A stretch of 64,000 bases of DNA from a bacterium (lineage in GTDB: Bacteria; Joyebacterota; Joyebacteria; Joyebacterales; Joyebacteraceae), in assembly GCA_025782395.1 (NCBI GenBank), contig JALGZD010000120.1, positions 1-64,000 of the forward strand, in the 5' to 3' direction. Below are positions 1 through 64,000 of the stretch, piece by piece. The notes under the pieces are model-generated. The model was given only the letters and a program-made list of their open reading frames with translations. It was not told the origin of the DNA and did no database searches. A program made the position numbers and the translations under genes. Position 1 is the stretch's first letter. Each line of letters starts with the position of its first letter.

Positions 1-81
1 GACGAGGGCTGCACCTCAGACGTGGCGGCGAGTCCCGTCGAGCCCACATCGTGGGGCCAGATCAAGGCCATGTATCGCTGA
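1..81 (+). CDS. C-terminal end of a secreted beta-helix-type protein (5' part outside window)
   Basis: Only the last 26 codons and a TGA stop lie in the window. The visible tail ends in SWGQIKAMYR, preceded by SPVEPT. The two complete beta-helix exoproteins 2.7-5.3 kb downstream end in the same way (SWGTIKAMYR and SWGAIKAIYR, each after SPV), so this is most likely a third paralogue whose body lies upstream. Function cannot be judged from this fragment. The frame is open to the window edge and no start is visible. Confidence 0.6.
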   Translation, partial: DEGCTSDVAASPVEPTSWGQIKAMYR

Positions 82-184
82 GACCCACCCACACCACAGG
101 CGTCCCGACGTAGCTGACGCGAGCGCGCTGTGCCTGTGCGTCCAGCGGGCATCGGGCATCGGGCTTCCCCCTACCCCGTACACC

Positions 185-213
185 TTGCCACCCATGCGCC
201 AGGGCGCTATCAT
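185..213 (+). promoter_or_regulatory. Sigma-70-like promoter for the DRG-like GTPase
   Basis: TTGCCA at 185-190 and TATCAT at 208-213 are separated by exactly 17 bases. Each hexamer matches the consensus at five of six positions. The GTPase start codon follows at 249, leaving a leader of about 28 bases. Confidence 0.6.
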
Positions 214-248
214 ACATAATTAGATAGGTGTAACCACGGGAGCCAGAG

Positions 249-1253
249 ATGCCGGCGAATCTGCCACCTCCATACAAGAAGGCCGAACAGCGTTTCCGCG
301 AAGCCGTGACGACCGCAGACAAGATCGCGGCCCTCCAGGAGATGATGGCCCTCTGCCCGAAGCACAAGGGCACAGACCACATCCGCGCGTACCAGAGGAA
401 ACAGCTGTCCAAGCTCCGCCAGGAGCTGCAGCAGGACCGAAAGAAAGGGCGGTCCGGTCCTTCCTATCACATCCCGAAGGAGGAGAGCCCTCAGGTCGTC
501 CTCATCGGAAGCCCGAACGTGGGCAAGTCTCAGATAGTGGCGGCGACGACAAACGCCACACCGGAGGTCGCGAACTACCCATTCACGACGAGGATCCCGC
601 TCCCGGCGATGATGCCGCACGAGGATGTCTTCATTCAGCTCGTGGACATCCCCCCTATCTCACCCGATCACACGGACACGTGGGTCCCGGAAATCGTCCG
701 AAACGCCGACGCTGCCATCTTCGTTGTCGATCTTTCGAGGGATGACTGCATCGACATGTTCCAGTTCGTGCGAGCAGCACTTCTTGATAAGGAAATCCGG
801 CTGTCTGCGATCCACGACCCCGCTCAGGATGAACCCCCGCGGAATGTCAAGCCGACGATCGTCGTCGCCAACAAGCTCGACAGCCCGAAGGCGAACGACA
901 ACCTCGAGTTCCTGAGGGAAGTGCTTGACGACGAGTTCGTGATCATCCCGGCGTGCGCGGAGATGGGCAAAGGCCTCCCTGAGATGAAGGAGGCGCTCTA
1001 CAAGCTCCTCGACGTCGTGCGAATCTACAGCAAGGTCCCGGGCAAGAAGGCGGAGATGAAGAAGCCGTTTATCGTCCCTCGGGGAAGCACGGTTCTGGAC
1101 GTGGCCATTAAGATCCACCGTGAGTTCGGCGACCACCTGAAGTCGGCGCGCGTATGGGGTTCCGGCAAGTTCGACGGCCAGATAGTCGACGCGGAGCACA
1201 TTGTTGAAGATGGTGACATACTGGAGATACACGTAGACATCGCAGACATCTAG
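249..1253 (+). CDS. DRG/OBG-type GTPase with C-terminal TGS domain
   Basis: A 334-residue P-loop GTPase of the translation-factor-related class. The N-terminal 80 residues are charged and helical. The P-loop GSPNVGKS is at residues 87-94, a switch-I YPFTT at 110-114, the G4 motif NKLD at 208-211 and a G5-like ACAEMG near 235. Residues about 258-331 form a TGS domain (VPRGSTVLDVAIKIH...), the RNA- or ribosome-associated domain found in DRG, Obg-related and ThrRS proteins. The G3 motif is DIPP rather than the usual DTPG/DxPG, so hydrolysis or switch behaviour may differ. The architecture resembles archaeal/eukaryotic DRG more than bacterial ObgE, which lacks a TGS here. A good promoter precedes it; the next gene starts 38 bases downstream and may be co-transcribed. 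Likely a ribosome-associated GTPase; the exact target is unknown. Confidence 0.85.
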   Translation: MPANLPPPYKKAEQRFREAVTTADKIAALQEMMALCPKHKGTDHIRAYQRKQLSKLRQELQQDRKKGRSGPSYHIPKEESPQVVLIGSPNVGKSQIVAATTNATPEVANYPFTTRIPLPAMMPHEDVFIQLVDIPPISPDHTDTWVPEIVRNADAAIFVVDLSRDDCIDMFQFVRAALLDKEIRLSAIHDPAQDEPPRNVKPTIVVANKLDSPKANDNLEFLREVLDDEFVIIPACAEMGKGLPEMKEALYKLLDVVRIYSKVPGKKAEMKKPFIVPRGSTVLDVAIKIHREFGDHLKSARVWGSGKFDGQIVDAEHIVEDGDILEIHVDIADI

Positions 1254-1291
1254 CCTCTACGGATGGGAACAGGGGCGGTGAGGAGAACTGT

Positions 1292-2683
1292 ATGAGTGCA
1301 AAACAGCTTATCTACGGACCGACCTTCGAAGAGATGCTCTACCCCGACCGCATCGATCCGGAGATTCGCGCGAAGGCTCTGAAGGCCGCGAAAGACGACC
1401 CGCTCAGTCCGTGGAATCTGTACAACATCACATGGAGAAACCCGGAGGGGCGCATCTACTACATCGTCCTTCCGAAGGAGCTCACGCAGGTCGATGCGAA
1501 CATCGTCGTTCTCTACAGCAAGGACTTCCCGACAAGAAGCCACAAGGTCGGTGCGACATACTCCGTCTGCCTGGAACACCAGCTCACGGGTGACATCGAC
1601 CCCAGCGTGCATACGCTCGTGTGGCCATCGACCGGCAACTACGGGATCGGAGGCGCCTACGTCGCCCCGCGGATGGGATTCGACTCGCTCGTACTCCTGC
1701 CGGAACTCATGAGCAAGGAGCGCTTCGAGCAGATTGAGTGGTTCGGCGCACGCTACGAGAAGACGCCGGGGTGCGAAAGCAACGTCAAGGAGATCTACGA
1801 CCGCGCCAACGAGCTTCGCAAGGACCCGAAGAACCGCATCATGAACCAGTTCGAGGAGTTCGGGAACTACCGCTTCCATTACCACTGCACCGGCAACTCG
1901 TGCATCGAGGTGGCACAGGAGCTTGGCTCGAAGAACATCGGCAACGGACAGATCGCGGCTTTCGTGTGCGCCATGGGCTCAGCCGGCACCATAGCCGCCG
2001 GCGAGCGCATCAAGCACGAGTTCCACGACGCCCTCACGGTAGGTGTTGAGCCCATCCAGTGCCCCACCATGTACTGGAACGGCTACGGTGGACATGACAT
2101 CCAGGGCATAGGCGACAAACACGTCACGTGGATTCACAACGTCTTCAACATGGACGCCATCATGTGCATCGATGACATGGAGTCCAAGAAGGGTCTCCAG
2201 CTTCTCACGGAGGAGCCGGGCTGGAAGGTCCTGGCGAACCGCTACAATGTGCCCGAAGAGAGCATCCGCGAGATGAACGAGATCATGGGTATCTCGGGTG
2301 TCTGCAACGTGCTTGCGGCCATCAAGACGGCTAAGTACTACCGCATGCGGGATCACCAGTGCGTCTTCACCGTAGCGACCGACACGATGGACCGTTATCA
2401 CTCCGTAATGAAGCAGCTTGACGACATCTACGGGACCATGGACGAGACGGAGGCCGCCGTCCGTATGGGGTCCATCTTCCACGGCGCGAAGCTCGATTGG
2501 ATCAGCGAAGCAACGCAGCACGTGAAGCAGAACTGGTTCAACCTGAAGTACTACACATGGGTCGAGCAGCAAGGCAAGTCGGTCGAGGAACTCGACGCGC
2601 AGCGCTATCCCGAGTACTGGATAGCCCAGCAGGAGCGCGCACACGAGATAGACGGAATGCTCAGACAAGCGCGAGGGTTCTAG
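1292..2683 (+). CDS. Fold-type II PLP-dependent enzyme (cysteine synthase/threonine synthase superfamily)
   Basis: 463 residues. The tryptophan-synthase-beta-type PLP fold is shown by the Schiff-base lysine in RSHKVGA (K85), the substrate loop STGNYG (113-118), the phosphate-binding GSAGT segment near residue 230, and a C-terminal SGVCNVLAAI stretch. It is longer than CysK (about 310 residues), with an extra N-terminal 60 residues and about 90 C-terminal residues. It has no CBS domain, so it is not a plain cystathionine beta-synthase. Members of this fold carry out beta-replacement, beta-elimination or deamination on serine, cysteine or threonine derivatives; the substrate cannot be assigned here. 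The ATG is preceded by GGTGAGGAGAAC. No sulphur or threonine pathway genes are adjacent. Confidence 0.8.
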   Translation: MSAKQLIYGPTFEEMLYPDRIDPEIRAKALKAAKDDPLSPWNLYNITWRNPEGRIYYIVLPKELTQVDANIVVLYSKDFPTRSHKVGATYSVCLEHQLTGDIDPSVHTLVWPSTGNYGIGGAYVAPRMGFDSLVLLPELMSKERFEQIEWFGARYEKTPGCESNVKEIYDRANELRKDPKNRIMNQFEEFGNYRFHYHCTGNSCIEVAQELGSKNIGNGQIAAFVCAMGSAGTIAAGERIKHEFHDALTVGVEPIQCPTMYWNGYGGHDIQGIGDKHVTWIHNVFNMDAIMCIDDMESKKGLQLLTEEPGWKVLANRYNVPEESIREMNEIMGISGVCNVLAAIKTAKYYRMRDHQCVFTVATDTMDRYHSVMKQLDDIYGTMDETEAAVRMGSIFHGAKLDWISEATQHVKQNWFNLKYYTWVEQQGKSVEELDAQRYPEYWIAQQERAHEIDGMLRQARGF

Positions 2684-2802
2684 GCTGGTACACAGCGAGT
2701 GAGGCCGGCGCCGGTCCGCGGGAACTTCTGTGGCCTCACGGCCCCTCATGGTATAGGGTGACGAACAAGATCACATGGAGGTTCACTTCCGGGAGGCCGC
2801 TG

Positions 2803-4047
2803 ATGAAGCTCGCACTTATTGTGATGATCACACTCGCCATCGCTGTGGTTGCCATTCCCGCCGGGGCGCAAGCCATCGTCGTCGATGCTTCGGGCAACGG
2901 CGACTATTTCACCATCCAGGAAGGCCTCGACGCAGCGGTTGAGGGTGGCGAGGTTGTCGTCGTCGCGGGCACATACACCGGCGACGGCAACCGCGACCTC
3001 GATTTCGGAACGAAGAACCTACTGCTCAGAAGCGAGTCGGGAAACCTGGTCACGATCATCGACAACCAGGCGGACGGAGGTCATCGTCTCTTCGACTTCC
3101 TCGGCACAGGCCAGGACACGACGTGTGTGATCGACGGGTTCACGATCGCAGGCGGCCGGTTCGTCCAGGCCGGTGACGTGGGCGCCGGCATCCGCATTGA
3201 GACCTCATGGGGCGAGCCCCCGTGCCCGAAGTTCATAGACTGCATCATCCGCAACAACAACAGCTACGGCAGCAGCGGTGGCGGCGCCTACGTCAACGGT
3301 GACTGTCTGCCCATCTTTGACAACTGCGTTTTCGAATCGAACACGGCTCTCACGAGCGGCGGCGGGCTCTACTGCGCGTGGCGTTCACACGCCATCGTCC
3401 GCAACTGCACATTCACGAACAACTCCGCATCCACGGGCTTCGGGGGTGGGATGGCCTGCAACAACTACTGCAACCCTCTCGTCCGGGCAGCGTGGTTCGA
3501 GGGAAACACGTCCGGCGACCAGGGCGGCGCGCTTGGCTTCTTCCAGTCGGATCCCACGGTCATCGATGCGGTCTTCCTCAACAACCTTGCGACGACGAAC
3601 GGCGGCGCGTTCTACGCTCATGTCTCCAATGCCACCTTCACCAACTGCACGTTCGTGAAGAACCGCTCGCTCGGCGAGGGATCCGTCTACTACGCCTGGG
3701 TGACATCCAACCCGGCGTTCGACAAGTGCATCTTCGCGTTCTCCCACGAGGATGGTGCGTCAACGTTCTACTGCGACGGAACCAGCACGCCGACGATCCA
3801 CTACTGCCTCTCCTTCGCCAACCCTGACGGGAACGACGTCTGTGGAAGCGTAGACGGCATTATCTTCGAGGACCCTCTCTTCTGCGACATCACGGAGGAT
3901 GACATTACGCTCGCTGCCAATTCGCCCTGCATGCCGTCGCCACCACGCAACCCGTGGGGTGTCGCCATCGGTGCGCTCGGCCAGGGCTGCACGCTCTCGC
4001 CGGTTCAAACCGAGAGCTGGGGCACGATCAAGGCGATGTACAGGTAG
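2803..4047 (+). CDS. Secreted right-handed parallel beta-helix protein (pectin-lyase-like fold)
   Basis: 414 residues from ATG 2803. I preferred this start over the longer open frame because it yields a clean signal peptide (MKLALIVMITLAIAVV...AGAQA) and follows GGGAGG. The mature protein begins IVVDASGNGDYFTIQEGLDAA, the usual entry to parallel beta-helix repeats. About ten turns follow with recurring GGG(A/L)YxxxxSxPxFxNCxFxxN units, as in NosD/polymorphic outer-membrane-type repeats. Many cysteines sit at the repeat NC positions and may stack. The C-terminus SPVQTESWGTIKAMYR is shared with the neighbouring paralogue. Predicted extracellular or surface protein, either a carbohydrate-active enzyme or an adhesin; no catalytic residues are identifiable. 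The next gene starts 11 bases after its stop. Confidence 0.82.
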   Translation: MKLALIVMITLAIAVVAIPAGAQAIVVDASGNGDYFTIQEGLDAAVEGGEVVVVAGTYTGDGNRDLDFGTKNLLLRSESGNLVTIIDNQADGGHRLFDFLGTGQDTTCVIDGFTIAGGRFVQAGDVGAGIRIETSWGEPPCPKFIDCIIRNNNSYGSSGGGAYVNGDCLPIFDNCVFESNTALTSGGGLYCAWRSHAIVRNCTFTNNSASTGFGGGMACNNYCNPLVRAAWFEGNTSGDQGGALGFFQSDPTVIDAVFLNNLATTNGGAFYAHVSNATFTNCTFVKNRSLGEGSVYYAWVTSNPAFDKCIFAFSHEDGASTFYCDGTSTPTIHYCLSFANPDGNDVCGSVDGIIFEDPLFCDITEDDITLAANSPCMPSPPRNPWGVAIGALGQGCTLSPVQTESWGTIKAMYR

Positions 4048-4058
4048 GAGGCACGCAA

Positions 4059-5336
4059 ATGCCAACACGACACATACTCACGAGGCTTTCGGCGACGGCT
4101 GCGGCCGCCCGCACTCCTGCGCTTGCCGCCACGCTCACGATCCTCGTGCTGGCAGCCCTCTCGGGGACAGCAATCGCCGACATCATCGTAGTCAACTGCG
4201 CCGGCCCCGGAGACTACGAAACGATCCAGGAAGCTCTCGACGTCGCGGAGAATGGAGATGTGATTTCCGTCGAGCCCGGGACCTACACGGGGAGCAACAA
4301 CCGCGACCTCGATTTCGGGACGAAGAAACTCACACTCGTGAGCACCGGAGGGGCAAGCGAGACTATCATCGACTGTGAGGCCGAGGATAATCACCGCTGC
4401 ATCGATTTCAACGGCGGAGGACAGGACACAACGTGTGTCGTCGATGGATTCACCTTCGCCAACGGAAGAATGGTCATTTCCGGAAGCGCTGGTGCGGGAA
4501 TCAGATGTTATGGCGCCAGTCCCCTGTTCCTCAATTGCATCTTCAGCAATAACACATGCTCCGGGCAGGTCGGAGGCGCGGTGTTCTGTGACGACGCGGC
4601 TTCACCTGTCTTCCGGGACTGTACCTTCGATGAGAACGGGGCGCAGAAAGGAGGAGCCGTCTACTGCGACAACACGTCACGACCTAAGTTCTCTAACACA
4701 ACATTCACCGGGAACTTCGGCGGTGACGAGGGTGGGGCCGCATACTTCGGATGGCAGTGCGATGCCGAATTCACGCGCTGCACGTTCTCAGAGAACATCA
4801 CAGAACTGGCCGGCGGGGCGGTGACGTGCTCACAAGCCACACCTTGGTTCCTCAACTGCACGTTCATCAGAAATACCGGGGACGTACGGGGAGGCGCCGC
4901 GCATATCACCAGCGGCTCCTCGCCCGTCTTTATGAGTTGCACATTTGTCTCCAACAGTGGCTCGGAAGAGGGAGGGACTGTTCACGTCAATACAGGTTCA
5001 TACCCGAGCATGTGGAACTGCATCTTCGCCTTCACAGCCGAGTCCGACGGTTCAGTCATCTACGTCGATGACAGTAGCAGCGCAGGCATCCAGCGCTGCT
5101 GTTCCTACGGCAACGCCCCCGGTGACGCCCTCCCGGCTACGCCGACGGACGACTATATCATCGCCGACCCGCTCTTCTGTGATGTCACGATAGACGATCT
5201 GACGCTGGCATCGGATTCCCCCTGTCTGCCCGGCCACAACCACTGGGAAGCTACTATTGGTGCGTACCTGAAGGGCTGTGAAGAATCCCCCGTCCGGAGG
5301 ACATCCTGGGGCGCCATCAAGGCGATCTACAGGTAG
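4059..5336 (+). CDS. Secreted parallel beta-helix protein, tandem paralogue
   Basis: 425 residues from ATG 4059 (AGGAGGCACGCAAATG; the Shine-Dalgarno lies on the upstream stop). A long signal sequence contains a hydrophobic core LAATLTILVLAALSG and an AIA-D cleavage site. The body repeats the organisation of the preceding protein: a GPGDYETIQEALDVA entry, a NRDLDFGTKKL segment nearly identical to its neighbour, then GGAVxCDxxSPxFxxCxFxxN turns. It ends SPVRRTSWGAIKAIYR. The two genes plainly arose by duplication and diverged mostly inside the turns. It is followed by a terminator-like hairpin. Exported surface or extracellular protein; ligand or substrate unknown. Confidence 0.82.
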   Translation: MPTRHILTRLSATAAAARTPALAATLTILVLAALSGTAIADIIVVNCAGPGDYETIQEALDVAENGDVISVEPGTYTGSNNRDLDFGTKKLTLVSTGGASETIIDCEAEDNHRCIDFNGGGQDTTCVVDGFTFANGRMVISGSAGAGIRCYGASPLFLNCIFSNNTCSGQVGGAVFCDDAASPVFRDCTFDENGAQKGGAVYCDNTSRPKFSNTTFTGNFGGDEGGAAYFGWQCDAEFTRCTFSENITELAGGAVTCSQATPWFLNCTFIRNTGDVRGGAAHITSGSSPVFMSCTFVSNSGSEEGGTVHVNTGSYPSMWNCIFAFTAESDGSVIYVDDSSSAGIQRCCSYGNAPGDALPATPTDDYIIADPLFCDVTIDDLTLASDSPCLPGHNHWEATIGAYLKGCEESPVRRTSWGAIKAIYR

Positions 5337-5392
5337 AGACCACCGAAGAAGTGTAGGTTCGACGAACTTGTTATCACACGGACAGTTACAGG

Positions 5393-5431
5393 AGCCGGTC
5401 GGCCACACGGCGGCCGGTTCGCCACATTTTT
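5393..5431 (+). terminator. Rho-independent terminator after the beta-helix pair
   Basis: A 9-bp stem (5393-5401 with 5411-5419, two G-T wobbles) encloses a 9-base loop. Five T residues follow at 5427-5431, eight bases after the stem. It separates the beta-helix genes from the iron operon promoter. Confidence 0.5.
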
Positions 5432-5443
5432 CCCCGATGCGGT

Positions 5444-5472
5444 TTGACAATGGACACGCAAGTTGCTAAAGT
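5444..5472 (+). promoter_or_regulatory. Promoter of the iron-uptake operon
   Basis: A perfect TTGACA at 5444-5449, a 17-base spacer and TAAAGT at 5467-5472. The first gene starts 29 bases downstream. Regulators of the DtxR family often bind over such promoters, so autoregulation by iron is plausible, but I could not pick out a clear palindromic iron box. Confidence 0.6.
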
Positions 5473-5501
5473 ATGAGCAGGCTTACTTTCTGTGAGGCAA
5501 C

Positions 5502-5870
5502 ATGCTTTCCGTGCGCGCAACAGACTACCTGGAGACCATCTACCTCCTGTCGCTGAGACACGACACAGTTGGGATCTCCCAGGTTGCCGCCCAGAGGGAT
5601 GTCACGATCCCGACGGCCCGGTCCGGCGTAATCAGGTTGAAGAGAAACGGATTAGTCCGCCAGGAGCGCTACGGGAAGGTTGTTCTCACAGAAGAGGGAC
5701 GCCTCCAGGCGGCGGAGATCTACAGAACCCATACCCTGCTCTTTCGGTTCCTTCACGACACACTGGGTGTGGAGAGAGAAAGGGCTGACACTGAGGCGTG
5801 CAGGCTGGAACACGATCTCAGCGCAGACACCGTCGCCAGACTCGTCGAATTCATGGAGAAGGACCGATAA
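5502..5870 (+). CDS. DtxR/MntR-family metal-dependent regulator, short form
   Basis: 122 residues: an N-terminal winged helix (TDYLETIYLLS..., recognition region ISQVAAQRDVTIPTARSGVIRL, wing GLVRQERYGKVVLTEEG) followed by the helical dimerisation domain (ACRLEHDLSADTVARLVEFM). Length matches the two-domain MntR-like members; the C-terminal SH3-like domain of DtxR is absent. Residues such as E and H in ACRLEH fit the family metal site. As first gene of the feo operon it most likely represses iron import when Fe(II) is plentiful. Its stop is 3 bases before the next start. Confidence 0.88.
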   Translation: MLSVRATDYLETIYLLSLRHDTVGISQVAAQRDVTIPTARSGVIRLKRNGLVRQERYGKVVLTEEGRLQAAEIYRTHTLLFRFLHDTLGVERERADTEACRLEHDLSADTVARLVEFMEKDR

Positions 5871-5873
5871 GAG

Positions 5874-6071
5874 ATGGTACAGACATTCATCCTTGGGGCC
5901 GTTCTCGTCGGAGCCGTGCTATGGCTCGCCAGACGCGTGTGGATATCGACCCGGCCAGTCGACGGAACTCGTGGTGGTCCTCCGTGCGCGAGTTGCCTTC
6001 ATGCATCATCGTGCGCCGTCGCTACCGACGATCCAACCAGGAATAGAGAGGATTGCGATGCGTTCAAGTGA
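5874..6071 (+). CDS. FeoB-associated Cys-rich membrane peptide
   Basis: 65 residues: one N-terminal membrane helix (FILGAVLVGAVLWLARRVW) and a short soluble tail with four cysteines (CASC..C.....C). Small one-helix, Cys-rich proteins of this form are found beside feoB in many bacteria and are thought to assist or regulate the transporter. It sits between the regulator and feoA, begins with ATG after GATAAGAG, and overlaps the feoA start by 14 bases, which suggests translational coupling. The small size makes it easy to miss, but its position and composition support it. Confidence 0.75.
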   Translation: MVQTFILGAVLVGAVLWLARRVWISTRPVDGTRGGPPCASCLHASSCAVATDDPTRNREDCDAFK

Positions 6072-6534
6072 GGCGGTATCTCTCAGCAGCCTCTCCCCCG
6101 GTGACGGGGCGCTCGTTGTGGATGTCCGAGGCGAGGGTGCGTTCCGCCGCAGGCTGCTTGATATGGGATTTGTGAATGGGACTTTTGTCCGCGTTGTGAA
6201 ACGTGCGCCACTTGACGATCCCATCGAGTACTGCATCGGCGGTACTCATGTCACGCTTCGCAGAACTGAGGCCCAGCAGGTTCTCGTCGATCCACATCAG
6301 ACTTCCTACTGCCAGGGCAAGTCGCTCCCTCGACCGCGCGGGCGGCGTGGCGGCTCCGGGCCCTCATCCGGCCGAGACGGCTCCAAACCTCGCCGCCGAG
6401 ACGGCTCCCGGCCTCACCGTGGCCGTGGTGGCATGGGACGAGGCTCCGCTCTATCAGAATCCGGGCGAAGTCCTTCGGGTCGCGGGTTCTGGAACCGTTT
6501 CCGTAGGCGCACCCAAGTGAAGCGCAATGACTGA
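6058..6534 (+). CDS. feoA: FeoA-like protein with a long Arg/Gly-rich C-terminal tail
   Basis: 158 residues from ATG 6058. Residues 1-80 are a complete FeoA SH3-like domain (SLSPGDGALVVDV..., RRLLDMGFVNGT, IGGTHVTLRRTEA). FeoA is normally about 75-85 residues and helps FeoB. The remaining 78 residues are unlike the family: about 19 Arg plus many Gly, Ser and Pro and no predicted fold. Part of this tail is encoded by a tandem 24-base repeat (6371-6418). The frame stays open to 6534 and overlaps the feoB start by 8 bases, so an extended reading frame is plausible, but a late frameshift in an otherwise short feoA cannot be excluded. The frame was chosen from the clean FeoA domain. Confidence 0.78.
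   Translation: MRSSEAVSLSSLSPGDGALVVDVRGEGAFRRRLLDMGFVNGTFVRVVKRAPLDDPIEYCIGGTHVTLRRTEAQQVLVDPHQTSYCQGKSLPRPRGRRGGSGPSSGRDGSKPRRRDGSRPHRGRGGMGRGSALSESGRSPSGRGFWNRFRRRTQVKRND
6371..6418 (+). repeat. Tandem 24-base repeat within feoA tail
   Basis: Two adjacent 24-base units, 6371-6394 and 6395-6418. They share the first 14 bases (GCCGAGACGGCTCC) and most of the rest. They encode successive RDGSKPRR and RDGSRPHR peptides in the disordered FeoA tail, which suggests growth of the tail by slippage. Confidence 0.7.
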
Positions 6535-8668
6535 CAAGAAGATACTCAGAATAGCCCTGGCCGGCAATCCCAACTCGGGCAAGACAACCATCTTCAACGC
6601 CATGACCGGCGCTCGCCAGAAGGTCGGCAACTACCCCGGCGTCACGGTCGAGAAGAAGATGGGGCACTTCGAACGAAACGGGTATTCCATAGAAGTTGTG
6701 GATCTGCCCGGGACGTACAGCCTGACGGCGTACTCGATTGAGGAGCGTGCTGCCCGCTCATACATCATCGACGAAAGGCCCGACGTCGTCATCCACGTCA
6801 TCGATTCCGGCAACCTCGCGCGCAACCTCTACCTCAGCGTGCAGCTGATAGAGCTCGGTGTCGATCTTGTTCTCGACCTCAACATGTGGGACGAGTTCGA
6901 AAGCACCGGCGTAGAACTGGACATCGAGAAGCTCCAGACGCTCACGGGCGCCCCGATCGTCACTACAGTCGGACACCGCGGCGACGGCGTAGCGAAGCTC
7001 GTGGATGCCGCAATCGCACTTGTTGAAAATCGAGAGGAACACCACCGGCACGTGCCGGTCTCATACGGGTCCCACGTTGATGATGTTCTCCTTGAACTGA
7101 CCGACCTCCTGAAGGCGAACCCGGAGCTCACGGGTGACTACCCCCCGCGCTGGATGGCGATTAAACTCCTCGAAGACGATCCGCGAGTCCTTGAGAAGCT
7201 CAAGCGGGAGAGCGAAGCAGCGCGTCAAGTCAGAGAGCTTGTCTCCCGGGCCGAGACACATATACAAACGGCCACGGGATCCGATCCCGAGAAGGTCATC
7301 TCCGAAGGCCGTTACGGATACATCCAGGGCGCGCTCAGGGAAACGCTGACGGAACTCGATGATCCAATCGATCGCATGGAGTCCTCGAGGCGGATAGACA
7401 ATGTTCTCACGAACAGATTTCTCGGCTACCCGATTTTCCTCATCTTGATGTGGTTCCTTTTCCAGGCAACGTTCACGCTGGGCGCGTACCCGATGGAGTG
7501 GATTGATTCGTTCGTCGGGTGGCTGTCGAACGGAGCTACGAGCGTTCTTCCCCCATCGCTTCTGACCGACCTTATCGTGGACGGCGTTATCGGAGGTGTC
7601 GGTTCGGTCATCATCTTCCTCCCGAACATCATGATCCTCTTCTTCGGAATCGCGGTTCTCGAGGACACGGGGTACATGGCGCGGGCTGCATTCCTGATGG
7701 ACAGGCTGATGCACGCAGTCGGCCTCCATGGGAAGTCGTTCATCCCGCTCTTGGTGGGATTCGGTTGCTCCGTGCCGGCCATAATGGCGACACGCACGCT
7801 CGAATCCAGGAAAGACCGCATTCTCACCGTCCTCCTTGTGCCGCTCATGTCCTGCAGCGCCAAGCTTCCGGTTTACATTCTCATCGCCGGAGCGTTCTTC
7901 GCAGAACAGGCCGGAAGTATCGTCTTCCTCATGTATGTGGTCGGGGTCATACTCTCTCTTCTCATCGGTCGGCTCTTCTCACGCACGCTTTTCCGGAGCG
8001 CGGCGGCCCCGTTCGTGATGGAACTCCCGCCGTACCGTGTACCGACCACCAAGGGACTTTTCATCCACATGTGGGAGCGCGCGAAAATCTATCTCCAGAA
8101 GATGGGCGGTATCATCCTCATTGCTTCGATAATCCTCTGGTTCCTCGGTGTCTTCCCAAAGACCACCGAGTTCTCCCAGGACTACGATGCGGAGATGAAA
8201 ACGCTCATGGCCATAGGCAGCGCAGAATCGATCGAGCAGGTTGAGGTGCTCGCAACGATGCGCGCGGCTGAGGAGATCGGGAATTCGTACATCGGCGCAG
8301 CCGGGAAGGCCATTGAACCCCTGATACGCCCGCTTGGATTCACGTGGGAGATGGGTGTGAGCCTCATCACAGGATTCGTGGCAAAGGAGGTCGTCGTCTC
8401 AACCATGGGAGTGCTCTACCAGGTCGGGACGGACTCGGAGGACTCTCTCGCAACCGCAATCAGCGCGCCCGAGAGCAGGATCACCCCCTTGGCGGCTTTC
8501 GGCTTCATGCTCTTCGTCCTCATTTACACCCCGTGTGTCGTCGCCGTAATGGCTACGCGGCGTGAGATCGGCACGCTATGGATGTGGTTCTCCATCCTCT
8601 ACCAGTTCGCGCTGGCGTGGCTGGTGAGTTTCGGCGTCTATCGGATCGGCCTGCTCTTCATCACATAG
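6527..8668 (+). CDS. feoB: Ferrous iron transporter FeoB
   Basis: 713 residues, the usual size. The N-terminal G domain has P-loop GNPNSGKT, G3 DLPG and G4 NMWD, followed by a helical spacer domain. The C-terminal half holds the paired gate/core membrane regions (FLGYPIFLILMWFLF..., GVGSVIIFLPNIMILFF, GFGCSVPAIMATRTLE, GFVAKEVVVSTMGVLY). The two gate segments carry the conserved Cys-Ser-Val-Pro and Lys-Glu features. It imports Fe(II) across the inner membrane under GTP control. Translationally coupled to feoA (8-base overlap) and last gene of the operon. No candidate terminator was seen immediately after it. Confidence 0.96.
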   Translation: MTDKKILRIALAGNPNSGKTTIFNAMTGARQKVGNYPGVTVEKKMGHFERNGYSIEVVDLPGTYSLTAYSIEERAARSYIIDERPDVVIHVIDSGNLARNLYLSVQLIELGVDLVLDLNMWDEFESTGVELDIEKLQTLTGAPIVTTVGHRGDGVAKLVDAAIALVENREEHHRHVPVSYGSHVDDVLLELTDLLKANPELTGDYPPRWMAIKLLEDDPRVLEKLKRESEAARQVRELVSRAETHIQTATGSDPEKVISEGRYGYIQGALRETLTELDDPIDRMESSRRIDNVLTNRFLGYPIFLILMWFLFQATFTLGAYPMEWIDSFVGWLSNGATSVLPPSLLTDLIVDGVIGGVGSVIIFLPNIMILFFGIAVLEDTGYMARAAFLMDRLMHAVGLHGKSFIPLLVGFGCSVPAIMATRTLESRKDRILTVLLVPLMSCSAKLPVYILIAGAFFAEQAGSIVFLMYVVGVILSLLIGRLFSRTLFRSAAAPFVMELPPYRVPTTKGLFIHMWERAKIYLQKMGGIILIASIILWFLGVFPKTTEFSQDYDAEMKTLMAIGSAESIEQVEVLATMRAAEEIGNSYIGAAGKAIEPLIRPLGFTWEMGVSLITGFVAKEVVVSTMGVLYQVGTDSEDSLATAISAPESRITPLAAFGFMLFVLIYTPCVVAVMATRREIGTLWMWFSILYQFALAWLVSFGVYRIGLLFIT

Positions 8669-8848
8669 CACCACCGGAAGGGCACATCACACAGAGAAGA
8701 ACCACCGGCCGCGAGCCCCCGAAATCACACTCCTGCTTGCACTCATCTGCATGCAACAGTAGAATAGCGAATGAATCATAGCCTTCCGCTCTGCCGGCGA
8801 GGCCACGCGTTCGGGCCCGCCCTTGCCATTTCGGAGGGGAGTGCGCCT

Positions 8849-9559
8849 TTGAGATACGCACAGATCGTATTCGACAACATCGCCTTTGCTCGTGGCCTCA
8901 AGTCCGGATGGGGTTTCGCTGCCGTCATCCGCGGGTACGCGAAGACGATTCTCTTCGACACGGGCTCCGAGGGCGACAAGCTGCTCTCCAATATGCTGGC
9001 CCTGAAGGTATCTCCATCAGAGATCGACGCCGTGTTCATATCACACACACACGACGACCACATCGGTGGGCTCCCCACATTTCTTCGCGCCAATCACAGA
9101 GTTGAGGTTTTCCTGCCTGAAGACGTGTCGATAGAAACCGTCGTGGCTATCGATGAAGCCGGAGCTCTCCCGACCATTCTCAGTGTCGGAGAAGAGATCG
9201 CCCCCGGCATTGCCACGACGGGCGTCATGGGAAAGAAACCCTCAGAGCAGGGTCTGGTGCTTGCCGGCGATAGCGCCGCAACGCTCGTTACCGGCTGCGC
9301 CCACCCTGGCGTGGACAACCTCGTTGACGCCGCCGGACAGCAGTTCGGGCTCAGTGTGAAGCTCGTGATCGGTGGGATGCATCTCGGTCAAAGCAGCAGA
9401 AGGAAAATCCTCGCGCTCACGAAACGCCTGAAGGAGATGGGAGTCGAACAGCTGGCGCCGTCACACTGCACGGGAGAAGCCAGCATGCAGATTCTCTCGG
9501 AGCTCTTCGGCGATGCATTCATAGACAGCGGATTGGGAAACCGGATCGAGCTGGTGTAG
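8849..9559 (+). CDS. Metallo-beta-lactamase-fold hydrolase/synthase (MJ0301-like)
   Basis: 236 residues from TTG 8849. I prefer this start because GGAGGGG lies about 9 bases upstream and homologues begin directly at the first beta strand (RYAQIVFDN); an ATG at 8771 would add 26 low-complexity residues. The zinc signature SHTHDDH, a later TGCAHPG and a PSHCTGE segment identify the subfamily annotated as dihydropterin ribofuranosyl-aminobenzene phosphate synthase-like (DHPPP synthase, MJ0301). That activity is established for archaeal methanopterin synthesis only, so the role here is uncertain. Likely a cytoplasmic metal-dependent enzyme. It is followed by a strong GC stem-loop. Confidence 0.78.
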   Translation: MRYAQIVFDNIAFARGLKSGWGFAAVIRGYAKTILFDTGSEGDKLLSNMLALKVSPSEIDAVFISHTHDDHIGGLPTFLRANHRVEVFLPEDVSIETVVAIDEAGALPTILSVGEEIAPGIATTGVMGKKPSEQGLVLAGDSAATLVTGCAHPGVDNLVDAAGQQFGLSVKLVIGGMHLGQSSRRKILALTKRLKEMGVEQLAPSHCTGEASMQILSELFGDAFIDSGLGNRIELV

Positions 9560-9588
9560 GACCCGGCTCGGAAAGCGCATGTAGACAC

Positions 9589-9612
9589 GGGGTCGGGGCT
9601 CTCCCCGACCCC
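9589..9612 (+). terminator. GC stem-loop, terminator-like without U tract
   Basis: A perfect 10-bp inverted repeat (9589-9598 with 9603-9612) around a 4-base loop. It lies between the metallo-beta-lactamase-fold gene and the permease. No T run follows, so it could equally be a transcript-stabilising hairpin. Confidence 0.4.
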
Positions 9613-9631
9613 GCATACGAGGGAGAATTGA

Positions 9632-11500
9632 TTGCCTGGGGTCAGGTTGAAGCGAGAGCTGACGCTACTGGACACATTCTGCATAGCGACCGGTGCGATG
9701 ATAAGTTCCGGGCTCTTTGTGCTGCCGGGAATTGCATACGCCGCAGCGGGTCCTGCGGTTGTTCTCGCATTTCTCCTCGCAGGCATTCTCGTCATCCCTG
9801 CGCTCCTGAGCAAGGCCGAGCTCTCGACGGCGATGCCGAAGGCCGGCGGAGCCTACTTCTTCATTGAGCGCAGCCTCGGTGGCGCGTTCGGCACAATCGG
9901 CGGGATGGCCTCGTGGCTGTCGCTGACTCTCAAGTCGGCATTCGCCCTCGTCGGTATGGGCTCCTTCGCAGTCCTGCTCTTTCCTGATATCAGCGCGTGG
10001 CAGGTCAAAGCTATCGCATCGGGCCTCTGTCTGGTCTTTGTGGTGATCAATTTTGTGGGCGCCCGCCACGCGGGGCGGTTCCAGTCGGTCCTTGTGATCG
10101 GACTGCTCGCCGCAACAGGGTATTTCATCGTCCGTGGCCTTCCGGCCGTGAGTGTTGAGAACTTCGCGCCGTTCATGCCGCACGGTACCACTTCGCTCTT
10201 TGCCACAGCCGGACTCGTCTTTGTATCATACGGTGGCCTCACCAAGATCACCGGCGTGGCCGAAGAGGTCAAGAACCCGGGGCGCAATGTTCCGCGCGCG
10301 ATGTTCCTCTCTTTCACCGTTGTGACCATCGTCTACGTTCTGGCGGTCTTCACTACGGTCGGCACACTCCCCGCAAGTCTGCTCAGCGGTTCGCGTACTC
10401 CGCTCTCTCTGGCGGCGAGCGCTTTCTCCGGGCCTGTTGGACTCATCATCATGACCATCGCTGCCCTTATCGCGTTCACGACGACGGGCAATGCGGGTAT
10501 TCTGTCCGCATCGAGGACTCCCATGGCCATGAGCCGAGACGGCCTTCTGCCGGGCGTATTCGCACGGGTGAACTCACGTCACGGCACGCCTCATGTGGCC
10601 ATTCTCGCGACCGGCGCTTTCATGATAGCCCTCATAGTCCTTCTCGATCTGGAAACGCTCATCAAGACAGCCTCAACTATGAAGATCGTTCTCTTCCTGC
10701 TCGTAAACGTGGCGGTCATAATGATGCGGGAAAGCAAGATGCAGGGGTATCGACCCACCTTCCGGTCCCCTCTCTATCCCTGGATACAGATCTTCGCCAT
10801 TGTCGTATACGGCTTCCTCGTGTTTGAGATGGGGACCCTGCCGCTCGTCATCACGGCTGTCTTCTTTGCTGGAAGCCTTCTCTGGTATGTCGCTTATGTC
10901 GGCCTCCACGGGAGGCGCGACTCCGCTCTCATCCAGGTCGTGCGGAGGATTACGTCTCGCGAACTCGCCACATCTTCTCTGGACGCGGAGCTCAGGGAGA
11001 TCCTTAAGGAACGTGATGAGATCGAGGAGGATCGCTTTGACCGGCTCGTCAAGACCTGCACCGTCATGGACATGGATCACGGGGAACCTGTTGATGCGTT
11101 CTTCAAGCGGCTCTCAAAGGTGCTCGGCCACGAGCTGAAGATGGAGCCCGATGAAGTGCTGGATCTTCTTGTGAAGCGAGAAGCGGAGTCGACTACGGCG
11201 CTTCGCCCGGGGCTGGCCATTCCACACATCGTGGTTGAAGGCAAGGGACTGTTCAGCATACTCCTCGCCCGCTCCCGAGGGGGCATCGTGTTCTCTGACG
11301 ACGTGCCGCCGGTACACGCCGTGTTCGTGCTCATCGGCTCCCGGGATGAAAGGAACTACCACCTGCGCGCGCTCATGCACGTCGCGCAGATCACGCAGCA
11401 CTCCGATTTCGACCGGCGCTGGAAGGCCGCTCGCGGCCCTGAGGATCTCCGGAACATCGTCCTCCTGGGCGAGAGACGCCGCGACGCAGGCGCCGCCTAG
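9632..11500 (+). CDS. APC-family amino acid permease fused to a PTS EIIA-like domain
   Basis: 622 residues from TTG 9632, with GAGGGAG just upstream. Residues 1-430 form a twelve-helix APC transporter: an unwound first helix GAMISSGLFVLPG, a later GGLTKITGVAEEVKNPGRNVPRA, and an STGNAGILSASRTPMAM-type core. After a charged linker, residues about 475-615 resemble a PTS EIIA type-2 (fructose/mannitol) domain, with the phospho-acceptor-type histidine in GLAIPHIVV. The membrane part would import or exchange an amino acid by proton or ion coupling. The EIIA-like part suggests control of uptake by phosphorylation, since no PTS sugar permease is present nearby. Substrate unknown. It stands alone between two hairpin/spacer regions. 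Confidence 0.85.
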   Translation: MPGVRLKRELTLLDTFCIATGAMISSGLFVLPGIAYAAAGPAVVLAFLLAGILVIPALLSKAELSTAMPKAGGAYFFIERSLGGAFGTIGGMASWLSLTLKSAFALVGMGSFAVLLFPDISAWQVKAIASGLCLVFVVINFVGARHAGRFQSVLVIGLLAATGYFIVRGLPAVSVENFAPFMPHGTTSLFATAGLVFVSYGGLTKITGVAEEVKNPGRNVPRAMFLSFTVVTIVYVLAVFTTVGTLPASLLSGSRTPLSLAASAFSGPVGLIIMTIAALIAFTTTGNAGILSASRTPMAMSRDGLLPGVFARVNSRHGTPHVAILATGAFMIALIVLLDLETLIKTASTMKIVLFLLVNVAVIMMRESKMQGYRPTFRSPLYPWIQIFAIVVYGFLVFEMGTLPLVITAVFFAGSLLWYVAYVGLHGRRDSALIQVVRRITSRELATSSLDAELREILKERDEIEEDRFDRLVKTCTVMDMDHGEPVDAFFKRLSKVLGHELKMEPDEVLDLLVKREAESTTALRPGLAIPHIVVEGKGLFSILLARSRGGIVFSDDVPPVHAVFVLIGSRDERNYHLRALMHVAQITQHSDFDRRWKAARGPEDLRNIVLLGERRRDAGAA

Positions 11501-11652
11501 ACCTCTTCTCCCGCAACTGCGGAACCGTCAGCCAATGCTGCCGCTTCATCAACTGCACGCTTCAGACACCGCGCCGCAAGTTGCCGCTGGAATGCCCTTC
11601 GCTCAGGCGTTACTATCTGAGTCTGTCCTGCTGGAGAATCCGGAGGCCGCGA

Positions 11653-13296
11653 ATGAAGATCGCGATGGCTCAGCTCAATCCCACCGTTGGGGATTTCGAC
11701 GGAAATCTCTCAAAGGTCGACGATGCACTCGCCTCCGTGCGCGCTGCCTCGCCCGATCTGCTCGTTCTCCCAGAGATGTTTCTGACCGGCTATCCCCCGC
11801 AGGACCTTTTGGAGCGTGGTTGGTTCATCGATGCCGCGGCTGAGGCGCTGAAATCGCTGGCGCAGCTCTCGACACGCTACCCCGGCATCGGGATTCTCAC
11901 CGGCACGGTCCTGAGGACCGGACACGTCATCGGGAAAGGGCTCTTCAACTCCGCCGTACTTCTTCTCGACGGACGGACCGTGGCCGTCAGAAGCAAGTCC
12001 CTCCTCCCGACCTATGACGTCTTCGACGAAGCCCGCTACTTCGATGTAGCGGAATCCGTCGCGAGCTTCACGTTCGCCGGCGAGAAGCTCGGTGTCACCA
12101 TATGTGAGGACGCATGGAACGATTCATCGCTCTGGCGCTCGCGCATCTATGACATGGACCCGGTTGAGGAGCTTGCCCGCCAAGGCGTGAAACTTCTCAT
12201 CAACCTTTCCGCCTCCCCGTTCTACGCCGGGAAGGATGAAACCCGGTACCACCTCATGTCGGGACACGCGACACGGCACAGTATGACTGTCCTAGTCGTG
12301 AACCAGGTGGGAGGAAACGACGAACTCATCTTCGATGGCCACAGTATGTGCGTTGCCCCCGATGGGTCCCTTCTGAAGTGTCTGCCGGGATTCGAGGAAT
12401 CCGTCCAGATAGTGGACACCGAAAGCGCGGCCGGCTCAGCGTTCGTCCCCGACGAGCCGATTGCGTCCGTCCATGCCGCTCTTGTTCTCGGCCTCCGGGA
12501 CTACGTGAGAAAATGTGGCTTCACCAGAGTCCTGGTGGGTCTCTCCGGCGGTATAGATTCGGCAGTAGTCTGTGTCCTCGCGGCAGAGGCCCTCGGGCCG
12601 GAGAACGTGCTTGGGGTCACGATGCCGTCCGAATATTCCTCCGAGGGCAGCGTCACCGACTCCCGCGCGCTCGCATCCAATCTCGGTATCGGATTCGAGA
12701 GGATTCCAGTCGCGGGGATCTATTCATCCTATCTGGACTCGCTTGCCGGTCACCTCAGTGGAGACGGAGTAGGCGTCACGGAGGAGAACATACAGGCGAG
12801 GATTCGCGGGAACATCCTGATGGCCCTGAGCAACGAGCATGGCCGCCTGCTTCTGTCCACCGGCAACAAGAGCGAGGTTGCTGTCGGCTATTGCACCCTC
12901 TACGGCGACATGAGCGGAGGGCTCTCCGTCATCTCGGACGTCCCGAAGACGATGGTCTACGCGCTGGCACAGCACATCAACCGGAATCAGGAGATAATCC
13001 CGCAGTCCACGATTTCAAAGCCGCCATCGGCCGAGCTCAGACCCGACCAAACAGATCAGGACACCCTCCCCTCCTACGATGTGCTGGACGTCATTCTCGA
13101 CCAGTACGTCGACCGCGGCCGATCGCGGAGTGAGATCGTGGCCGGAGGGCTGGACGCTGAGACCGTTGACTGGGTTGTGGCTGCGGTAGACAGAAACGAA
13201 CATAAACGCCGGCAGGCCGCCCCGGGTCTCAAGGTAACGAGCAAGGCCTTTGGAATGGGCCGGCGGATGCCGATTGCAGCCAAGTACCGGCCGTGA
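11653..13296 (+). CDS. nadE: Glutamine-dependent NAD+ synthetase
   Basis: 547 residues from ATG 11653. GGAGG lies 6 bases upstream and the family N-terminus is MKIAMAQLNPTVGD; the longer frame to 11581 adds unrelated residues. The N-terminal glutaminase of the nitrilase fold shows Glu in LPEMFLTGYPP, Lys in SKSLLPTYDVFDEARYF and the nucleophile Cys in ICEDAW. The C-terminal synthetase has the PP-loop LSGGIDSA and downstream STGNKSE and YGDMSGG motifs. It converts nicotinic acid adenine dinucleotide to NAD+ using ATP and ammonia channelled from glutamine. Length is typical of two-domain NadE. The preceding 150 bases hold no gene. Confidence 0.95.
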   Translation: MKIAMAQLNPTVGDFDGNLSKVDDALASVRAASPDLLVLPEMFLTGYPPQDLLERGWFIDAAAEALKSLAQLSTRYPGIGILTGTVLRTGHVIGKGLFNSAVLLLDGRTVAVRSKSLLPTYDVFDEARYFDVAESVASFTFAGEKLGVTICEDAWNDSSLWRSRIYDMDPVEELARQGVKLLINLSASPFYAGKDETRYHLMSGHATRHSMTVLVVNQVGGNDELIFDGHSMCVAPDGSLLKCLPGFEESVQIVDTESAAGSAFVPDEPIASVHAALVLGLRDYVRKCGFTRVLVGLSGGIDSAVVCVLAAEALGPENVLGVTMPSEYSSEGSVTDSRALASNLGIGFERIPVAGIYSSYLDSLAGHLSGDGVGVTEENIQARIRGNILMALSNEHGRLLLSTGNKSEVAVGYCTLYGDMSGGLSVISDVPKTMVYALAQHINRNQEIIPQSTISKPPSAELRPDQTDQDTLPSYDVLDVILDQYVDRGRSRSEIVAGGLDAETVDWVVAAVDRNEHKRRQAAPGLKVTSKAFGMGRRMPIAAKYRP

Positions 13297-13383
13297 AAGA
13301 CAAACCTTCGCGACTGCCTGCGCTTTGAACCTGCGCGAGCTCAGGCAGAACCCGACACACAGCAGACACGGAGGATGGGCAAC

Positions 13384-14490
13384 GTGAAAGATCCACGCTA
13401 TGAGAAGTTCGCTCAAGTACTCGTCCACTACTGCCTTGATATGCAGAAGGGGGACCTCTTCAGGATCAACGCGTCTGCCCTGGCTGAACCCCTCGTGAAG
13501 GAGGTCTACGCCGAAGCTCTCCGGGCGGGGGCGCACCCCTTCATCAGGATGAGTCTCCCGGAGCTCGACGCCATCTTCTACGGTATCGCCAGGAAGCACC
13601 AGCTTGCCTTCGTGAACCCCATCCACAAGTTCGATATGGAGACGATCGACAAGATGCTCTCCATCCGGGCATCAGCCAATACCAAGTCGCTGAGCAACGT
13701 CGACCCGAAGAAGCAGTCCGAGAGCCGCAAGGCTCAGACCGACATCTTCAGGACCTTCATGGAGCGCTCGAGCGCGAAGGAGCTGACGTGGAGCACAACG
13801 CAGTTCCCATGCCAGGCATCGGCACAGGATGCGGAGATGTCGCTCGCCGAATACGAGGACTTCGTGTTCACCGCATGCATGCTCCACAGGAAGGACCCCG
13901 TGGCAGCATGGAGGGGCGTTCACCGGAAGCAGGCGAAGCTGTGCCGGTTCCTGAACCAGCGGAAGACCATCCGGATCGTGCGCGCAGGCACGGATCTCTC
14001 AATGCGCGTCGAGGGAAGAACCTGGATCAACAGCGATGGCAGGACGAACATGCCGTCCGGTGAGATCTTCACCGGTCCGATAGAGGACTCGGTAGAGGGA
14101 ACGATCGCCTATTCCTTCCCCGCCATCTGGGGCGGACACGAAGTCCACGGTGTGCGACTGACTTTCAAGAAGGGAAAGGTCGTGAAGGCAACGGCTGACA
14201 AGGGCGAGGACTTTCTCCTGGCGACGCTCGACACCGATGAGGGATCCCGCTTCGTAGGCGAAGTTGCCGTGGGAACCAACTACAACATCCAGCGTTTCAC
14301 GAAGAACATCCTCTTCGATGAAAAGATCGGCGGGACCATTCACATCGCTGTCGGCGCCTCCTACCCGAAATCGGGCGGCCTCAACAAGTCATCCGTTCAC
14401 TGGGACATGATCACCGACATGCGCGATGGCGGGAAGATCTACGCCGACGGAAAACTCTTTTACAAGGACGGCCAGTTCGTCATCGACTAG
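13384..14490 (+). CDS. M29-family aminopeptidase (AmpS/AmpT-like), copy 1
   Basis: I choose GTG 13384. GGAGG lies 10 bases upstream, and the resulting 368-residue protein matches its tandem paralogue in length and N-terminus (MKDPRYEKFAQVL against MRDERYANLAKVL). An ATG at 13375 sits almost on the ribosome site. M29 hallmarks are a metal-site Glu in NMPSGEIFTGPIEDS, then TFKKGKVVKATADKGEDFL, LDTDEG, and the C-terminal GASYPKSGG and VHWDMI with the final metal-binding His and Asp. It is a cytoplasmic, metal-dependent, broad-specificity aminopeptidase that trims peptides. The stop is followed by a 38-base tandem duplication that carries the next ribosome site. Confidence 0.9.
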   Translation: MKDPRYEKFAQVLVHYCLDMQKGDLFRINASALAEPLVKEVYAEALRAGAHPFIRMSLPELDAIFYGIARKHQLAFVNPIHKFDMETIDKMLSIRASANTKSLSNVDPKKQSESRKAQTDIFRTFMERSSAKELTWSTTQFPCQASAQDAEMSLAEYEDFVFTACMLHRKDPVAAWRGVHRKQAKLCRFLNQRKTIRIVRAGTDLSMRVEGRTWINSDGRTNMPSGEIFTGPIEDSVEGTIAYSFPAIWGGHEVHGVRLTFKKGKVVKATADKGEDFLLATLDTDEGSRFVGEVAVGTNYNIQRFTKNILFDEKIGGTIHIAVGASYPKSGGLNKSSVHWDMITDMRDGGKIYADGKLFYKDGQFVID

Positions 14491-14542
14491 AGACGCACCG
14501 GAGGGACGGCCAGTTCGTCATCGACTAGAGACGCACCGGAGG
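14467..14542 (+). repeat. Perfect 38-bp tandem duplication across a stop codon and ribosome site
   Basis: Units 14467-14504 and 14505-14542 are identical. The first carries the last seven codons and the TAG stop of aminopeptidase copy 1 plus a GGAGG. The second repeats all of this in the spacer, so its GGAGG (14538-14542) serves copy 2, whose ATG is at 14547. Identity suggests a recent duplication. Confidence 0.95.
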
Positions 14543-14546
14543 AACA

Positions 14547-15653
14547 ATGAGAGACGAGAGATACGCGAATCTGGCGAAAGTCCTGGTCAACTACTCGGTT
14601 GCTGTCAAGAAGAACGACCTTGTTGAGATCAGTGGTCCCCACCTGGCCGATCCGCTTATCAGAGAGGTCTACGCGGAGGTCCTGAAGGCAGGAGGCCACC
14701 CCCACCTCAGCATCTACTTCCCCTCGCTCACCGGGATCTACTTCAGGACGGCGAAGCGGCACCAACTCAAGTACGTGAGCCCGATAACGGAGTTTGCAAC
14801 CGAAAGGATCGACAAAGTCATCTCCATCTGGGCCGACGAGAACACAAAGGCCCTTACCACCACCGACCCAAAGAAGACGGCGATCGTCAGCGGCGCACGT
14901 CGCAAGGTGTTCGCGCGTTTCCTCGAGCGAGAGGCGGCCGGCGAGCTGAAGTGGGTAGGCACGCAGTTTCCCTGCAACGCCTCGGCTCAGGATGCCGAGA
15001 TGTCGCTCGAGGAGTACGAGAGCTTTGTGCTCAGGGCGTGTATGGTCCACGTCAAGAACCCTATTGCAGCCTGGAAGAGGGTCCACAACAAGCAGGAGAA
15101 GATCTGCAAGATCCTCAACACGAAGAGAAAGATTCGCGTCGTTGCCAAGGACACCGACCTGACGATGAGTGTTGCCGGGCGCAAGTGGATAAACTGTGAC
15201 GGCGGCGCAAACATGCCCGACGGCGAGATCTTCACGGGCCCCATCGAGGACTCAGTGGAGGGCAGGATCTCCTTCTCCTTCCCCGCCTGCTATGCAGGCC
15301 GCGAGGTGCACGGCGCGACCCTGACGTTCAGGAAGGGCAAGGTCGTCAAGGCGACCGCCGACAAGGGTGAGGACTTCCTGCTGGCCACGCTCGACACGGA
15401 CGAGGGCGCAAGACGCGTCGGCGAATTCGCCATCGGCACGAACTACTCAATTCAGACGTTTACCAAGAACACGCTCTTCGACGAGAAGATAGGCGGAACG
15501 ATGCACCTAGCTGTCGGTGCGTCGCTCCCGGAATCCGGTGGGACGAACGAGTCGGGCGTGCACTGGGACATGGTGAACGACATGAGAGACGGCGGGGTCA
15601 TCTATGCCGACGGCAAGGTTATCTATCGCGATGGCAATTTCGCACTCAAGTAG
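14547..15653 (+). CDS. M29-family aminopeptidase, copy 2
   Basis: 368 residues, clearly similar along its full length to the upstream copy, including NMPDGEIFTGPIEDS, TFRKGKVVKATADKGEDFL, LDTDEGARR and VHWDMVNDMRDGG. The metal-ligand Glu, His and Asp positions typical of M29 are all retained, so both copies should be active cytoplasmic aminopeptidases. A tandem pair implies selection for peptide use or different substrate preference. Ribosome site GGAGGAACAATG comes from the second unit of the 38-bp duplication. No promoter was found between the copies, so they are probably one transcript. Confidence 0.9.
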   Translation: MRDERYANLAKVLVNYSVAVKKNDLVEISGPHLADPLIREVYAEVLKAGGHPHLSIYFPSLTGIYFRTAKRHQLKYVSPITEFATERIDKVISIWADENTKALTTTDPKKTAIVSGARRKVFARFLEREAAGELKWVGTQFPCNASAQDAEMSLEEYESFVLRACMVHVKNPIAAWKRVHNKQEKICKILNTKRKIRVVAKDTDLTMSVAGRKWINCDGGANMPDGEIFTGPIEDSVEGRISFSFPACYAGREVHGATLTFRKGKVVKATADKGEDFLLATLDTDEGARRVGEFAIGTNYSIQTFTKNTLFDEKIGGTMHLAVGASLPESGGTNESGVHWDMVNDMRDGGVIYADGKVIYRDGNFALK

Positions 15654-15726
15654 CCGCATGTCGCCGATCGTGCGCTTGTAGCAGCCCGTCGCGAACCGCA
15701 CAGTGAATCCATGGAAGGAGAAGTCT

Positions 15727-16728
15727 GTGGACTGGTCGCAACTATTCGACATCGAAAGCGTAGTTACCTGGATGACGACGTCCGGCCTCCGGATACTTGG
15801 TATCGCGGTCGGCGCCTACATCGCGATCCGCCTCGCCGCGGTTGTGACTCGCAGGGCAGAGCGGGCGTTTGATGACGATGATCCAACGACGATGAATGAG
15901 CGCGAGAAACGTGCCGCGACCCTGGGGAAGGTCCTGAGAAATATGCTCAGGGTCGTGATATGGGCCATAGCGTTCCTGATGATCTTGAAGGAACTGGACA
16001 TCGACATCGCACCTCTTCTTGCCGGCGTTGGAATAGTCGGACTCGCCGTCGGATTCGGCGCCCAGTCGCTCGTCCGTGACATAGTCGCAGGGATGTTCAT
16101 CCTGGTCGAGAATCAGTACGACGTTGGAGATATCATCAAGGCGGCCGGCGCCTCGGGCAAGGTCGAAAAGATAACGCTGCGATCGACAAGACTCCGTGAT
16201 GCAGAGGGAAAGGTCTACATCATTCCCAACGGCAGCATGGATGTCGTCACGAATATGACAAAGAGGTACTCCCGCTTTGTGCTGGATATGGGTGTCGCCT
16301 ACAAGGAAGACGTGGACGAGGTCATGGCTCTCCTCAAGGAGATCGGCGACGAACTTGAGGCGGACCCGGAGTATGGCGGGAAGATCCTGGAACCTCTTCA
16401 GGTTCTCGGCGTACAGGACTTCGCTGATTCCGCAGTCATCATACGATCGCTCTTCACGACGAAGCCGATGGAGCAATGGGGCATCGGGCGTGAGTTCCGC
16501 CGCAGGATCAAGAACACGTTTGATGCAAAGGGCATCGAGATCCCGTTCCCACACCAGACCGTCTATCTTGGCGAGGCCAAGCCCGCCAACGGGCGATTGA
16601 AGGTGGAACTGGTTGGTGACGGAGAGATCATGAGAGGATCGGCTCCTGACTCGACGCCACATCGTGCGCCGGCCACGGACTCGCATCAGCCGGATTCTTC
16701 CGGTGGATTGATCGACGCGGAAGACTGA
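15727..16728 (+). CDS. Small-conductance mechanosensitive channel (MscS family)
   Basis: 333 residues from GTG 15727, six bases after AAGGAG (an upstream GTG at 15703 lacks a ribosome site). Three predicted membrane helices are followed by the pore helix LLAGVGIVGLAVGFGAQSLVRDIVAGMFI, whose Gly/Ala packing and GFGAQ are diagnostic. Next comes the beta domain with IIKAAGASGKVEKITLRSTRLRDAEGKVYIIPNG and the alpha/beta vestibule up to FPHQTVYL. The last 50 residues are a disordered, charged tail. It opens under membrane tension to release solutes in osmotic downshift. The UspA-like gene follows after 20 bases, so the two may form a stress operon. Confidence 0.93.
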   Translation: MDWSQLFDIESVVTWMTTSGLRILGIAVGAYIAIRLAAVVTRRAERAFDDDDPTTMNEREKRAATLGKVLRNMLRVVIWAIAFLMILKELDIDIAPLLAGVGIVGLAVGFGAQSLVRDIVAGMFILVENQYDVGDIIKAAGASGKVEKITLRSTRLRDAEGKVYIIPNGSMDVVTNMTKRYSRFVLDMGVAYKEDVDEVMALLKEIGDELEADPEYGGKILEPLQVLGVQDFADSAVIIRSLFTTKPMEQWGIGREFRRRIKNTFDAKGIEIPFPHQTVYLGEAKPANGRLKVELVGDGEIMRGSAPDSTPHRAPATDSHQPDSSGGLIDAED

Positions 16729-16748
16729 TACACCATCAGGAGGTTCCA

Positions 16749-17186
16749 ATGTTCAGAAGCATTCTTGTGGCGGTAGACGGTTCACCCAATGCCGATCGCG
16801 CCGTCTCCGCAGCAGCGGAGATAGCCAGGGTCCACGGCTCGAAGATGACCATCTGTCACGTCTTCTACATCCCTGAACACTATCGGTCGGACATGAGCGG
16901 ATCGCTGCGCGACTCCGTTCGCCATGACGGCGCGGAGATCCTCGCTCATGCAGCGCGGGTTGCAGCGAAAGAAGGCGTGGAGGCGGAGACAAGGCTTCTG
17001 AGCGAAGGACATCCCGCCGAGGCGGTCATCCAGCTTGCGGAAGAGCTGGGCATCGGGCTTCTCGTCGCAGGCGCTCGCGGACGCGCACAGGATGACACGC
17101 GGCCGATGGGCTCGATCGCCACGGCGATTCTTCTTGGCGCCGGGTGTTCGGTTCTTCTTGTGAAGAAGGAGAAGGCTACCGCCTAG
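16749..17186 (+). CDS. Universal stress protein, UspA family (ATP-binding type)
   Basis: 145 residues. It opens FRSILVAVDGSPNADRA and ends with the nucleotide motif G-2x-G-9x-G-S fully preserved (GARG, nine residues, then GSIATAILLGAGCSVLLVK), so ATP binding is predicted. AGGAGGTTCCAATG gives the start. Probably co-transcribed with the mechanosensitive channel. Its TAG stop shares the bases CTAG with the stop of the convergent trehalose-phosphatase gene, leaving no room for a terminator between them. Confidence 0.92.
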   Translation: MFRSILVAVDGSPNADRAVSAAAEIARVHGSKMTICHVFYIPEHYRSDMSGSLRDSVRHDGAEILAHAARVAAKEGVEAETRLLSEGHPAEAVIQLAEELGIGLLVAGARGRAQDDTRPMGSIATAILLGAGCSVLLVKKEKATA

Positions 17187-18076
17187 AGAACGCCGGCAGC
17201 TATTGCGGAGAGCGAAGACAGAAACTCGTGGACTTCGTGGATGTCTCTTACGAACAGTGACGCTAGTGAAGCTCGAGGCTTGTCGGTCACAAGGACGGTG
17301 ATGGCGCCGGACACGTACTCGTCGTCGCCATCGCTGCCGACCATGAACCAGGGTTCTGTGTCAGCGTTCTCATTCGACCACAGCGCGACCGCGGCGAATG
17401 CGTCCTCGTCCGTCACATCATCTCCCACGTAGATGGTCAGCACGATATCCGGATCCGCATCCGCCAGCATATGAGAAAGAACATCTCCCTTGCTCCAACC
17501 CGCTATCCCCACCTCGACGGTACTGTCGCCGTAAAGCATCTCCAGAATGCGCGCCGTGTCGAGCCGCTTCACCAGTTCGGCCAAGCGCTGCACCGCTTTA
17601 CGTCCAGCCTCCCCAGCCGAGCCGGGAGTATGAAGCACGACGCTGTAGCCGCGGTTTTCCAATCGCGCCTCTGAGGCCGAATCAAGCAATCCCGACATCT
17701 CGAGTTCAATGCGGTGAATCAGCTCTGAGGCAGCGCTTTTCTCCACCGGGTGGTGGACCGGAAGGCCCGGCATCGCTATCTCGAAGCCTCGCCGGCCTAT
17801 GAACCCTAGTCCCGGCACATCAACCAGCAATCTGAGTTCCTCAACGGACCGGCTGCTTATGATGAACACCGAGAACTCTTCCGCTTCGCAGAGCCGCCTG
17901 AGCTTTTCGAGAACGCCTTCGGACGGCCGCAAGGGAGCATCTCTTGGCCCCGAGACAAGCGTGCCGTCGTAGTCAAGGAAGAGCCTGACGCCGACCGTGC
18001 TGCCCAATGCGCGCGACACCCGGTCCATCTCTTCGGAAAGATGTCTCGGATACTCCAGTTCCACTGCTTTCAACAC
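17183..18076 (-). CDS. otsB: Trehalose-6-phosphate phosphatase (HAD family)
   Basis: 297 residues from GTG 18076. GGAGG lies 9 bases upstream, and a longer TTG start would run into the terminator of the preceding gene. HAD motif I is LFLDYDGTL, motif II SS in FIISSRS, a Lys in GWSKGDVL, and motif IV GDDVTDEDAF. The cap region carries RGFEI and LENRGYSVVLH segments like OtsB. It dephosphorylates trehalose-6-phosphate to the osmoprotectant trehalose. No OtsA synthase is in the window. Its position opposite MscS/UspA makes a loose osmotic-stress neighbourhood. It overlaps the UspA stop by four bases. Confidence 0.88.
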   Translation of the reverse strand: MLKAVELEYPRHLSEEMDRVSRALGSTVGVRLFLDYDGTLVSGPRDAPLRPSEGVLEKLRRLCEAEEFSVFIISSRSVEELRLLVDVPGLGFIGRRGFEIAMPGLPVHHPVEKSAASELIHRIELEMSGLLDSASEARLENRGYSVVLHTPGSAGEAGRKAVQRLAELVKRLDTARILEMLYGDSTVEVGIAGWSKGDVLSHMLADADPDIVLTIYVGDDVTDEDAFAAVALWSNENADTEPWFMVGSDGDDEYVSGAITVLVTDKPRASLASLFVRDIHEVHEFLSSLSAIAAGVL

Positions 18077-18096
18077 AGCTCTGTTCCTCCGTGAAC

Positions 18097-18157
18097 AGAC
18101 AAAGAGAAACCGGGGCGGCAAGTCGCTGAATGCCAGCGCATGACCAACCGCCCCGGT
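18097..18157 (-). terminator. Rho-independent terminator of the C25 peptidase gene
   Basis: On the minus strand a 10-bp perfect stem (18157-18148 with 18118-18109) encloses a small inner hairpin. It is followed by TTTCTCTTTGTC. It starts 11 bases after the peptidase stop and lies just before the trehalose-phosphatase ribosome site. Confidence 0.7.
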
Positions 18158-18168
18158 ATATTCAACAT

Positions 18169-21100
18169 CTACTTGAGAAGAACCATCCTCCTGTCGACCA
18201 CTCTGTCACCAGCGTGCACCCTGTAAAGATAGACGCCGCTCGCGACTTTGTGACCCCTCTCGTTGGTACCATCCCAGGTTGCCGACCTGTAACCCGGCTC
18301 CTGATGCTCGTCAACGAGTACTCTGACACGTTTGCCGGCGATATTGTAGACCTCAACGGTCACATGCGCCGACTCCGGCAGCTGGTAGCTGATGATCGTC
18401 ATCGGATTGAACGGGTTCGGAACGTTCTGTAGAACCGCGAACGTGAGAGGAGTAACAGGATCCTCAACGCTCGTGCCGCCGCCCGAACTCGTTATGTTGA
18501 TGTCATCGATGTACCAACCCTCTTCCGTCACAAGTCCATCCGACGCGAACCGGAACCGGATCTGAACCGTCTCGCCCATGTAGGCCGAGAGATCGAACGT
18601 TTCCTGGCGCCAGCTGAAGCTTCCTGACCAGCAGGGCGTTCCGGTCGGGAGCGGATTCGCAGGGTTGTCGTTCTTTGCGTGCGAGTACCCGCCGTTTGGT
18701 GTGAGTACATCCCACGTCGCACCCCCGTCATCGCTGATCTGAACGAGACCACAATCCCACGCGGAGGTTGAGCTCTCCTCCTCAGCGTCCATCCAGTGCC
18801 ACATCGTCATCTGCCCATCGGACCCGATGCAGAGATTCTGCGTGTACAGGGCGCCGTCCGCCGAGTTCGTGTAGCTCGCCGAGCCGCTTCCACCGAACTT
18901 CCAGCTATGGCTCGTCGAGTGACTCCGGTACGTCTCGATGTGCCACTGATCTGCGAATCCACCGGTCACAACATCGTGCGTCCACTGACCCTCGCCTCCC
19001 TCGATGTCATCTGCGAACTCGCTGCCGGCCGTGGCGATGGTGAACGATGCGCTGCTCGTGTAGCCCCAGTCGCCCACGACATCCACATCGAAATCGATCG
19101 AGTAGTAGTCCGGTGTGCTGGGCAGCAGCGTGATGGAGAAATCGGTGAACTCCCCCACCGTCCCCGCATTGATGTACGGAAGACCGTCCGTCGGATCGTT
19201 CATCTGAACATACGGATCACTCGTCGAGATGGTTGCCGTAAGCCCGGAAGCCCGCGCGCTCCCGTTGTTCAGGAGCGACACTGAGATGTCGATGGTTTCA
19301 CCCGCCTCGAGGCAGCCGTTCCCGTTACTCGGGGCATCGCTGGCCTCGTGATCGGCATAGATCAGCTCCGGAGCCGAAACCTGTATACTCAGGCTGGACA
19401 GCCAGCTCATCCGGTCGTCGGACTCAATAGCGAGGTCGAAAGTGATGACCTCACCATCCGGCGCGTCTGACGCGATCATGATACAATAGTCGTCGTACGA
19501 CTGCGCCGTAGCCGTAGCTGGGATGTCACCGTACTCCTCGTAGTCATCAATGATCGCCGCGTAGCCGTTTGTTGTGCTGAGAGTCGCCCGCACGTTCGTC
19601 GCGGGATCGCTACCTACGTTCTCAAGCGTCGTAGGAAGCTCGATTGTTTCCCCCGCGTTCGCAATCGCGTTGTCGTTACCATTGCTCTCGCCGTTTGTGT
19701 CGTCGTCCACCACATAGCTGTTGTAGACAACGTACGGACCTGACGCCGGAACGACGTCAAGGTCGCCCGTCCATACAAGGTGATCGTGCGCGTGCACCTT
19801 GAGGTAGAGTCTGCCCGGAACCTGCGGATCGGGACTCAAGGTAACCTGTCCGGCCGTATTCGTGACTCCGGTGGCGTAGACGGAGTAGTCGTCATAGTAA
19901 GCCGTAACGACAGCACCCACGACAGCCGCTCTGCTATCATCGGAGACAGTGACCGTCACATCCGGCTGACCGACGACCATGCCGCTCGGGTGCGAGACGT
20001 TCATGGCGATCGGTGAAGCCGTCCAGAGATGCATTGCCGGATCACCGAAGAGGTTCAGCTCGTAGAAGCACCACCTGTTCCCGCCGTAGTTGATCTTCCA
20101 GATAACGTCTACCTTCGAGTCGCTGTTGACAAAACCGAGCGGGTAGATCTCTTCATCGAAGATCGCATCGAAGAACTCGCGGTCGAAGTACTGCGACGAG
20201 CCATCGGTTGCCCCCGGATCACCGAAACCGTAGCGCGAGTTCAGGACACAGGCGACCGCCCCGTCGTCGTCACAGTTGAACTCCTCGCCGAAGCAATCGC
20301 CGATGTAGTTGTATTCGTCCGTCCGGTTATCGAACGACCCGTTGTAGCAACCCTGCGAGTAGAAGAAATTGTACGTGTGAACGGTCCCATCGTTGTCGAA
20401 GGAAGGAATGTCCGAGTTGTACATCCTCGCGGAGTACTGGACACCGCAGTGTCCGAGATGATTGACGATGTTGATGCCGCTCTCCATCATGCTGATGAGC
20501 GTACTCTTGCTCCACGTACCGCCGTCCATGTCGTAGAGCGTGTCCACGTTCATCGTGCCCGGGAAGCCGACGGTTGTGTAGCCGTTGGCGCTCGAGCCGA
20601 GCCTGATCTGCTCTTTGTATGTCCCACCGTAGGTGAGCGGACTCGTCCAGAGAAGCTCGCCGACCATCAGCGCCTCATGACTCTCCGATACGATCGGCGA
20701 GTTGACGTAGCGCATCACCTTGGTGACGAAGTTCTGAACCTGGGTGGCGTTACTGGCGCAGGCGCGGCCGACGCCGATCTCAGGATAGAGATCGTCCTCA
20801 CCGGGCTCTCCCCAGCGGCCGTCGCCGTCATCGTTCCAGTTCCCGTCGAGGCAGCTGTAGTAAAGATCGGCCGGTATGTCTTCATCCGTGTAGCCGTAGG
20901 TTGTCGTTGAGTAAAGACCCCTGTGAGGAATGCCGTTCGCGTCCCGGGCATCACCAACCAGGAGTACGTATTCAATGCCCCAGGTATTATACGCATCGAT
21001 GATGAAGTTGCGAATCTGATCCTGCTCATCGACGCCGGTGTAGTTGCTCTGGATCCACGAACTCAGGAAGATCGCTGCCTTGTGACCCATCGTCGTCTCA

Positions 21101-21864
21101 AAGTCGACGAGCGTGCCGAGATAATCGTCCCACGCCTCGGTCGTGATGATCAGGTACGTGTAGGCATCGACTGGATCAAGCGCGCGGCTTCCGGCGTGGA
21201 TCCGCTCCACGCTTCTGTAGGCGGCCAGATCGGGCACGTTGTCGATCATCCTCTCCACCCGGACCATGGTCGACTCGTCGTGTCTGATCATCTGCTCGAC
21301 GGAGAGTCTCGCTTCCGTATCGGGAGCCGTCGTCACGATGACATCCATACTCGTGTAGTACGAGAGCGTGCCGGACTGCGGGATGTACTCGACCGGATGG
21401 AGCGCGATATCGGCAATGCCGTAACCGCGGAACGACCCGACTATCTCCTCGTCGTGCATCCGTCCCGGGCACGCCCCGCCGACGTCGTAGATGTCGGGAT
21501 CGGGAGCGATGATGTCGATGGGACCTGTGAAGCTCAGCGGATACTGCATCTGACCCGGCTCGACAATGAAACCGTCGCCGAGGGCCAGCTTCTCACCCGG
21601 GACGATCGTCACACCAGTGACAACCTCGCCTGGCGGCAGCAGGATTCGTGCGCCCACCATGGGCAGAACCGGGGCACCCGGGTCACCGTAGTGCCAAGCA
21701 CCGTCGATATGAACGTTGACGTAGTCGCCTATCGACTCCACCACTGGCTCGGTGAACTCGTAGTGCTGAGTAATGACACCGGCGAATGCGCTGCCGGCTA
21801 CAAGGAACGCACTCATGATCGCGATAGCCGCGATCGGAGCCATACGGACTCGAGCCAGAACCAT
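18169..21864 (-). CDS. Gingipain-like C25 cysteine peptidase with FlgD-like C-terminal sorting domain
   Basis: 1231 residues. A signal peptide (residues 1-29, cleavage at AFA-GV) is followed by a propeptide-like region with VEYIPQSGTLSYYTSMDV. The C25 catalytic domain occupies about 230-640 with catalytic His in NHLGHCG (H472) and Cys in SQGCYNG (C506); LLVGDARD and GRACASN are typical framing motifs. Two to three Ig/CARDB-like beta domains and a jelly-roll, MAM-like domain (DDIEGGEGQWTHD...GWYIDDINI) follow. The last 85 residues are a FlgD-like CTD (NVPNPFNP...GVYLYRVHAGD...RMVLLK), as on cargo of type IX-like secretion in FCB bacteria. Extracellular proteolysis is expected. ATG follows AGAGGAGGACAAG; a consensus promoter lies about 200 bases upstream. 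Confidence 0.92.
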   Translation of the reverse strand: MVLARVRMAPIAAIAIMSAFLVAGSAFAGVITQHYEFTEPVVESIGDYVNVHIDGAWHYGDPGAPVLPMVGARILLPPGEVVTGVTIVPGEKLALGDGFIVEPGQMQYPLSFTGPIDIIAPDPDIYDVGGACPGRMHDEEIVGSFRGYGIADIALHPVEYIPQSGTLSYYTSMDVIVTTAPDTEARLSVEQMIRHDESTMVRVERMIDNVPDLAAYRSVERIHAGSRALDPVDAYTYLIITTEAWDDYLGTLVDFETTMGHKAAIFLSSWIQSNYTGVDEQDQIRNFIIDAYNTWGIEYVLLVGDARDANGIPHRGLYSTTTYGYTDEDIPADLYYSCLDGNWNDDGDGRWGEPGEDDLYPEIGVGRACASNATQVQNFVTKVMRYVNSPIVSESHEALMVGELLWTSPLTYGGTYKEQIRLGSSANGYTTVGFPGTMNVDTLYDMDGGTWSKSTLISMMESGINIVNHLGHCGVQYSARMYNSDIPSFDNDGTVHTYNFFYSQGCYNGSFDNRTDEYNYIGDCFGEEFNCDDDGAVACVLNSRYGFGDPGATDGSSQYFDREFFDAIFDEEIYPLGFVNSDSKVDVIWKINYGGNRWCFYELNLFGDPAMHLWTASPIAMNVSHPSGMVVGQPDVTVTVSDDSRAAVVGAVVTAYYDDYSVYATGVTNTAGQVTLSPDPQVPGRLYLKVHAHDHLVWTGDLDVVPASGPYVVYNSYVVDDDTNGESNGNDNAIANAGETIELPTTLENVGSDPATNVRATLSTTNGYAAIIDDYEEYGDIPATATAQSYDDYCIMIASDAPDGEVITFDLAIESDDRMSWLSSLSIQVSAPELIYADHEASDAPSNGNGCLEAGETIDISVSLLNNGSARASGLTATISTSDPYVQMNDPTDGLPYINAGTVGEFTDFSITLLPSTPDYYSIDFDVDVVGDWGYTSSASFTIATAGSEFADDIEGGEGQWTHDVVTGGFADQWHIETYRSHSTSHSWKFGGSGSASYTNSADGALYTQNLCIGSDGQMTMWHWMDAEEESSTSAWDCGLVQISDDGGATWDVLTPNGGYSHAKNDNPANPLPTGTPCWSGSFSWRQETFDLSAYMGETVQIRFRFASDGLVTEEGWYIDDINITSSGGGTSVEDPVTPLTFAVLQNVPNPFNPMTIISYQLPESAHVTVEVYNIAGKRVRVLVDEHQEPGYRSATWDGTNERGHKVASGVYLYRVHAGDRVVDRRMVLLK

Positions 21865-22072
21865 CTTGTCCTCCTCTGACGGTAGGTTTCCGCGCTGCCG
21901 CGGCGCAGCCCCCCGGCTTCATAAGTTCGGGCAGATACCTTGCGCCCTTGCCTACCAGACACCTTCAGTGCAAGCCCGCGACAGACCGGAGTACGTCCGT
22001 CCTCGTCGCGGACCAATATGACATCATCTTACGATGCGGCGATCCGGACAGAAACACCGTAATCCACAATAG

Positions 22073-22101
22073 ATTATAGCACTTGGCAAGTCCGTATTCA
22101 A
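22073..22101 (-). promoter_or_regulatory. Promoter for the C25 peptidase
   Basis: On the minus strand TTGAAT (22101-22096) and a perfect TATAAT (22078-22073) are separated by 17 bases. Transcription would run left into a leader of about 200 bases before the peptidase ATG. Confidence 0.6.
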
Positions 22102-22126
22102 ATGGAAACGCCCCGCGTGTTATACT
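22097..22126 (+). promoter_or_regulatory. Probable promoter for endonuclease IV
   Basis: TTCAAA (22097-22102) and TATACT (22121-22126) lie 18 bases apart. The -35 overlaps the -35 of the opposed peptidase promoter, so occupancy of one could interfere with the other. Confidence 0.4.
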
Positions 22127-22245
22127 TATTGGACACGCCCGCGTTGGACACCCTGAGGCAGCGCCTGATGATTCGGCCCACGCACCGGTGTGGCGTGGGG
22201 AATTAGCTTTATGCATCGGAGTACCGGGTGATGAGAGGAAATTGA

Positions 22246-23118
22246 GTGAGATTCGGCATTCACATACCAAAGCAGAGCAGTTTTTCAGCTACCGCCAAGT
22301 ATGCCGAGGACATAGGGTGCGAGACGATACAGATCTTCTCCGGCAATCCGATGGCCTGGCAGATCGGGGCTCTGAACCCGGAGGACCGTGACGATTTCGT
22401 CCGCATCAAGAGGAGCGCCGGCATCGATCCGGTTCTCATCCACAGTCCATATCTCATCAACATCGCGTCGCCCGAGCAGCGCCTCCGCGAACTCTCGACA
22501 GGCACGCTCATAGACGCGATGCGCAGGGCATCCGACCTTGACTCGGGGCCCGTGATCGTCCACGCCGGCAATCACAAGGGTACGGGAGTCGCGGCAGGTA
22601 TCGGTGCCGCGCGTTCAATGATCGAACGCGCGCTGGCCTTCTCTCCTCCCAACGCCACCCTCGCCATTGAGAACTCCGCCGGGATGGGAACAGCCATAGG
22701 CGTTTCTCTTGATGAACTGGCGGAGATGGTTGGACCGTTCCCCGCTGACCGCGTCGGCATCCTCTTGGACACGGCCCACCTGTGGGCCGTCGGGTATGAT
22801 CTCAGACAACCCAACGAGGTGGACCGCCTTGTCGATGACGTCCGGCGTGGACCGGGCCTCGAACGACTCCGGGCCATTCACGCAAACGATTCACTGAAGG
22901 AGCTGGGATCCAGACGGGACGCCCACGCGATGTGGACGGATGGCAGGATGGGCATGCGAGCCATGAGAAATCTCATCCGCTGCACGGAGCTGCAGCAGCT
23001 TCCAATCATCTTCGAGGTGCCGGGAGAGACGGCTGAGCTCGACCGCACCCGCCTTGCCGCTATGAAGAAACGCGACCGGCGGTACGGGCGCCGCCCGGTG
23101 AGGGCCCCCTCAGCTTGA
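22246..23118 (+). CDS. nfo: Endonuclease IV (AP endonuclease, AP2 TIM-barrel)
   Basis: 290 residues from GTG 22246, after GAGAGGAA. A TIM barrel opening RFGIHIPKQSS. The tri-metal ligands of Nfo can be placed in order: His in VIVHAGNHKG (two His), Glu in AIENSAG, Asp and His in LLDTAH, His in AIHANDS, Asp and His in RRDAHA, and Glu in IFEVP. It cleaves DNA at abasic sites in base-excision repair. The ending is basic (KKRDRRYGRRPVRAPSA). Convergent with the transketolase; a shared hairpin lies between them. Confidence 0.93.
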   Translation: MRFGIHIPKQSSFSATAKYAEDIGCETIQIFSGNPMAWQIGALNPEDRDDFVRIKRSAGIDPVLIHSPYLINIASPEQRLRELSTGTLIDAMRRASDLDSGPVIVHAGNHKGTGVAAGIGAARSMIERALAFSPPNATLAIENSAGMGTAIGVSLDELAEMVGPFPADRVGILLDTAHLWAVGYDLRQPNEVDRLVDDVRRGPGLERLRAIHANDSLKELGSRRDAHAMWTDGRMGMRAMRNLIRCTELQQLPIIFEVPGETAELDRTRLAAMKKRDRRYGRRPVRAPSA

Positions 23119-23389
23119 GTGGGACGCGATGGCGCGGCCATCCGTGGACGCGCACTTCCACTTGCAGAAACACGTCTCTGGGGGATATAATGGTCTTCGT
23201 CCCCAAAGAGCCAAACCGATTACTGCCCCGTCGGCTGGATCGTGACCAGACGCGACGCCGCTTTCCATCAGTATGCGTCCACGACCATCCGATGAATCCA
23301 TCCCACCGCCGGCGTCGTCTCATTGATGGCGCCGGCGAGCGGTCGGTTGGGAGGCAACGGTAGCAGCGCAACACACCACCATATAGAGA

Positions 23390-23418
23390 GGGGGCGCTCC
23401 GTCAAACGGGACGCCCCC
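23390..23418. terminator. Hairpin between convergent nfo and transketolase
   Basis: A stem GGGGGCG/CGCCCCC (23390-23396 with 23412-23418) has a partly paired interior. It lies 24 bases after the transketolase stop and could stop transcription from either side. Neither flank has a long T run. Confidence 0.5.
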
Positions 23419-23441
23419 TTGTGTCATCTACTTCTATGCAG

Positions 23442-25658
23442 CTACTTCTTCTTGCGTGAACGCCGCACTGCCTTCCTCTTCGGCTTCGCCGCGCTCTTCT
23501 TCTTCGACGCCACCTTCTTCGCGGGCTTTGCCTTCGCCTTCTTCGCAACGATCCTTTTCTTCGGCTTCGCCGCGCTCTTTTTCCTGGGCGCCACCTTCTT
23601 CACAGGCCTCGCAGCGGTCTTCTTAGGTGCGGCAGCGCTCATTCTTTTCATCTTGAGATCGTAGAGTCTTTTGGCCTCGGCGGCGATGTGCTCCGCGGAG
23701 ACCTCGAACTCCTTGACGAGCTCCCATGCCGATCCCGACTCACCAAAGCGATCCTTCACGCCGACCATGCCGAGGATAAACGGCTTGCCGTAGACTCTGC
23801 TGCTCCCGGAGACGGCAGCTGCCACCTTGTTCCCGAATCCGCCGACCTGATGTTCCTCAGCAGTCACGATGACGCCCGTCTCGACGGCGGCCTTCACGAT
23901 AGCGGCCCCATCGAGCGGCTTGATGGTGTGAACGTTCACAACCCTGGTCTCAATACCGAAGTCGGCCTTAAGGATCCACGCGGCCCTCATGGCTTCAGGC
24001 ACTGATGGCCCACAGGCGACGATCGAGATGTCCTCGTTCTCGTTCTTGTATTTCGAAGCGAGAGCGTGATCGAAAGCGTCTTTGAACTTGGCCTTGGCGC
24101 CCCGGAAACGAATAACGTTGGCCTTGCCGTACTTGTACGGTGTCTTCATGTCCGTGACGACCGGGGTCGCCTCACGGGCGAACCGCACGTACTTCGGACC
24201 CTTCACCTTGAAGAGCAGGTGCTCGGTCGCACGCTTCGTCTCAATAGCGTCGCACGGAGCGACAACGTGCATCCCTGGAATGCCGCACATCTGGAAGAAC
24301 TCCTCGAGCGCCTGATGCGTCGCGCCGTCGGGACCGACCGAGACCCCTCCGTGCGCTCCTGCGATCATGACATTGAAGTCACCGTAGGCGACCGTCGTGC
24401 GGAGCTGATCGAGGTTCCGCCCGGAGGCAAACACCCCATACGTTCCGAAGACAGGAAGCTTACCTTCCTTGGCGAATCCCGCCGCCGCTGCAGTCCCGGA
24501 CTGCTCAGCGATGCCCATCGAGAACCAGCGCTCCATGCGATCGGGATGACCATCATAGAACTGGCTGATCGTGATCGACCCGGAGATGTCCGCTCCCAGA
24601 CAGACGACGCGCTTGTCGTCGCCGTGCTCGGCGAGAGCCCGGCCGAATCCCTTTCTTGTGGGATCCATGTCGACCTTCATGTTCCTGGTCTTGTTCCAGA
24701 AGTAGTTCTTCGAGAACTGCGGCTGCTTCGCCGCGAGCTTCTTCTCTGCTTTCTTCTGCCAGTCGGCAGCCTTCTGGAGCATCCGCTTCACCGGGATCTT
24801 CTCCTCGACCCCAAGCTGCCTGAGACCGTCCCGCATCTGCTCCCTGTTGGGCGCCTTGCCGTGCCAGCCGGCCACATCTTCCATGAAATCGACACCCTTA
24901 CCCTTGACCGTGTGGGCGAGGATGAGTGTCGGCCTGCCCTTGACCTGCCGTGCCATGCCGAATGCGTCGATGATCTCCTGCATGTCGTGGCCATCGCACT
25001 CGACGACCTCCCAACCGAAGGCGCGGTACTTCTCCACGAGACAATCCACGGCCATTACATCCTCAACCCAACCATCGATCTGAAGTCGGTTCTTGTCGAT
25101 GATGGCGCAGAGATTGTCGAGATTGTAGTGCGCGGCCTCCATCACGGCTTCCCAGATCTGGCCTTCCTGCTGCTCGCCGTCGCCCATAATGCAGTAGACG
25201 CGGTTGTCGCGCTTGTCGAGGCGCGCCGCAAGAGCGAGCCCGACTGAGATGGAGAGACCTTGCCCAAGAGAACCGCTTGAGACCTCAACGCCGTCGAGCT
25301 TCAACCAGTGCGGATGCCCCTGGAACGGCGAGTACAGTTTCCTGAGGGTGACGACGTCTTCGATGTTGAAGTACCCGGCCGTGCCGAGACCGATGTAGAG
25401 CGCCGGCGCCTTGTGCCCCGCCGACCAGATGATGCGATCGCGGTTCTTCCAGAGCGAATCCTTCGGATCATGGTTGGCCTCGTGCAGGTAGAGCGCGGCC
25501 GTGATGTCCATGATGGAAAGCGTTCCACCGGAGTGGCCTGACCCGGCGGCATTGAGCGTGACGAGGTTGTACCCCCGCATGAGGCTCGCGGCTTCCTCAA
25601 GCTGCTCAATCGTATACTGCTTGCGAATCTTGCCGGTTTTCGAGTTCATGATCGGCAT
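23442..25658 (-). CDS. tkt: Transketolase with a lysine-rich, histone-H1-like C-terminal tail
   Basis: 738 residues from ATG 25658, preceded by GGAGGACGAGC; the longer frame is Arg-rich leader noise. The TPP domain shows GSGHSGG, GSLGQGLSISVG and the GDGEQQEG motif with KNRLQIDG. The middle Pyr domain has a MGIAEQSGTAAAAGFA Glu and TYGVFASGRNLDQLR, and the third domain follows. Transketolase exchanges two-carbon units between sugar phosphates. The core ends about residue 670; then comes about 68 residues made almost wholly of Lys, Ala, Pro and Arg (PKK, AAKPKK and KKK units), as in histone H1 or bacterial AlgP/Hc1-like tails. That tail is not normal for transketolase. The DNA continues in frame to TAG with repeats, so it looks like a real extension. 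Confidence 0.93.
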   Translation of the reverse strand: MPIMNSKTGKIRKQYTIEQLEEAASLMRGYNLVTLNAAGSGHSGGTLSIMDITAALYLHEANHDPKDSLWKNRDRIIWSAGHKAPALYIGLGTAGYFNIEDVVTLRKLYSPFQGHPHWLKLDGVEVSSGSLGQGLSISVGLALAARLDKRDNRVYCIMGDGEQQEGQIWEAVMEAAHYNLDNLCAIIDKNRLQIDGWVEDVMAVDCLVEKYRAFGWEVVECDGHDMQEIIDAFGMARQVKGRPTLILAHTVKGKGVDFMEDVAGWHGKAPNREQMRDGLRQLGVEEKIPVKRMLQKAADWQKKAEKKLAAKQPQFSKNYFWNKTRNMKVDMDPTRKGFGRALAEHGDDKRVVCLGADISGSITISQFYDGHPDRMERWFSMGIAEQSGTAAAAGFAKEGKLPVFGTYGVFASGRNLDQLRTTVAYGDFNVMIAGAHGGVSVGPDGATHQALEEFFQMCGIPGMHVVAPCDAIETKRATEHLLFKVKGPKYVRFAREATPVVTDMKTPYKYGKANVIRFRGAKAKFKDAFDHALASKYKNENEDISIVACGPSVPEAMRAAWILKADFGIETRVVNVHTIKPLDGAAIVKAAVETGVIVTAEEHQVGGFGNKVAAAVSGSSRVYGKPFILGMVGVKDRFGESGSAWELVKEFEVSAEHIAAEAKRLYDLKMKRMSAAAPKKTAARPVKKVAPRKKSAAKPKKRIVAKKAKAKPAKKVASKKKSAAKPKRKAVRRSRKKK
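23445..23648 (-). repeat. Repetitive Lys/Ala-coding tail of transketolase
   Basis: About 200 bases encode 68 residues of Lys-Ala-Pro-Arg composition. Imperfect copies of the unit for KKSAAKPKK occur twice about 84 bases apart (near 23480-23510 and 23560-23600). Repeats of this kind expand and shrink by slippage. Confidence 0.75.
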
Positions 25659-25815
25659 GCTCGTCCTCCTTCTCCTCTTCCACTGGACACAGGATGTGAT
25701 TCTGCGCGCGCTGCGCGCGTCTGTCCTCCGGCGTCGACCACCGCATCTCTGGGTTTCACACCAAGTGCATATCGTTGCCGAAAAGGCCCTTGATTTGGGC
25801 CCATTCCGACATATG

Positions 25816-25845
25816 AGCGTAGCACACGCGTGTGATGAGTGTAAA
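25816..25845 (-). promoter_or_regulatory. Possible transketolase promoter with a palindrome in its spacer
   Basis: Minus-strand TTTACA (25845-25840) and TACGCT (25821-25816) are 18 bases apart. The spacer contains the perfect palindrome CACACGCGTGTG (25823-25834), which could be an operator. The -10 match is weak. Confidence 0.3.
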
Positions 25846-25899
25846 GAGAGATAGCCGATGGCGGTCAAAGCCGCTACATGAGACCACGGATTTCCACCC

Positions 25900-25929
25900 T
25901 TGACACAATGTAGTGAAGGCTGCTAGCAT
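25900..25929 (+). promoter_or_regulatory. Promoter for the calcium-motif exoprotein
   Basis: A perfect TTGACA at 25900-25905 and TAGCAT at 25924-25929 lie 18 bases apart. The gene starts at 26047, giving a leader of about 110 bases. Confidence 0.55.
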
Positions 25930-26046
25930 TCATTTGTGACCGGAACGCGCCCCCGCGACAGGTGGTTGTTCCGGTGTTGTTTTTGGTGCCCCGGAGATCA
26001 ACTCTCGAGTCCACCCACCTCAGGACACCGCGAAAGGAGCACCCTC

Positions 26047-27636
26047 ATGCCACTGGGAACGTTTGTCCTACTCGCCACTATGACAGCCGCCACTATCATC
26101 GCCCCCGCGACCTTTGCATCATCTCCATCAGCGCTGCTACCGACTCGAGACATCGACTGGTACGGCTGGTGGCACGATGACGGTGAGCTGGTACTTCACG
26201 TCTGCAACCTCGGCGCCCTCGGAGCGTTCGGTTCCGGCGATGGGCCGTCAGGCGAGTGGCCTCACGCAAGCGGCTATGAGCATCTCTATGTGGCCGGGCT
26301 GTGGGTAGGAGCAAAGGTTGACGGGGACTCACTCGTCACTACGGCTGTCTACGAGATGGAGTTTCGGCCGAAGCTCGAAGATCCGATCTTCCACATCTAC
26401 ACGGGCACCGGATACGCTTCTCCGGGCTTCCGGTTCCACGACGATGACGGCGACGGCCTGATTGATGAGGAACGCCTGGACGGCATCGACGATGACGACG
26501 ACGGTCTGATCGATGAGGACTACGGCGGCATTTCCAGGGAGATGTACGCGCGGACCTATTTCGACACCGTGGATCTCGGGGAGCCGCCCCCGACAGACGC
26601 CCATACACCGATAGGCATTGAGGTACACGAGGAAACGTTCGCCTGGAGCGAGGATGACCGTGACGATTTCGTCGGCGTGAGATACCACATTGCGAATATC
26701 TCAGGAGCTCCGCTCGACGACGTCTTCGTCGGCCTCATGGCAGATCCCGATGTGGGCAGTGGTGCAGCCATGAACTGGGCCGATGACACGGTCGCGTACA
26801 TCGACACAGTGGCCACACCGGGGCTGCAGGGACACTACCTCCCAGTCAGGGTCACGATGGTGTACGCACAGGACTCCCCAGGTGGTGATGACGGTGACTG
26901 GGACGGTCTCATCGGCTTCGTGCTCCTGGGCCACCCGACCGATCAGACCGGGGTGAACGCCCCGGTCTCTGTTGAGCCACGCGCTGTCAGGGCGTGGTGG
27001 CAGCCCGGTGGCGACCCAGCCAGCGACCCGGAACGGTACCTCTATCTCAGTGAGCCCGGCATTCATCTGGGAAACGTCGAATCGCAAGACTGGCGAACCA
27101 TGCTCTCCGCCGGCCCGTTCAACAACGTTCAGGATGGTGAGACCTTGGTGGTTGATTTCGCTCTCGTGTGCGGAGCCGGGATGGACGAGCTCCTTGAGCA
27201 CGCCGCCACGGCCGCTACCATCTACAACGGCTACTATCACAAGAGACTCGGTCGTCAGGTCCGCTGGGCATTGATCAACGACTACATCCCTACCTGGGGC
27301 CAGTCAGTGCCGGGCTCGCTGCTTGCGGCTGAGGGCCGGAGCGGAGTTGAGAGCTACGGGACCGTCTATCTGGCGCCGCCCGCTCCGAACCCGTTCCAGG
27401 GCACGTGTCATCTTGGATTCTCCATCCCGAGCCGAACACACGTCGAGCTCGCCGTGTACGATGCGGGAGGACGCAGAGTGGCAACGATCATTGATGCGGT
27501 CTTGCCTTCGGGAATGCACGAAGCTGCCTGGGACGGTCGTAGTGCCGGTGATAACAAGGTAGCCGCCGGCGTCTACTTTGTCAGACTCAATGCTGCAGGC
27601 GAGGAGGTCGCCTCGAAGGTAATAGTTCTCCGCTAG
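26047..27636 (+). CDS. Secreted protein with Asp-rich calcium-binding motif and FlgD-like C-terminal domain
   Basis: 529 residues from ATG 26047 (AAAGGAG seven bases upstream). The signal peptide runs to about residue 25 (ATFA-SS). Residues 131-159 hold two consecutive DxDxDG-type loops (DDDGDGLIDEE and DDDDDGLIDED), the thrombospondin-3/EF-like calcium motif common in FCB exoproteins. The middle part resembles large secreted proteins of unknown function with choice-of-anchor-like beta domains. The last 85 residues are a FlgD-like CTD (APNPFQG...GVYFVRLNAAGEE...KVIVLR), so export and surface attachment probably use the same route as the C25 peptidase. No enzyme motif was recognised. It has its own promoter and terminator, so it is monocistronic. 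Confidence 0.82.
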   Translation: MPLGTFVLLATMTAATIIAPATFASSPSALLPTRDIDWYGWWHDDGELVLHVCNLGALGAFGSGDGPSGEWPHASGYEHLYVAGLWVGAKVDGDSLVTTAVYEMEFRPKLEDPIFHIYTGTGYASPGFRFHDDDGDGLIDEERLDGIDDDDDGLIDEDYGGISREMYARTYFDTVDLGEPPPTDAHTPIGIEVHEETFAWSEDDRDDFVGVRYHIANISGAPLDDVFVGLMADPDVGSGAAMNWADDTVAYIDTVATPGLQGHYLPVRVTMVYAQDSPGGDDGDWDGLIGFVLLGHPTDQTGVNAPVSVEPRAVRAWWQPGGDPASDPERYLYLSEPGIHLGNVESQDWRTMLSAGPFNNVQDGETLVVDFALVCGAGMDELLEHAATAATIYNGYYHKRLGRQVRWALINDYIPTWGQSVPGSLLAAEGRSGVESYGTVYLAPPAPNPFQGTCHLGFSIPSRTHVELAVYDAGGRRVATIIDAVLPSGMHEAAWDGRSAGDNKVAAGVYFVRLNAAGEEVASKVIVLR

Positions 27637-27724
27637 CGGGAAACCGCCGGCACATAGACAACCGGTCGGCACGTGACGGGCTTGCCCGCAGCGTGATCAC
27701 AAGGAACATCGTTCGGACAAATGA

Positions 27725-27760
27725 CCAGGGCCCGGCTGCAACTGCTCCGGGCCCTGGTTT
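27725..27760 (+). terminator. Rho-independent terminator after the exoprotein gene
   Basis: A perfect 11-bp stem (27725-27735 with 27747-27757) around an 11-base loop, followed by TTT. It lies between convergent genes and may serve both, but the T run favours the plus strand. Confidence 0.65.
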
Positions 27761-27786
27761 CCTGCGTGGGCAGCTAACCGGCTCCA

Positions 27787-29064
27787 TCAACCTGTTTGTC
27801 GCTGGACCACGCCCACCTTTCTCAGACGCTCGGCCTCCGGTTTCGATACGCGCACGCGCATCGCAATCGACTCATCCCCCACTTCCTTCGACAGCACCTC
27901 GCCCCGCTCATGAAGGAGAGCGATCGTCTTCCCGTCCTCGTTCGACAGTGTCACTTCGACGATCTCCTCCTGGTTCTCGATGAAGGCCTGCATCGCCTCC
28001 CGCACCTCATCGAGCCCCCGTCCTTCCGTGGCGCTCGTGAAGATCCCACCGGGGTATTTCCTCCCGAGGCAATCGAGCACTGCATCGTCGTGCACGCGGT
28101 CGATCTTGTTGAACACAATGCGAGTGGCTTTGTCGCCCGCCCCGATCTCCGAGATCACGCTTTCTGCCAACTCCAGGTACCGCTCGCAGTGAGGTCGCGA
28201 TACGTCGACCACGTGGAGGAGAAGATCCGCGTCCGCAACCTCTTCAAGTGTCGCGCGGAAACTGACGACCAGATGATGTGGCAGCTTTTTGATGAGTCCG
28301 ACGGTGTCGGTCAAGAGCGCCGCATGTCCGCTGCGAAGATCTATCCTGCGCGTCGTCGCATCGAGTGTCGCAAAGAGGAGATCCTCGGTAAACGTGTCCG
28401 CGCCCGACAGCGCATTCATAAGGGAAGACTTGCCGGCGTTTGTGTAGCCCACGAGCGCCACACGCGTCATCGAGCCTCTCCGCTTCCGCTGCTCTGCCCG
28501 ATCCACATCCACATCCTTCAGCCTCTTCTTCAGGATCTTCACGCGCTCCCGGACGAGACGGCGGTCACTCTCCAGCTGGGTTTCTCCCGGACCTCTTGTT
28601 CCTATGCCGCCACCCAGACGTTCAAGGTGATCCCACAGCCGTCTCAGGCGCGGGAGCTCGTACTCGAGCTGCGCAAGTTCAACCTGCGCCCTGGCGACCT
28701 TCGTCTGCGCGCGCCTGGCGAAGATGTCGAGGATGAGCTCCGTTCGGTCGATGACCTTGATCTCAGAGACCTTCTCAATCTCCCTGCCCTGCGAGGGTCT
28801 GAGATCGTTGTCGAATATGATCAGGTTCGCCTCATGGACGTCCGCCGCGCGCTTGATCCGCTCGATCATGCCGCTTCCGACATACGTCTTGCCGTCTATT
28901 CTCGTCCGGTTCTGGACGAAGCGATCGGCGATCGTCGCGCCAGCTGTTCGCGCCAGCTGCGCAAGCTCGTCGAGCGACTCGTGTTCATCCTCGACGGATG
29001 TATCGGGTAGGCTGATCCCCACGAGGATCGCCCGCTCGTTCTTTGGGACATACTTCTTCTTGAT
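27787..29064 (-). CDS. hflX: HflX ribosome-associated GTPase, with an apparent ATC start codon
   Basis: About 425 residues. The N-terminal HflX domain starts ERAILVGISLPD and includes VIDRTELILDIFARRAQT, followed by the family signature GGGIGTRGPGETQLE. The G domain has GYTNAGKS, DTVG, NKID and a SAT G5-like motif. HflX binds the 50S subunit and rescues stalled or hibernating ribosomes. Start: GGAGG at 29075-29071 is followed after six bases by ATC AAG AAG, 11 residues before AILVG, exactly where the family begins. The next in-frame canonical starts are an upstream ATG at 29208, which lies inside the preceding gene, and a GTG in AILVG, too late. It follows the LEA14-like gene by 35 bases, in one transcript. 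Confidence 0.92.
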   Translation of the reverse strand: MKKKYVPKNERAILVGISLPDTSVEDEHESLDELAQLARTAGATIADRFVQNRTRIDGKTYVGSGMIERIKRAADVHEANLIIFDNDLRPSQGREIEKVSEIKVIDRTELILDIFARRAQTKVARAQVELAQLEYELPRLRRLWDHLERLGGGIGTRGPGETQLESDRRLVRERVKILKKRLKDVDVDRAEQRKRRGSMTRVALVGYTNAGKSSLMNALSGADTFTEDLLFATLDATTRRIDLRSGHAALLTDTVGLIKKLPHHLVVSFRATLEEVADADLLLHVVDVSRPHCERYLELAESVISEIGAGDKATRIVFNKIDRVHDDAVLDCLGRKYPGGIFTSATEGRGLDEVREAMQAFIENQEEIVEVTLSNEDGKTIALLHERGEVLSKEVGDESIAMRVRVSKPEAERLRKVGVVQRQTG

Positions 29065-29099
29065 GGTGAACCTCCAGACCGCGCCGCCGCGAGGCGCCT

Positions 29100-29573
29100 C
29101 TATAGATCTGTCAGCCAGGAAGGTGAGTCTATGATCCCACTCTCGGAGAACGGGAATATCTTCGTGATGACGCCCTTCCTCAGCTCCACACTGCCGTCGA
29201 GCCGCCATTCGTGCTTGCTGTCATCGAACAGGCTCTCGAGAATCGTCCGGCCGCCTTTCCACTTGAGGGTGAAGGGCACCCGGACTTCGACGGCGCCACG
29301 TGCAGAAACGGGCACGTCTTCGTCCCTCTCCCCTTTTGCCAGCTCGATTCCGTCACCGTGAATTCTGTACTCCACCCGCCCAATGCTCGCGCTGAAATCG
29401 TTTGGATTCTCCACAAGCACCGTCATCTCAAACCTGAGTCCGTCACCCGAAATCCCCACAAGGTCCACGTCGGTCAGAGTGATATCGGGTTCTCTGAAAC
29501 CGGAGCAAGATGATACTGCCATAGCGACCGCCAGGATCGCGACAAGAAGGGCGATCCGCCTCCATATCCTCAC
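29100..29573 (-). CDS. LEA14-like (water-stress/hypersensitive domain) lipoprotein
   Basis: 157 residues from GTG 29573, with GGAGG 8 bases upstream inside the last codons of the preceding gene; the longer frame would overlap that gene. The N-terminus RIWRRIALLVAILAVAMAVSSCSG is a lipoprotein signal with a lipobox-like VSSC. The rest is a single LEA_2 beta-sandwich (DVDLVGISGDGLRFEMTVLVENPNDFSASIGRVEYRI...). Such domains are linked to desiccation or envelope stress, with no enzymatic function. Membrane-anchored, probably periplasmic. It sits in an operon between the hydrogenase protease and HflX. Confidence 0.8.
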   Translation of the reverse strand: MRIWRRIALLVAILAVAMAVSSCSGFREPDITLTDVDLVGISGDGLRFEMTVLVENPNDFSASIGRVEYRIHGDGIELAKGERDEDVPVSARGAVEVRVPFTLKWKGGRTILESLFDDSKHEWRLDGSVELRKGVITKIFPFSESGIIDSPSWLTDL

Positions 29574-29577
29574 GATG

Positions 29578-30132
29578 CTATCCTCCGTGCAGGCTGAGGA
29601 TCTGCAGCAGCACATCTTCCACTGCTTCGACTGCGATCGCCACCTCCGCCGTCAGCTCTCCGCCCAGCGTAGTATCCGCTGCCTGGATTGCGACGAGATG
29701 AGTCCCGCACTCCATCTCTTCAGAGAGCGCCTTCATGAACAGCCGGAGCGGCGCCGAGTGTGTCCCGATCATGAGACCTCCGATATCGTCGGGCCCTACA
29801 AGCCTTACCTCTCCCGAGGCGCCACTGAAGTCAGCGGCGTCAACGAAGATCAGTGTCCCGGGCTCTGCCCGGCGAATCGGACCAACGTAGTTCTCCGGCG
29901 TCTGTCCGACATCGAAGGCTCGCTCCGGGTAGGTCTCGGCCAAGCGGCTTGCAACGAGACAACCGGCGCCGTCGTCGGCGCGCATCGTGTTACCGACGCC
30001 GAGAACGACCACGTTGCCATCTATTGCTGCCTGAAGCTCTTGGAAAAGCGGATGCATCGCTCCCTCGTGCAGACCGGGAATCTGCAGCACGGCGCGTGTG
30101 ACCACCGATTGCGGTCGCTCGTCCTGTCTCAT
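29578..30132 (-). CDS. [NiFe] hydrogenase maturation protease (HycI family)
   Basis: 184 residues. GVGNTMRADDGAG (46-57) is the family signature, and the nickel-sensing acidic and His residues can be placed at D54, D98 (FVDAAD) and H125 (GTHSAPL), matching D16, D62 and H90 of E. coli HycI. These proteases remove the C-terminal extension of the hydrogenase large subunit after Ni insertion. The only large subunit in the window (48726-49898) is a HycE-like group 4 protein with a 32-residue extension. Start ATG 30132; an internal ATG at 30057 behind GAGGGAG is an alternative giving a length nearer the family. First gene of a small operon with the LEA14-like and hflX genes. Confidence 0.9.
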   Translation of the reverse strand: MRQDERPQSVVTRAVLQIPGLHEGAMHPLFQELQAAIDGNVVVLGVGNTMRADDGAGCLVASRLAETYPERAFDVGQTPENYVGPIRRAEPGTLIFVDAADFSGASGEVRLVGPDDIGGLMIGTHSAPLRLFMKALSEEMECGTHLVAIQAADTTLGGELTAEVAIAVEAVEDVLLQILSLHGG

Positions 30133-30197
30133 TCAACCACATAGGAGGCGACCGGCCAAGATGAGATGCTCCGGCGCCGAGGCTTGGAGGAACCTGC

Positions 30198-32252
30198 TTA
30201 CTCGAGGACTTCCCGCATCGTTCCGAGGAGATCTGCAAGGGAGTAGGGTTTCTGAAGGAAACGAAGCCCCTTTTCACTGATTCTCGTCCTCTGAGATTTC
30301 TCATCGGTGTAACCGCTACTCAGGAGGATGCGAAGTTCGGGATCGAGGGAGAGGAGCTCATCCGCGAGCTGGACGCCGCTCTTCCCTGGAAGCACGACAT
30401 CGCTGAACACGGCATCGAAATCCCCGCTCTCCCGCTTGTAGGCCTCGAGGCCCTCCTCCGCGCTTCCTACATCGAATACGTCGTATCCTGTGTCGCGCAG
30501 AGCCTTGCAGGCGAAATCCCTGACCACATCCTCGTCCTCCACAACAAGAATTCGCTCGCTGTGCCCGAAGAGATCCCGTGAGACCGATGCATCTTTTTCC
30601 TGTTTCTTACTCTCGCACTCCGCGACCGGCAGATAGACACTGAACACGGCTCCCTTTCCAGGCTCGCTGTCCACTTCGATCCAGCCACCGTGCCGTTGCA
30701 CGTTCCCGTAGACCACCGAGAGACCAAGACCTGTGCCCCGACCTTTCTCTTTGGTTGTGAAGAACGGCTCAAATACGTGATCGAGCGTCGCCTTGTGCAT
30801 GCCAACGCCTGTGTCCTGCACCGACAGACATACGAACTCACCTTCCCTCGCCTCCAGACTCATCCTGCTCGCTTCTCCATTAATGACCACGTTACGCGTC
30901 TTGACGGTGACGGTTCCGCCTCCCGGTATTGCATCGCGCGCGTTGACGACCAGGTTCAGCATCACCTGCTCGAGAAGCGACGGGTCGGCGTTGATGGTCT
31001 GCAGCTTCGGGTCGAGATCCGTGACGAGCTCGACGTCCTCGCCGATCAAGTGCTTCAGCAGGTCGTGCATGTTGGCAACGCGATCGTTGAGCTGAAGCGC
31101 CTGAAGCTGAACCGGCTGCTTCCGGCTGAAAGCCAGAAGTTGCTGGGTAAGTGAGGCCCCTCGCTCTGCTGCGTCCTCGATCTGCTTCAGATGAGCTCGG
31201 TTGGGGTCGTCCTGCTCAAGCCGACACAACATCAGCTGCGTGTATCCGGATACTGCTGTCAGCAGGTTGTTGAAGTCGTGCGCGATTCCTCCGGCCAGTC
31301 GCCCGACAGCCTCCATCTTCTGCGATTGCCGGAGCTCCTCTTCCTTGTTGAGGAGTTCCTGCTCCACGCGAATACGATCGGTGATGTCGATCGCGAGACT
31401 GATAACACCCGCGTGATTTCCATCTCCATCCAGGTAGGGGATTTTGTCGGTCATCAGCCAGCCATCACCGGTAGCTGTCTTGAACGGCTCCACAATCGCA
31501 CGCTTGGGGCGCCCCGTGCGGATGACTTCCTCGTCGTCCTCATGATACCGTGCGGCAAGATCCGGTGAGACTTCAAACGCGGTCCTGCCAACCCACCGCT
31601 TCTGGGGGATGCCGGTCGCATCCGCGAGGGCGCGGTTGACGCGAAGATAGCGCCCACCGAGGTCCTTGTATGATATGAGCGCGGGCACGGAATCGAGGAT
31701 GGTCTGCAACTCCTCGCGCTGTTTCTGCAGCTCTTCCATCGCGCGCTTCCGCTCGATGGCGAGACCGACTTGATCAGAAACAAATGTCAGAAGCTCGAGG
31801 TCACTCTCGCCGAACTCCTCACTGTCGGTGTAGCTCTGCACAACCAGAACCCCGGTAACCTCATCGTTGACCCGCAGTGGAACTCCGAGCCAGACCTGGG
31901 ACGGCGTACCGATCATCTCGACCTCGCCGCTCGCGATCATCACATCTGCCTCTTCCCTGGTGATGAGAAGGGGCTCATTGCGCTTTATGACATACGCGGT
32001 CATGGTCTTGCCGGCAGGGAAAACGTGGAACTCATTCTGGTCCACGGAGTCCACGAAGTAAGGCAGGGAGATCGTGTCTGTTCCCCTGTCGTACAGTGCG
32101 ATAAAGAAGTTCTCGGTAGCCAGGAATTCGCTCAGCTCCGCTTGGATTGTACGGTAGAGCTGACCGATATCCTCAGCCTCGTGCACTGCATTGGTTATGC
32201 GATATGCAAGATGTTGAATGATCTTCACTAATTGCGACTCCGCCCCATGCAC
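30198..32252 (-). CDS. Hybrid sensor histidine kinase (GAF-PAS-HisKA-HATPase-REC)
   Basis: 684 residues, no membrane segment, so cytosolic. GAF domain about 20-168; a PAS about 185-295 (LDSVPALISYKDLGGRYLRVN); HisKA with phospho-His H325 in GGIAHDFNN; HATPase_c with DARDAI, DTGVGM and GTGLGLS; and a C-terminal receiver (567-684) with phospho-Asp D618 in FSDVVLPG and Lys668. The GIAHDFNN form is typical of the large orphan hybrid kinases. No separate response regulator or output gene is nearby, so its target is unknown. No Shine-Dalgarno precedes ATG 32252; a GTG in QLVKIIQ with GGAG upstream may be the true start. The hydrogenase-protease operon starts 65 bases downstream. Confidence 0.9.
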   Translation of the reverse strand: MHGAESQLVKIIQHLAYRITNAVHEAEDIGQLYRTIQAELSEFLATENFFIALYDRGTDTISLPYFVDSVDQNEFHVFPAGKTMTAYVIKRNEPLLITREEADVMIASGEVEMIGTPSQVWLGVPLRVNDEVTGVLVVQSYTDSEEFGESDLELLTFVSDQVGLAIERKRAMEELQKQREELQTILDSVPALISYKDLGGRYLRVNRALADATGIPQKRWVGRTAFEVSPDLAARYHEDDEEVIRTGRPKRAIVEPFKTATGDGWLMTDKIPYLDGDGNHAGVISLAIDITDRIRVEQELLNKEEELRQSQKMEAVGRLAGGIAHDFNNLLTAVSGYTQLMLCRLEQDDPNRAHLKQIEDAAERGASLTQQLLAFSRKQPVQLQALQLNDRVANMHDLLKHLIGEDVELVTDLDPKLQTINADPSLLEQVMLNLVVNARDAIPGGGTVTVKTRNVVINGEASRMSLEAREGEFVCLSVQDTGVGMHKATLDHVFEPFFTTKEKGRGTGLGLSVVYGNVQRHGGWIEVDSEPGKGAVFSVYLPVAECESKKQEKDASVSRDLFGHSERILVVEDEDVVRDFACKALRDTGYDVFDVGSAEEGLEAYKRESGDFDAVFSDVVLPGKSGVQLADELLSLDPELRILLSSGYTDEKSQRTRISEKGLRFLQKPYSLADLLGTMREVLE

Positions 32253-32326
32253 CTATGCGACTACAAGCTCTGGCCTGTCTTCCTATTAGCGATATGATTA
32301 GCAAGAGACGTGCCCTCTGAATAGAC

Positions 32327-32362
32327 AGACGGGATCCGACCGTGTGTGATCGAATCCCGTCT
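32327..32362 (-). terminator. Stem-loop downstream of the DUF4097 gene
   Basis: A 13-bp stem with one mismatch (32327-32339 with 32350-32362) and a 10-base loop, about 70 bases after the DUF4097 stop and upstream of the kinase. No strong T run follows on the minus strand. Confidence 0.45.
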
Positions 32363-32434
32363 TCCCTGGACAGCCGCAGCCCGCGCGTCAAGTCCAACAC
32401 TGCCATCGTCACCTGCCGTTCAGCAAGCCCCCAA

Positions 32435-33448
32435 CTAAGGCTGATGCTGCTTCGTGGCCTCCCGGATCCACACTGAGCCGTCTTCCGTCTGGATCCTGAT
32501 CGAGCCCTCGCCCTCTCCGATCCTACCCGCAACACGATGCCTTCCCTCCACGAGATCAGCGATCCCGGGAAGGTCGACCTCCGTGCTTCCATCGTCCATG
32601 GTGATCACGAGCGTGGCGGAGACATCATCTACCAGGTTCACCAAGACGTCCCCGTCATCCACCAAGATATTGATGTCGATCGCGCCTCCGTTAGTCAGCT
32701 CGACAAGGAGATTGCCGTCATCGCCCCTCATCGCAAGATGCTCGGCACTCACACGCCGCAGCGCGGCATCCCCGTCATCCAGCCGGATCTCGAAGCTCCC
32801 TGCGGACTTGGAGACCTCGATGTCTCCATCGTCCGTCGCTATCATGACGTCCGCCATCTGCCCATCGACGATGGTGATATCACCATCGTCGGTACGAACG
32901 TCGAGGCTTCCCTGAAAGTGCATTATCTCGACGTCACCATCGTCGAGCGCCAGCTGGACTCTATCACAGGACACTGCCGTAAGTGAGATGTCGCCGTCAT
33001 CAAGACGACACTCAATGTCGGCGTTCCAGTCCTCGATCGAGATATCTCCATCGTCTCCGTTCAGGTGAAGTGTCACGTAGGGCGGAGCGGAGATCGTGTA
33101 CGAGTACTCGTGCTTCCTTATGCGAGTGAATCCGACAACACGGAAGCCGCTTTCCTTGCCCGTGACGTAGACCGCGTCGTCCGTGCTTCTGAACTCAACG
33201 TCGAAACCCGGCTCGCTTCCCCAACCTACCATCTCGACATCCGCGCGGTATCGCACCCTGACGTTGATGACATCTTGCATCCAGGGAGTGATTGTGACAT
33301 CTCCATCGCCGTGTCTGACGTGGAGATGTACACCGTCGCCGACATCGAAGCTCTCCTCGAAGTTCTTCTCTATCAACCTGGCATCCGCCGAGCCGGCCAG
33401 AGCCAATAACACAAACGCTGCGAGCGCAAGAGTGGTAGCGGCCTTCAT
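32435..33448 (-). CDS. Secreted DUF4097-type beta-repeat protein with serial DDGD motifs
   Basis: 337 residues from ATG 33448 (TAGGAGGAGGTGCTCC upstream). A signal peptide ends ADA-RLIEK. The body is one long solenoid-like series of short strands in which the motif (D/G)DGD(I/V) recurs about eleven times at roughly 20-residue spacing (HGDGDVTI, GDDGDISI, LDDGDISL, LDDGDVEI, TDDGDITI, TDDGDIEV, LDDGDAAL, DDGNLLV, DDGDVLV, DDGSTEV, EDGSVWI). DUF4097 proteins are exported or membrane-linked, with no established biochemical activity; the stacked acidic turns suggest metal binding. Predicted periplasmic or surface. It is followed by a stem-loop, so probably a single gene. Confidence 0.8.
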   Translation of the reverse strand: MKAATTLALAAFVLLALAGSADARLIEKNFEESFDVGDGVHLHVRHGDGDVTITPWMQDVINVRVRYRADVEMVGWGSEPGFDVEFRSTDDAVYVTGKESGFRVVGFTRIRKHEYSYTISAPPYVTLHLNGDDGDISIEDWNADIECRLDDGDISLTAVSCDRVQLALDDGDVEIMHFQGSLDVRTDDGDITIVDGQMADVMIATDDGDIEVSKSAGSFEIRLDDGDAALRRVSAEHLAMRGDDGNLLVELTNGGAIDINILVDDGDVLVNLVDDVSATLVITMDDGSTEVDLPGIADLVEGRHRVAGRIGEGEGSIRIQTEDGSVWIREATKQHQP

Positions 33449-33661
33449 GGAGCACCTCCTCCTAGTGGTTTTCCTGGTCGACATCATTGTGGGCGACGTG
33501 CACCGCCATCTACTTGGTTCGACACCGAGTACCCACACGGTGTTTCACTCGGGGCACAGATCCCGCTCATGGGAAACCCTCTCGAAGCCGGCTCTTCTAC
33601 ACCCCCGCGGGGAATGGTAGTATATATTGACTGATGGCATCAAGAACCTGGGAGGGTCAGA

Positions 33662-35476
33662 ATGCAGAATGCCCGCGAGAAACTTCCCCACTGGGACCTG
33701 TCCAACATCTACTCCGGCCTTGAAGCAGAGGATTTCGTGGCTGGGAAGAAAGGATATGAGGATCTTCTTGGAGAACTGGAGTCCTTGATTGAGAGCAGCG
33801 GGATCAAACGGCTTGAGACCGTGCCGGAGGATCTTGATGCTGCGGCCTCCGCTCTTGAGGACTTGATCAACCTCCTGAACGAGACCCTGATTCTCGGAAG
33901 AACACTCGGTGCATTCATCTATGGATTCACCACGACGGACACATACGACAAGGTCGCCGCCAAGAAGGACAGCGAGCTCAAACAGCTCGGCGTCAAACTC
34001 TCGAACTCCTTCGTTCTGTTTGAGGCATGGATCGGCTCGATCGCCCCGGTCCTGGATGCGCTCTGCGATCGATCGCCCGTCATCAAGGAGCACCGGCAGG
34101 CCCTCCTCGACATTGCGGAGCAGAGCAAGTACCGGATGACGCCCGAGATGGAGAACCTCGCATCCGAACTCCTTGTCTTCTCCGGCGGGGCAAGCCTCAG
34201 TATGCTTCAGGGCACCGTCACGAGTCAGCTCAAGATGCCGTTCGAACGGGACGGAAAGACGGAGCTGTTACCGATGACTGCGATTCGCAACCTCTCGAAC
34301 AACCCGGATGAGGATATTCGCCGCCGCGCCTACGAAACGGAGCTTGAGGGTTGGGAATCGCTGCGAGAACCGGTGGCCTTCGCTCTGAACGGCGTCAAGG
34401 GCACTGCCGTAACGCTCGCAAAGCGCCGCGGCCGCGAGAGCGTGCTCGACAAGTCTCTCGATGACAACATGATAGACAGGGAGACGCTCGATGCGCTCCT
34501 AACATCGATAAGGGACTCCCTTCCCACCTTCAGGCGGTACTTCAAATCAAAGGCAAAGAAGCTGGGCAAGGAGAGCCTGCCATGGTGGGACCTCTTCGCG
34601 CCCGTCGGTTCGGTTGAGCTCTCGTACACCTGGTCGGAAGTGCAGGACTACATTGTCGAACAGTTCGGAACATTCTCGAGCGAGCTTGCCGATTTCGCGC
34701 GGAATGCGTTCGAAAAGAGCTGGATCGACGCGGAACCGCGCGACGGCAAGGTAGGCGGCGCCTTCTGCATGCGCGTTCCGGGAGTCAACGAGTCGCGCAT
34801 CCTCGCCAACTTCGACGGCAGCTTCGATCAGATGAGTACGCTGGCCCACGAGTTGGGACACGGGTTCCACAACTACTGCCAGGTCGGCCTCCCGATGATG
34901 CGCCAGGGATCTCCGATGACGCTGGCTGAGACGGCTTCGATCTTCTGTCAGACGATAGTCATCAATGCCGCGTTGGAATCATCGCCGCCGGAGGCGCAGC
35001 TGGGCATACTCGAGAACCAGATCATGGACGCCGCCCAAGTCACCGTGGACATCTACTCGCGTTACATCTTCGAGACCGAGGTGGTCTCGCGGAGGGCTGA
35101 GTCCACTGTCTCAGCGGACGATTTCTGTGAGATCATGCTCGACGCGCAGCGCCAGGCCTACGGGGACGGGCTTGATAGCAACCACCTGCACAAATACATG
35201 TGGTTGTTGAAACCGCACTACTACAGCTATGACTTCAATTTCTACAATTTCCCCTACGCATTCGGCCTGCTGTTCGGGCTCGGCGTCTATGCGATCTACC
35301 TGAAGGAGGGCGAGTCATTCCTCCCGCGCTACAAGGAGCTCCTCAGGAGCACGGGCGAGGGAAAGGCCGCCGACCTGGCGGCCCGCTACGGGATCAATAT
35401 TCGATCGCGTGACTTCTGGGATGCCAGCCTCGATGTGCTGGCGAAGCAGATCGACAGGTACTGCCGGCTCGACTAG
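33662..35476 (+). CDS. pepF: Oligoendopeptidase F-like M3 metallopeptidase
   Basis: 604 residues, the usual PepF length. The zinc site is HELGH in STLAHELGHGFHNY, with the third ligand Glu in MTLAETASIF about 25 residues later. The N-terminal PepF domain (HWDLSNIYSGLEAEDF) is characteristic, as are DLFAPVG and the C-terminal YPYAFG-like NFPYAFGLLFGLG. It cleaves short peptides in the cytoplasm. Start ATG 33662 follows GGGAGGG. Together with the tandem aminopeptidases and the secreted peptidase it suggests growth on proteins. A GC hairpin follows. Confidence 0.93.
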   Translation: MQNAREKLPHWDLSNIYSGLEAEDFVAGKKGYEDLLGELESLIESSGIKRLETVPEDLDAAASALEDLINLLNETLILGRTLGAFIYGFTTTDTYDKVAAKKDSELKQLGVKLSNSFVLFEAWIGSIAPVLDALCDRSPVIKEHRQALLDIAEQSKYRMTPEMENLASELLVFSGGASLSMLQGTVTSQLKMPFERDGKTELLPMTAIRNLSNNPDEDIRRRAYETELEGWESLREPVAFALNGVKGTAVTLAKRRGRESVLDKSLDDNMIDRETLDALLTSIRDSLPTFRRYFKSKAKKLGKESLPWWDLFAPVGSVELSYTWSEVQDYIVEQFGTFSSELADFARNAFEKSWIDAEPRDGKVGGAFCMRVPGVNESRILANFDGSFDQMSTLAHELGHGFHNYCQVGLPMMRQGSPMTLAETASIFCQTIVINAALESSPPEAQLGILENQIMDAAQVTVDIYSRYIFETEVVSRRAESTVSADDFCEIMLDAQRQAYGDGLDSNHLHKYMWLLKPHYYSYDFNFYNFPYAFGLLFGLGVYAIYLKEGESFLPRYKELLRSTGEGKAADLAARYGINIRSRDFWDASLDVLAKQIDRYCRLD

Positions 35477-35505
35477 CCCACGCTTCCTCCAACAAGCAGC
35501 TTCCT

Positions 35506-35531
35506 GCCGCCCGGCGTTCGCGTCGGGCGGC
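35506..35531. terminator. GC hairpin with TTCG loop after pepF
   Basis: An 8-bp perfect stem (35506-35513 with 35524-35531), extended by three inner pairs to a TTCG tetraloop. It lies between convergent pepF and the methyltransferase gene. No T run on either side. Confidence 0.5.
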
Positions 35532-35585
35532 ATCATGTTGCCGCTGCGCCGCCGATTGCGAGTCCCGAGCCGGTGCCCCCGCCCA

Positions 35586-36335
35586 CTACGCTCGGTCCTT
35601 CTGCGCCACCACGACAATCACCATGCTGTCTTCGACGTACGGGTGTCGGTCGAAATCACCATACAGCGCCTTGCGCGAGAGCCCGGCGTAGTCGAGAGCA
35701 TCATCGATAACCTCAGGAGTGATGATCGCCATTTCGGCCTCCTCCCGGTATGTGTCGTACTTCGTCCTCCCCGGGATGTGCTCCTTGTAGAGGATATTGA
35801 ACGCCGCCGTCTCATCGCCCTCGAAATAGCTCTGCGCGATGAAGCGAATAATAACCCGTCCTCCCGGAAGCTCGCGCTCCTCAGGTGGAACGTTGATCGT
35901 GCGCCGGAGATTGTACGGAGACATCACATCGAAGGCGAATGTCCCGCCCTCTATCATCTGATCCGCTGTCGAGCGAAATATGCCTCTCAGATCGTCGACG
36001 CTGTCTCCCTGGATGCTTGAGGAAGCCGCATACACGAAGCCGAATTGGTGACCGAGGTCGAACGACAGCATGTCCGCCACGATCAGTCTGCTCCTGCCGG
36101 ATACCTCCGGATAGTAGTTTCGCCGCCTTTTCTTCGCCTCCCTTACCATTTCCGGCGAGCTGTCTATCCCCCAGACATCGCGGCCCTGCTTGGCTATCTC
36201 GAAGAGCAAGTGCCCCGTGCCGAGGCCAAGTTCGAGCACGTCGCCGGCTGTTTCCCCAGCCAGGTCCAGATAGAACTGCAGACCAGCTTTGGTGTCGAAG
36301 TAGTCATCAAATTCGACGCTTCTCCCATAGCCCAT
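35586..36335 (-). CDS. Class I SAM-dependent methyltransferase
   Basis: 249 residues from ATG 36335, with GGAGG nine bases upstream; an ATG at 36344 would directly abut that site. Rossmann motif I is VLELGLGTGHLLFEIA, the acidic motif II WGIDSSPEMV, and motif III LIVADMLSFDL. The substrate-side half (YNLRRTINVPPEER..., TPEVIDDALDYAGLSRKALYGDFD) resembles the YodH/UbiE-like small-molecule methyltransferases. Substrate unknown. It stands alone on the minus strand between convergent and divergent neighbours. Confidence 0.85.
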   Translation of the reverse strand: MGYGRSVEFDDYFDTKAGLQFYLDLAGETAGDVLELGLGTGHLLFEIAKQGRDVWGIDSSPEMVREAKKRRRNYYPEVSGRSRLIVADMLSFDLGHQFGFVYAASSSIQGDSVDDLRGIFRSTADQMIEGGTFAFDVMSPYNLRRTINVPPEERELPGGRVIIRFIAQSYFEGDETAAFNILYKEHIPGRTKYDTYREEAEMAIITPEVIDDALDYAGLSRKALYGDFDRHPYVEDSMVIVVVAQKDRA

Positions 36336-36439
36336 TCTCCGCATCCTCCATGACGAACGGCCTTTCCAAGGTACAGTGTTCAGGATAGCATGACCTGGGC
36401 AAGAGGGATAGCTGACTGAGCAACAAGGGGGAAGGATAG

Positions 36440-36859
36440 ATGACTGTCACCACCGACAGCATCAGCTGTCAAACAGAGGGAGATGGAGACACGGTCGATC
36501 TTACGAGCGATCTCGTACGTTCTATCGCGGCCTCGGGATTCAAGAACGGCGTTGCCACGCTCTTTATCGGGGGATCGACGGCAGGAATAACTACGATCGA
36601 GTTCGAGTCCGGGGTCGTCGAGGATGTCAAGGAGGTTCTCGAAACGCTCGCCCCCAGCGGCAGGGACTGGCGACACCACCGGCGATGGGGAGATCACAAT
36701 GGGCACAGTCATATCCGCTCGGCCCTGGTGGGACCGAGCCTTTCAGTGCCGTTTGTGAATGGTGAGCCGGTTCTGGGAACGTGGCAACAGGTCGTTCTTC
36801 TCGATTTCGATGAACGTCCAAGGTCGCGCGAAGTGGTCGTCCAGCTCATCGGCGAATAG
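36440..36859 (+). CDS. YjbQ family protein (UPF0047)
   Basis: 139 residues, the normal size. Family marks are LFIGGSTAGITTIEFE, HNGHSHIRSALVGPSLSVPF and GTWQQVVLLDFDERPR, the last two holding the conserved metal-binding histidines. E. coli YjbQ has weak thiamine-phosphate synthase activity; the main physiological role is not settled. Start ATG 36440 follows GGGGGAAGGATAG. Confidence 0.92.
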   Translation: MTVTTDSISCQTEGDGDTVDLTSDLVRSIAASGFKNGVATLFIGGSTAGITTIEFESGVVEDVKEVLETLAPSGRDWRHHRRWGDHNGHSHIRSALVGPSLSVPFVNGEPVLGTWQQVVLLDFDERPRSREVVVQLIGE

Positions 36860-36960
36860 CATCATCTTGTTTCTCGATTTCTCCTTCCGGCTATTGCGCT
36901 GCCGGCACGCCGGCAGTAGGATGAACTCAGTGTGGACGGCGTCCTAAGGGGACACTCACA

Positions 36961-37800
36961 ATGCGTGTCGTCGTCACAGGCGGAAGCGGACTCTTGGGCC
37001 GGCGGGTCATGAGCAGACTCGCAGACGAGCACGACGCCGTCAATCTCGACATCCGTTCCCCGCAGGATGATGCAGGTGAATACGTTCGCTGCAACATTCT
37101 GGATGGCCCGAGCGTAGCGCGAGCATTTGAAGGAGCAACTGCTGTCGTCCACGCTGCCGCACTCCCTGGTCCATCCTTCGGCACACCTGAAGAACTCAGC
37201 ACCGTGAATGCCAACGGAACCGCCGAGGTCGCCCGCGCAGCGCTTGAGGCCGGCGTCCAGCGATTCATCTACATCTCAAGCGAGTCCGTCCTCGGTATCG
37301 TGTTCAGTAAGGGAGAGCAAAGGCCCCGTTACCTGCCCATCGACGAGGGCCACCCTACTTTCCCTTGTGAGCCGTATGGTGAGAGCAAGTTCGTCGCCGA
37401 GACCATTCTTGAGCATCAGATCGGAAGCACGCTGCCGCTTGTCATTCTGCGTCCTCCATGGATATGGGTACCGAGTGAATACGACCGCTACCGCACGCTG
37501 GTGGAGAATCCTGATGAATGGTCGAACGGACTCTGGGCATACGTGCACGGAGATGATGTGGCCGAGGCGATCGCCCGGGCGCTCGTAGCCAGGCTACCCA
37601 CTGGAACTCATATCGCATATATCTGCGCACCAGACAACGGAACCGTTTATCCTACGGCCGGCCTGGTCGAGAAGCATTACCACGACCTCACGCTTCCAGA
37701 CGGGTTTCCCGAATACGGCAGCCTGATATCCTCGGATACGCTCAAAGCCCTGACGGGTTTTCGCCCAGCGATGCGCTGGAGGGAGTTCCTTACCGCGTGA
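36961..37800 (+). CDS. NAD-dependent epimerase/dehydratase (extended SDR)
   Basis: 279 residues, with the NAD motif VTGGSGLLGRRV at the N-terminus and the catalytic Ser and YxxxK in ISSESVLG and YGESK. The C-terminal domain is short and ends AMRWREFLTA, as in the small extended-SDR members. It probably acts on a nucleotide sugar or related substrate; the precise reaction cannot be read. Its stop overlaps the following start by four bases (GTGA), so it is coupled to the nucleoside hydrolase, which may point to nucleotide or ribose-related metabolism. Confidence 0.85.
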   Translation: MRVVVTGGSGLLGRRVMSRLADEHDAVNLDIRSPQDDAGEYVRCNILDGPSVARAFEGATAVVHAAALPGPSFGTPEELSTVNANGTAEVARAALEAGVQRFIYISSESVLGIVFSKGEQRPRYLPIDEGHPTFPCEPYGESKFVAETILEHQIGSTLPLVILRPPWIWVPSEYDRYRTLVENPDEWSNGLWAYVHGDDVAEAIARALVARLPTGTHIAYICAPDNGTVYPTAGLVEKHYHDLTLPDGFPEYGSLISSDTLKALTGFRPAMRWREFLTA

Positions 37801-38765
37801 GAATCGTCCTTGATATGGATACCGGTGTCGACGATGCGATCGCGACGGTTCTCGCAATGAACTCTCCGGAGTTCGAGATCGAGGCCGTTACTACGGTTGC
37901 CGGGAATGCGCCCGTCGTTCAATGTACCCGAAATTCACTTCTCATTACCGAACTCATCGAGCCGTGGAATCCTCCCCCCGTTGCGCACGGTGCCTGTGAG
38001 CCACTCGTGCACCCTCTCATCATCGCGCCCGAGGTTCATGGTCACGACGGCCTCGGCGGGCTCCTCGACACGCTGCCGACTCCGCACCACGCCGCGGACA
38101 CCAGGCCTGCCGTCGAACTCCTCGCGGCCATCCCTCACGACGGGCCGGACGATGTAACGCTGATTGCAACCGGACCTCTTACAAACCTGGCCGTAGCGCT
38201 CCGGATTGATCCGACTGCAATGGCGGCCTACAGGCGGATCGTCATCATGGGAGGTGCGTTCGATGTGCCCGGAAACACGGGGCCGGTGGCCGAGTTCAAC
38301 TTCTACGTCGACCCTGAGGCGGCATCGGAAATCCTGGCTTCAGGGTTGGACATAACCATCATCCCCCTCGACGTGACGACAAGCATGGCCCTCACACGAA
38401 CAGCGCTCGAATCACTTGTGCAGAGTGGAGGCCGGACCGACATCCCCGCTCCGGCCAGGCCGGGACGCAATCTGGCCGCGATTCTTTACCGCGCCCTCGA
38501 CTACTACATGGACTTCCAGAAGGATCAGTCCGGGCTCGACGGCGGCTTCATGCACGATCCGCTCGCCGTCGCCGTCGCGCTCTTCCCCTCCATCATCACG
38601 ACGAAGCCCGCATCTATTGAGATCCTGACGAACGGACCGGAACGCGGGCGCTCTCTCGTGCATTCACCCGTCGATGGGCGGACTGTGAACATCGCCGTCG
38701 GTCTCGACGAGAGCACATTTCACCAGATCCTTGAAGAGAGGGTTCTTTCGCCTGTCTGGGCATGA
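37797..38765 (+). CDS. Inosine-uridine-type nucleoside hydrolase
   Basis: 322 residues from GTG 37797. The calcium motif DMDTGVDDA at the N-terminus is the family signature; DVTTSMALTR, EFNFYVDPEAA and the C-terminal HDPLAVAVAL segment (active-site His and Asp) follow. It hydrolyses ribonucleosides to base and ribose for salvage. It overlaps the epimerase by four bases, which indicates joint expression. Confidence 0.92.
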   Translation: MRIVLDMDTGVDDAIATVLAMNSPEFEIEAVTTVAGNAPVVQCTRNSLLITELIEPWNPPPVAHGACEPLVHPLIIAPEVHGHDGLGGLLDTLPTPHHAADTRPAVELLAAIPHDGPDDVTLIATGPLTNLAVALRIDPTAMAAYRRIVIMGGAFDVPGNTGPVAEFNFYVDPEAASEILASGLDITIIPLDVTTSMALTRTALESLVQSGGRTDIPAPARPGRNLAAILYRALDYYMDFQKDQSGLDGGFMHDPLAVAVALFPSIITTKPASIEILTNGPERGRSLVHSPVDGRTVNIAVGLDESTFHQILEERVLSPVWA

Positions 38766-38847
38766 ATTCTCCATTTCATCACCTCGTCGGAGACGACGTC
38801 CGGCGTGGGTGGGCAAGTCAGAATCGTGTCTATGGTTGGAGGACAGT

Positions 38848-39816
38848 ATGACGCAGAAACCCCTTCGCAGAATTGGCCTTGCGCTCGGGAGCGGCGCGGC
38901 GCGTGGTTGGGCCCACGTCGGCGTGATCCACGCTCTCGAGGAAAGAGGCATACACGCCGACTGCGTTGCGGGAACCAGCATCGGTGCGCTCGTGGGCGCG
39001 GCCTACGCCGCACGGAAAATGGATGAGCTTGAGGGGGAGATACTGCGGCTCGACTGGAAGCGTGTGCTCTACTTCTTCTCCGACCCTTCGTTCCATCGGT
39101 CGGGACTCGTCGACGGGAAGAAGATCGCCGACTTCCTTCGCAACCACGCGGCAGGCCTGGACATGGAATCGCTCCCCACACCACTCCACGTGGTAGCAAC
39201 GGACCTGCACACCGGGAAGGAAGTCTGCCTCACGAGCGGAGATATCATCAACGCTCTTAGGGCAAGCATCGCCATACCGGGGGTCTTCACACCTGTGGAG
39301 ATGAATGGCATGGTCCTCGTCGACGGCGGCCTAGTCAATCCTCTGCCTGTCGGCGTCGCGAGGAAGATGGAGGCGGATTTCGTGATCGCGGTGGATGTGG
39401 GTCGTGCAGCCATGAGTCCGATAACTCCACCGGCTTTGCAGGCCGACGAGACGGGCAGCAACAGCGAGAAAGAGGTCTCCGGTTCCGCAGCAGGAGTACA
39501 GTTACTCAAGTCCCTCGCCGACCTCATCGACACGCTCGACATTGCCCCACTGGCCGCCCTCCGGCGGCGGACACAGAAGATGCCTCTTCCGCATATCTTT
39601 GAGGTGCTCATGGCCTCGATCACCATCATGGAGATGGAGATCACGGAGACGAGACTCAAGACCGAACCTGCTGATCTCCTGATCCGCCCCTCGCTCGGAC
39701 ACATCGGCTTCTTCGAGTTCAACAAGGCAGAGGAGGCTGTCGCTGAGGGCTACCGCGCTGCGACGGATGAACTCAATGCCCTCCCTGACGGCGGCCGCTT
39801 CCTCGTGCGCGACTAG
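38848..39816 (+). CDS. Patatin-like phospholipase
   Basis: 322 residues from ATG 38848, with GGAGG five bases upstream. The longer frame is an unrelated basic stretch. The oxyanion loop GSGAARGWAH, the nucleophile Ser in GTSIG, and the catalytic Asp in DGGLVNPLPV are all present, as in RssA/YchK-type patatins. The C-terminal region (PHIFEVLMASITIMEMEITE) is usual for this bacterial group. Probable lipid acyl hydrolase of the inner-membrane or cytoplasmic face; no signal peptide is seen. Confidence 0.92.
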   Translation: MTQKPLRRIGLALGSGAARGWAHVGVIHALEERGIHADCVAGTSIGALVGAAYAARKMDELEGEILRLDWKRVLYFFSDPSFHRSGLVDGKKIADFLRNHAAGLDMESLPTPLHVVATDLHTGKEVCLTSGDIINALRASIAIPGVFTPVEMNGMVLVDGGLVNPLPVGVARKMEADFVIAVDVGRAAMSPITPPALQADETGSNSEKEVSGSAAGVQLLKSLADLIDTLDIAPLAALRRRTQKMPLPHIFEVLMASITIMEMEITETRLKTEPADLLIRPSLGHIGFFEFNKAEEAVAEGYRAATDELNALPDGGRFLVRD

Positions 39817-39841
39817 ACAGGAACCCTGCCGGCAACCGGAC

Positions 39842-41299
39842 CTACTGGTTACCCTTGGCTCCTTCCTCTGGTGTGTCGGCATACTCCTTCTGCCAGATCG
39901 GGTCCGTCAGCCGCTTGATCTCCTCCCCGTACTTCACCATCCCTTCGCAGTACGCTGTGTCACTGAGAGCTATCCTAGCCTCTTCGTTCAACGGTGTGGC
40001 GCCGCTCTTCTCAATGGCTTCCCTCACGACGGGGAAATGATCCCGAATCACGCAGGGGCACAGCCAGTTGTCGACCTGCGCTGCTGCCTGAGCGTATCCG
40101 TACTCATCCTGCCACTTGCGGATGCGCTTGAAGAAGTCCATCTTGAGCACCGTGTTGAGATCTCCCCCCGACTCGAAGACATCATATATGTTGCCGCACA
40201 CGTACGGTACAAAGGCGCAAGGGGTGATGTTCCCGTTCCAGTCGATATAGAAGTAGCCGTCCCCGCGCCCGGCGGCGATACATCCAGAGGACGCGGCCCC
40301 GCTGTTCCAGAAATCCGCAATAAAGTACTTCTTCTCCACCATCAGTCGGCGCATCCGCTCACGCATCTCAACTCGCTGCTCCGGCGTCGGCGCCAGCTCC
40401 AGCGTCTGTCCGCGGCCGACAGGCATATACTGGAACAGCCATGCGTAGAGAGCTCCCTGCTGCTCAAAGTAGAAATCGGCGAACGCATCACCTGTGATGA
40501 GTTCCCAGTTGTGGCGCGTCGGTGTCGCAGAGATGCCGAAGGGGACACCGTACTTCCGGAGGCTCTCCATCGCAGCAAGCACCTTCCGGTGAACGCCTTT
40601 CCCCCGCCTCGCGTCGGTCTCTTTCTCGAAGCCCTCGACGGATATCGCCGGCATGATGTTCCCAAGTTCACTCATGCGCTTCGCGGCAGCATCGTTTATC
40701 AGTGTGGCGTTGGTGTAGACCATGAACATGTCGGAGTCGTGCTTCTCGACCATGTCGAGAAAGTCCCGTTCTCCATCCCGCCACATGAACGGCTCCCCGC
40801 CCGAGATCACAGTGAAGTGAGAACCCCAGAGCTCTCGCTTCTCCGTCAGAATCCTGTCGAAGGTCTCGAAGTCCAGACTTCCCTGCGTCCCGGGTTCACT
40901 TTCCGCATAGCAGCCCTTGCAGCGCAGATTGCACCTGCCGGTTGGGCTCACAAGCACGAATTTGGGTGGGAAGAAGCCGAGTCTCTCGACGATCTCCTCC
41001 TTGTTCTCCTTGCTCAGCATGACATTGCCCCAGAAGGCATCCGTCATGCGACGGGCAACGTATTTACTGATCAGCGATCTCTCGACCGCTCTATCGAAAG
41101 CTGCGATCATCGCTATGAGATATGTGTAGGCTTCATCGTGGACGCCGTGAGGGCGCCTGGCGGGATTCCGCTCGATCATCAGCTTGAAGGCTCGGTGCCC
41201 GATGCTGCTGTAGATGGCCCTCCTCACATGTCGCTCCCTCGCCAAGTGCACGGCCAATCCCCGCACTGGGCGGGTTGCCAGGGTTGCGATCCTGCCCAT
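39842..41299 (-). CDS. Radical SAM protein with SPASM-like C-terminal cluster domain
   Basis: 485 residues from ATG 41299, six bases after AGGAGG; a GTG at 41317 lies before the ribosome site. About 105 residues precede the core motif CNLRCKGCY that binds the SAM [4Fe-4S] cluster; SGGEPF follows. The C-terminal part has the auxiliary-cluster pattern C...GxxxIDWNGNITPCAF...CGNI...CPC, as in SPASM/twitch enzymes. Such enzymes modify peptides or cofactors. The long N-terminal region with conserved Arg/His character is unlike peptide maturases, and no substrate peptide gene is near. It follows the TetR gene by 44 bases and is probably co-regulated by it. Confidence 0.88.
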   Translation of the reverse strand: MGRIATLATRPVRGLAVHLARERHVRRAIYSSIGHRAFKLMIERNPARRPHGVHDEAYTYLIAMIAAFDRAVERSLISKYVARRMTDAFWGNVMLSKENKEEIVERLGFFPPKFVLVSPTGRCNLRCKGCYAESEPGTQGSLDFETFDRILTEKRELWGSHFTVISGGEPFMWRDGERDFLDMVEKHDSDMFMVYTNATLINDAAAKRMSELGNIMPAISVEGFEKETDARRGKGVHRKVLAAMESLRKYGVPFGISATPTRHNWELITGDAFADFYFEQQGALYAWLFQYMPVGRGQTLELAPTPEQRVEMRERMRRLMVEKKYFIADFWNSGAASSGCIAAGRGDGYFYIDWNGNITPCAFVPYVCGNIYDVFESGGDLNTVLKMDFFKRIRKWQDEYGYAQAAAQVDNWLCPCVIRDHFPVVREAIEKSGATPLNEEARIALSDTAYCEGMVKYGEEIKRLTDPIWQKEYADTPEEGAKGNQ

Positions 41300-41343
41300 T
41301 CTGCACCTCCTGCGCACGTTTCGCGCGGAGGGAAACGACGCCG

Positions 41344-41961
41344 CTATCCGGCCAGGCTTCCCTCAAGAAACAGTTTTGATATCGTACTGATGCTCTCTTC
41401 ATATGGATGTCGTTCGGGATCCTTCAGCCAGGACAAGAGGAAGGCGTTCGTCAACCCCTCCAGCGCAACGGCCATGTCGTGCGGATCCAGATTTCTGAGG
41501 AGCTTCGCACGCACGCCTTTCTCCATCACCGATGCCAGTCGCGCGATGAGATCATCATGGAGCCGGCCTATCTCCTTGTGTAGCCCCGCTCCGAGGTTGA
41601 AACTCACGCCTCCCGTCTCTGCGAAATAGAGGTAGAAGACCTCGACGTTGGGCGCGAAGATTCTGGCCTTCACCGTGACGTAGGCGTTGAGCGCCGCCAG
41701 TATGTCCTGTTCCCCGGAAAGGACATCAGTCAGCGTGCGATGGTACTCACCCGCCTTCTCCAGCATCGCGGCCTTGTAGAGATCCTCCTTGTTGGCGAAA
41801 AAGCGGTAGATTGTTCCCAGAGCGAACTCCGCTCGCTTCGCGATCGCCTTCATGGAAACGTGATGATATCCCTTCTCCGAGAAGAGCTCGAGCGCCGCCG
41901 CAAGCATGTCTCCTCTCTGGCGACGCTTCTCCCTCTCTCTGCGTGAAAGCCCGACCTCCAT
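41344..41961 (-). CDS. TetR-family transcriptional regulator
   Basis: 205 residues. The N-terminal TetR helix-turn-helix is clear: AAALELFSEKGYHHVSMKAIAKRAEFALGTIYRFFANKEDLYKA. The C-terminal ligand domain has no assigned effector. It is transcribed with the radical SAM gene downstream. A promoter and two 9-bp direct repeats lie about 40-70 bases upstream, which suggests autoregulation of the pair. Confidence 0.92.
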   Translation of the reverse strand: MEVGLSRREREKRRQRGDMLAAALELFSEKGYHHVSMKAIAKRAEFALGTIYRFFANKEDLYKAAMLEKAGEYHRTLTDVLSGEQDILAALNAYVTVKARIFAPNVEVFYLYFAETGGVSFNLGAGLHKEIGRLHDDLIARLASVMEKGVRAKLLRNLDPHDMAVALEGLTNAFLLSWLKDPERHPYEESISTISKLFLEGSLAG

Positions 41962-42001
41962 CTCAACCCCCCATCATCGGCACACAGCAGATCGCCTCTC
42001 G

Positions 42002-42030
42002 AATATAGAACACAACGTCACAATATAGAA
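42002..42030 (-). repeat. Direct repeats at the TetR promoter, likely operator
   Basis: AATATAGAA occurs at 42002-42010 and again at 42022-42030, exactly 20 bases apart (about two helical turns). The right copy covers the -10 box and the left copy lies near the predicted transcription start. This spacing suits binding of two TetR dimers or subunits on one face of the DNA. Confidence 0.55.
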
Positions 42031-42049
42031 TCTGCCGTCATCTCGTCAA
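42022..42049 (-). promoter_or_regulatory. Promoter of the TetR/radical SAM pair
   Basis: On the minus strand TTGACG (42049-42044), a 16-base spacer and TATATT (42027-42022). Each hexamer matches at five of six positions. The TetR ATG is at 41961. Confidence 0.6.
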
Positions 42050-42143
42050 GCCATTTCTTCGCTCTCGCAGCAAGAACCCCTACCCTTGGGGCCTTTCTCC
42101 ATCTTGCCCGCCTGCATCATATCCTACAGCAAAGGCATACGAA

Positions 42144-42171
42144 GAGAGCGGGCCCCCAGGGACCCGCTCTC
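42144..42171 (-). terminator. Terminator-like hairpin after the hydrogenase operon
   Basis: A 12-bp stem (42144-42155 with 42160-42171, one G-T wobble) with a 4-base loop. It lies 27 bases beyond the stop of the last gene of the 17-gene operon. On the minus strand only TTCG follows, so the U tract is poor. Confidence 0.55.
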
Positions 42172-42197
42172 GTGTATTCCCACATGCGCAACTGAGG

Positions 42198-42803
42198 CTA
42201 GCCCTGCCAGTCCTCCGTGATGTACACCTCCCGCCTGCACGACGGACATAGAACCCTGTATGTGTCGCCCCTGCCGAGCGGCTTATCGCCACGCGCCGAC
42301 GGATCAGTGGTCGCACCGAGCTCCCTGTTCAGGGCCGTTACAAGAACCGGGTTGGCCACAGCCAGTGAACCTGTCTTGCGCGCGATCCACATCAGGTGCT
42401 CACGTGTCGTGATCACTCCACCGCACGACTCGCAACGGACGAGTTCCTTCTCCACCTTCGTGACCGCCTGCTCTCTGTCGAAGACAGCGAGCTCGTATTT
42501 CTCATTTGAGAGGATGATGCCCTTCTTGGTCGTACAGTAGGCTTGGCACTGGCCGCAGAAAATGCAGTTGTCGAAGTGATGGATGAGAGTGCGAGTGTTC
42601 CCCTCGTCTATCACATCGATCGTCCTCGCCGGACACACCTCCGCACACGCCCCACATCCGACACAGTCCTCCTCCTGCCACTCCGGCTGGCCGCGGAAGG
42701 CGTCCGCAGGCTTCAAGGGGGTAAACGGGAACGAGGTTGTGTACGGCCCCTTGATCACGGCAGTGATCGCTTCCCTGACCTCCCGGATCTTTGGTGTCTT
42801 CAT
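42198..42803 (-). CDS. NuoI/MbhN-like ferredoxin subunit of membrane-bound hydrogenase, with zinc-ribbon tail
   Basis: 201 residues. Two [4Fe-4S] motifs are CVGCGACAEVCP and CIFCGQCQAYCT; the second ends CT rather than CP. The N-terminus ITAVIKGPYTTSFPFTPL matches the NuoI/EchF/MbhN class, which passes electrons to the small subunit. The C-terminal 90 residues carry four cysteines in two pairs (CESCGG and CPSCRR), a zinc-ribbon or rubredoxin-like knuckle. It is the last gene of the operon and lies 27 bases after mnhG. The position at the far end, away from the catalytic subunits, repeats the mbh order. Confidence 0.88.
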   Translation of the reverse strand: MKTPKIREVREAITAVIKGPYTTSFPFTPLKPADAFRGQPEWQEEDCVGCGACAEVCPARTIDVIDEGNTRTLIHHFDNCIFCGQCQAYCTTKKGIILSNEKYELAVFDREQAVTKVEKELVRCESCGGVITTREHLMWIARKTGSLAVANPVLVTALNRELGATTDPSARGDKPLGRGDTYRVLCPSCRREVYITEDWQG

Positions 42804-42830
42804 GGCTGCTCCTGTCTTCCTCGATCGACT

Positions 42831-43169
42831 CTACCGACCCGTGTCTTCCTTGTACCTGTCGACGACCGTGCCTTCCCACAGCCTGACGCCGGCAATGTGC
42901 GCGCCGCGAGCGAGGGCATGGCTTCCTGTCGGGGACGTCCACAACACAAAGATCGCAGCCAGGAGCGCCTTGATGCCCATCGCGTTCCATCCCGAGTGTA
43001 CCAGCACACCGACAAGCACGAGGAACGTGCCGAGCGTGACGCACTTCGTCGCTGCCTGAAGCCTGTTGTAAACGTCGGGGAGTCGAATCAGTCCGAGCGC
43101 ACCGACAAGGTCGAAGATGACGCCGGTGGAAATCAGGATGATGGGTGCCAATCCTACCTGACTATTCAT
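42831..43169 (-). CDS. mnhG: Mrp antiporter subunit G (MnhG/MrpG-like)
   Basis: 112 residues from ATG 43169, chosen because the preceding frame is shadow sequence of mnhF. Three membrane helices are predicted and the family segment GALGLIRLPDVYNRLQAATKCVTLG is unmistakable. In Mrp systems and the MbhC position of hydrogenases, G is a small membrane subunit of the Na+/H+ translocation unit. It overlaps mnhF by eight bases. Confidence 0.92.
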   Translation of the reverse strand: MNSQVGLAPIILISTGVIFDLVGALGLIRLPDVYNRLQAATKCVTLGTFLVLVGVLVHSGWNAMGIKALLAAIFVLWTSPTGSHALARGAHIAGVRLWEGTVVDRYKEDTGR

Positions 43170-43416
43170 CGAATCCCCTCCCCTCCAGATACTTCGCCAG
43201 AGCCAGCGTCCCGATGAACGCGAGCAGGGCCCAAGCGATGGCGATGTTGAGATAGAAATCACGACCGGTCACAACCCCGAAGACACCGCAGATCCCCACC
43301 ACCATTACCCCGATCGTGTCTATCGCAACCGCCCTGTCGGGTGGCGTCGGTCCCATTGCCACCCTGTAGAGGCACATGAAGCACCCCATGATCAGCAGAA
43401 ACAGGATTACGGTCAT
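43162..43416 (-). CDS. mnhF: Mrp antiporter subunit F (MnhF/MrpF-like)
   Basis: 84 residues from ATG 43416, the usual MrpF length. Membrane helices and the family motif GPTPPDRAVAIDTIGVMVVG are present. It starts on the stop codon of mnhE (TGATG, one-base overlap), so translation is coupled. Part of the ion-translocating module. Confidence 0.92.
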   Translation of the reverse strand: MTVILFLLIMGCFMCLYRVAMGPTPPDRAVAIDTIGVMVVGICGVFGVVTGRDFYLNIAIAWALLAFIGTLALAKYLEGRGFDE

Positions 43417-43919
43417 CAGTCGAACACCCTCCTCAAGGTAACCTCGAAGCGACCCGCGATGTCCCTGGTAATCGCTTCCGCATCCTCGAGATTCTCGTGG
43501 ACGTTGATCCAATGGACATAGAGCCAGTCGTCGATGATATCGATGGTCAGTGTGCCCGGCGTCAGTGTGATCGAATTCGCAAGGAACGCCTTGGCTTCGT
43601 CACTCTTCAGTGTCGTCTTGATCTTGACGATTCCCGGCCGGATGGGCAGGTTCGGGTGAAGCACCCGGTAGAGAACATCAAAGTTGGCCACGATGATCCA
43701 GAACAGGAGCGAGAACAGATGTATGATCGCCCAGAACCAACGCACCGGACTGAAAAGCCTCTCCGCCTTTTCCGGCAGGAGACCCGACAGAGCGATCGCG
43801 AACAGGACCGCCAGAACCGCCCCCACCACCACTCCCTGCCAGTCGAGAGACCACGTCAGGAGCAACCACAGGCCAAAGTAGATGATGAGATCCAGGAGCC
43901 TTCGCTTCAGTGTGTCCAT
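43416..43919 (-). CDS. mnhE: Mrp antiporter subunit E (MnhE/MrpE-like)
   Basis: 167 residues from ATG 43919, with AAGGAG 5 bases upstream. Two membrane helices near the N-terminus and the C-terminal soluble portion with NSITLTPGTLTIDIIDDWLYVHWIN are family marks. The equivalent MbhA subunit occurs in archaeal membrane-bound hydrogenases. It overlaps the end of mnhF by one base. Confidence 0.92.
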   Translation of the reverse strand: MDTLKRRLLDLIIYFGLWLLLTWSLDWQGVVVGAVLAVLFAIALSGLLPEKAERLFSPVRWFWAIIHLFSLLFWIIVANFDVLYRVLHPNLPIRPGIVKIKTTLKSDEAKAFLANSITLTPGTLTIDIIDDWLYVHWINVHENLEDAEAITRDIAGRFEVTLRRVFD

Positions 43920-43935
43920 CAGTGCTCCTTGCCCT

Positions 43936-45468
43936 CTATCCGAGGACCAGCTGGATATACTCCGCACCATTCATGAGAGCGTCGCGGGCGGGCTCCAGGA
44001 TATACACCCCCACCATAGGGTAGAGGAGTCCGAACCCGACGCAGGCTATCGCCAGGAGGATGAGAGGCACATACATGAGAGCGGGAACCTCTTTGGCCTT
44101 CTCAACCAGCTTCGATACGCTTCCAAACAGGATTTCCCGCTGGACCTTGATGTAGTAGACCAGCGTCACAAACGCGAAGACGATGGCCACGATCGCGATC
44201 GCCGTATGCCCGGCCTTGATCGTGGCGACCAGGATCACGAGCTTGCTCCAGAATCCGCTGAACGGAGGAACTCCCGCGATGGAGAGCGCTGCCATGTTCG
44301 TCGTAAAGGCCGTGACCGGCATCTTCTCTCTCAAGCCGCCCAGCTGCTTCATATCCCTGGTCCCGGTCGCGTACTGGATGGCGCCGGACGAGAGGAACAG
44401 CAGAGACTTGAACGCGACGTGGTTGAACATGTGGAAGAGGCCGCCCAGTATCGCGAGTCCCGCGATGGAGAGCTGTCCTCCGGTGGCAAGCACGCGCGCG
44501 CCGACTCCGATTCCCAGCATGACGTAGCCGACCTGGCCGATCGAACTGTACGCCAGAAGCCGCTTGTAATCCCACTGCCCGATCGCCAAGAGGCCTCCGA
44601 CGATGATTGACAGAAGCGCGAACGCTATCATGCCGTTTGCGAATATGACCGCTTCTCCGGCACCCGTTCCTATGCCGTAGACGTTGAAGAAGACGCGGCA
44701 GATCGCGTAGATGCCGAGGCTTTTGATGACAACGCCTGAGAGCATCGCCGAGATCGGTGCCGGAGCCGAAGGATGTGCGTCGGGAAGCCACGCGTGGAAC
44801 GGCACCAGTGCCGCCTTCAGACCGAAGCCCATAAGGAAGAACGCCCCGGCGAGAAGCAGTGCCGGATTCATCTCGCCGCCAAACCTCATCGCTATCTCTC
44901 TCGCGACGTCTGCCATGTTGAGAGAACCAGTTACCGCGTAGACCGTCCCGATGCCGAACAGCAGCATCACGGATGCCACGCTGCCGAGGATCAGGTATTT
45001 GAAACCCGCCTCCAGCTCCTCCGCGCCGACTCCGAACGCGACAAGAGCGTACGACGCGATCGATGCGACCTCGAGGAACACATAGAGATTGAAGAGGTCT
45101 CCCGACACAACCACCCCGTTCATCCCGGCCACCATCAGCATGAAGAGCGCGTAGTACTTGGTGAGACCGGTGTACGTCTGCATGTACTTGAGCGAGAAGA
45201 GAATGCAGAGAAACCCGATCACGTTGATCGCTATGAGCAACAACGTCGAAAGACCGTCGCTCACCAGTGCGATTCCCACCGGCGGTACCCAGCCCCCCAT
45301 GTAATACACGGCCGCCGGCCTGCTCACTTGCAGCATCGACATGACCGCCAGTATCAGCATCGACAGCGGGGCAAGGGTCTCCCCGCTCTTCTTCCACCAG
45401 ACGCCCAGAAGGGGAATGAGGAAGGCCGCTCCGAGCGGGATCGCAACATAGAGTGGTAAAGGGTTCAT
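43936..45468 (-). CDS. mnhD: Mrp antiporter subunit D / NuoN-like proton pump
   Basis: 510 residues with about 14 membrane helices. The antiporter core is visible: GDLFNLYVFLEVASIASYALVA with the key Glu, PFHAWLPDAHPSAPAPISAMLSGVVIK with the Lys-bearing broken helix, and LAYSSIGQVGYVMLGIG. It is one of two large antiporter-like subunits in this operon and shares the fold of NuoL/M/N. Expected to carry out H+ or Na+ translocation coupled to electron transfer. It starts four bases after mnhC. Confidence 0.94.
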   Translation of the reverse strand: MNPLPLYVAIPLGAAFLIPLLGVWWKKSGETLAPLSMLILAVMSMLQVSRPAAVYYMGGWVPPVGIALVSDGLSTLLLIAINVIGFLCILFSLKYMQTYTGLTKYYALFMLMVAGMNGVVVSGDLFNLYVFLEVASIASYALVAFGVGAEELEAGFKYLILGSVASVMLLFGIGTVYAVTGSLNMADVAREIAMRFGGEMNPALLLAGAFFLMGFGLKAALVPFHAWLPDAHPSAPAPISAMLSGVVIKSLGIYAICRVFFNVYGIGTGAGEAVIFANGMIAFALLSIIVGGLLAIGQWDYKRLLAYSSIGQVGYVMLGIGVGARVLATGGQLSIAGLAILGGLFHMFNHVAFKSLLFLSSGAIQYATGTRDMKQLGGLREKMPVTAFTTNMAALSIAGVPPFSGFWSKLVILVATIKAGHTAIAIVAIVFAFVTLVYYIKVQREILFGSVSKLVEKAKEVPALMYVPLILLAIACVGFGLLYPMVGVYILEPARDALMNGAEYIQLVLG

Positions 45469-45471
45469 TGG

Positions 45472-45819
45472 CTATCCCCTCAGCTTGCTGATCACGGACA
45501 TGTCAAAGGTCCCATGCTTCTCGTAGAGCCGAATGCACATAGCCACCATGAGCGACAGGACACCCAGGCCGATGACGATGGATGTGAGCACCATCGCTTG
45601 CGGAAGAGGATCCACGAAGCGCTCGAGAGTAGCCGCGGGCATGTCCGGTTCGATGATCGGCGCCACGCCGCCGCTCTTGTACCCGACGATGATGAGATAC
45701 AGATTCACGGCGTAGTCCATGATGACTATGCCGAGAACTTTCTTCACGATGTTCTTCTTGGCCACGAGACAGTAGAGCCCCATTGTCAGAAGAACTATGC
45801 ATAGGAAATATACGGTCAT
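45472..45819 (-). CDS. mnhC: Mrp antiporter subunit C (MnhC/MrpC-like)
   Basis: 115 residues with three membrane helices, of the NuoK type: DYAVNLYLIIVGYKSGG and DPLPQAMVLTSIVIGLGVLSLMVAM are the conserved stretches. It sits with subunits B and D in canonical order and overlaps mnhB by four bases. Confidence 0.93.
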   Translation of the reverse strand: MTVYFLCIVLLTMGLYCLVAKKNIVKKVLGIVIMDYAVNLYLIIVGYKSGGVAPIIEPDMPAATLERFVDPLPQAMVLTSIVIGLGVLSLMVAMCIRLYEKHGTFDMSVISKLRG

Positions 45820-46271
45820 GCCAGCTCATCCTCGATCATGGCCCTGAAGGAACGTCTACGGAAAATCGCCAGCGCCGAGAAAACCAAGAAGAGCGAGCTG
45901 GCAACCTTGAACGCGATAGCGATATTCAGCGGCAGAATCATCCCTGAGCTCAAGAGCCGGAACACTTCCCCCCTGCCAAAGGTGTTCATGAAAAAGAAAC
46001 CGACGGTTACGCCGAACCAACCGATGAGCAGGAACACGAGAGCTCCACCGCTGTCGGCAACGTGGGCTACCTTCTCGGGCAGCTTGGAAAAAGCCACGTC
46101 CTTCCCGTGCGCCAGCATCGTGAGAATGAAGGCGCATGCGATGATCACACCTCCGGCGAATCCCCCACCCGGCGTCAAGTGGCCATACAGCACAATGTAC
46201 GCGCCGAATACTACGATGAAGCCGACAACGAAGTCCGTGATCGTCTTGACGATAACAGTCATGCCCTTCAT
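45816..46271 (-). CDS. mnhB: Mrp antiporter subunit B (MnhB/MrpB-like)
   Basis: 151 residues, four membrane helices. The motif VFGAYIVLYGHLTPGGGFAGGVIIACAFIL is diagnostic of MnhB. It corresponds to MbhF of archaeal hydrogenases. It overlaps the upstream and downstream genes by four bases each, so translation is coupled throughout the set. Confidence 0.93.
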   Translation of the reverse strand: MKGMTVIVKTITDFVVGFIVVFGAYIVLYGHLTPGGGFAGGVIIACAFILTMLAHGKDVAFSKLPEKVAHVADSGGALVFLLIGWFGVTVGFFFMNTFGRGEVFRLLSSGMILPLNIAIAFKVASSLFLVFSALAIFRRRSFRAMIEDELA

Positions 46272-46825
46272 GCGGCGACCACCTCCCCCTCCTTCTTCTT
46301 CCCGTCTCTTCTCAGCAGCGCCAGCGCTCCGAGAATCGAGGTGAAGAGCACCGTGGCCTCACCCATCGTATCGTATGCCCGGAAGTCCAGGATCACCGAC
46401 GTTACGATATTGGCGCAGTGTGTTGCAGGTAGTCCCGTGTGCACATACACCCTGGACACGCGCATGACCGGCTCGCCGAATTCGGGAAAGCCTCTGCCCC
46501 CGAATATCATCGCCCCAAACCCGAGGACCAGCCCGAAGAAAATCAGCGATGTCACGACCGCCAGCGTATCTCGGTGCGACTCGACCGCCGTGTTGTCGAG
46601 AAGAATCGTTCCCCTGATCAGGATGATCAGCACGAGAACTTCGACAACCAGCTGTGTGATCGCGATGTCCGGCGCTCCGAGGAAGAGGAACGCAACAGAC
46701 AGCGCGAAACCGACCGCCGCCACCGAGATCACAGCGGACAGGAGGTTCCTGGTCTCAATGGCCACGATCGATCCCACGATCATGAACACCAGGAGTGCAT
46801 AGAGCTGAGGAGTGATGTTTTCCAT
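46268..46825 (-). CDS. DUF4040 / MbhD-MbhE-like fused membrane subunit
   Basis: 185 residues. The N-terminal half is a DUF4040 domain (VIVGSIVAIETRNLLSAVISVAAVGFALSVAFLFLGAPDIAITQLVVEVL), the NuoJ-like MbhD portion also found at the end of MrpA. The C-terminal half resembles MbhE (helices around AHTGLPATHCANIVTSVILDFRAYDTMGEA). In Mbh the two are separate genes; here they are joined. Its start lies 71 bases inside the 3' end of the NuoL-like gene. The split from the large subunit mirrors Mbh rather than a complete MrpA. Confidence 0.85.
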   Translation of the reverse strand: MENITPQLYALLVFMIVGSIVAIETRNLLSAVISVAAVGFALSVAFLFLGAPDIAITQLVVEVLVLIILIRGTILLDNTAVESHRDTLAVVTSLIFFGLVLGFGAMIFGGRGFPEFGEPVMRVSRVYVHTGLPATHCANIVTSVILDFRAYDTMGEATVLFTSILGALALLRRDGKKKEGEVVAA

Positions 46826-48707
46826 TAACTCGCTCCTTGAGCAGCGCCGTCAGTACTGCGAACACTATCGCGCCGAGGCCGATAACGCACCACGCGAGGT
46901 ACGTCGACAGGACGCCGCTGTGCATGGATCTCAATGCCTGAACAAAGACATCGCCGACCCGGCCACCGACCACGTGTACGTCGAACACCTTCTGCTCGGC
47001 GTTCATGTAGAAACCCTTGAACGGAATCATCTCCTTTATCGTGTTGTAGAAGCCGGTTCCGGTCACGTGCATTGCATCCATCCGCTCCGGCGGTCTGATG
47101 CCACCCACGAAAATACGCCCGACCCGCCGCGTCGTGAACTTCCCGATGAACACCACGAGCAGACCGATAATGATGCCCACAATGATAAGGCCCGTCGCGC
47201 TCGCGGGATCCCAGAAGCCCACGCCGAGAGCGATTGCACCCGTCGACGTCGAACCGACAGCCCCGTGAACGATCGGGTTGATAAACCTGTCGATCGGGAA
47301 CTTCGCCCAGACGCCGAAGAGAATGCAGAGACCGGCAAGGACGAGCATCGGAACCCGCATAAACCAGGACGATTCCCTGACATGACTGAGCGCGCTCGGC
47401 TGCTGCCCGAGGAAGGCCGAGTAGAGAACCTTCACGAACGATGCGAGCGTCAGCGCGCTACCGAAGACCGCCACGAGAACAAAGATCCAGTACGCGCTGA
47501 AGCCCCGGCTCCCGAGTTCAACGATGCCTGCGTATATCATCCACTTCGAAACAAAGCCGTTGAATGGTGGCACACCCGAAATCGCGAAGGCCGCGACCGC
47601 CATCGTGATGAATGTGACCGGCATCGCCCTGGCAAGACCTCCGAGTTTCGAGATCTCGGTCGTCCCGGTCTGTTTCTCGATAGACCCGGCCCCCAGGAAC
47701 AGGCCCGTCTTGTAGATCGCGTTGTTGAGCATATGAAAGAGGCCGCCGGCAATGGCTACGGGAATCCCCGTGCCGATGCCCAGTATCATGTACCCGACCT
47801 GACTGACTGCGTGATACGCGAGGAGCACTTTCAGATCGTGCTGGATGAGCGCCATCATCACGGCCGCGAATATGGTCACCGCACCGATGATCATGAGCGT
47901 TAGAGAGAGACCCGGCCCGATGCTGAAGATATCAAGGCTGATCCTCGCAAGAAGATAGATACCCAGGAGCTTGTCGATTGATGCCGGCAGGAGCGCCATG
48001 ACCGGTGTCGGCGCGCCCTTGGCCGCCGCCGGAACCCAGGTGTGGAACGGCATTGCGCCGGCCTTTGTGATGGCGCCCATCATCAGCAACAGATAGATGA
48101 AAGCGGACGTCCCGTCCCCGACGAAGATCCTGAGGTGGCTCATCGAAAGGGTGCCATACTTGACCCAGATGAGAGCAACAGCAAGAAACATCGCAGCATC
48201 GGAGAACCCGAGCATAAGGAAGCTCTTCGACGCCCCCGCCGATGCCTCGTCCTTCTTCCGACCGAGGTTGACATACAGGAAGAAAAGCGCAGTCAGCACT
48301 TCCCAGAAAATGAGGAGGATGAGCAAGCTGTTCGAGAGCACTGCTCCACAGCTGGCCGCCACGGTCCAGAGCAGATAAGCATAGTAACGTCTGCCGTCGT
48401 GCTCCTTCTCGAGCCACCCGACCGAGTAGATCCCTACGCCCAGACCAAACAGCGCCACAAATATAATAATGAAGGCGCTGAACTGGTTGAGCAGGAGATC
48501 AAACTGGACATCAAGGCCGCCAAACACCACCCAGTCCTTCGTGAACGAGAGCGGCCACTGTCCGAATAGCCGGAGCGCCGCTACGAACGCCCACGCAGTG
48601 CCCGCGAGTGCGATCACCTCCCTGACGCCCCTGACCCGTCTCGGGACGAAGAGACAGAGCAGACCGGCTATGGCAGGGATGACTATGGGAACCAGAATCT
48701 GTGGCAT
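46755..48707 (-). CDS. NuoL/MnhA-like antiporter subunit of membrane-bound hydrogenase
   Basis: 650 residues with about 16 membrane helices. Core motifs are SLLILLIFWEVLTALFFLYV (Glu on the fifth helix), PFHTWVPAAAKGAPTPVMALLPASIDKLLGIY, LAYHAVSQVGYMILGIG and the HxxNNAIYKTGLFLGAG helix with a Lys. It lacks the C-terminal MnhA part carrying DUF4040, which is encoded separately by the next gene. With MnhD this gives two proton/sodium channels in one complex. The 3' end overlaps the next gene by 71 bases, long for this operon; the last 30 residues (HHSSALCTPG...) look unconserved, so a shortened real end is possible. Confidence 0.93.
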   Translation of the reverse strand: MPQILVPIVIPAIAGLLCLFVPRRVRGVREVIALAGTAWAFVAALRLFGQWPLSFTKDWVVFGGLDVQFDLLLNQFSAFIIIFVALFGLGVGIYSVGWLEKEHDGRRYYAYLLWTVAASCGAVLSNSLLILLIFWEVLTALFFLYVNLGRKKDEASAGASKSFLMLGFSDAAMFLAVALIWVKYGTLSMSHLRIFVGDGTSAFIYLLLMMGAITKAGAMPFHTWVPAAAKGAPTPVMALLPASIDKLLGIYLLARISLDIFSIGPGLSLTLMIIGAVTIFAAVMMALIQHDLKVLLAYHAVSQVGYMILGIGTGIPVAIAGGLFHMLNNAIYKTGLFLGAGSIEKQTGTTEISKLGGLARAMPVTFITMAVAAFAISGVPPFNGFVSKWMIYAGIVELGSRGFSAYWIFVLVAVFGSALTLASFVKVLYSAFLGQQPSALSHVRESSWFMRVPMLVLAGLCILFGVWAKFPIDRFINPIVHGAVGSTSTGAIALGVGFWDPASATGLIIVGIIIGLLVVFIGKFTTRRVGRIFVGGIRPPERMDAMHVTGTGFYNTIKEMIPFKGFYMNAEQKVFDVHVVGGRVGDVFVQALRSMHSGVLSTYLAWCVIGLGAIVFAVLTALLKERVNGKHHSSALCTPGVHDRGIDRGH

Positions 48708-48725
48708 CTACTTTCCCCCGAGCCT

Positions 48726-49898
48726 CTAGAGGTTCTTCCTGAGCCATTCGGTCTTCTGGTGACTCAGTTTCATGAGATCGCGCCCGTTCGCGATCTTGCT
48801 CCCGCCCGGATCTATCGCGGCGATGCGCTCCGTGCAGCTGTAGCAGGGATCGATGACGGCGAAGATGAGCGTCGCGTCCGAGATAGTCTCGCCTTTCACG
48901 CGCGGCCGATAAGACGGAATATTCAGGAAGGTCGGCGCTCTCATCTTGTGCCGCTCAGGCATGTTCGTGCCGTTGGATCGGATGAAGTGGAAACACTCCC
49001 CTCGCGGCGCCTCGATACGGCCGATACCCTCTCCCCGGGGAATCTCGCGCACCTCGTTCCTGATCTCTCCCTTGGGCAGCTTCTTGATGCATTGCTTGAT
49101 GATCTTGGTTGCTTCGATCATCTCGAGAAGCCTGACGACTCCTACCGCAAGACAATCGCCGTCGGGCTGAACTATCACGTCCCAGTCGACCTCGTCGTAC
49201 GCGCCGTATGGCTCGTCGCGCCGGACGTCGATATCGACACCCGAGCCCCTCGCCGTCGGACCAAGGACCCCGTACGCAATCGCGTCCTCTTTGGTCAGAA
49301 TACCGACTCCCTTGAGACGACCGAGTATGACTGGATCATTGAGGATGACGTTGATAAGCATACTGGTCTTCTCCGCAAACTCGTCCATCGATTTCAGGAC
49401 GGGCGGCCAGACCTCATCGGGGACATCGCGCCTGACACCGCCGGGGCAGTACCACGCGTAGTTGTTCCGGTTGCCCGTGATAGCCTCGAGCGCATCGAGA
49501 ACCGGCTCACGGTACTTCCAGCCCCACATGAAGATGGTCCAGTATCCGATGATGTGTCCGGCGAGACCCACCCAGAGCATGTGACTGTGGAGCCGCTCCA
49601 GCTCGTGGACAATGGTCCTAAGATACCGCGCCCTGTCCGGCACGGTGATCCCCACGATGTCTTCCATCGCCAGTGTGGCGGCCCAACTGTGCGAAGCCGA
49701 GCAGATACCGCAGATCCGCTCAACCAGGAACACATCCTGATCGAACGTCTTCTCCTGCGCCAGGAGCTCCATCCCCCTGTGGATGCGCCCAAGCTCTATG
49801 TCGGCGCTGACTACGGTTTCTCCCTCAACCTGCAGGGTGATGTACTCAGGCTCCTCGAGGACGGGATGGAATGGTCCGATGGGAATAGTAGTACTCAT
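48726..49898 (-). CDS. Group 4 [NiFe] hydrogenase large (catalytic) subunit, HycE/EchE-like
   Basis: 390 residues. Both nickel CxxC pairs are intact: C63 and C66 in ERICGICSASHS, and C352 and C355 in DPCYSCTER. So it is a real hydrogenase rather than the NuoD relative, where they are lost. After R358 exactly 32 residues remain (starting IAAIDPGG). E. coli HycE is cleaved by its protease after the Arg of DPCYSCTDR, also removing 32 residues. The subunit should make H2 from protons with low-potential electrons. It abuts the NuoC-like gene with no spacing. Confidence 0.95.
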   Translation of the reverse strand: MSTTIPIGPFHPVLEEPEYITLQVEGETVVSADIELGRIHRGMELLAQEKTFDQDVFLVERICGICSASHSWAATLAMEDIVGITVPDRARYLRTIVHELERLHSHMLWVGLAGHIIGYWTIFMWGWKYREPVLDALEAITGNRNNYAWYCPGGVRRDVPDEVWPPVLKSMDEFAEKTSMLINVILNDPVILGRLKGVGILTKEDAIAYGVLGPTARGSGVDIDVRRDEPYGAYDEVDWDVIVQPDGDCLAVGVVRLLEMIEATKIIKQCIKKLPKGEIRNEVREIPRGEGIGRIEAPRGECFHFIRSNGTNMPERHKMRAPTFLNIPSYRPRVKGETISDATLIFAVIDPCYSCTERIAAIDPGGSKIANGRDLMKLSHQKTEWLRKNL

Positions 49899-50327
49899 CT
49901 ACTCATCTCTCCTCATTGGATGGAAATCCGCCGGCCTGTCGTGAGAAGAGAGGATCTTGCGCGGATCCGGGTGGCCGACGAACTCGACACCCAGGAAGTC
50001 AAAGATCTCTCGCTCGATAAAGTCCGCGGCAGGGTAATACTGTGTAAGCGCTTCTATCTTCGGGAACGGCTTATCGAGAGTGGTCCTGATATTCACCACC
50101 GTGCCCTCACGATCGAACGCGAAATGGTACAGAAGTTCCACCCCTGTCGACCGGTCACTCCCCGTTGCCGTCGTAAGCCTCCCACCCTCCACCTCGTACA
50201 TGTGCCGCAGCACAGTCATCCAGTCGTCGTTCGAGACCGCCACGTATGCCCGTTTCGGGCTGTGCTCGTGGATATCCACGCGGTCTCCGAACTTCGTCTT
50301 CAAGTTCTCGAGAACCTGCTTGCTCAT
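49899..50327 (-). CDS. NuoC-like 30-kDa hydrogenase subunit (MbhK/EchD-like)
   Basis: 142 residues. The motif YHFAFDREGTVVNIRTTLDKPFPKIEALTQYYPAADFIEREIFDFLGVEFVGHPDPRKIL is the family hallmark of the small soluble subunit that docks next to the large subunit. Its stop is immediately followed by the ATG of the large subunit. The N-terminal 40 residues are less conserved. Confidence 0.9.
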   Translation of the reverse strand: MSKQVLENLKTKFGDRVDIHEHSPKRAYVAVSNDDWMTVLRHMYEVEGGRLTTATGSDRSTGVELLYHFAFDREGTVVNIRTTLDKPFPKIEALTQYYPAADFIEREIFDFLGVEFVGHPDPRKILSSHDRPADFHPMRRDE

Positions 50328-50402
50328 CGTCTCGTCACTCCCCGAGCCCGGGCTTCGAGCGGCGATCCTGCGCCGCGATTCCGACCGCGCTCTCCTGTCT
50401 CA

Positions 50403-50816
50403 CTAGAGCTTCCCCATGAGCTTCACTACCGCGCCGATGATCGCCTCAGGACGCGGTGGACACCCTGGGACGTACGCGTCAACCGGGATATGTTTGTCGA
50501 CCGGTCCCGCGAAGTTGTACCCATCCTTGAAGATCCCGCCCGTGCACGCACATGCCCCGATAGCTACCACCGCAACAGGTTTAGGTGCCTGCTCGTATGC
50601 TTCGATGAGATCGGGCATGACCTTTCGTGGTACGCTGCCCGAGACGAGAAGCACGTCGGCGTGCTTCACGCTACCAACCAGCTTCATACCGAAGCGCTCT
50701 ATGTCGAACTTAGGGCACAGACAATCGAGAACCTCAATGTCGCAGTTGTTGCACGCACCCGCGTTCAGGTGAAACACCCACAGCGATTTCTTGAATCCCC
50801 ATTTGATTGCGTCCAT
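50403..50816 (-). CDS. [NiFe] hydrogenase small subunit (EchC/MbhJ/NuoB-like)
   Basis: 137 residues from ATG 50816 (GGGGAGCAA upstream); the longer frame overlaps the preceding gene. The proximal [4Fe-4S] cluster ligands are expected among C22 and C25 (NAGACNNCDIE), C89 or C91 (GACACTGG) and C119 (VPGCPPRP). VFHLNAG and VSGSVP are group 4 markers. It carries electrons between the ferredoxin subunit and the Ni-Fe site. It overlaps nothing at its 3' side; a 75-base gap separates it from the NuoC-like gene, the widest in the catalytic set. Confidence 0.93.
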   Translation of the reverse strand: MDAIKWGFKKSLWVFHLNAGACNNCDIEVLDCLCPKFDIERFGMKLVGSVKHADVLLVSGSVPRKVMPDLIEAYEQAPKPVAVVAIGACACTGGIFKDGYNFAGPVDKHIPVDAYVPGCPPRPEAIIGAVVKLMGKL

Positions 50817-50838
50817 TTGCTCCCCGTCCGCTCTCGAC

Positions 50839-51777
50839 CTAGAACCCAAGGATCGCCAGGACCATGCCCACGACCGCGATCAGCGTGACCGGCCCCCAGA
50901 AGAACCTCATGGCCTGATCGATTCTGACTCTCGGGTTCACGTTCTTGATGAGGACAATGATCACGATGATTATCAGGTACTTCACGATCGTGTAGAGGAT
51001 ATTCCAGCCCGAGAAGACCAGCCCTCCCCAGAAGACCGTAATGAAAAGAATGGGCAGTGTGAAAAGCAGCATGGCCTGCTGGAGTTTGATGATGGCAAGC
51101 GCCGCGCCCGAGTACTCTATGTGCGTCCCATCCATGATCTCGGTATCTGCCTCGGGAATGTCGAACGGCGGATACGTGAGCTTGGCCTGTGCGACCAGGA
51201 TGCAGACGATGAACGCGAGAATGCAGGAGACGTTGCCGAGAAGCACGCCGTTGGCCGCTTGATACTCAAGGATGCCGTCGAGCCTCAGCGTCATTGGAGA
51301 CACCTTCGTGACGGCCGTGAAGATCGCGATGATGAACGGAAGCTCGTAGGCCAGAACCAGTTTCATCTCGCGGCTCGCGCCTACGCTCGCAAGCGGATTG
51401 CTGGAAGCTGAGGCGCCGAGAATGATTCCCAGTGATGGGATAGTCAGCAGATAGATGACGCCGATCAGATCCCCCACAAAGCCTGCCCCGTTCAGATTCG
51501 TGAGCCAGAGCATTGTGGAGACCACACCTACGGCCGCGAACCCCGCCATCGGCGCGAAGAGGAATCCCGCCCGCCTCGCACCGGCCGGGATGACTATTTC
51601 CTTGCCCAGGAGCTTGAGGATGTCGGCGAACGGCTGGTACCACGGCGGGCCAACCCTCCACTGAACCAGCGCACTCACCTTTCGGTCGACCCACTGCGTG
51701 GCCAGTCCCATTGCGGCCGTGAAGAGCAGGCCAGGGAAGATGAGAAAGCTCAGAAGCAACCCGAGTGTTGAAGCCAT
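50839..51777 (-). CDS. NuoH-like membrane anchor (MbhM/EchB-like)
   Basis: 312 residues, eight predicted helices. Family motifs are QWVDRKVSALVQWRVGPPWYQPFADILKLLGKE and, later, FDIPEADTEIMDGTHIEYSG, the acidic loop that faces the hydrogenase subunits in complex I-like enzymes. It is the ion-channel base that links the peripheral arm to the antiporter modules. It starts 54 bases after the ferredoxin gene. Confidence 0.93.
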   Translation of the reverse strand: MASTLGLLLSFLIFPGLLFTAAMGLATQWVDRKVSALVQWRVGPPWYQPFADILKLLGKEIVIPAGARRAGFLFAPMAGFAAVGVVSTMLWLTNLNGAGFVGDLIGVIYLLTIPSLGIILGASASSNPLASVGASREMKLVLAYELPFIIAIFTAVTKVSPMTLRLDGILEYQAANGVLLGNVSCILAFIVCILVAQAKLTYPPFDIPEADTEIMDGTHIEYSGAALAIIKLQQAMLLFTLPILFITVFWGGLVFSGWNILYTIVKYLIIIVIIVLIKNVNPRVRIDQAMRFFWGPVTLIAVVGMVLAILGF

Positions 51778-51831
51778 CCTGTTACCTCTCTCGTTGACTT
51801 GAATGCAAAGGCGTCTCGTCCGACTGGCCCG

Positions 51832-52314
51832 CTACCTCGTCCTCCGCACCGTTTTCATCACGCTACGGGATCCGCGCATCGGAACGCCTTTCTGAGCCTC
51901 CATGTCGCTGATATCCTCGAACGTGCGCGCCCCGGAGACGCACGTCCCGGCACACATCGAATCCTTCCCCTCGAGAGTCCGCCAGTTGCAGAGATCGCAC
52001 TTGTCGAGCGTGTGCCGCGTCTTCAGGAGATCGATAGCTCCGAAGGGGCACGCCTGCGCACATGATGTGCAACCACTGCACTTGATGTTGCTTCGAACAA
52101 CCAGACCATCATCGCGCCGCTTGATCGCCTCCTGTGGGCACGCCGCTTCACAGAGCGGCTGCTCGCAGTGCCGGCAGTTCATCTGCAGCACAATGTTCGT
52201 CATGATCCGCGAAGCTTCGAGCTGGTTCTGCATGTTGTGCGAATAGAAGCATGCCGCGAGGCAGCTCTTGCAACTGATGCAGCGCCCGTAGTCGAGGACG
52301 TTTCTCTTGTTCAT
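51832..52314 (-). CDS. HydN/CooF-like four-cluster polyferredoxin
   Basis: 160 residues from ATG 52314. Four Cys groups fit four [4Fe-4S] clusters: CISCKSCLAAC, CRHCEQPLCEAACP, CSGCTSCAQACP and CDLCNW...CAGTC. This is the DmsB/HydN architecture used between a molybdopterin-type or dehydrogenase partner and a hydrogenase. It lies between the molybdopterin-family gene and the NuoH-like subunit, so it is the natural electron bridge between the soluble and membrane modules of this operon. Confidence 0.9.
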   Translation of the reverse strand: MNKRNVLDYGRCISCKSCLAACFYSHNMQNQLEASRIMTNIVLQMNCRHCEQPLCEAACPQEAIKRRDDGLVVRSNIKCSGCTSCAQACPFGAIDLLKTRHTLDKCDLCNWRTLEGKDSMCAGTCVSGARTFEDISDMEAQKGVPMRGSRSVMKTVRRTR

Positions 52315-52372
52315 CCAGCTCTCCTGCGAATCACGCTTCTGCAGGCCGCCTGCGGCGGCCTCGCGCCAGCCG

Positions 52373-54061
52373 TTAGCCCTCCGGCGCAACCTTCACGTTG
52401 GAGGAGGTCACGTCGAACCATTTGGTCTTTGGGTTCACGGTCCAGACCATGAGCCCGCGCGCATCCGGTACATACGTGGGGATAGCCACGAGTCCCGGCG
52501 GCATCCTGTCGGTCACCGTCGTAATCATGCGCGTTTCGCCTCTCGCCGTTGAGATCACCATCGTCGAGCCCTGCTCGATGCCGGCCTCGCCCGCGGCCTC
52601 TTCAGAAAGCCACACTTCGCAGTACGGCTTCTGCATCTGCGGAAAACTCATTCGCCCTGTCAGTGTTCCGTCCCATCGGTGAAGTGGGCTGATACTCTCG
52701 ACGAGCTCAAGCCCATCCGGCGGCTTGCTCGCCATCTTCGCGAGTGCCGCATCAACGTCCACACCCAACTCCGGGTGTGTGGCTGTCAGGCCGCCCACAG
52801 GGATCGTCGTTCCCATCTCTGATGCGATATCCACGAGCATCGCCCCCACAGACCTCGCGTCACCCTGGGCCTTCACACACGCCTCCACCGACGTGGCGAA
52901 GTTGAACGACGGCGAGTAGCTCCCGTCGAACTCCGTCCAGACCACCTGGGGTAGTCCCACCTCGCTATGTTTCGTGGTGTCATTCTCGAAGATCGCGGAT
53001 GCCGCGAGGAAATCGAGGCTCTCCAGGTCATCCAGACTGACTGCTCCCGGATAGAGCTGTACCGGGTCCGGCCCGAACACCAGAAGCCCCTTGATCCGCT
53101 TGTCCGCAACGCCCGCGAGGATCTCAGCTGTCGTGCAGTCCGAACTCACGCACTGAAAAGCGCCGATGGCGTTTCCGCCCCGAAAGAGCGGTGCGTACTT
53201 GCCGCCCGCGGCCGACGCGAGCTTGGCCGCAAGAAGACCCGTCATGTAGCCGGACGTTGAGTCGCCAAGCCGCGACGAGACGATGACAACGACTTTCCGG
53301 AAGTCGCGGAGTCTCGTGGCAAGTCTCTCAAGCCCGACCTTCGACATCCCGCCTGCGGCTGCGGCCCTGTCGATGTCCACAGACGGCGAGCCTTGAACGT
53401 TCATCGCCTTGAGCAGACCGGCCAAGATCAGCGGCTCACTCCCGGCCGGCGGCTCGATGTGCAGGTCGGCGAACCAGTCCGTGTTCGAACGGTACGGATT
53501 AATGGTGATGATCTGATTCGACCTGCTCTTGTGTCTTGCGTCGATGATGCGTTTCGATACGGTCGGGTGGCCCCAGAACACGTCCCCGATCAGGACAAAG
53601 CAGTCCGCTTCGTCGAGATCCTCCGGCGTTGCATCGCCGGTCCCGCCCCCCGTAAGGACCCCGTAATCGTTCCCATCGTAGGCGACGCCGATGTTCGTGG
53701 TGCCAAGAACGTGTGTAGCAAAGCCGACGGCTGCCTCGTAGTCCTCGTTCGAGAGCTCTGTCCCGACGATGATGCCGAGCGCATCAGCTCCGTGGTTCTT
53801 CTTTATCTCATCTATTCTCCCGGCCACCTTCGTCACCGCTGCAGACCAAGGAACCCTGCGCCGGTTAACCGTCGCCGCAAGGAATCGCTTAGGGTGAAGA
53901 AGGATCTCGAGGTTGTAATGCCCCCTGGCGCAGAGTGACCCTCGGGCCAGAGGCGACTCCTTCTCGAAGTCCACCCTCACGGGCACCCCCCGGTCGACCT
54001 CCACGTTGAACCCACACTGGAGGGAGCACATGAGACAAGACGCCTTTCTGATCTCTGGCAT
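52373..54061 (-). CDS. Molybdopterin oxidoreductase-family protein lacking the catalytic Cys/Sec
   Basis: 562 residues from ATG 54061 (GGGGAAG upstream). N-terminal [4Fe-4S] ligands C9, C12, C16 and C44 are intact; the Lys that formate dehydrogenases carry two residues after the fourth Cys is Arg (R46). The MGD-binding domains and C-terminal dinucleotide-binding barrel (EAGIEQGSTMVISTARG, AIPTYVPDARG) are recognisable. Aligned by eye, the position of Sec/Cys and its following His in formate dehydrogenase is N131-D132. It is shorter than FdhF (about 715). So the fold is MopB, but formate oxidation is doubtful; it could be an electron-transfer or NuoG-like scaffold. It sits 25 bases after the flavin reductase gene. 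Confidence 0.88.
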   Translation of the reverse strand: MPEIRKASCLMCSLQCGFNVEVDRGVPVRVDFEKESPLARGSLCARGHYNLEILLHPKRFLAATVNRRRVPWSAAVTKVAGRIDEIKKNHGADALGIIVGTELSNEDYEAAVGFATHVLGTTNIGVAYDGNDYGVLTGGGTGDATPEDLDEADCFVLIGDVFWGHPTVSKRIIDARHKSRSNQIITINPYRSNTDWFADLHIEPPAGSEPLILAGLLKAMNVQGSPSVDIDRAAAAGGMSKVGLERLATRLRDFRKVVVIVSSRLGDSTSGYMTGLLAAKLASAAGGKYAPLFRGGNAIGAFQCVSSDCTTAEILAGVADKRIKGLLVFGPDPVQLYPGAVSLDDLESLDFLAASAIFENDTTKHSEVGLPQVVWTEFDGSYSPSFNFATSVEACVKAQGDARSVGAMLVDIASEMGTTIPVGGLTATHPELGVDVDAALAKMASKPPDGLELVESISPLHRWDGTLTGRMSFPQMQKPYCEVWLSEEAAGEAGIEQGSTMVISTARGETRMITTVTDRMPPGLVAIPTYVPDARGLMVWTVNPKTKWFDVTSSNVKVAPEG

Positions 54062-54086
54062 GTCGACTTCCCCTGAGAGTGATCGC

Positions 54087-54932
54087 TTAGAATGGATCCT
54101 CGAACTTGGCAACTTCCGCCGCTGTCATGACGGGTCCATCCTTACAGATGTAGAGTTCGCCCATCATGCAGTGCCCACACTTGCCAAGTCCACAGCTCAT
54201 GTTGCGCTCCATCGAGTGGTAGATGCTCTCGGGCTTGAAACCTTTCTCAAGGAGTGCAATGTTGACGAACTTCAGCATGATCGGCGGGCCACAGACGCAC
54301 GCGACGGCCGTTTCCGCGCTGAATGGTGATTTGCCAATGTCCGCGGTGGTAAGAAGAGGTAGATCGTCGAGAAGCACCGTGACGACACCTACTTTGCCGG
54401 TCCAGTTGTCGGCCGGTTCGTCGATCGTGAGCAGCACCTCGGTGTTCTTCATCTTCTCCCATTCGCCGAGAAGATCCTTGAAGATGATGTCTTCGGGTGT
54501 TCTTGCTCCGTAGCGGATGGATATCTTCTTGTAGCGATCGATGTCATCGAAGAGCGCCAGAATAAGTGACCGAAGCGGCGCCAGTCCAACGCCACCGCCC
54601 ATTATCAGGATCTCCTTGCCGTCGAAGTCGGCCATGTTGTAACCGTTGCCGTACGGTCCCCTGATCCCGACGGTGTCTCCCACCTTCATTTTGGTGAGAG
54701 CGTGCGTCACCGTGCCGACATCCATGATCGTGATCTCCATCGTCTCCGTGATGTTGGGGTTCGACGACGGCGTGAACGGGGCCTCTCCAACTCCGGGCAC
54801 CGTCAGCTCAACGAACTGGCCGGCCCCGAAGGTGAGCGGCTCCTTCGGGCGGAACCTGTAAGTTGTGATGTTCGGGGACTCCTGCTTGATGTCCTCGATC
54901 ACACTCTCGATTGGCCTGTAGAGGTTCTTCAT
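54087..54932 (-). CDS. HydG/NfnS-like FAD- and NAD(P)-binding reductase with [2Fe-2S] site
   Basis: 281 residues of the ferredoxin-NADP reductase superfamily. FAD-binding barrel with FGAGQFVELTVPG; NAD(P) Rossmann part GGGVGLAPLRS and a CGPPIMLKF motif. At the C-terminus C247, C252, C255 and C263 (CGLGKCGHCMMG...C) bind a [2Fe-2S] cluster, as in dihydroorotate dehydrogenase B, sulfhydrogenase HydG and NfnS. It would oxidise or reduce NAD(P)H and pass electrons to the HydB-like partner. It overlaps the HydB-like gene by four bases. Confidence 0.92.
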   Translation of the reverse strand: MKNLYRPIESVIEDIKQESPNITTYRFRPKEPLTFGAGQFVELTVPGVGEAPFTPSSNPNITETMEITIMDVGTVTHALTKMKVGDTVGIRGPYGNGYNMADFDGKEILIMGGGVGLAPLRSLILALFDDIDRYKKISIRYGARTPEDIIFKDLLGEWEKMKNTEVLLTIDEPADNWTGKVGVVTVLLDDLPLLTTADIGKSPFSAETAVACVCGPPIMLKFVNIALLEKGFKPESIYHSMERNMSCGLGKCGHCMMGELYICKDGPVMTAAEVAKFEDPF

Positions 54933-55996
54933 GCCTTTGACATCTCCGTGACGACGTGCTTGATAGCTTCTCTCATATCGATCCGACCCATGCAGACGTC
55001 AATGCACCTGCCGCAGCCGGTGCACGAGACCGCGCCGTACCTGTCGCGTGAATACTCCAGCTTGCAGCGGAGGCGATTCTCAAAACGTTGCGCCAGATTC
55101 GGCCTTGAGTTGCCACCACCACCCGTCCTCGCATAGCCGATGGACAGGCACGTGTCCCAGTTCCGCGTCCGCTCGTAGCCGCCCTCCGCCCTCTGGTCCA
55201 CAAGGAGGAAACACGTGCACGATGGACAGACACGATTGCAGGCTCCACAACCGACGCAGTTCTGCGTGACATATGCCCACGCATCCCGGTCGCTCCCCAG
55301 CTCGTGCTTGTCATACGGTACGTCAACCGCATACTGAGCGTTCTGACGCTCTACTGCCGCGGTCACCGATGCCCGGCTTCTGGTCCGTTCATCCTCGTGG
55401 CCTGAATCGACCGGAGTGAAGAGATCGTCGCTCCCATCGAGGAGTTTCTCCCCCTTTTCGGAACCCGTCGTGAGGATGTATCCGGACTCAAGCGGAGAAA
55501 TGTTGAGATCGAACCCGTCCTCGGCGTAGGGCTGTCCGCCCATCATCGTGCAGAAACAGGTCTCCTTCGGCGCGGTGCAGTCGACCGAGACGAGGATTGT
55601 GTTTCGGCGCTTCTCGACGTAGAATGGGTCGTCATACTCCTCCGAGAAGTGCTTGGTGCTCCAATAGACCTTGTCGAACTTCTCGAGGCCGTTAAGATCG
55701 CACGCCCGCGGACCCACGACGATCGTCGCGGGCGCCTCCACGTTCGCCTCAGGATCGCTGCTCGGGTATTTCGCGACCACCTCACGCGCATAGAAGAGGA
55801 ATGTCTTCGGGGACTGCGCCGGGCACGCCCCGTGGAGTTCAAGTTTCTCGGGAACCTCTTCCTTCACAAGCTCGTAGTCGGGTGTCTCCGGATTGTTCAT
55901 GATGTCGAATGTGACCGGGACGTAGACCCTCTGGTTCCTGGCCCAGCGCCCGATCAGCTTGAGGAGGTTCTCTCGTCCGATGAAGACTTCTTTCAT
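54929..55996 (-). CDS. HydB-like (sulfhydrogenase beta) iron-sulfur subunit
   Basis: 355 residues from ATG 55996 (the longer frame has a non-conserved leader). The N-terminal two thirds match the 4Fe-4S dicluster protein family of HydB (GPRACDLNGLEKFD, DCTAPKETCFC). Two [4Fe-4S] motifs follow: C247, C250, C253, C257 in CVGCGACNRVCP and C325, C328, C331, C335 in CTGCGRCIDVC. With the HydG-like partner it forms the NAD(P)H-oxidising dimer of soluble hydrogenases. First gene of the 17-gene set. No HydAD hydrogenase subunits accompany it, so it feeds the membrane enzyme or the MopB-family protein. Confidence 0.9.
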   Translation of the reverse strand: MKEVFIGRENLLKLIGRWARNQRVYVPVTFDIMNNPETPDYELVKEEVPEKLELHGACPAQSPKTFLFYAREVVAKYPSSDPEANVEAPATIVVGPRACDLNGLEKFDKVYWSTKHFSEEYDDPFYVEKRRNTILVSVDCTAPKETCFCTMMGGQPYAEDGFDLNISPLESGYILTTGSEKGEKLLDGSDDLFTPVDSGHEDERTRSRASVTAAVERQNAQYAVDVPYDKHELGSDRDAWAYVTQNCVGCGACNRVCPSCTCFLLVDQRAEGGYERTRNWDTCLSIGYARTGGGGNSRPNLAQRFENRLRCKLEYSRDRYGAVSCTGCGRCIDVCMGRIDMREAIKHVVTEMSKA

Positions 55997-56147
55997 CCTG
56001 GCAAGCCCTCTCGCTTGGAGTTCTCTCGCTGAATCCGGCAGGCTCCCACGCACCGCCTTCCGGAGTGATGGATCTCGGTCTATCTCTGGTCCGTGTAGTG
56101 CCGCGGCGCGTGCTGCGCTCGCAACAGCTCCAACCGTGCGGGCTTCC

Positions 56148-56208
56148 TGAGCGTAAAGAAACCCCGCATCGCTCTATATACTAGATACTAGAAAAGCGAT
56201 CTCGGGGT
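56148..56208 (-). promoter_or_regulatory. Terminator-like hairpin in the hydrogenase operon leader (possible attenuator)
   Basis: A composite stem of 6 plus 6 bp (56203-56208 with 56161-56166; 56195-56200 with 56168-56173) has a small internal bulge and a 21-base AT-rich loop. On the minus strand it is followed by TTCTTTACG. It lies about 165 bases before the first gene, so it could act as an attenuator of the operon or as a second terminator after the SPFH genes. Confidence 0.45.
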
Positions 56209-56327
56209 CCTTGTGTGCCACAGATATGGCTGGAACGCCCTGGTCGTCACCAGCAAGTAACAGTCAGTCCTTTCAACTGATTGTTGCTCCCGGGGCCAAG
56301 CCTGTGCACTCTCCGCCCGCGCCACGC

Positions 56328-56353
56328 AACAAAAACGGGCTCATCTGGAGCCC
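56328..56353 (-). terminator. Rho-independent terminator of the SPFH operon
   Basis: On the minus strand GGGCTC, a 5-base loop, GAGCCC (56353-56348 with 56342-56337), then GTTTTTGTT. This is a textbook U-rich terminator, 74 bases after the hflK-like stop. Confidence 0.8.
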
Positions 56354-56426
56354 TATAGCCCAAATGAGTCTAGCCTGTTTGTGTGCGAAATGTCAAGCCC
56401 AAAAGGAAGTGACCAGACCTCTCCAC

Positions 56427-57431
56427 CTACTGCTTCGTCTCCATGAATCTGAGATCCAGCTGGCTCTCCCCGGCATCGTCGTCGAGGACATACTTCTTCA
56501 CACTCGAGAGCACCGTCTCCATCGTCTCTAGCCAGAGCCTGGTGCGGATGGTGCCCTGCCCCTTCCGGTACTCCGCAACGAGCGCACGGAAACGCTCCCC
56601 CTCGCCTCTCGCGGCGTTGATGAACTGAGTGCTGTCACCGCGTGCGGCAATGACCAGCGCCGCTCCCTCACCACGCGCCATCGGCACAACGCGGTTGGCG
56701 TAGCCGTTGGCTTCCTGGATGATGCGGTTCCTGTCCTCGCGGGCGCTGGCAACATCCCGGAAGGCGTCGGCAACCTCGCGTGGAGGATTGACCTCCTGGA
56801 TGTGGGCCGCTACGAGTTCGATCCCTGTGCCGTATGAGTCCAGGATCTCCTGGGCTCCCGTCTTGACGTAGCGCTCGATCTCGAGCTTGCCAGTGGTCAG
56901 AATATCGTCAACGCTCATGACCGTCACTTTCTCGGTCAGAACCGCCTCGCAGGACTTCCTCACAAGCCAGTGCGGCTCCTCGGCTCCGAACAGGAATGCT
57001 GCCGGATCCTTCACAACATATTGGACAAGGAGCTGCGCCTCAATGATGTTCTCATCACCCGTAACGAACTGCGTCTCTCGTGATGTCGGAGCCAGCCCGC
57101 GGACTCTGTCCATGATCTTGTAGCCGATGCTCATCCGCTTGATGGATGTCGTCTGGGGGGTTGCGACCTTCTCCACAGGCCACGGGAGGCGATAGTGGAT
57201 GCCCGGCTGGACGTTGGCGGAGATAAGGCTGCCGAAACGTGTAACCACGCCGCGCTCATCGGGCTGCACAACGTAGATGCCCGAGAACACATACATCATG
57301 AGGAGCCCGAGCACGAAAAACCACGCAAGCCGCTTGACCTGCGGGAGACCGGCTTTCATGTCGGTCCGTACGCTCGCCTCGTTGGCCCAGATGCCTGTGT
57401 TCTCGCTCGCTGTGTCCTGCTCGTAGCTCAC
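56427..57431 (-). CDS. hflK: HflK-like SPFH (stomatin/prohibitin) membrane protein
   Basis: 334 residues. One N-terminal membrane helix (LAWFFVLGLLMMYVFSGIY) is followed by a band-7/SPFH domain (VVQPDERGVVTRFG, PGIHYRLPWPVEKV, VTGDENIIEAQLLVQYVVKDPAAFLF) and a long coiled region (VASAREDRNRIIQEANGYANRVVPMARGEG). This is the HflK type, which with HflC assembles into a cage around FtsH in the inner membrane. No FtsH gene is in the window. It follows hflC by three bases and is the last gene of the cluster. Confidence 0.88.
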   Translation of the reverse strand: MSYEQDTASENTGIWANEASVRTDMKAGLPQVKRLAWFFVLGLLMMYVFSGIYVVQPDERGVVTRFGSLISANVQPGIHYRLPWPVEKVATPQTTSIKRMSIGYKIMDRVRGLAPTSRETQFVTGDENIIEAQLLVQYVVKDPAAFLFGAEEPHWLVRKSCEAVLTEKVTVMSVDDILTTGKLEIERYVKTGAQEILDSYGTGIELVAAHIQEVNPPREVADAFRDVASAREDRNRIIQEANGYANRVVPMARGEGAALVIAARGDSTQFINAARGEGERFRALVAEYRKGQGTIRTRLWLETMETVLSSVKKYVLDDDAGESQLDLRFMETKQ

Positions 57432-57434
57432 CGG

Positions 57435-58313
57435 CTAATTTCCCTTCCCGTCGAGGAGCTTCAAGAGTTCGGAATCTGAGGAGAGAACGATCGTCGTCTT
57501 GTCGTCCATGAACTTCCTGTACGACTCGAGGGTCCTGAGAAACCTGTAGAACTCCGGATCCGCGTTGTGCGCCGAACTGTAGATGCGCATCGCCGCGGCT
57601 TCACCCTGTCCGCGGATACTCTCCGCTTCGCGATAGGCCTCCGCAAGAACCTCCTGTCGCTCCCTGTCGGCCGCCGCCCGTATCTTGATGGCCTCTTCCT
57701 CGCCCTCGGAGCGATAGCGCTTCGCCGTCCGCTCGCGCTCAGCACGCATACGGTCGAAGACACTCTGCTTGTTCTGCTCCGGGAAGGCGATTCGCTTCAT
57801 GCGCACCTCGGCCACCTCGATCCCGAAGTTCGCGTCCGCCGTCGTGCGGCAGCCTTCGGTCACGACGGCCATGATCTCGTTGATCTTCATCTCGTTGGCG
57901 TTCGTGGATACGAGCGCGTGGAGCGGGTACTGCCCAAGCGCCGCGCCCATCTCCGACGCGACGATATCGGCCATTCGAACCTCGGCCCCGGCTCTGTCGG
58001 CCACTGTCTCGAGGAAGCGTTTTGGATCCGCGATCCGCCACGCGACGAAAGCGTCCGCGACTATGTTCTTCTTGTCGTTTGTCAGAAACTCGGTCGGCTT
58101 TGGATCGTAGACCTGGAGTCGCTTGTCGAAAAAGCGTACCGCCTGCACCGGCTGTGGCAGTTTCCAGCAAAGCCCGGCGCTCTCGATGACGGCAACAGGT
58201 TTGCCGAACTGCGTAACGATGGCCGTCTTTGTCTCATCCACAACAAAGACACTCGTTCGCGCTATCAAGATGAGTACGATGATGACGGCCAGTGTGTAGT
58301 ATCGTCGTTTCAT
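57435..58313 (-). CDS. hflC: HflC-like SPFH membrane protein
   Basis: 292 residues. N-terminal membrane helix (YTLAVIIVLILIARTSVFVV), SPFH domain with DETKTAIVTQFGKPV, PGLCWKLP-like region, VADAFVAWRIADPKRFLETV, and a coiled-coil C-terminus with RAERERTAKRYRSEGEEEAIKIRAAADRERQ. The EGEEEA stretch is the HflC hallmark. Partner of the two HflK-type proteins on either side, spaced by three bases from each. Confidence 0.92.
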   Translation of the reverse strand: MKRRYYTLAVIIVLILIARTSVFVVDETKTAIVTQFGKPVAVIESAGLCWKLPQPVQAVRFFDKRLQVYDPKPTEFLTNDKKNIVADAFVAWRIADPKRFLETVADRAGAEVRMADIVASEMGAALGQYPLHALVSTNANEMKINEIMAVVTEGCRTTADANFGIEVAEVRMKRIAFPEQNKQSVFDRMRAERERTAKRYRSEGEEEAIKIRAAADRERQEVLAEAYREAESIRGQGEAAAMRIYSSAHNADPEFYRFLRTLESYRKFMDDKTTIVLSSDSELLKLLDGKGN

Positions 58314-58316
58314 TGT

Positions 58317-60038
58317 CTAGTCCTCCAACGGAACTCTCGCGCTCAGCTTCTCGTCGTAGACCCTGATATCGTACCCTTTGAGCTTGAGATCCGAACTCAC
58401 AATGTACTTCTCTTTCCCCTGAAGCACGCTTTCCATGGTCTCGATGTAGAGCCTGGTCTCCGCAACCCTTCGCGCCTTTCTGTACTGTGCCGCTATCGCC
58501 GTGAACCTGTCGGCGTCGCCCGTAGCTCTGCTCTGAAGCGCGTGGCTGTATCCTCCGGCCTCGAGCATCGATGCCTCCGCCTCTCCGCGAGCCTGGGGGA
58601 TGGTCTGGTTCGCGTAGCCGTATGCCTCATTCATGATACGGTTCTTGTCCTCGCGGGCGCTGGCGACATCCCGAAACGCCGGGACGACCTCGAGCGGCGG
58701 GTGCATGTCCTGCAGGCGGATACTCATCACTTCTACACCGATTTCAGAGCCGTCCAGATGCTCCTGAACGGCTTCGTGCAACGCTTCCTCGAACTCGGCG
58801 CGCTGCACGGTCAGGATGTCGTCTATGGCAAGCGCCCCACACTTCTTTGATATCACCGATTCCGCGATGAAGCGAATGTACCGCTCTTGCTCCGCGACAT
58901 TGAAAACGTAGTCCCCGACCTCCGAGACCCGGTAGAAAACGACGACGTTCATGTCGACAATGTTCTCGTCGCCCGTGAGTCTCAGCGCTTCCTCCGGCAT
59001 CTTTTCATAGGTCCCTGCCGCGTGGCGGCTCTCCCACAGTGTCGCGTAGAAATCTTCCGCAACGCGTGTCACCGCTCGCGGTACCTCACGGGTGCGGAAG
59101 CCTATCTCTATCCGGCGGATCTTCGGAACCTCCACGCGAACGACCCGGTCGACGGGCCACGGCGCCTTGATGTGCGCACCCGGACCCAATGTACTATCAA
59201 AGGCGCTGCCGAAGCGCATCACGACGCCCTGCCGTCCCGGCCCAACGAACACGAGCGAGGTCGACAGCCACGCCAGAACCACGATGCATATCGCCAGGCG
59301 GAGCATGCGCCGGCGGTTGCGCGGCTTTGTCACAGTACCCCAGCAGTGCCGGCGGCGGTCGGCCCACCCCGTCCGCTCCAGGAAGCCGGTGAGGACACGT
59401 ACATGCAGCGTCTCGGCCAGTTTCGCGAAACCCGTCGTGTCTGCCGTAGTACCCGACTTGAGCCCCGCAATCGAAGCGGAGAGTATCTCAACACCTGATC
59501 CAATAATGAAGACGCCCACAACCACAGCCGCGATGTGGTCAAGTCTGATCCCGATGGCGTGACCCATGAGACCCATGACGACCGCGACGCTCGTGAGCAT
59601 GTCCATGCGGGAGTGGTACCCGTCGGCAATGAGACTCACACTACCGGTCTCTTTGCCGACGTAGAGCTTGTACTGTGCTGCATAGTAGGAGATGAGGGCA
59701 GCAACCAGGCTGCCCACGATGGCTATCGGGAGGTTGCGTATCTGAGAGGACGCCACCGCCGAGACCTTCTGGAAGATCCCGACCGCCGCCCAGAAGATGA
59801 GTGCGGCTATGGCTATGCCAATGGCGTTCTCAACGACGACCAGGTTTCCCCGTCCACCGCGACGCGAGATCCTGGCCCCGGCCCAGACCAGACCGGAGGC
59901 GGCCATATCGGACCCCGAATGCCACGCATCCGCCACGAGCGCGAGACTCCCGGAGAGCAACGCCAGTGTCAGTTTGAGTATAACCAGACCGATGTTGATC
60001 CCTATGGATATCAACGCGGTCCGTTCGACCCTATCCAA
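58317..60038 (-). CDS. Fusion of a cation-efflux (CDF) membrane domain and an HflK-like SPFH domain
   Basis: 573 residues. Residues 1-200 are a six-helix cation diffusion facilitator core with intact metal site (D37/H40/D44 in VADAWHSGSD, D139/H142/D146 in IADGYHSRMD). The cytoplasmic CTD of CDF exporters is missing; a 45-residue linker and a further membrane helix (245-266) follow instead. Residues 266-560 are an SPFH domain and coiled coil of the HflK type (PGRQGVVMRFGSAF, LTGDENIVDMNVVVFYRVSEVGDYVFN, VASAREDKNRIMNEAYGYANQTIPQARGEAE). No frameshift was seen. The CDF half would move Zn2+, Fe2+ or Mn2+ outward. First gene of the three-gene SPFH operon. Confidence 0.87.
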   Translation of the reverse strand: MDRVERTALISIGINIGLVILKLTLALLSGSLALVADAWHSGSDMAASGLVWAGARISRRGGRGNLVVVENAIGIAIAALIFWAAVGIFQKVSAVASSQIRNLPIAIVGSLVAALISYYAAQYKLYVGKETGSVSLIADGYHSRMDMLTSVAVVMGLMGHAIGIRLDHIAAVVVGVFIIGSGVEILSASIAGLKSGTTADTTGFAKLAETLHVRVLTGFLERTGWADRRRHCWGTVTKPRNRRRMLRLAICIVVLAWLSTSLVFVGPGRQGVVMRFGSAFDSTLGPGAHIKAPWPVDRVVRVEVPKIRRIEIGFRTREVPRAVTRVAEDFYATLWESRHAAGTYEKMPEEALRLTGDENIVDMNVVVFYRVSEVGDYVFNVAEQERYIRFIAESVISKKCGALAIDDILTVQRAEFEEALHEAVQEHLDGSEIGVEVMSIRLQDMHPPLEVVPAFRDVASAREDKNRIMNEAYGYANQTIPQARGEAEASMLEAGGYSHALQSRATGDADRFTAIAAQYRKARRVAETRLYIETMESVLQGKEKYIVSSDLKLKGYDIRVYDEKLSARVPLED

Positions 60039-60101
60039 GCCTCGCCTCCTCGCCCGGCAAACTACCCGCCGGCACGGACACAGGTCAGAGAGTGCTGCGT
60101 G

Positions 60102-62531
60102 CTAATCCTCGATGACTACGCGCGCTACACCCACCACCCTGTCCCCGGAGCTCAAGTTTATAACTCTCACTCCCTGCGTGTTGCGTCCAATCAGCGAAAT
60201 CCCGCCGACGGGAAGGCGAATCATGATTCCGTTGGCTGTCATTATCATGACGTGGTCGGTCTCATTAACAATGTGGACCGCCACCACAGAACCATTTCTC
60301 TTGTTGGCCTTGATCGATATGACCCCCTTGCCACCGCGCTTGATGATGCGGTAGTCGGAGATCTTCGTTCTCTTTCCGTAGCCGTTCTCGGTGATCGAGA
60401 GAACGGTTCCCTCCTCACCGACGACGACCGCCATATCGACGACCTCGTCGCCCTTCGCGAGCAGTGTACCACGCACACCGCGTGCCGCGCGACCCATCTC
60501 GCGCACATCGTTCTCGTGGAAGCGAATGGCTTTCCCGAACTTCTTCGTCAACAGGATGTCGTGGTTGCCGTCCGTCACCGCGGTATCGATAAGCTTGTCA
60601 CCGGCATCGATGTTCATCGCCCGGATGCCGCCTCGTCTCGGGTGTGAGAAAGCCGACAGACGTGTTTTCTTCACTACCCCGTTCCGGGACGCCATAATGA
60701 TGAAATGGTCATCGTCGAACTCCCGGATCGGCACAAAGGCACGAATATGCTCGCCCTTCCCAAGCTCCAAGATGTTCACAATCGCCTTGCCCTTCGCCGC
60801 CCGGCCCGCCTGTGGGATCTCGTGCACCCTCAGCCAGTGGCAATGACCGGACTGCGTAAAGAACAGAATGTAGTCGTGCGTCGAGGCGATGAACATGTGC
60901 TCGACGAAATCATCCTTCTTCGTCCCCATGCCCGCAATGCCCTTCCCGCCACGCCGCTGTCTGCGGTACGTACCGACAGGAAGGCGCTTGATGTAGCCGG
61001 AGTGCGATATCGAGATGGCCATATCCTCTTCGGCGATCAAGTCCTGTATCGTGAAGTCCGTCGTCGCATCGACTATCTCTGTGCGGCGCTCGTCGCCGTA
61101 TGCCTCGACTGCAGTCTCCAGATCGTCCTGGATTATCCCGTGTACCTTCATCCGGCTCTCGAGAATGCTCTGCAGCGTGGCGATGAGCTTGATGGTCTCC
61201 TTATATTCGTCCTCGATTTTCTTCCTCTGAAGCCCCGTGAGCCGCTGAAGCCGCATGTCGAGAATGGCCTGTGCCTGGATCTCCGAGAGCTTGAATTTCT
61301 TCATGAGACCCGAGCGCGCGGTGTCCACGTCCTTCGCCGCTTTGATGAGCTTGATGATCTCATCGATGTGGTCGAGCGCCTTCCTCAGCCCCTCGAGGAT
61401 GTGCGCCCGCGCTTCGGCCTTCGCGAGCTCGAACTTCGTGCGGCGGATGATGACCTCCTCACGATGCTCGATAAACGCGTCGATCATCTGCCGGAGCGTC
61501 ATGACTTTCGGCTCGCCGTTCTTGAGCGCAAGGAGGATTGCGCCGAACGTCGTCTGCATCTGCGTGTGCTTGTAGAGCTGGTTCAGGACCACGGCCGCCA
61601 TTGCCTCGCGCTTGAGGTCTATGACGATGCGCATGCCGTCACGATCCGACTCGTCCCTGATGTCCCGGATGCCGTCGATCTTCCCGCCCCTGACAAGGTT
61701 CGCCATCGCCTCGATCAGGTTCGACTTGTTTACCTGGAACGGGATTTCGGTGACGACGATGCACTCCGCACCGTTCTGGTGCGTCTCCACATTCGCCAGC
61801 GCGCGCATGACTATCCTGCCGCGCCCGGTCGTGTAGGCGTCTCGTATCCCGGCACGGCCAAAGATGATCCCGCCCGTCGGGAAGTCCGGCCCTTTGATGA
61901 TCTTGAAGAGCTCGGTGTCGGGAACGGAAGCATCTTCCATCACGAGCTTGACCGCGTCGGCCAGTTCTGTGAGATTGTGCGGCGGTATGTTCGTCGCCAT
62001 CCCCACGGCGATGCCGGATGCTCCGTTCATCAGAAGGTTCGGTAGGCGCGCGGGAAGCACGACCGGTTCCTGCCGCGTCTCGTCGTAGTTCGGCACGAAA
62101 TCTACGGTGTCCTTCTTGAGGTCAGCCAGGAGGTCTTCGGCCGTCCGCCGAAGGCGCGCCTCCGTGTACCGCTCTGCTGCCGCCCTGTCTCCATCGATCG
62201 AACCGAAGTTGCCCTGGCCTTCGACGAGCATGTAGCGGAGTGAGAAGTCCTGAGCCATCCGGACCATTGCGTCGTAGACGGCCGTCGTCCCGTGTGGGTG
62301 GTAGTTGCCGGTGACGTCGCCCGAGATCTTGGCGGACTTTCTGTAGGGCTTGTTGTGCGCAAGTCCTAACTCGTCCATCGCCACGAGGATGCGCCTCTGA
62401 ACCGGCTTAAGCCCGTCCCTGACGTCGGGGAGAGCGCGCGACACTATCACGCTCATCGCGTAGGCGATGTACGACTTTTTCATCTCGTCTTCTATGATGA
62501 CGGGGAGTATGCGTTCGGTCTGTTGTGCCAT
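60102..62531 (-). CDS. gyrA: DNA gyrase subunit A
   Basis: 809 residues. The winged-helix/tower core starts [39 protein letters not shown]. The catalytic tyrosine is in RYTEARL. The quinolone-determining region reads [11 protein letters not shown], with T82 and T83 where E. coli has D and S, and D87 kept. The C-terminal beta-pinwheel has several RxxKxGK-type and GRxARGVRG blades, including the gyrase box form GRAARG. With GyrB it introduces negative supercoils. It follows gyrB by 16 bases and is the last gene of that pair. Confidence 0.97.
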
Positions 62532-62547
62532 CCGTCCCTCGTGAAGT

Positions 62548-63999
<1,452 letters not shown>

Positions 64000-64000
64000 G

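Follow-up and report, generated by a model that had tools for sequence, protein, structure and literature searches.

P0001, a formate dehydrogenase-like protein without the catalytic Sec/Cys, as a probable adaptor subunit of a group 4 [NiFe] hydrogenase

The window analysed in this work, a stretch of 64,000 nucleotides, encodes a MopB protein, P0001, which resembles formate dehydrogenases (FDHs) and lacks their catalytic residues. The question raised by this locus is which function such a protein can have within a hydrogenase operon. The source genome was assigned to Candidatus Effluviviacota (GTDB name VGIX01), hereafter the phylum, which was described in 2024; the paper (PMC11323493) records both mrp genes and hydrogenases of group 4, and its main text has no mention of formate, fdh or molybdenum.

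P0001 and its operon

The gene under study was the following:

52373..54061, minus strand: MopB protein P0001, 562 aa, with Fe-S, molybdopterin oxidoreductase and dinucleotide-binding domains and without the catalytic Sec/Cys (Pfam PF04879, PF00384 and PF01568, and alignments)

The minus-strand frame is open from the ATG at 54061 to the stop at 52373, and the start at MP is common to 17 orthologues. An error of strand or frame was discarded because the plus strand of 52373-54061 has stops and the minus frame is conserved. A hidden selenocysteine was also discarded, since the frame contains no TGA, as the preliminary description of this locus had stated. Its estimate that P0001 is about 150 residues shorter than FdhF was likewise right (562 aa versus 715 for E. 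coli FdhF). Full-length orthologues were found in 18 of the 20 genomes of the phylum, with 59–100% identity, and this conservation is far above chance. As these 18 genomes carry the gene with its ligands intact, a broken gene or a MAG artefact was rejected too. A lone TAG reported in the G013 orthologue falls outside the later profile-search match at the same place and must therefore lie at the very C-terminus.

The match of P0001 to TIGR01591 (formate dehydrogenase) reached 4e-38 and 130.9 bits, under the cut-off of 666, and that to TIGR01973 (NuoG) 43 bits, under the cut-off of 470. The closest PDB matches were the formate dehydrogenases 7qv7 and 9t1s. An AlphaFold model built with 16 close sequences had a mean pLDDT of 57, with values below 50 for the Fe-S domain, and a Foldseek search with this weak model gave FDHs first (1fdi, 4e-19, TM about 0.46). 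The model was too poor for a three-dimensional judgement of the Mo site and was kept out of the residue assignment.

P0001 is the third gene of a conserved minus-strand operon of about 17 genes, with intergenic gaps of at most 75 bases. The asrA-like and asrB-like genes, which overlap by 4 bases, lie upstream of it. In addition to P0001, the operon comprises:

54929..56053, minus strand: AsrA or sulfhydrogenase beta (HydB, ShyB)-like 4Fe-4S protein, 374 aa (NCBIfam ShyB 1.6e-43, HydB 6.7e-43, AsrA 5e-32, all under the equivalog cut-offs)
54087..54932, minus strand: AsrB or sulfhydrogenase gamma (HydG, ShyC)-like FAD/NAD(P)-binding reductase with a [2Fe-2S] site, 281 aa (Pfam FAD_binding_6, NAD_binding_1, DHODB_Fe-S_bind; NCBIfam AsrB 4.5e-63, HydG 2.3e-51)
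51832..52314, minus strand: HycB/CooF/FdhB-like polyferredoxin, 160 aa, four Cys clusters (Pfam Fer4_11 4.6e-18; NCBIfam TtrB/DmsB/HydN-type matches)
50839..51777, minus strand: NuoH-like membrane subunit (sequence and operon position; kept in six genomes outside the phylum)
50403..50849, minus strand: NuoB-like hydrogenase small subunit (Pfam Oxidored_q6 1.9e-31)
49899..50327, minus strand: NuoC-like subunit (sequence and position; order conserved)
48726..49898, minus strand: predicted group 4 [NiFe] hydrogenase large subunit (NuoD-like), with CxxC Ni-ligand pairs CGIC and CYSC (Pfam Complex1_49kDa 3e-70, NiFeSe_Hases 2.7e-17)
46755..48707, minus strand: NuoL/MbhH-type antiporter-like subunit (Pfam Proton_antipo_M 8.4e-56)
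42831..46825, minus strand: Mrp-type cluster, six to seven genes for small membrane proteins, MrpB, C, D, E and G among them (ORFs; order conserved in other genomes)
42198..42803, minus strand: NuoI/HycF-like 2x[4Fe-4S] subunit (NCBIfam formate hydrogenlyase complex iron-sulfur subunit 2.3e-28)

Judged by its sequence, the NuoD-like protein is a hydrogenase, because it has both the CGIC and CYSC pairs, because its best PDB match was MbhL, the alpha subunit of the membrane-bound hydrogenase (6cfw, 2.3e-79), followed by subunit 5 of formate hydrogenlyase (7z0s), and because both Ni-binding pairs were kept in all 17 operon hydrogenases examined. HypD was found in 18 of the 20 Effluviviacota genomes. 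The operon is directly followed by genes for a TetR-like regulator (41344-41961, minus strand) and a radical SAM/SPASM protein (39842-41317, minus strand). Elsewhere in the window, an SPFH/Band 7 domain (PF01145) and a cation-efflux transporter domain (PF01545) share a single minus-strand frame (58317-60038); this unusual fusion is directly followed by two more SPFH genes (57435-58313 and 56427-57431), which gives an HflK/HflC-like set.

Outside the phylum, profile searches in two overlapping samples of 386 genomes yielded near MopB relatives of P0001 in seven genomes (G155, G163, G386, G387, G170, G022 and G309). The order AsrA-AsrB-MopB-CooF-NuoH-B-C-D-L-Mrp-NuoI was repeated in all of these except G309, that of G163 being checked as far as MrpD. 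In the six comparisons MopB was always the least conserved protein of the operon, with a mean identity of 25% versus 37–60% for the others. Among operon MopB lineages the mean identity was 25.5%, versus 49.5% among five FDHs of varied sources, the two samples not being matched for organism distance. When 13 divergent operon MopBs were aligned, only 19 positions were invariant, three Cys ligands among them, and the third Fe-S ligand was Asp in 6 of the 13, from several lineages, and Cys in the others. Such fast divergence with the Cys ligands kept is the pattern expected if catalysis is lost and the Fe-S site retained. The MopB of G163, with 475 aa, has even lost the C-terminal dinucleotide-binding domain. 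In the G155 operon the NuoL-type gene is separated from the Mrp genes by a gene for a 522-aa protein (L093, 9489-11057) with an apparent signal peptide, the motif HENFHQ and no Pfam match.

Catalytic loop and molybdenum cofactor pathway

Two regions of P0001 bear on its classification:

53924..54037, minus strand: [4Fe-4S] ligand region (C9, C12, C16 and C44, with Arg46); all 13 operon MopBs keep C9, C12 and C44 and have either Cys or Asp at position 16
53654..53686, minus strand: residues 126-136, VAYDGNDYGVL, the shortened catalytic loop at the place of CARxU/C-H in FDH (alignments)

The four Fe-S cysteines, Arg46 and the stretch GVAYDGNDYGVL are present as the preliminary description reported. 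The position after the fourth Cys, Lys44 in FdhF, is Arg46 in the phylum and Arg or Lys in the operon family. The same description had also proposed that the catalytic Sec/Cys-His is replaced by N131-D132, and had suggested an alignment with FdhF as a check. In the sequence and profile alignments the absence of Sec or Cys at the Mo site held, and the equivalence with Asn-Asp did not. In a MAFFT alignment of P0001 with E. coli FdhF and other FDHs, Sec140 and His141 fall at Tyr128 and Asp129 after a 4-residue gap, and when the profile of the 13 operon MopBs was aligned to that of five FDHs (probability 100, E 3.5e-54), the FDH Cys-His fell in or beside a gap. A direct count from GT(N/T)N to the end of the next hydrophobic strand gave 36 residues in P0001 versus 42 in FdhF. 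From this count and the gap at Cys-His, the catalytic loop of P0001 is judged to be trimmed by about six residues, with the catalytic residues gone and not swapped for Asn-Asp. No catalytic Cys or Sec was found at the Mo site of P0001, of 16 further Effluviviacota orthologues or of the seven outside homologues.

Within the loop, V126, A127, Y128, G130 and D132 are invariant among 17 phylum orthologues, N131 is Ser in three of them and D129 is Gly in one; neither Asp129 nor Asp132 is conserved across the 13 sequences of the operon family. R294 (RGGN), located near the aligned Arg333 of FdhF, is invariant in the phylum and not in the outside homologues.

The capacity to synthesise the molybdenum cofactor (Moco) was examined by profile searches, one family at a time. 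Neither MoaC, nor the MoaA C-terminal domain, nor MoeA was detected in the window's genome, which is estimated to be 100% complete, and 11 of 14 controls were positive, as were G148 and G003 for MoaC. In the other genomes the pathway was judged by MoaC alone. This protein was absent from 17 of the 18 Effluviviacota genomes with a P0001 orthologue, G003 being the exception and the only one of the 20 genomes of the phylum with MoaC. It was also absent from all seven outside-phylum genomes with an operon-type MopB, in a search in which G148, a genome with other MopBs, was positive. Altogether, MoaC was lacking in 24 of the 25 genomes with a P0001-type MopB.

The exception, G003, has a third MopB, of 831 residues, PsrA/PhsA/TtrA-like, with a TAT-like leader and an intact HTSICE stretch (SICE active-site Cys). 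It is encoded about 5 kb from moaC, and its neighbours are genes for a TorD-like chaperone and a ferredoxin subunit. The location of moaC beside an intact molybdoenzyme indicates that the Moco genes follow this ordinary molybdoenzyme and not P0001. The region (L070, contig C22; L050) looks like a gained island, and the Fe-S motif of its molybdoenzyme is CxxCxxxD. In the window's genome the only other MopB is a GltD-FeS-MopB fusion of the StnC/NsoC type whose site has no Cys, so that both MopBs of this genome are dead. This fusion (L001, contig C67, 83182-87396), of about 1320 residues and with SFGxxxE at the site, occurs in most Effluviviacota genomes.

Proposed function and alternatives

Two functions had been suggested beforehand for P0001, an electron-relay scaffold comparable to NuoG and an enzyme acting on another substrate. 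The former is the best supported: a catalytic residue and Moco synthesis are lacking, and in the hydrogenase operon P0001 has a flavoprotein module of the NAD(P)H type on one side and a polyferredoxin on the other. As the cofactor pathway is missing, the latter can be nearly excluded. We consider that P0001 is probably a catalytically dead, Moco-free MopB that serves as adaptor subunit in a group 4 [NiFe] hydrogenase which is linked to NAD(P)H and translocates ions. This explanation is built on the observed residues, the operon and its conservation, the loss of the catalytic loop, the lack of Moco synthesis and the intact Ni-Fe ligands. From them we infer the formation of a complex, the electron carrier, the order and direction of electron transfer and the position of the P0001 cluster on the path.

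In such a complex, NAD(P)H and H+/H2 would most likely exchange electrons while ions are moved, the use of NAD(P)H being suggested by AsrB/HydG homology. P0001 would join the AsrAB module to the HycB-like ferredoxin. Electrons would pass, in either direction, between NAD(P)H, the FAD/[2Fe-2S] of AsrB and the Fe-S clusters of AsrA; between these clusters and the single [4Fe-4S] cluster of P0001 and/or the HycB-like polyferredoxin; and between the polyferredoxin or P0001, the NuoI-like clusters, the NuoB-like cluster and the Ni-Fe site. This flow would be coupled to H+ or Na+ movement via the NuoH/NuoL/Mrp membrane part. At standard H2 pressure the formation of H2 from NADH is uphill; the low H2 of sediments brings the reaction close to balance.

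The closest alternative differs in the role of the cluster. P0001 could be a structural scaffold only, with a cluster that stabilises the fold or the assembly, and electrons would go from AsrA directly to the HycB-like ferredoxin. In NuoG the clusters of the FDH branch are off the main electron path. StnC showed no oxidation of formate and its FdhF domain is catalytically inactive (PMC7483475, PMC10482914); its clusters C1/C2 are off the electron path, yet removal of the domain or of the ligands abolishes assembly (PMC10482914). NiFe-HydA has a comparable side branch, A4/A5 (PMC8880783). The condition of MopB as the fastest-evolving subunit of the operon is also consistent with a mere scaffold. 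However, P0001 is encoded next to the HycB-like protein, and in formate hydrogenlyase HycB takes its electrons straight from the FdhF cluster. Furthermore, the ligands were never lost in the 13 divergent MopBs and were exchanged only for Asp, itself able to bind Fe-S clusters. An electron carrier is favoured by the adjacency and by ligands so strictly maintained, and the off-path clusters of StnC and NiFe-HydA argue for the opposite; we lean towards a P0001 cluster on the electron path, and regard the purely structural role as somewhat less likely.

It could also be considered that the MopB fold now binds another ligand, such as a nucleotide, by which the complex would be regulated or gated. 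The Rossmann-like domains persist, and motifs specific to the phylum, such as VAYxGxD and GDxFWGHP, are invariant in it; in the outside homologues, however, they recur only in part, and this explanation seems improbable. Still less credit can be given to the idea that P0001 is a working molybdo- or tungstoenzyme for formate or some other substrate, in which Asp129 or Asp132 would bind the metal. Asp has this role in NarG-type nitrate reductases, D132 is invariant in the phylum, and PF00384 and PF01568 are still recognised, but the loop is shortened, neither Asp is conserved across the operon family, and the genome is without MoaC, MoaA and MoeA, MoaC being lacking in nearly all genomes with this type of MopB. 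Finally, that P0001 is a formate dehydrogenase and the operon a formate hydrogenlyase is scarcely credible despite its top family and structure matches (TIGR01591, 7qv7, 9t1s and, with a weak model, 1fdi), because the TIGR01591 score is 131 bits against a cut-off of 666, Sec/Cys-His is missing, Lys44 is Arg and the cofactor pathway is absent.

Comparison with known systems and origin of P0001

Dead MopB connectors are already known (NuoG, StnC, NiFe-HydA), and P0001 differs from them by its partners, its domain plan and the intact group 4 Ni-Fe site. NuoG/Nqo3 is, like P0001, a dead MopB that has kept its [4Fe-4S] site and in which the fourth Cys is followed by Arg, and NuoG also has an NADH module on one side and, on the other, a membrane module of hydrogenase origin. 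However, NuoG has an N-terminal ferredoxin-like region that P0001 lacks, the first MopB Cys of the latter being residue 9. The partners of NuoG are NuoEF instead of AsrAB, the Ni-Fe site is still present in the P0001 operon, and the two proteins appear to belong to separate clades. StnC/NsoC and NiFe-HydA (HydABCSL) are comparable to P0001 in that their non-catalytic FDH-like domains connect further redox modules with an NAD(P)H module, but they are parts of soluble bifurcating complexes with a NuoG-type domain plan, and StnC lies in a separate clade. A MopB and a HycB-like ferredoxin on a group 4 hydrogenase are also found in FdhF-HycB of formate hydrogenlyase (FHL) and in Fdh-Mfh-Mnh of Thermococcus, the latter with Mrp genes. 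Nevertheless, both have the catalytic Sec/Cys, His and Lys that are absent from P0001, and FHL has no AsrAB module.

The nearest description is that of Saganbacteria RX5A (Matheus Carnevali et al., 2019), in which a group 4 hydrogenase was reported together with Mrp-like genes, cooF, asrA and asrB in one region, the hydrogenase being related to those of Zixibacteria and Omnitrophica (PMC6349859). Its molybdopterin oxidoreductase was identified as an FDH by HMMs and could not be placed by phylogeny ("unclassifiable"). The gene content, as described, matches that of the P0001 operon. In the available sections of that paper a generic Mbh-like function is proposed, and neither the loss of an active site nor the absence of a cofactor pathway is reported (PMC6349859). 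An Armatimonadota paper with a group 4g hydrogenase and Asr was rejected as a precedent, since a P0001-type operon is not described there. In the main texts of the open-licence literature we found no prior statement that the MopB subunit of an Mrp-hydrogenase-AsrAB cluster is dead or cofactor-free. The dead, Moco-free nature of the MopB in the cluster type reported in 2019 thus appears to be new, and may explain, as far as the available sections describe it, why the RX5A protein was unclassifiable (PMC6349859). It also matters for annotation, as automatic procedures will tend to name P0001 a formate dehydrogenase, TIGR01591 being the nearest model, and would so credit uncultured anaerobes, Effluviviacota among them, with a formate metabolism for which the genome offers no support.

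The MopB family tree that had been suggested as a check placed the operon MopBs together on one side of a branch with 99/96 support, apart from the FDH/StnC/NuoG side, in which the FDHs with Cys-His and the StnC fusions formed their own groups. E. coli NuoG, however, was a long branch of unsure placement. An origin of the P0001-type MopB independent of that of NuoG is likely on these data. It would be a second, apparently separate case of the event that occurred in complex I, by which an FDH became the non-catalytic connector of a nicotinamide module and a hydrogenase-type ion pump, in this case with the hydrogenase site intact, and the question of how complex I was assembled becomes open to comparison through this operon. 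As a tentative extension, the operon might be an independently assembled, H2-evolving counterpart of complex I, in which an ion-pumping hydrogenase took up an AsrAB/sulfhydrogenase-type NAD(P)H module via an FDH that lost the Mo site and kept the Fe-S wire (with an Asp-for-Cys ligand in several lineages); it would work as an NAD(P)H:H+ oxidoreductase that either drives an ion gradient or exploits one, in bacteria mostly unable to make Moco. In G148, a short MopB without the catalytic Cys (L134, contig C4, about 555700-557400) is encoded near NuoB-like and MrpD/NuoL-like genes and falls outside the operon clade, which possibly represents a further independent inactivation.
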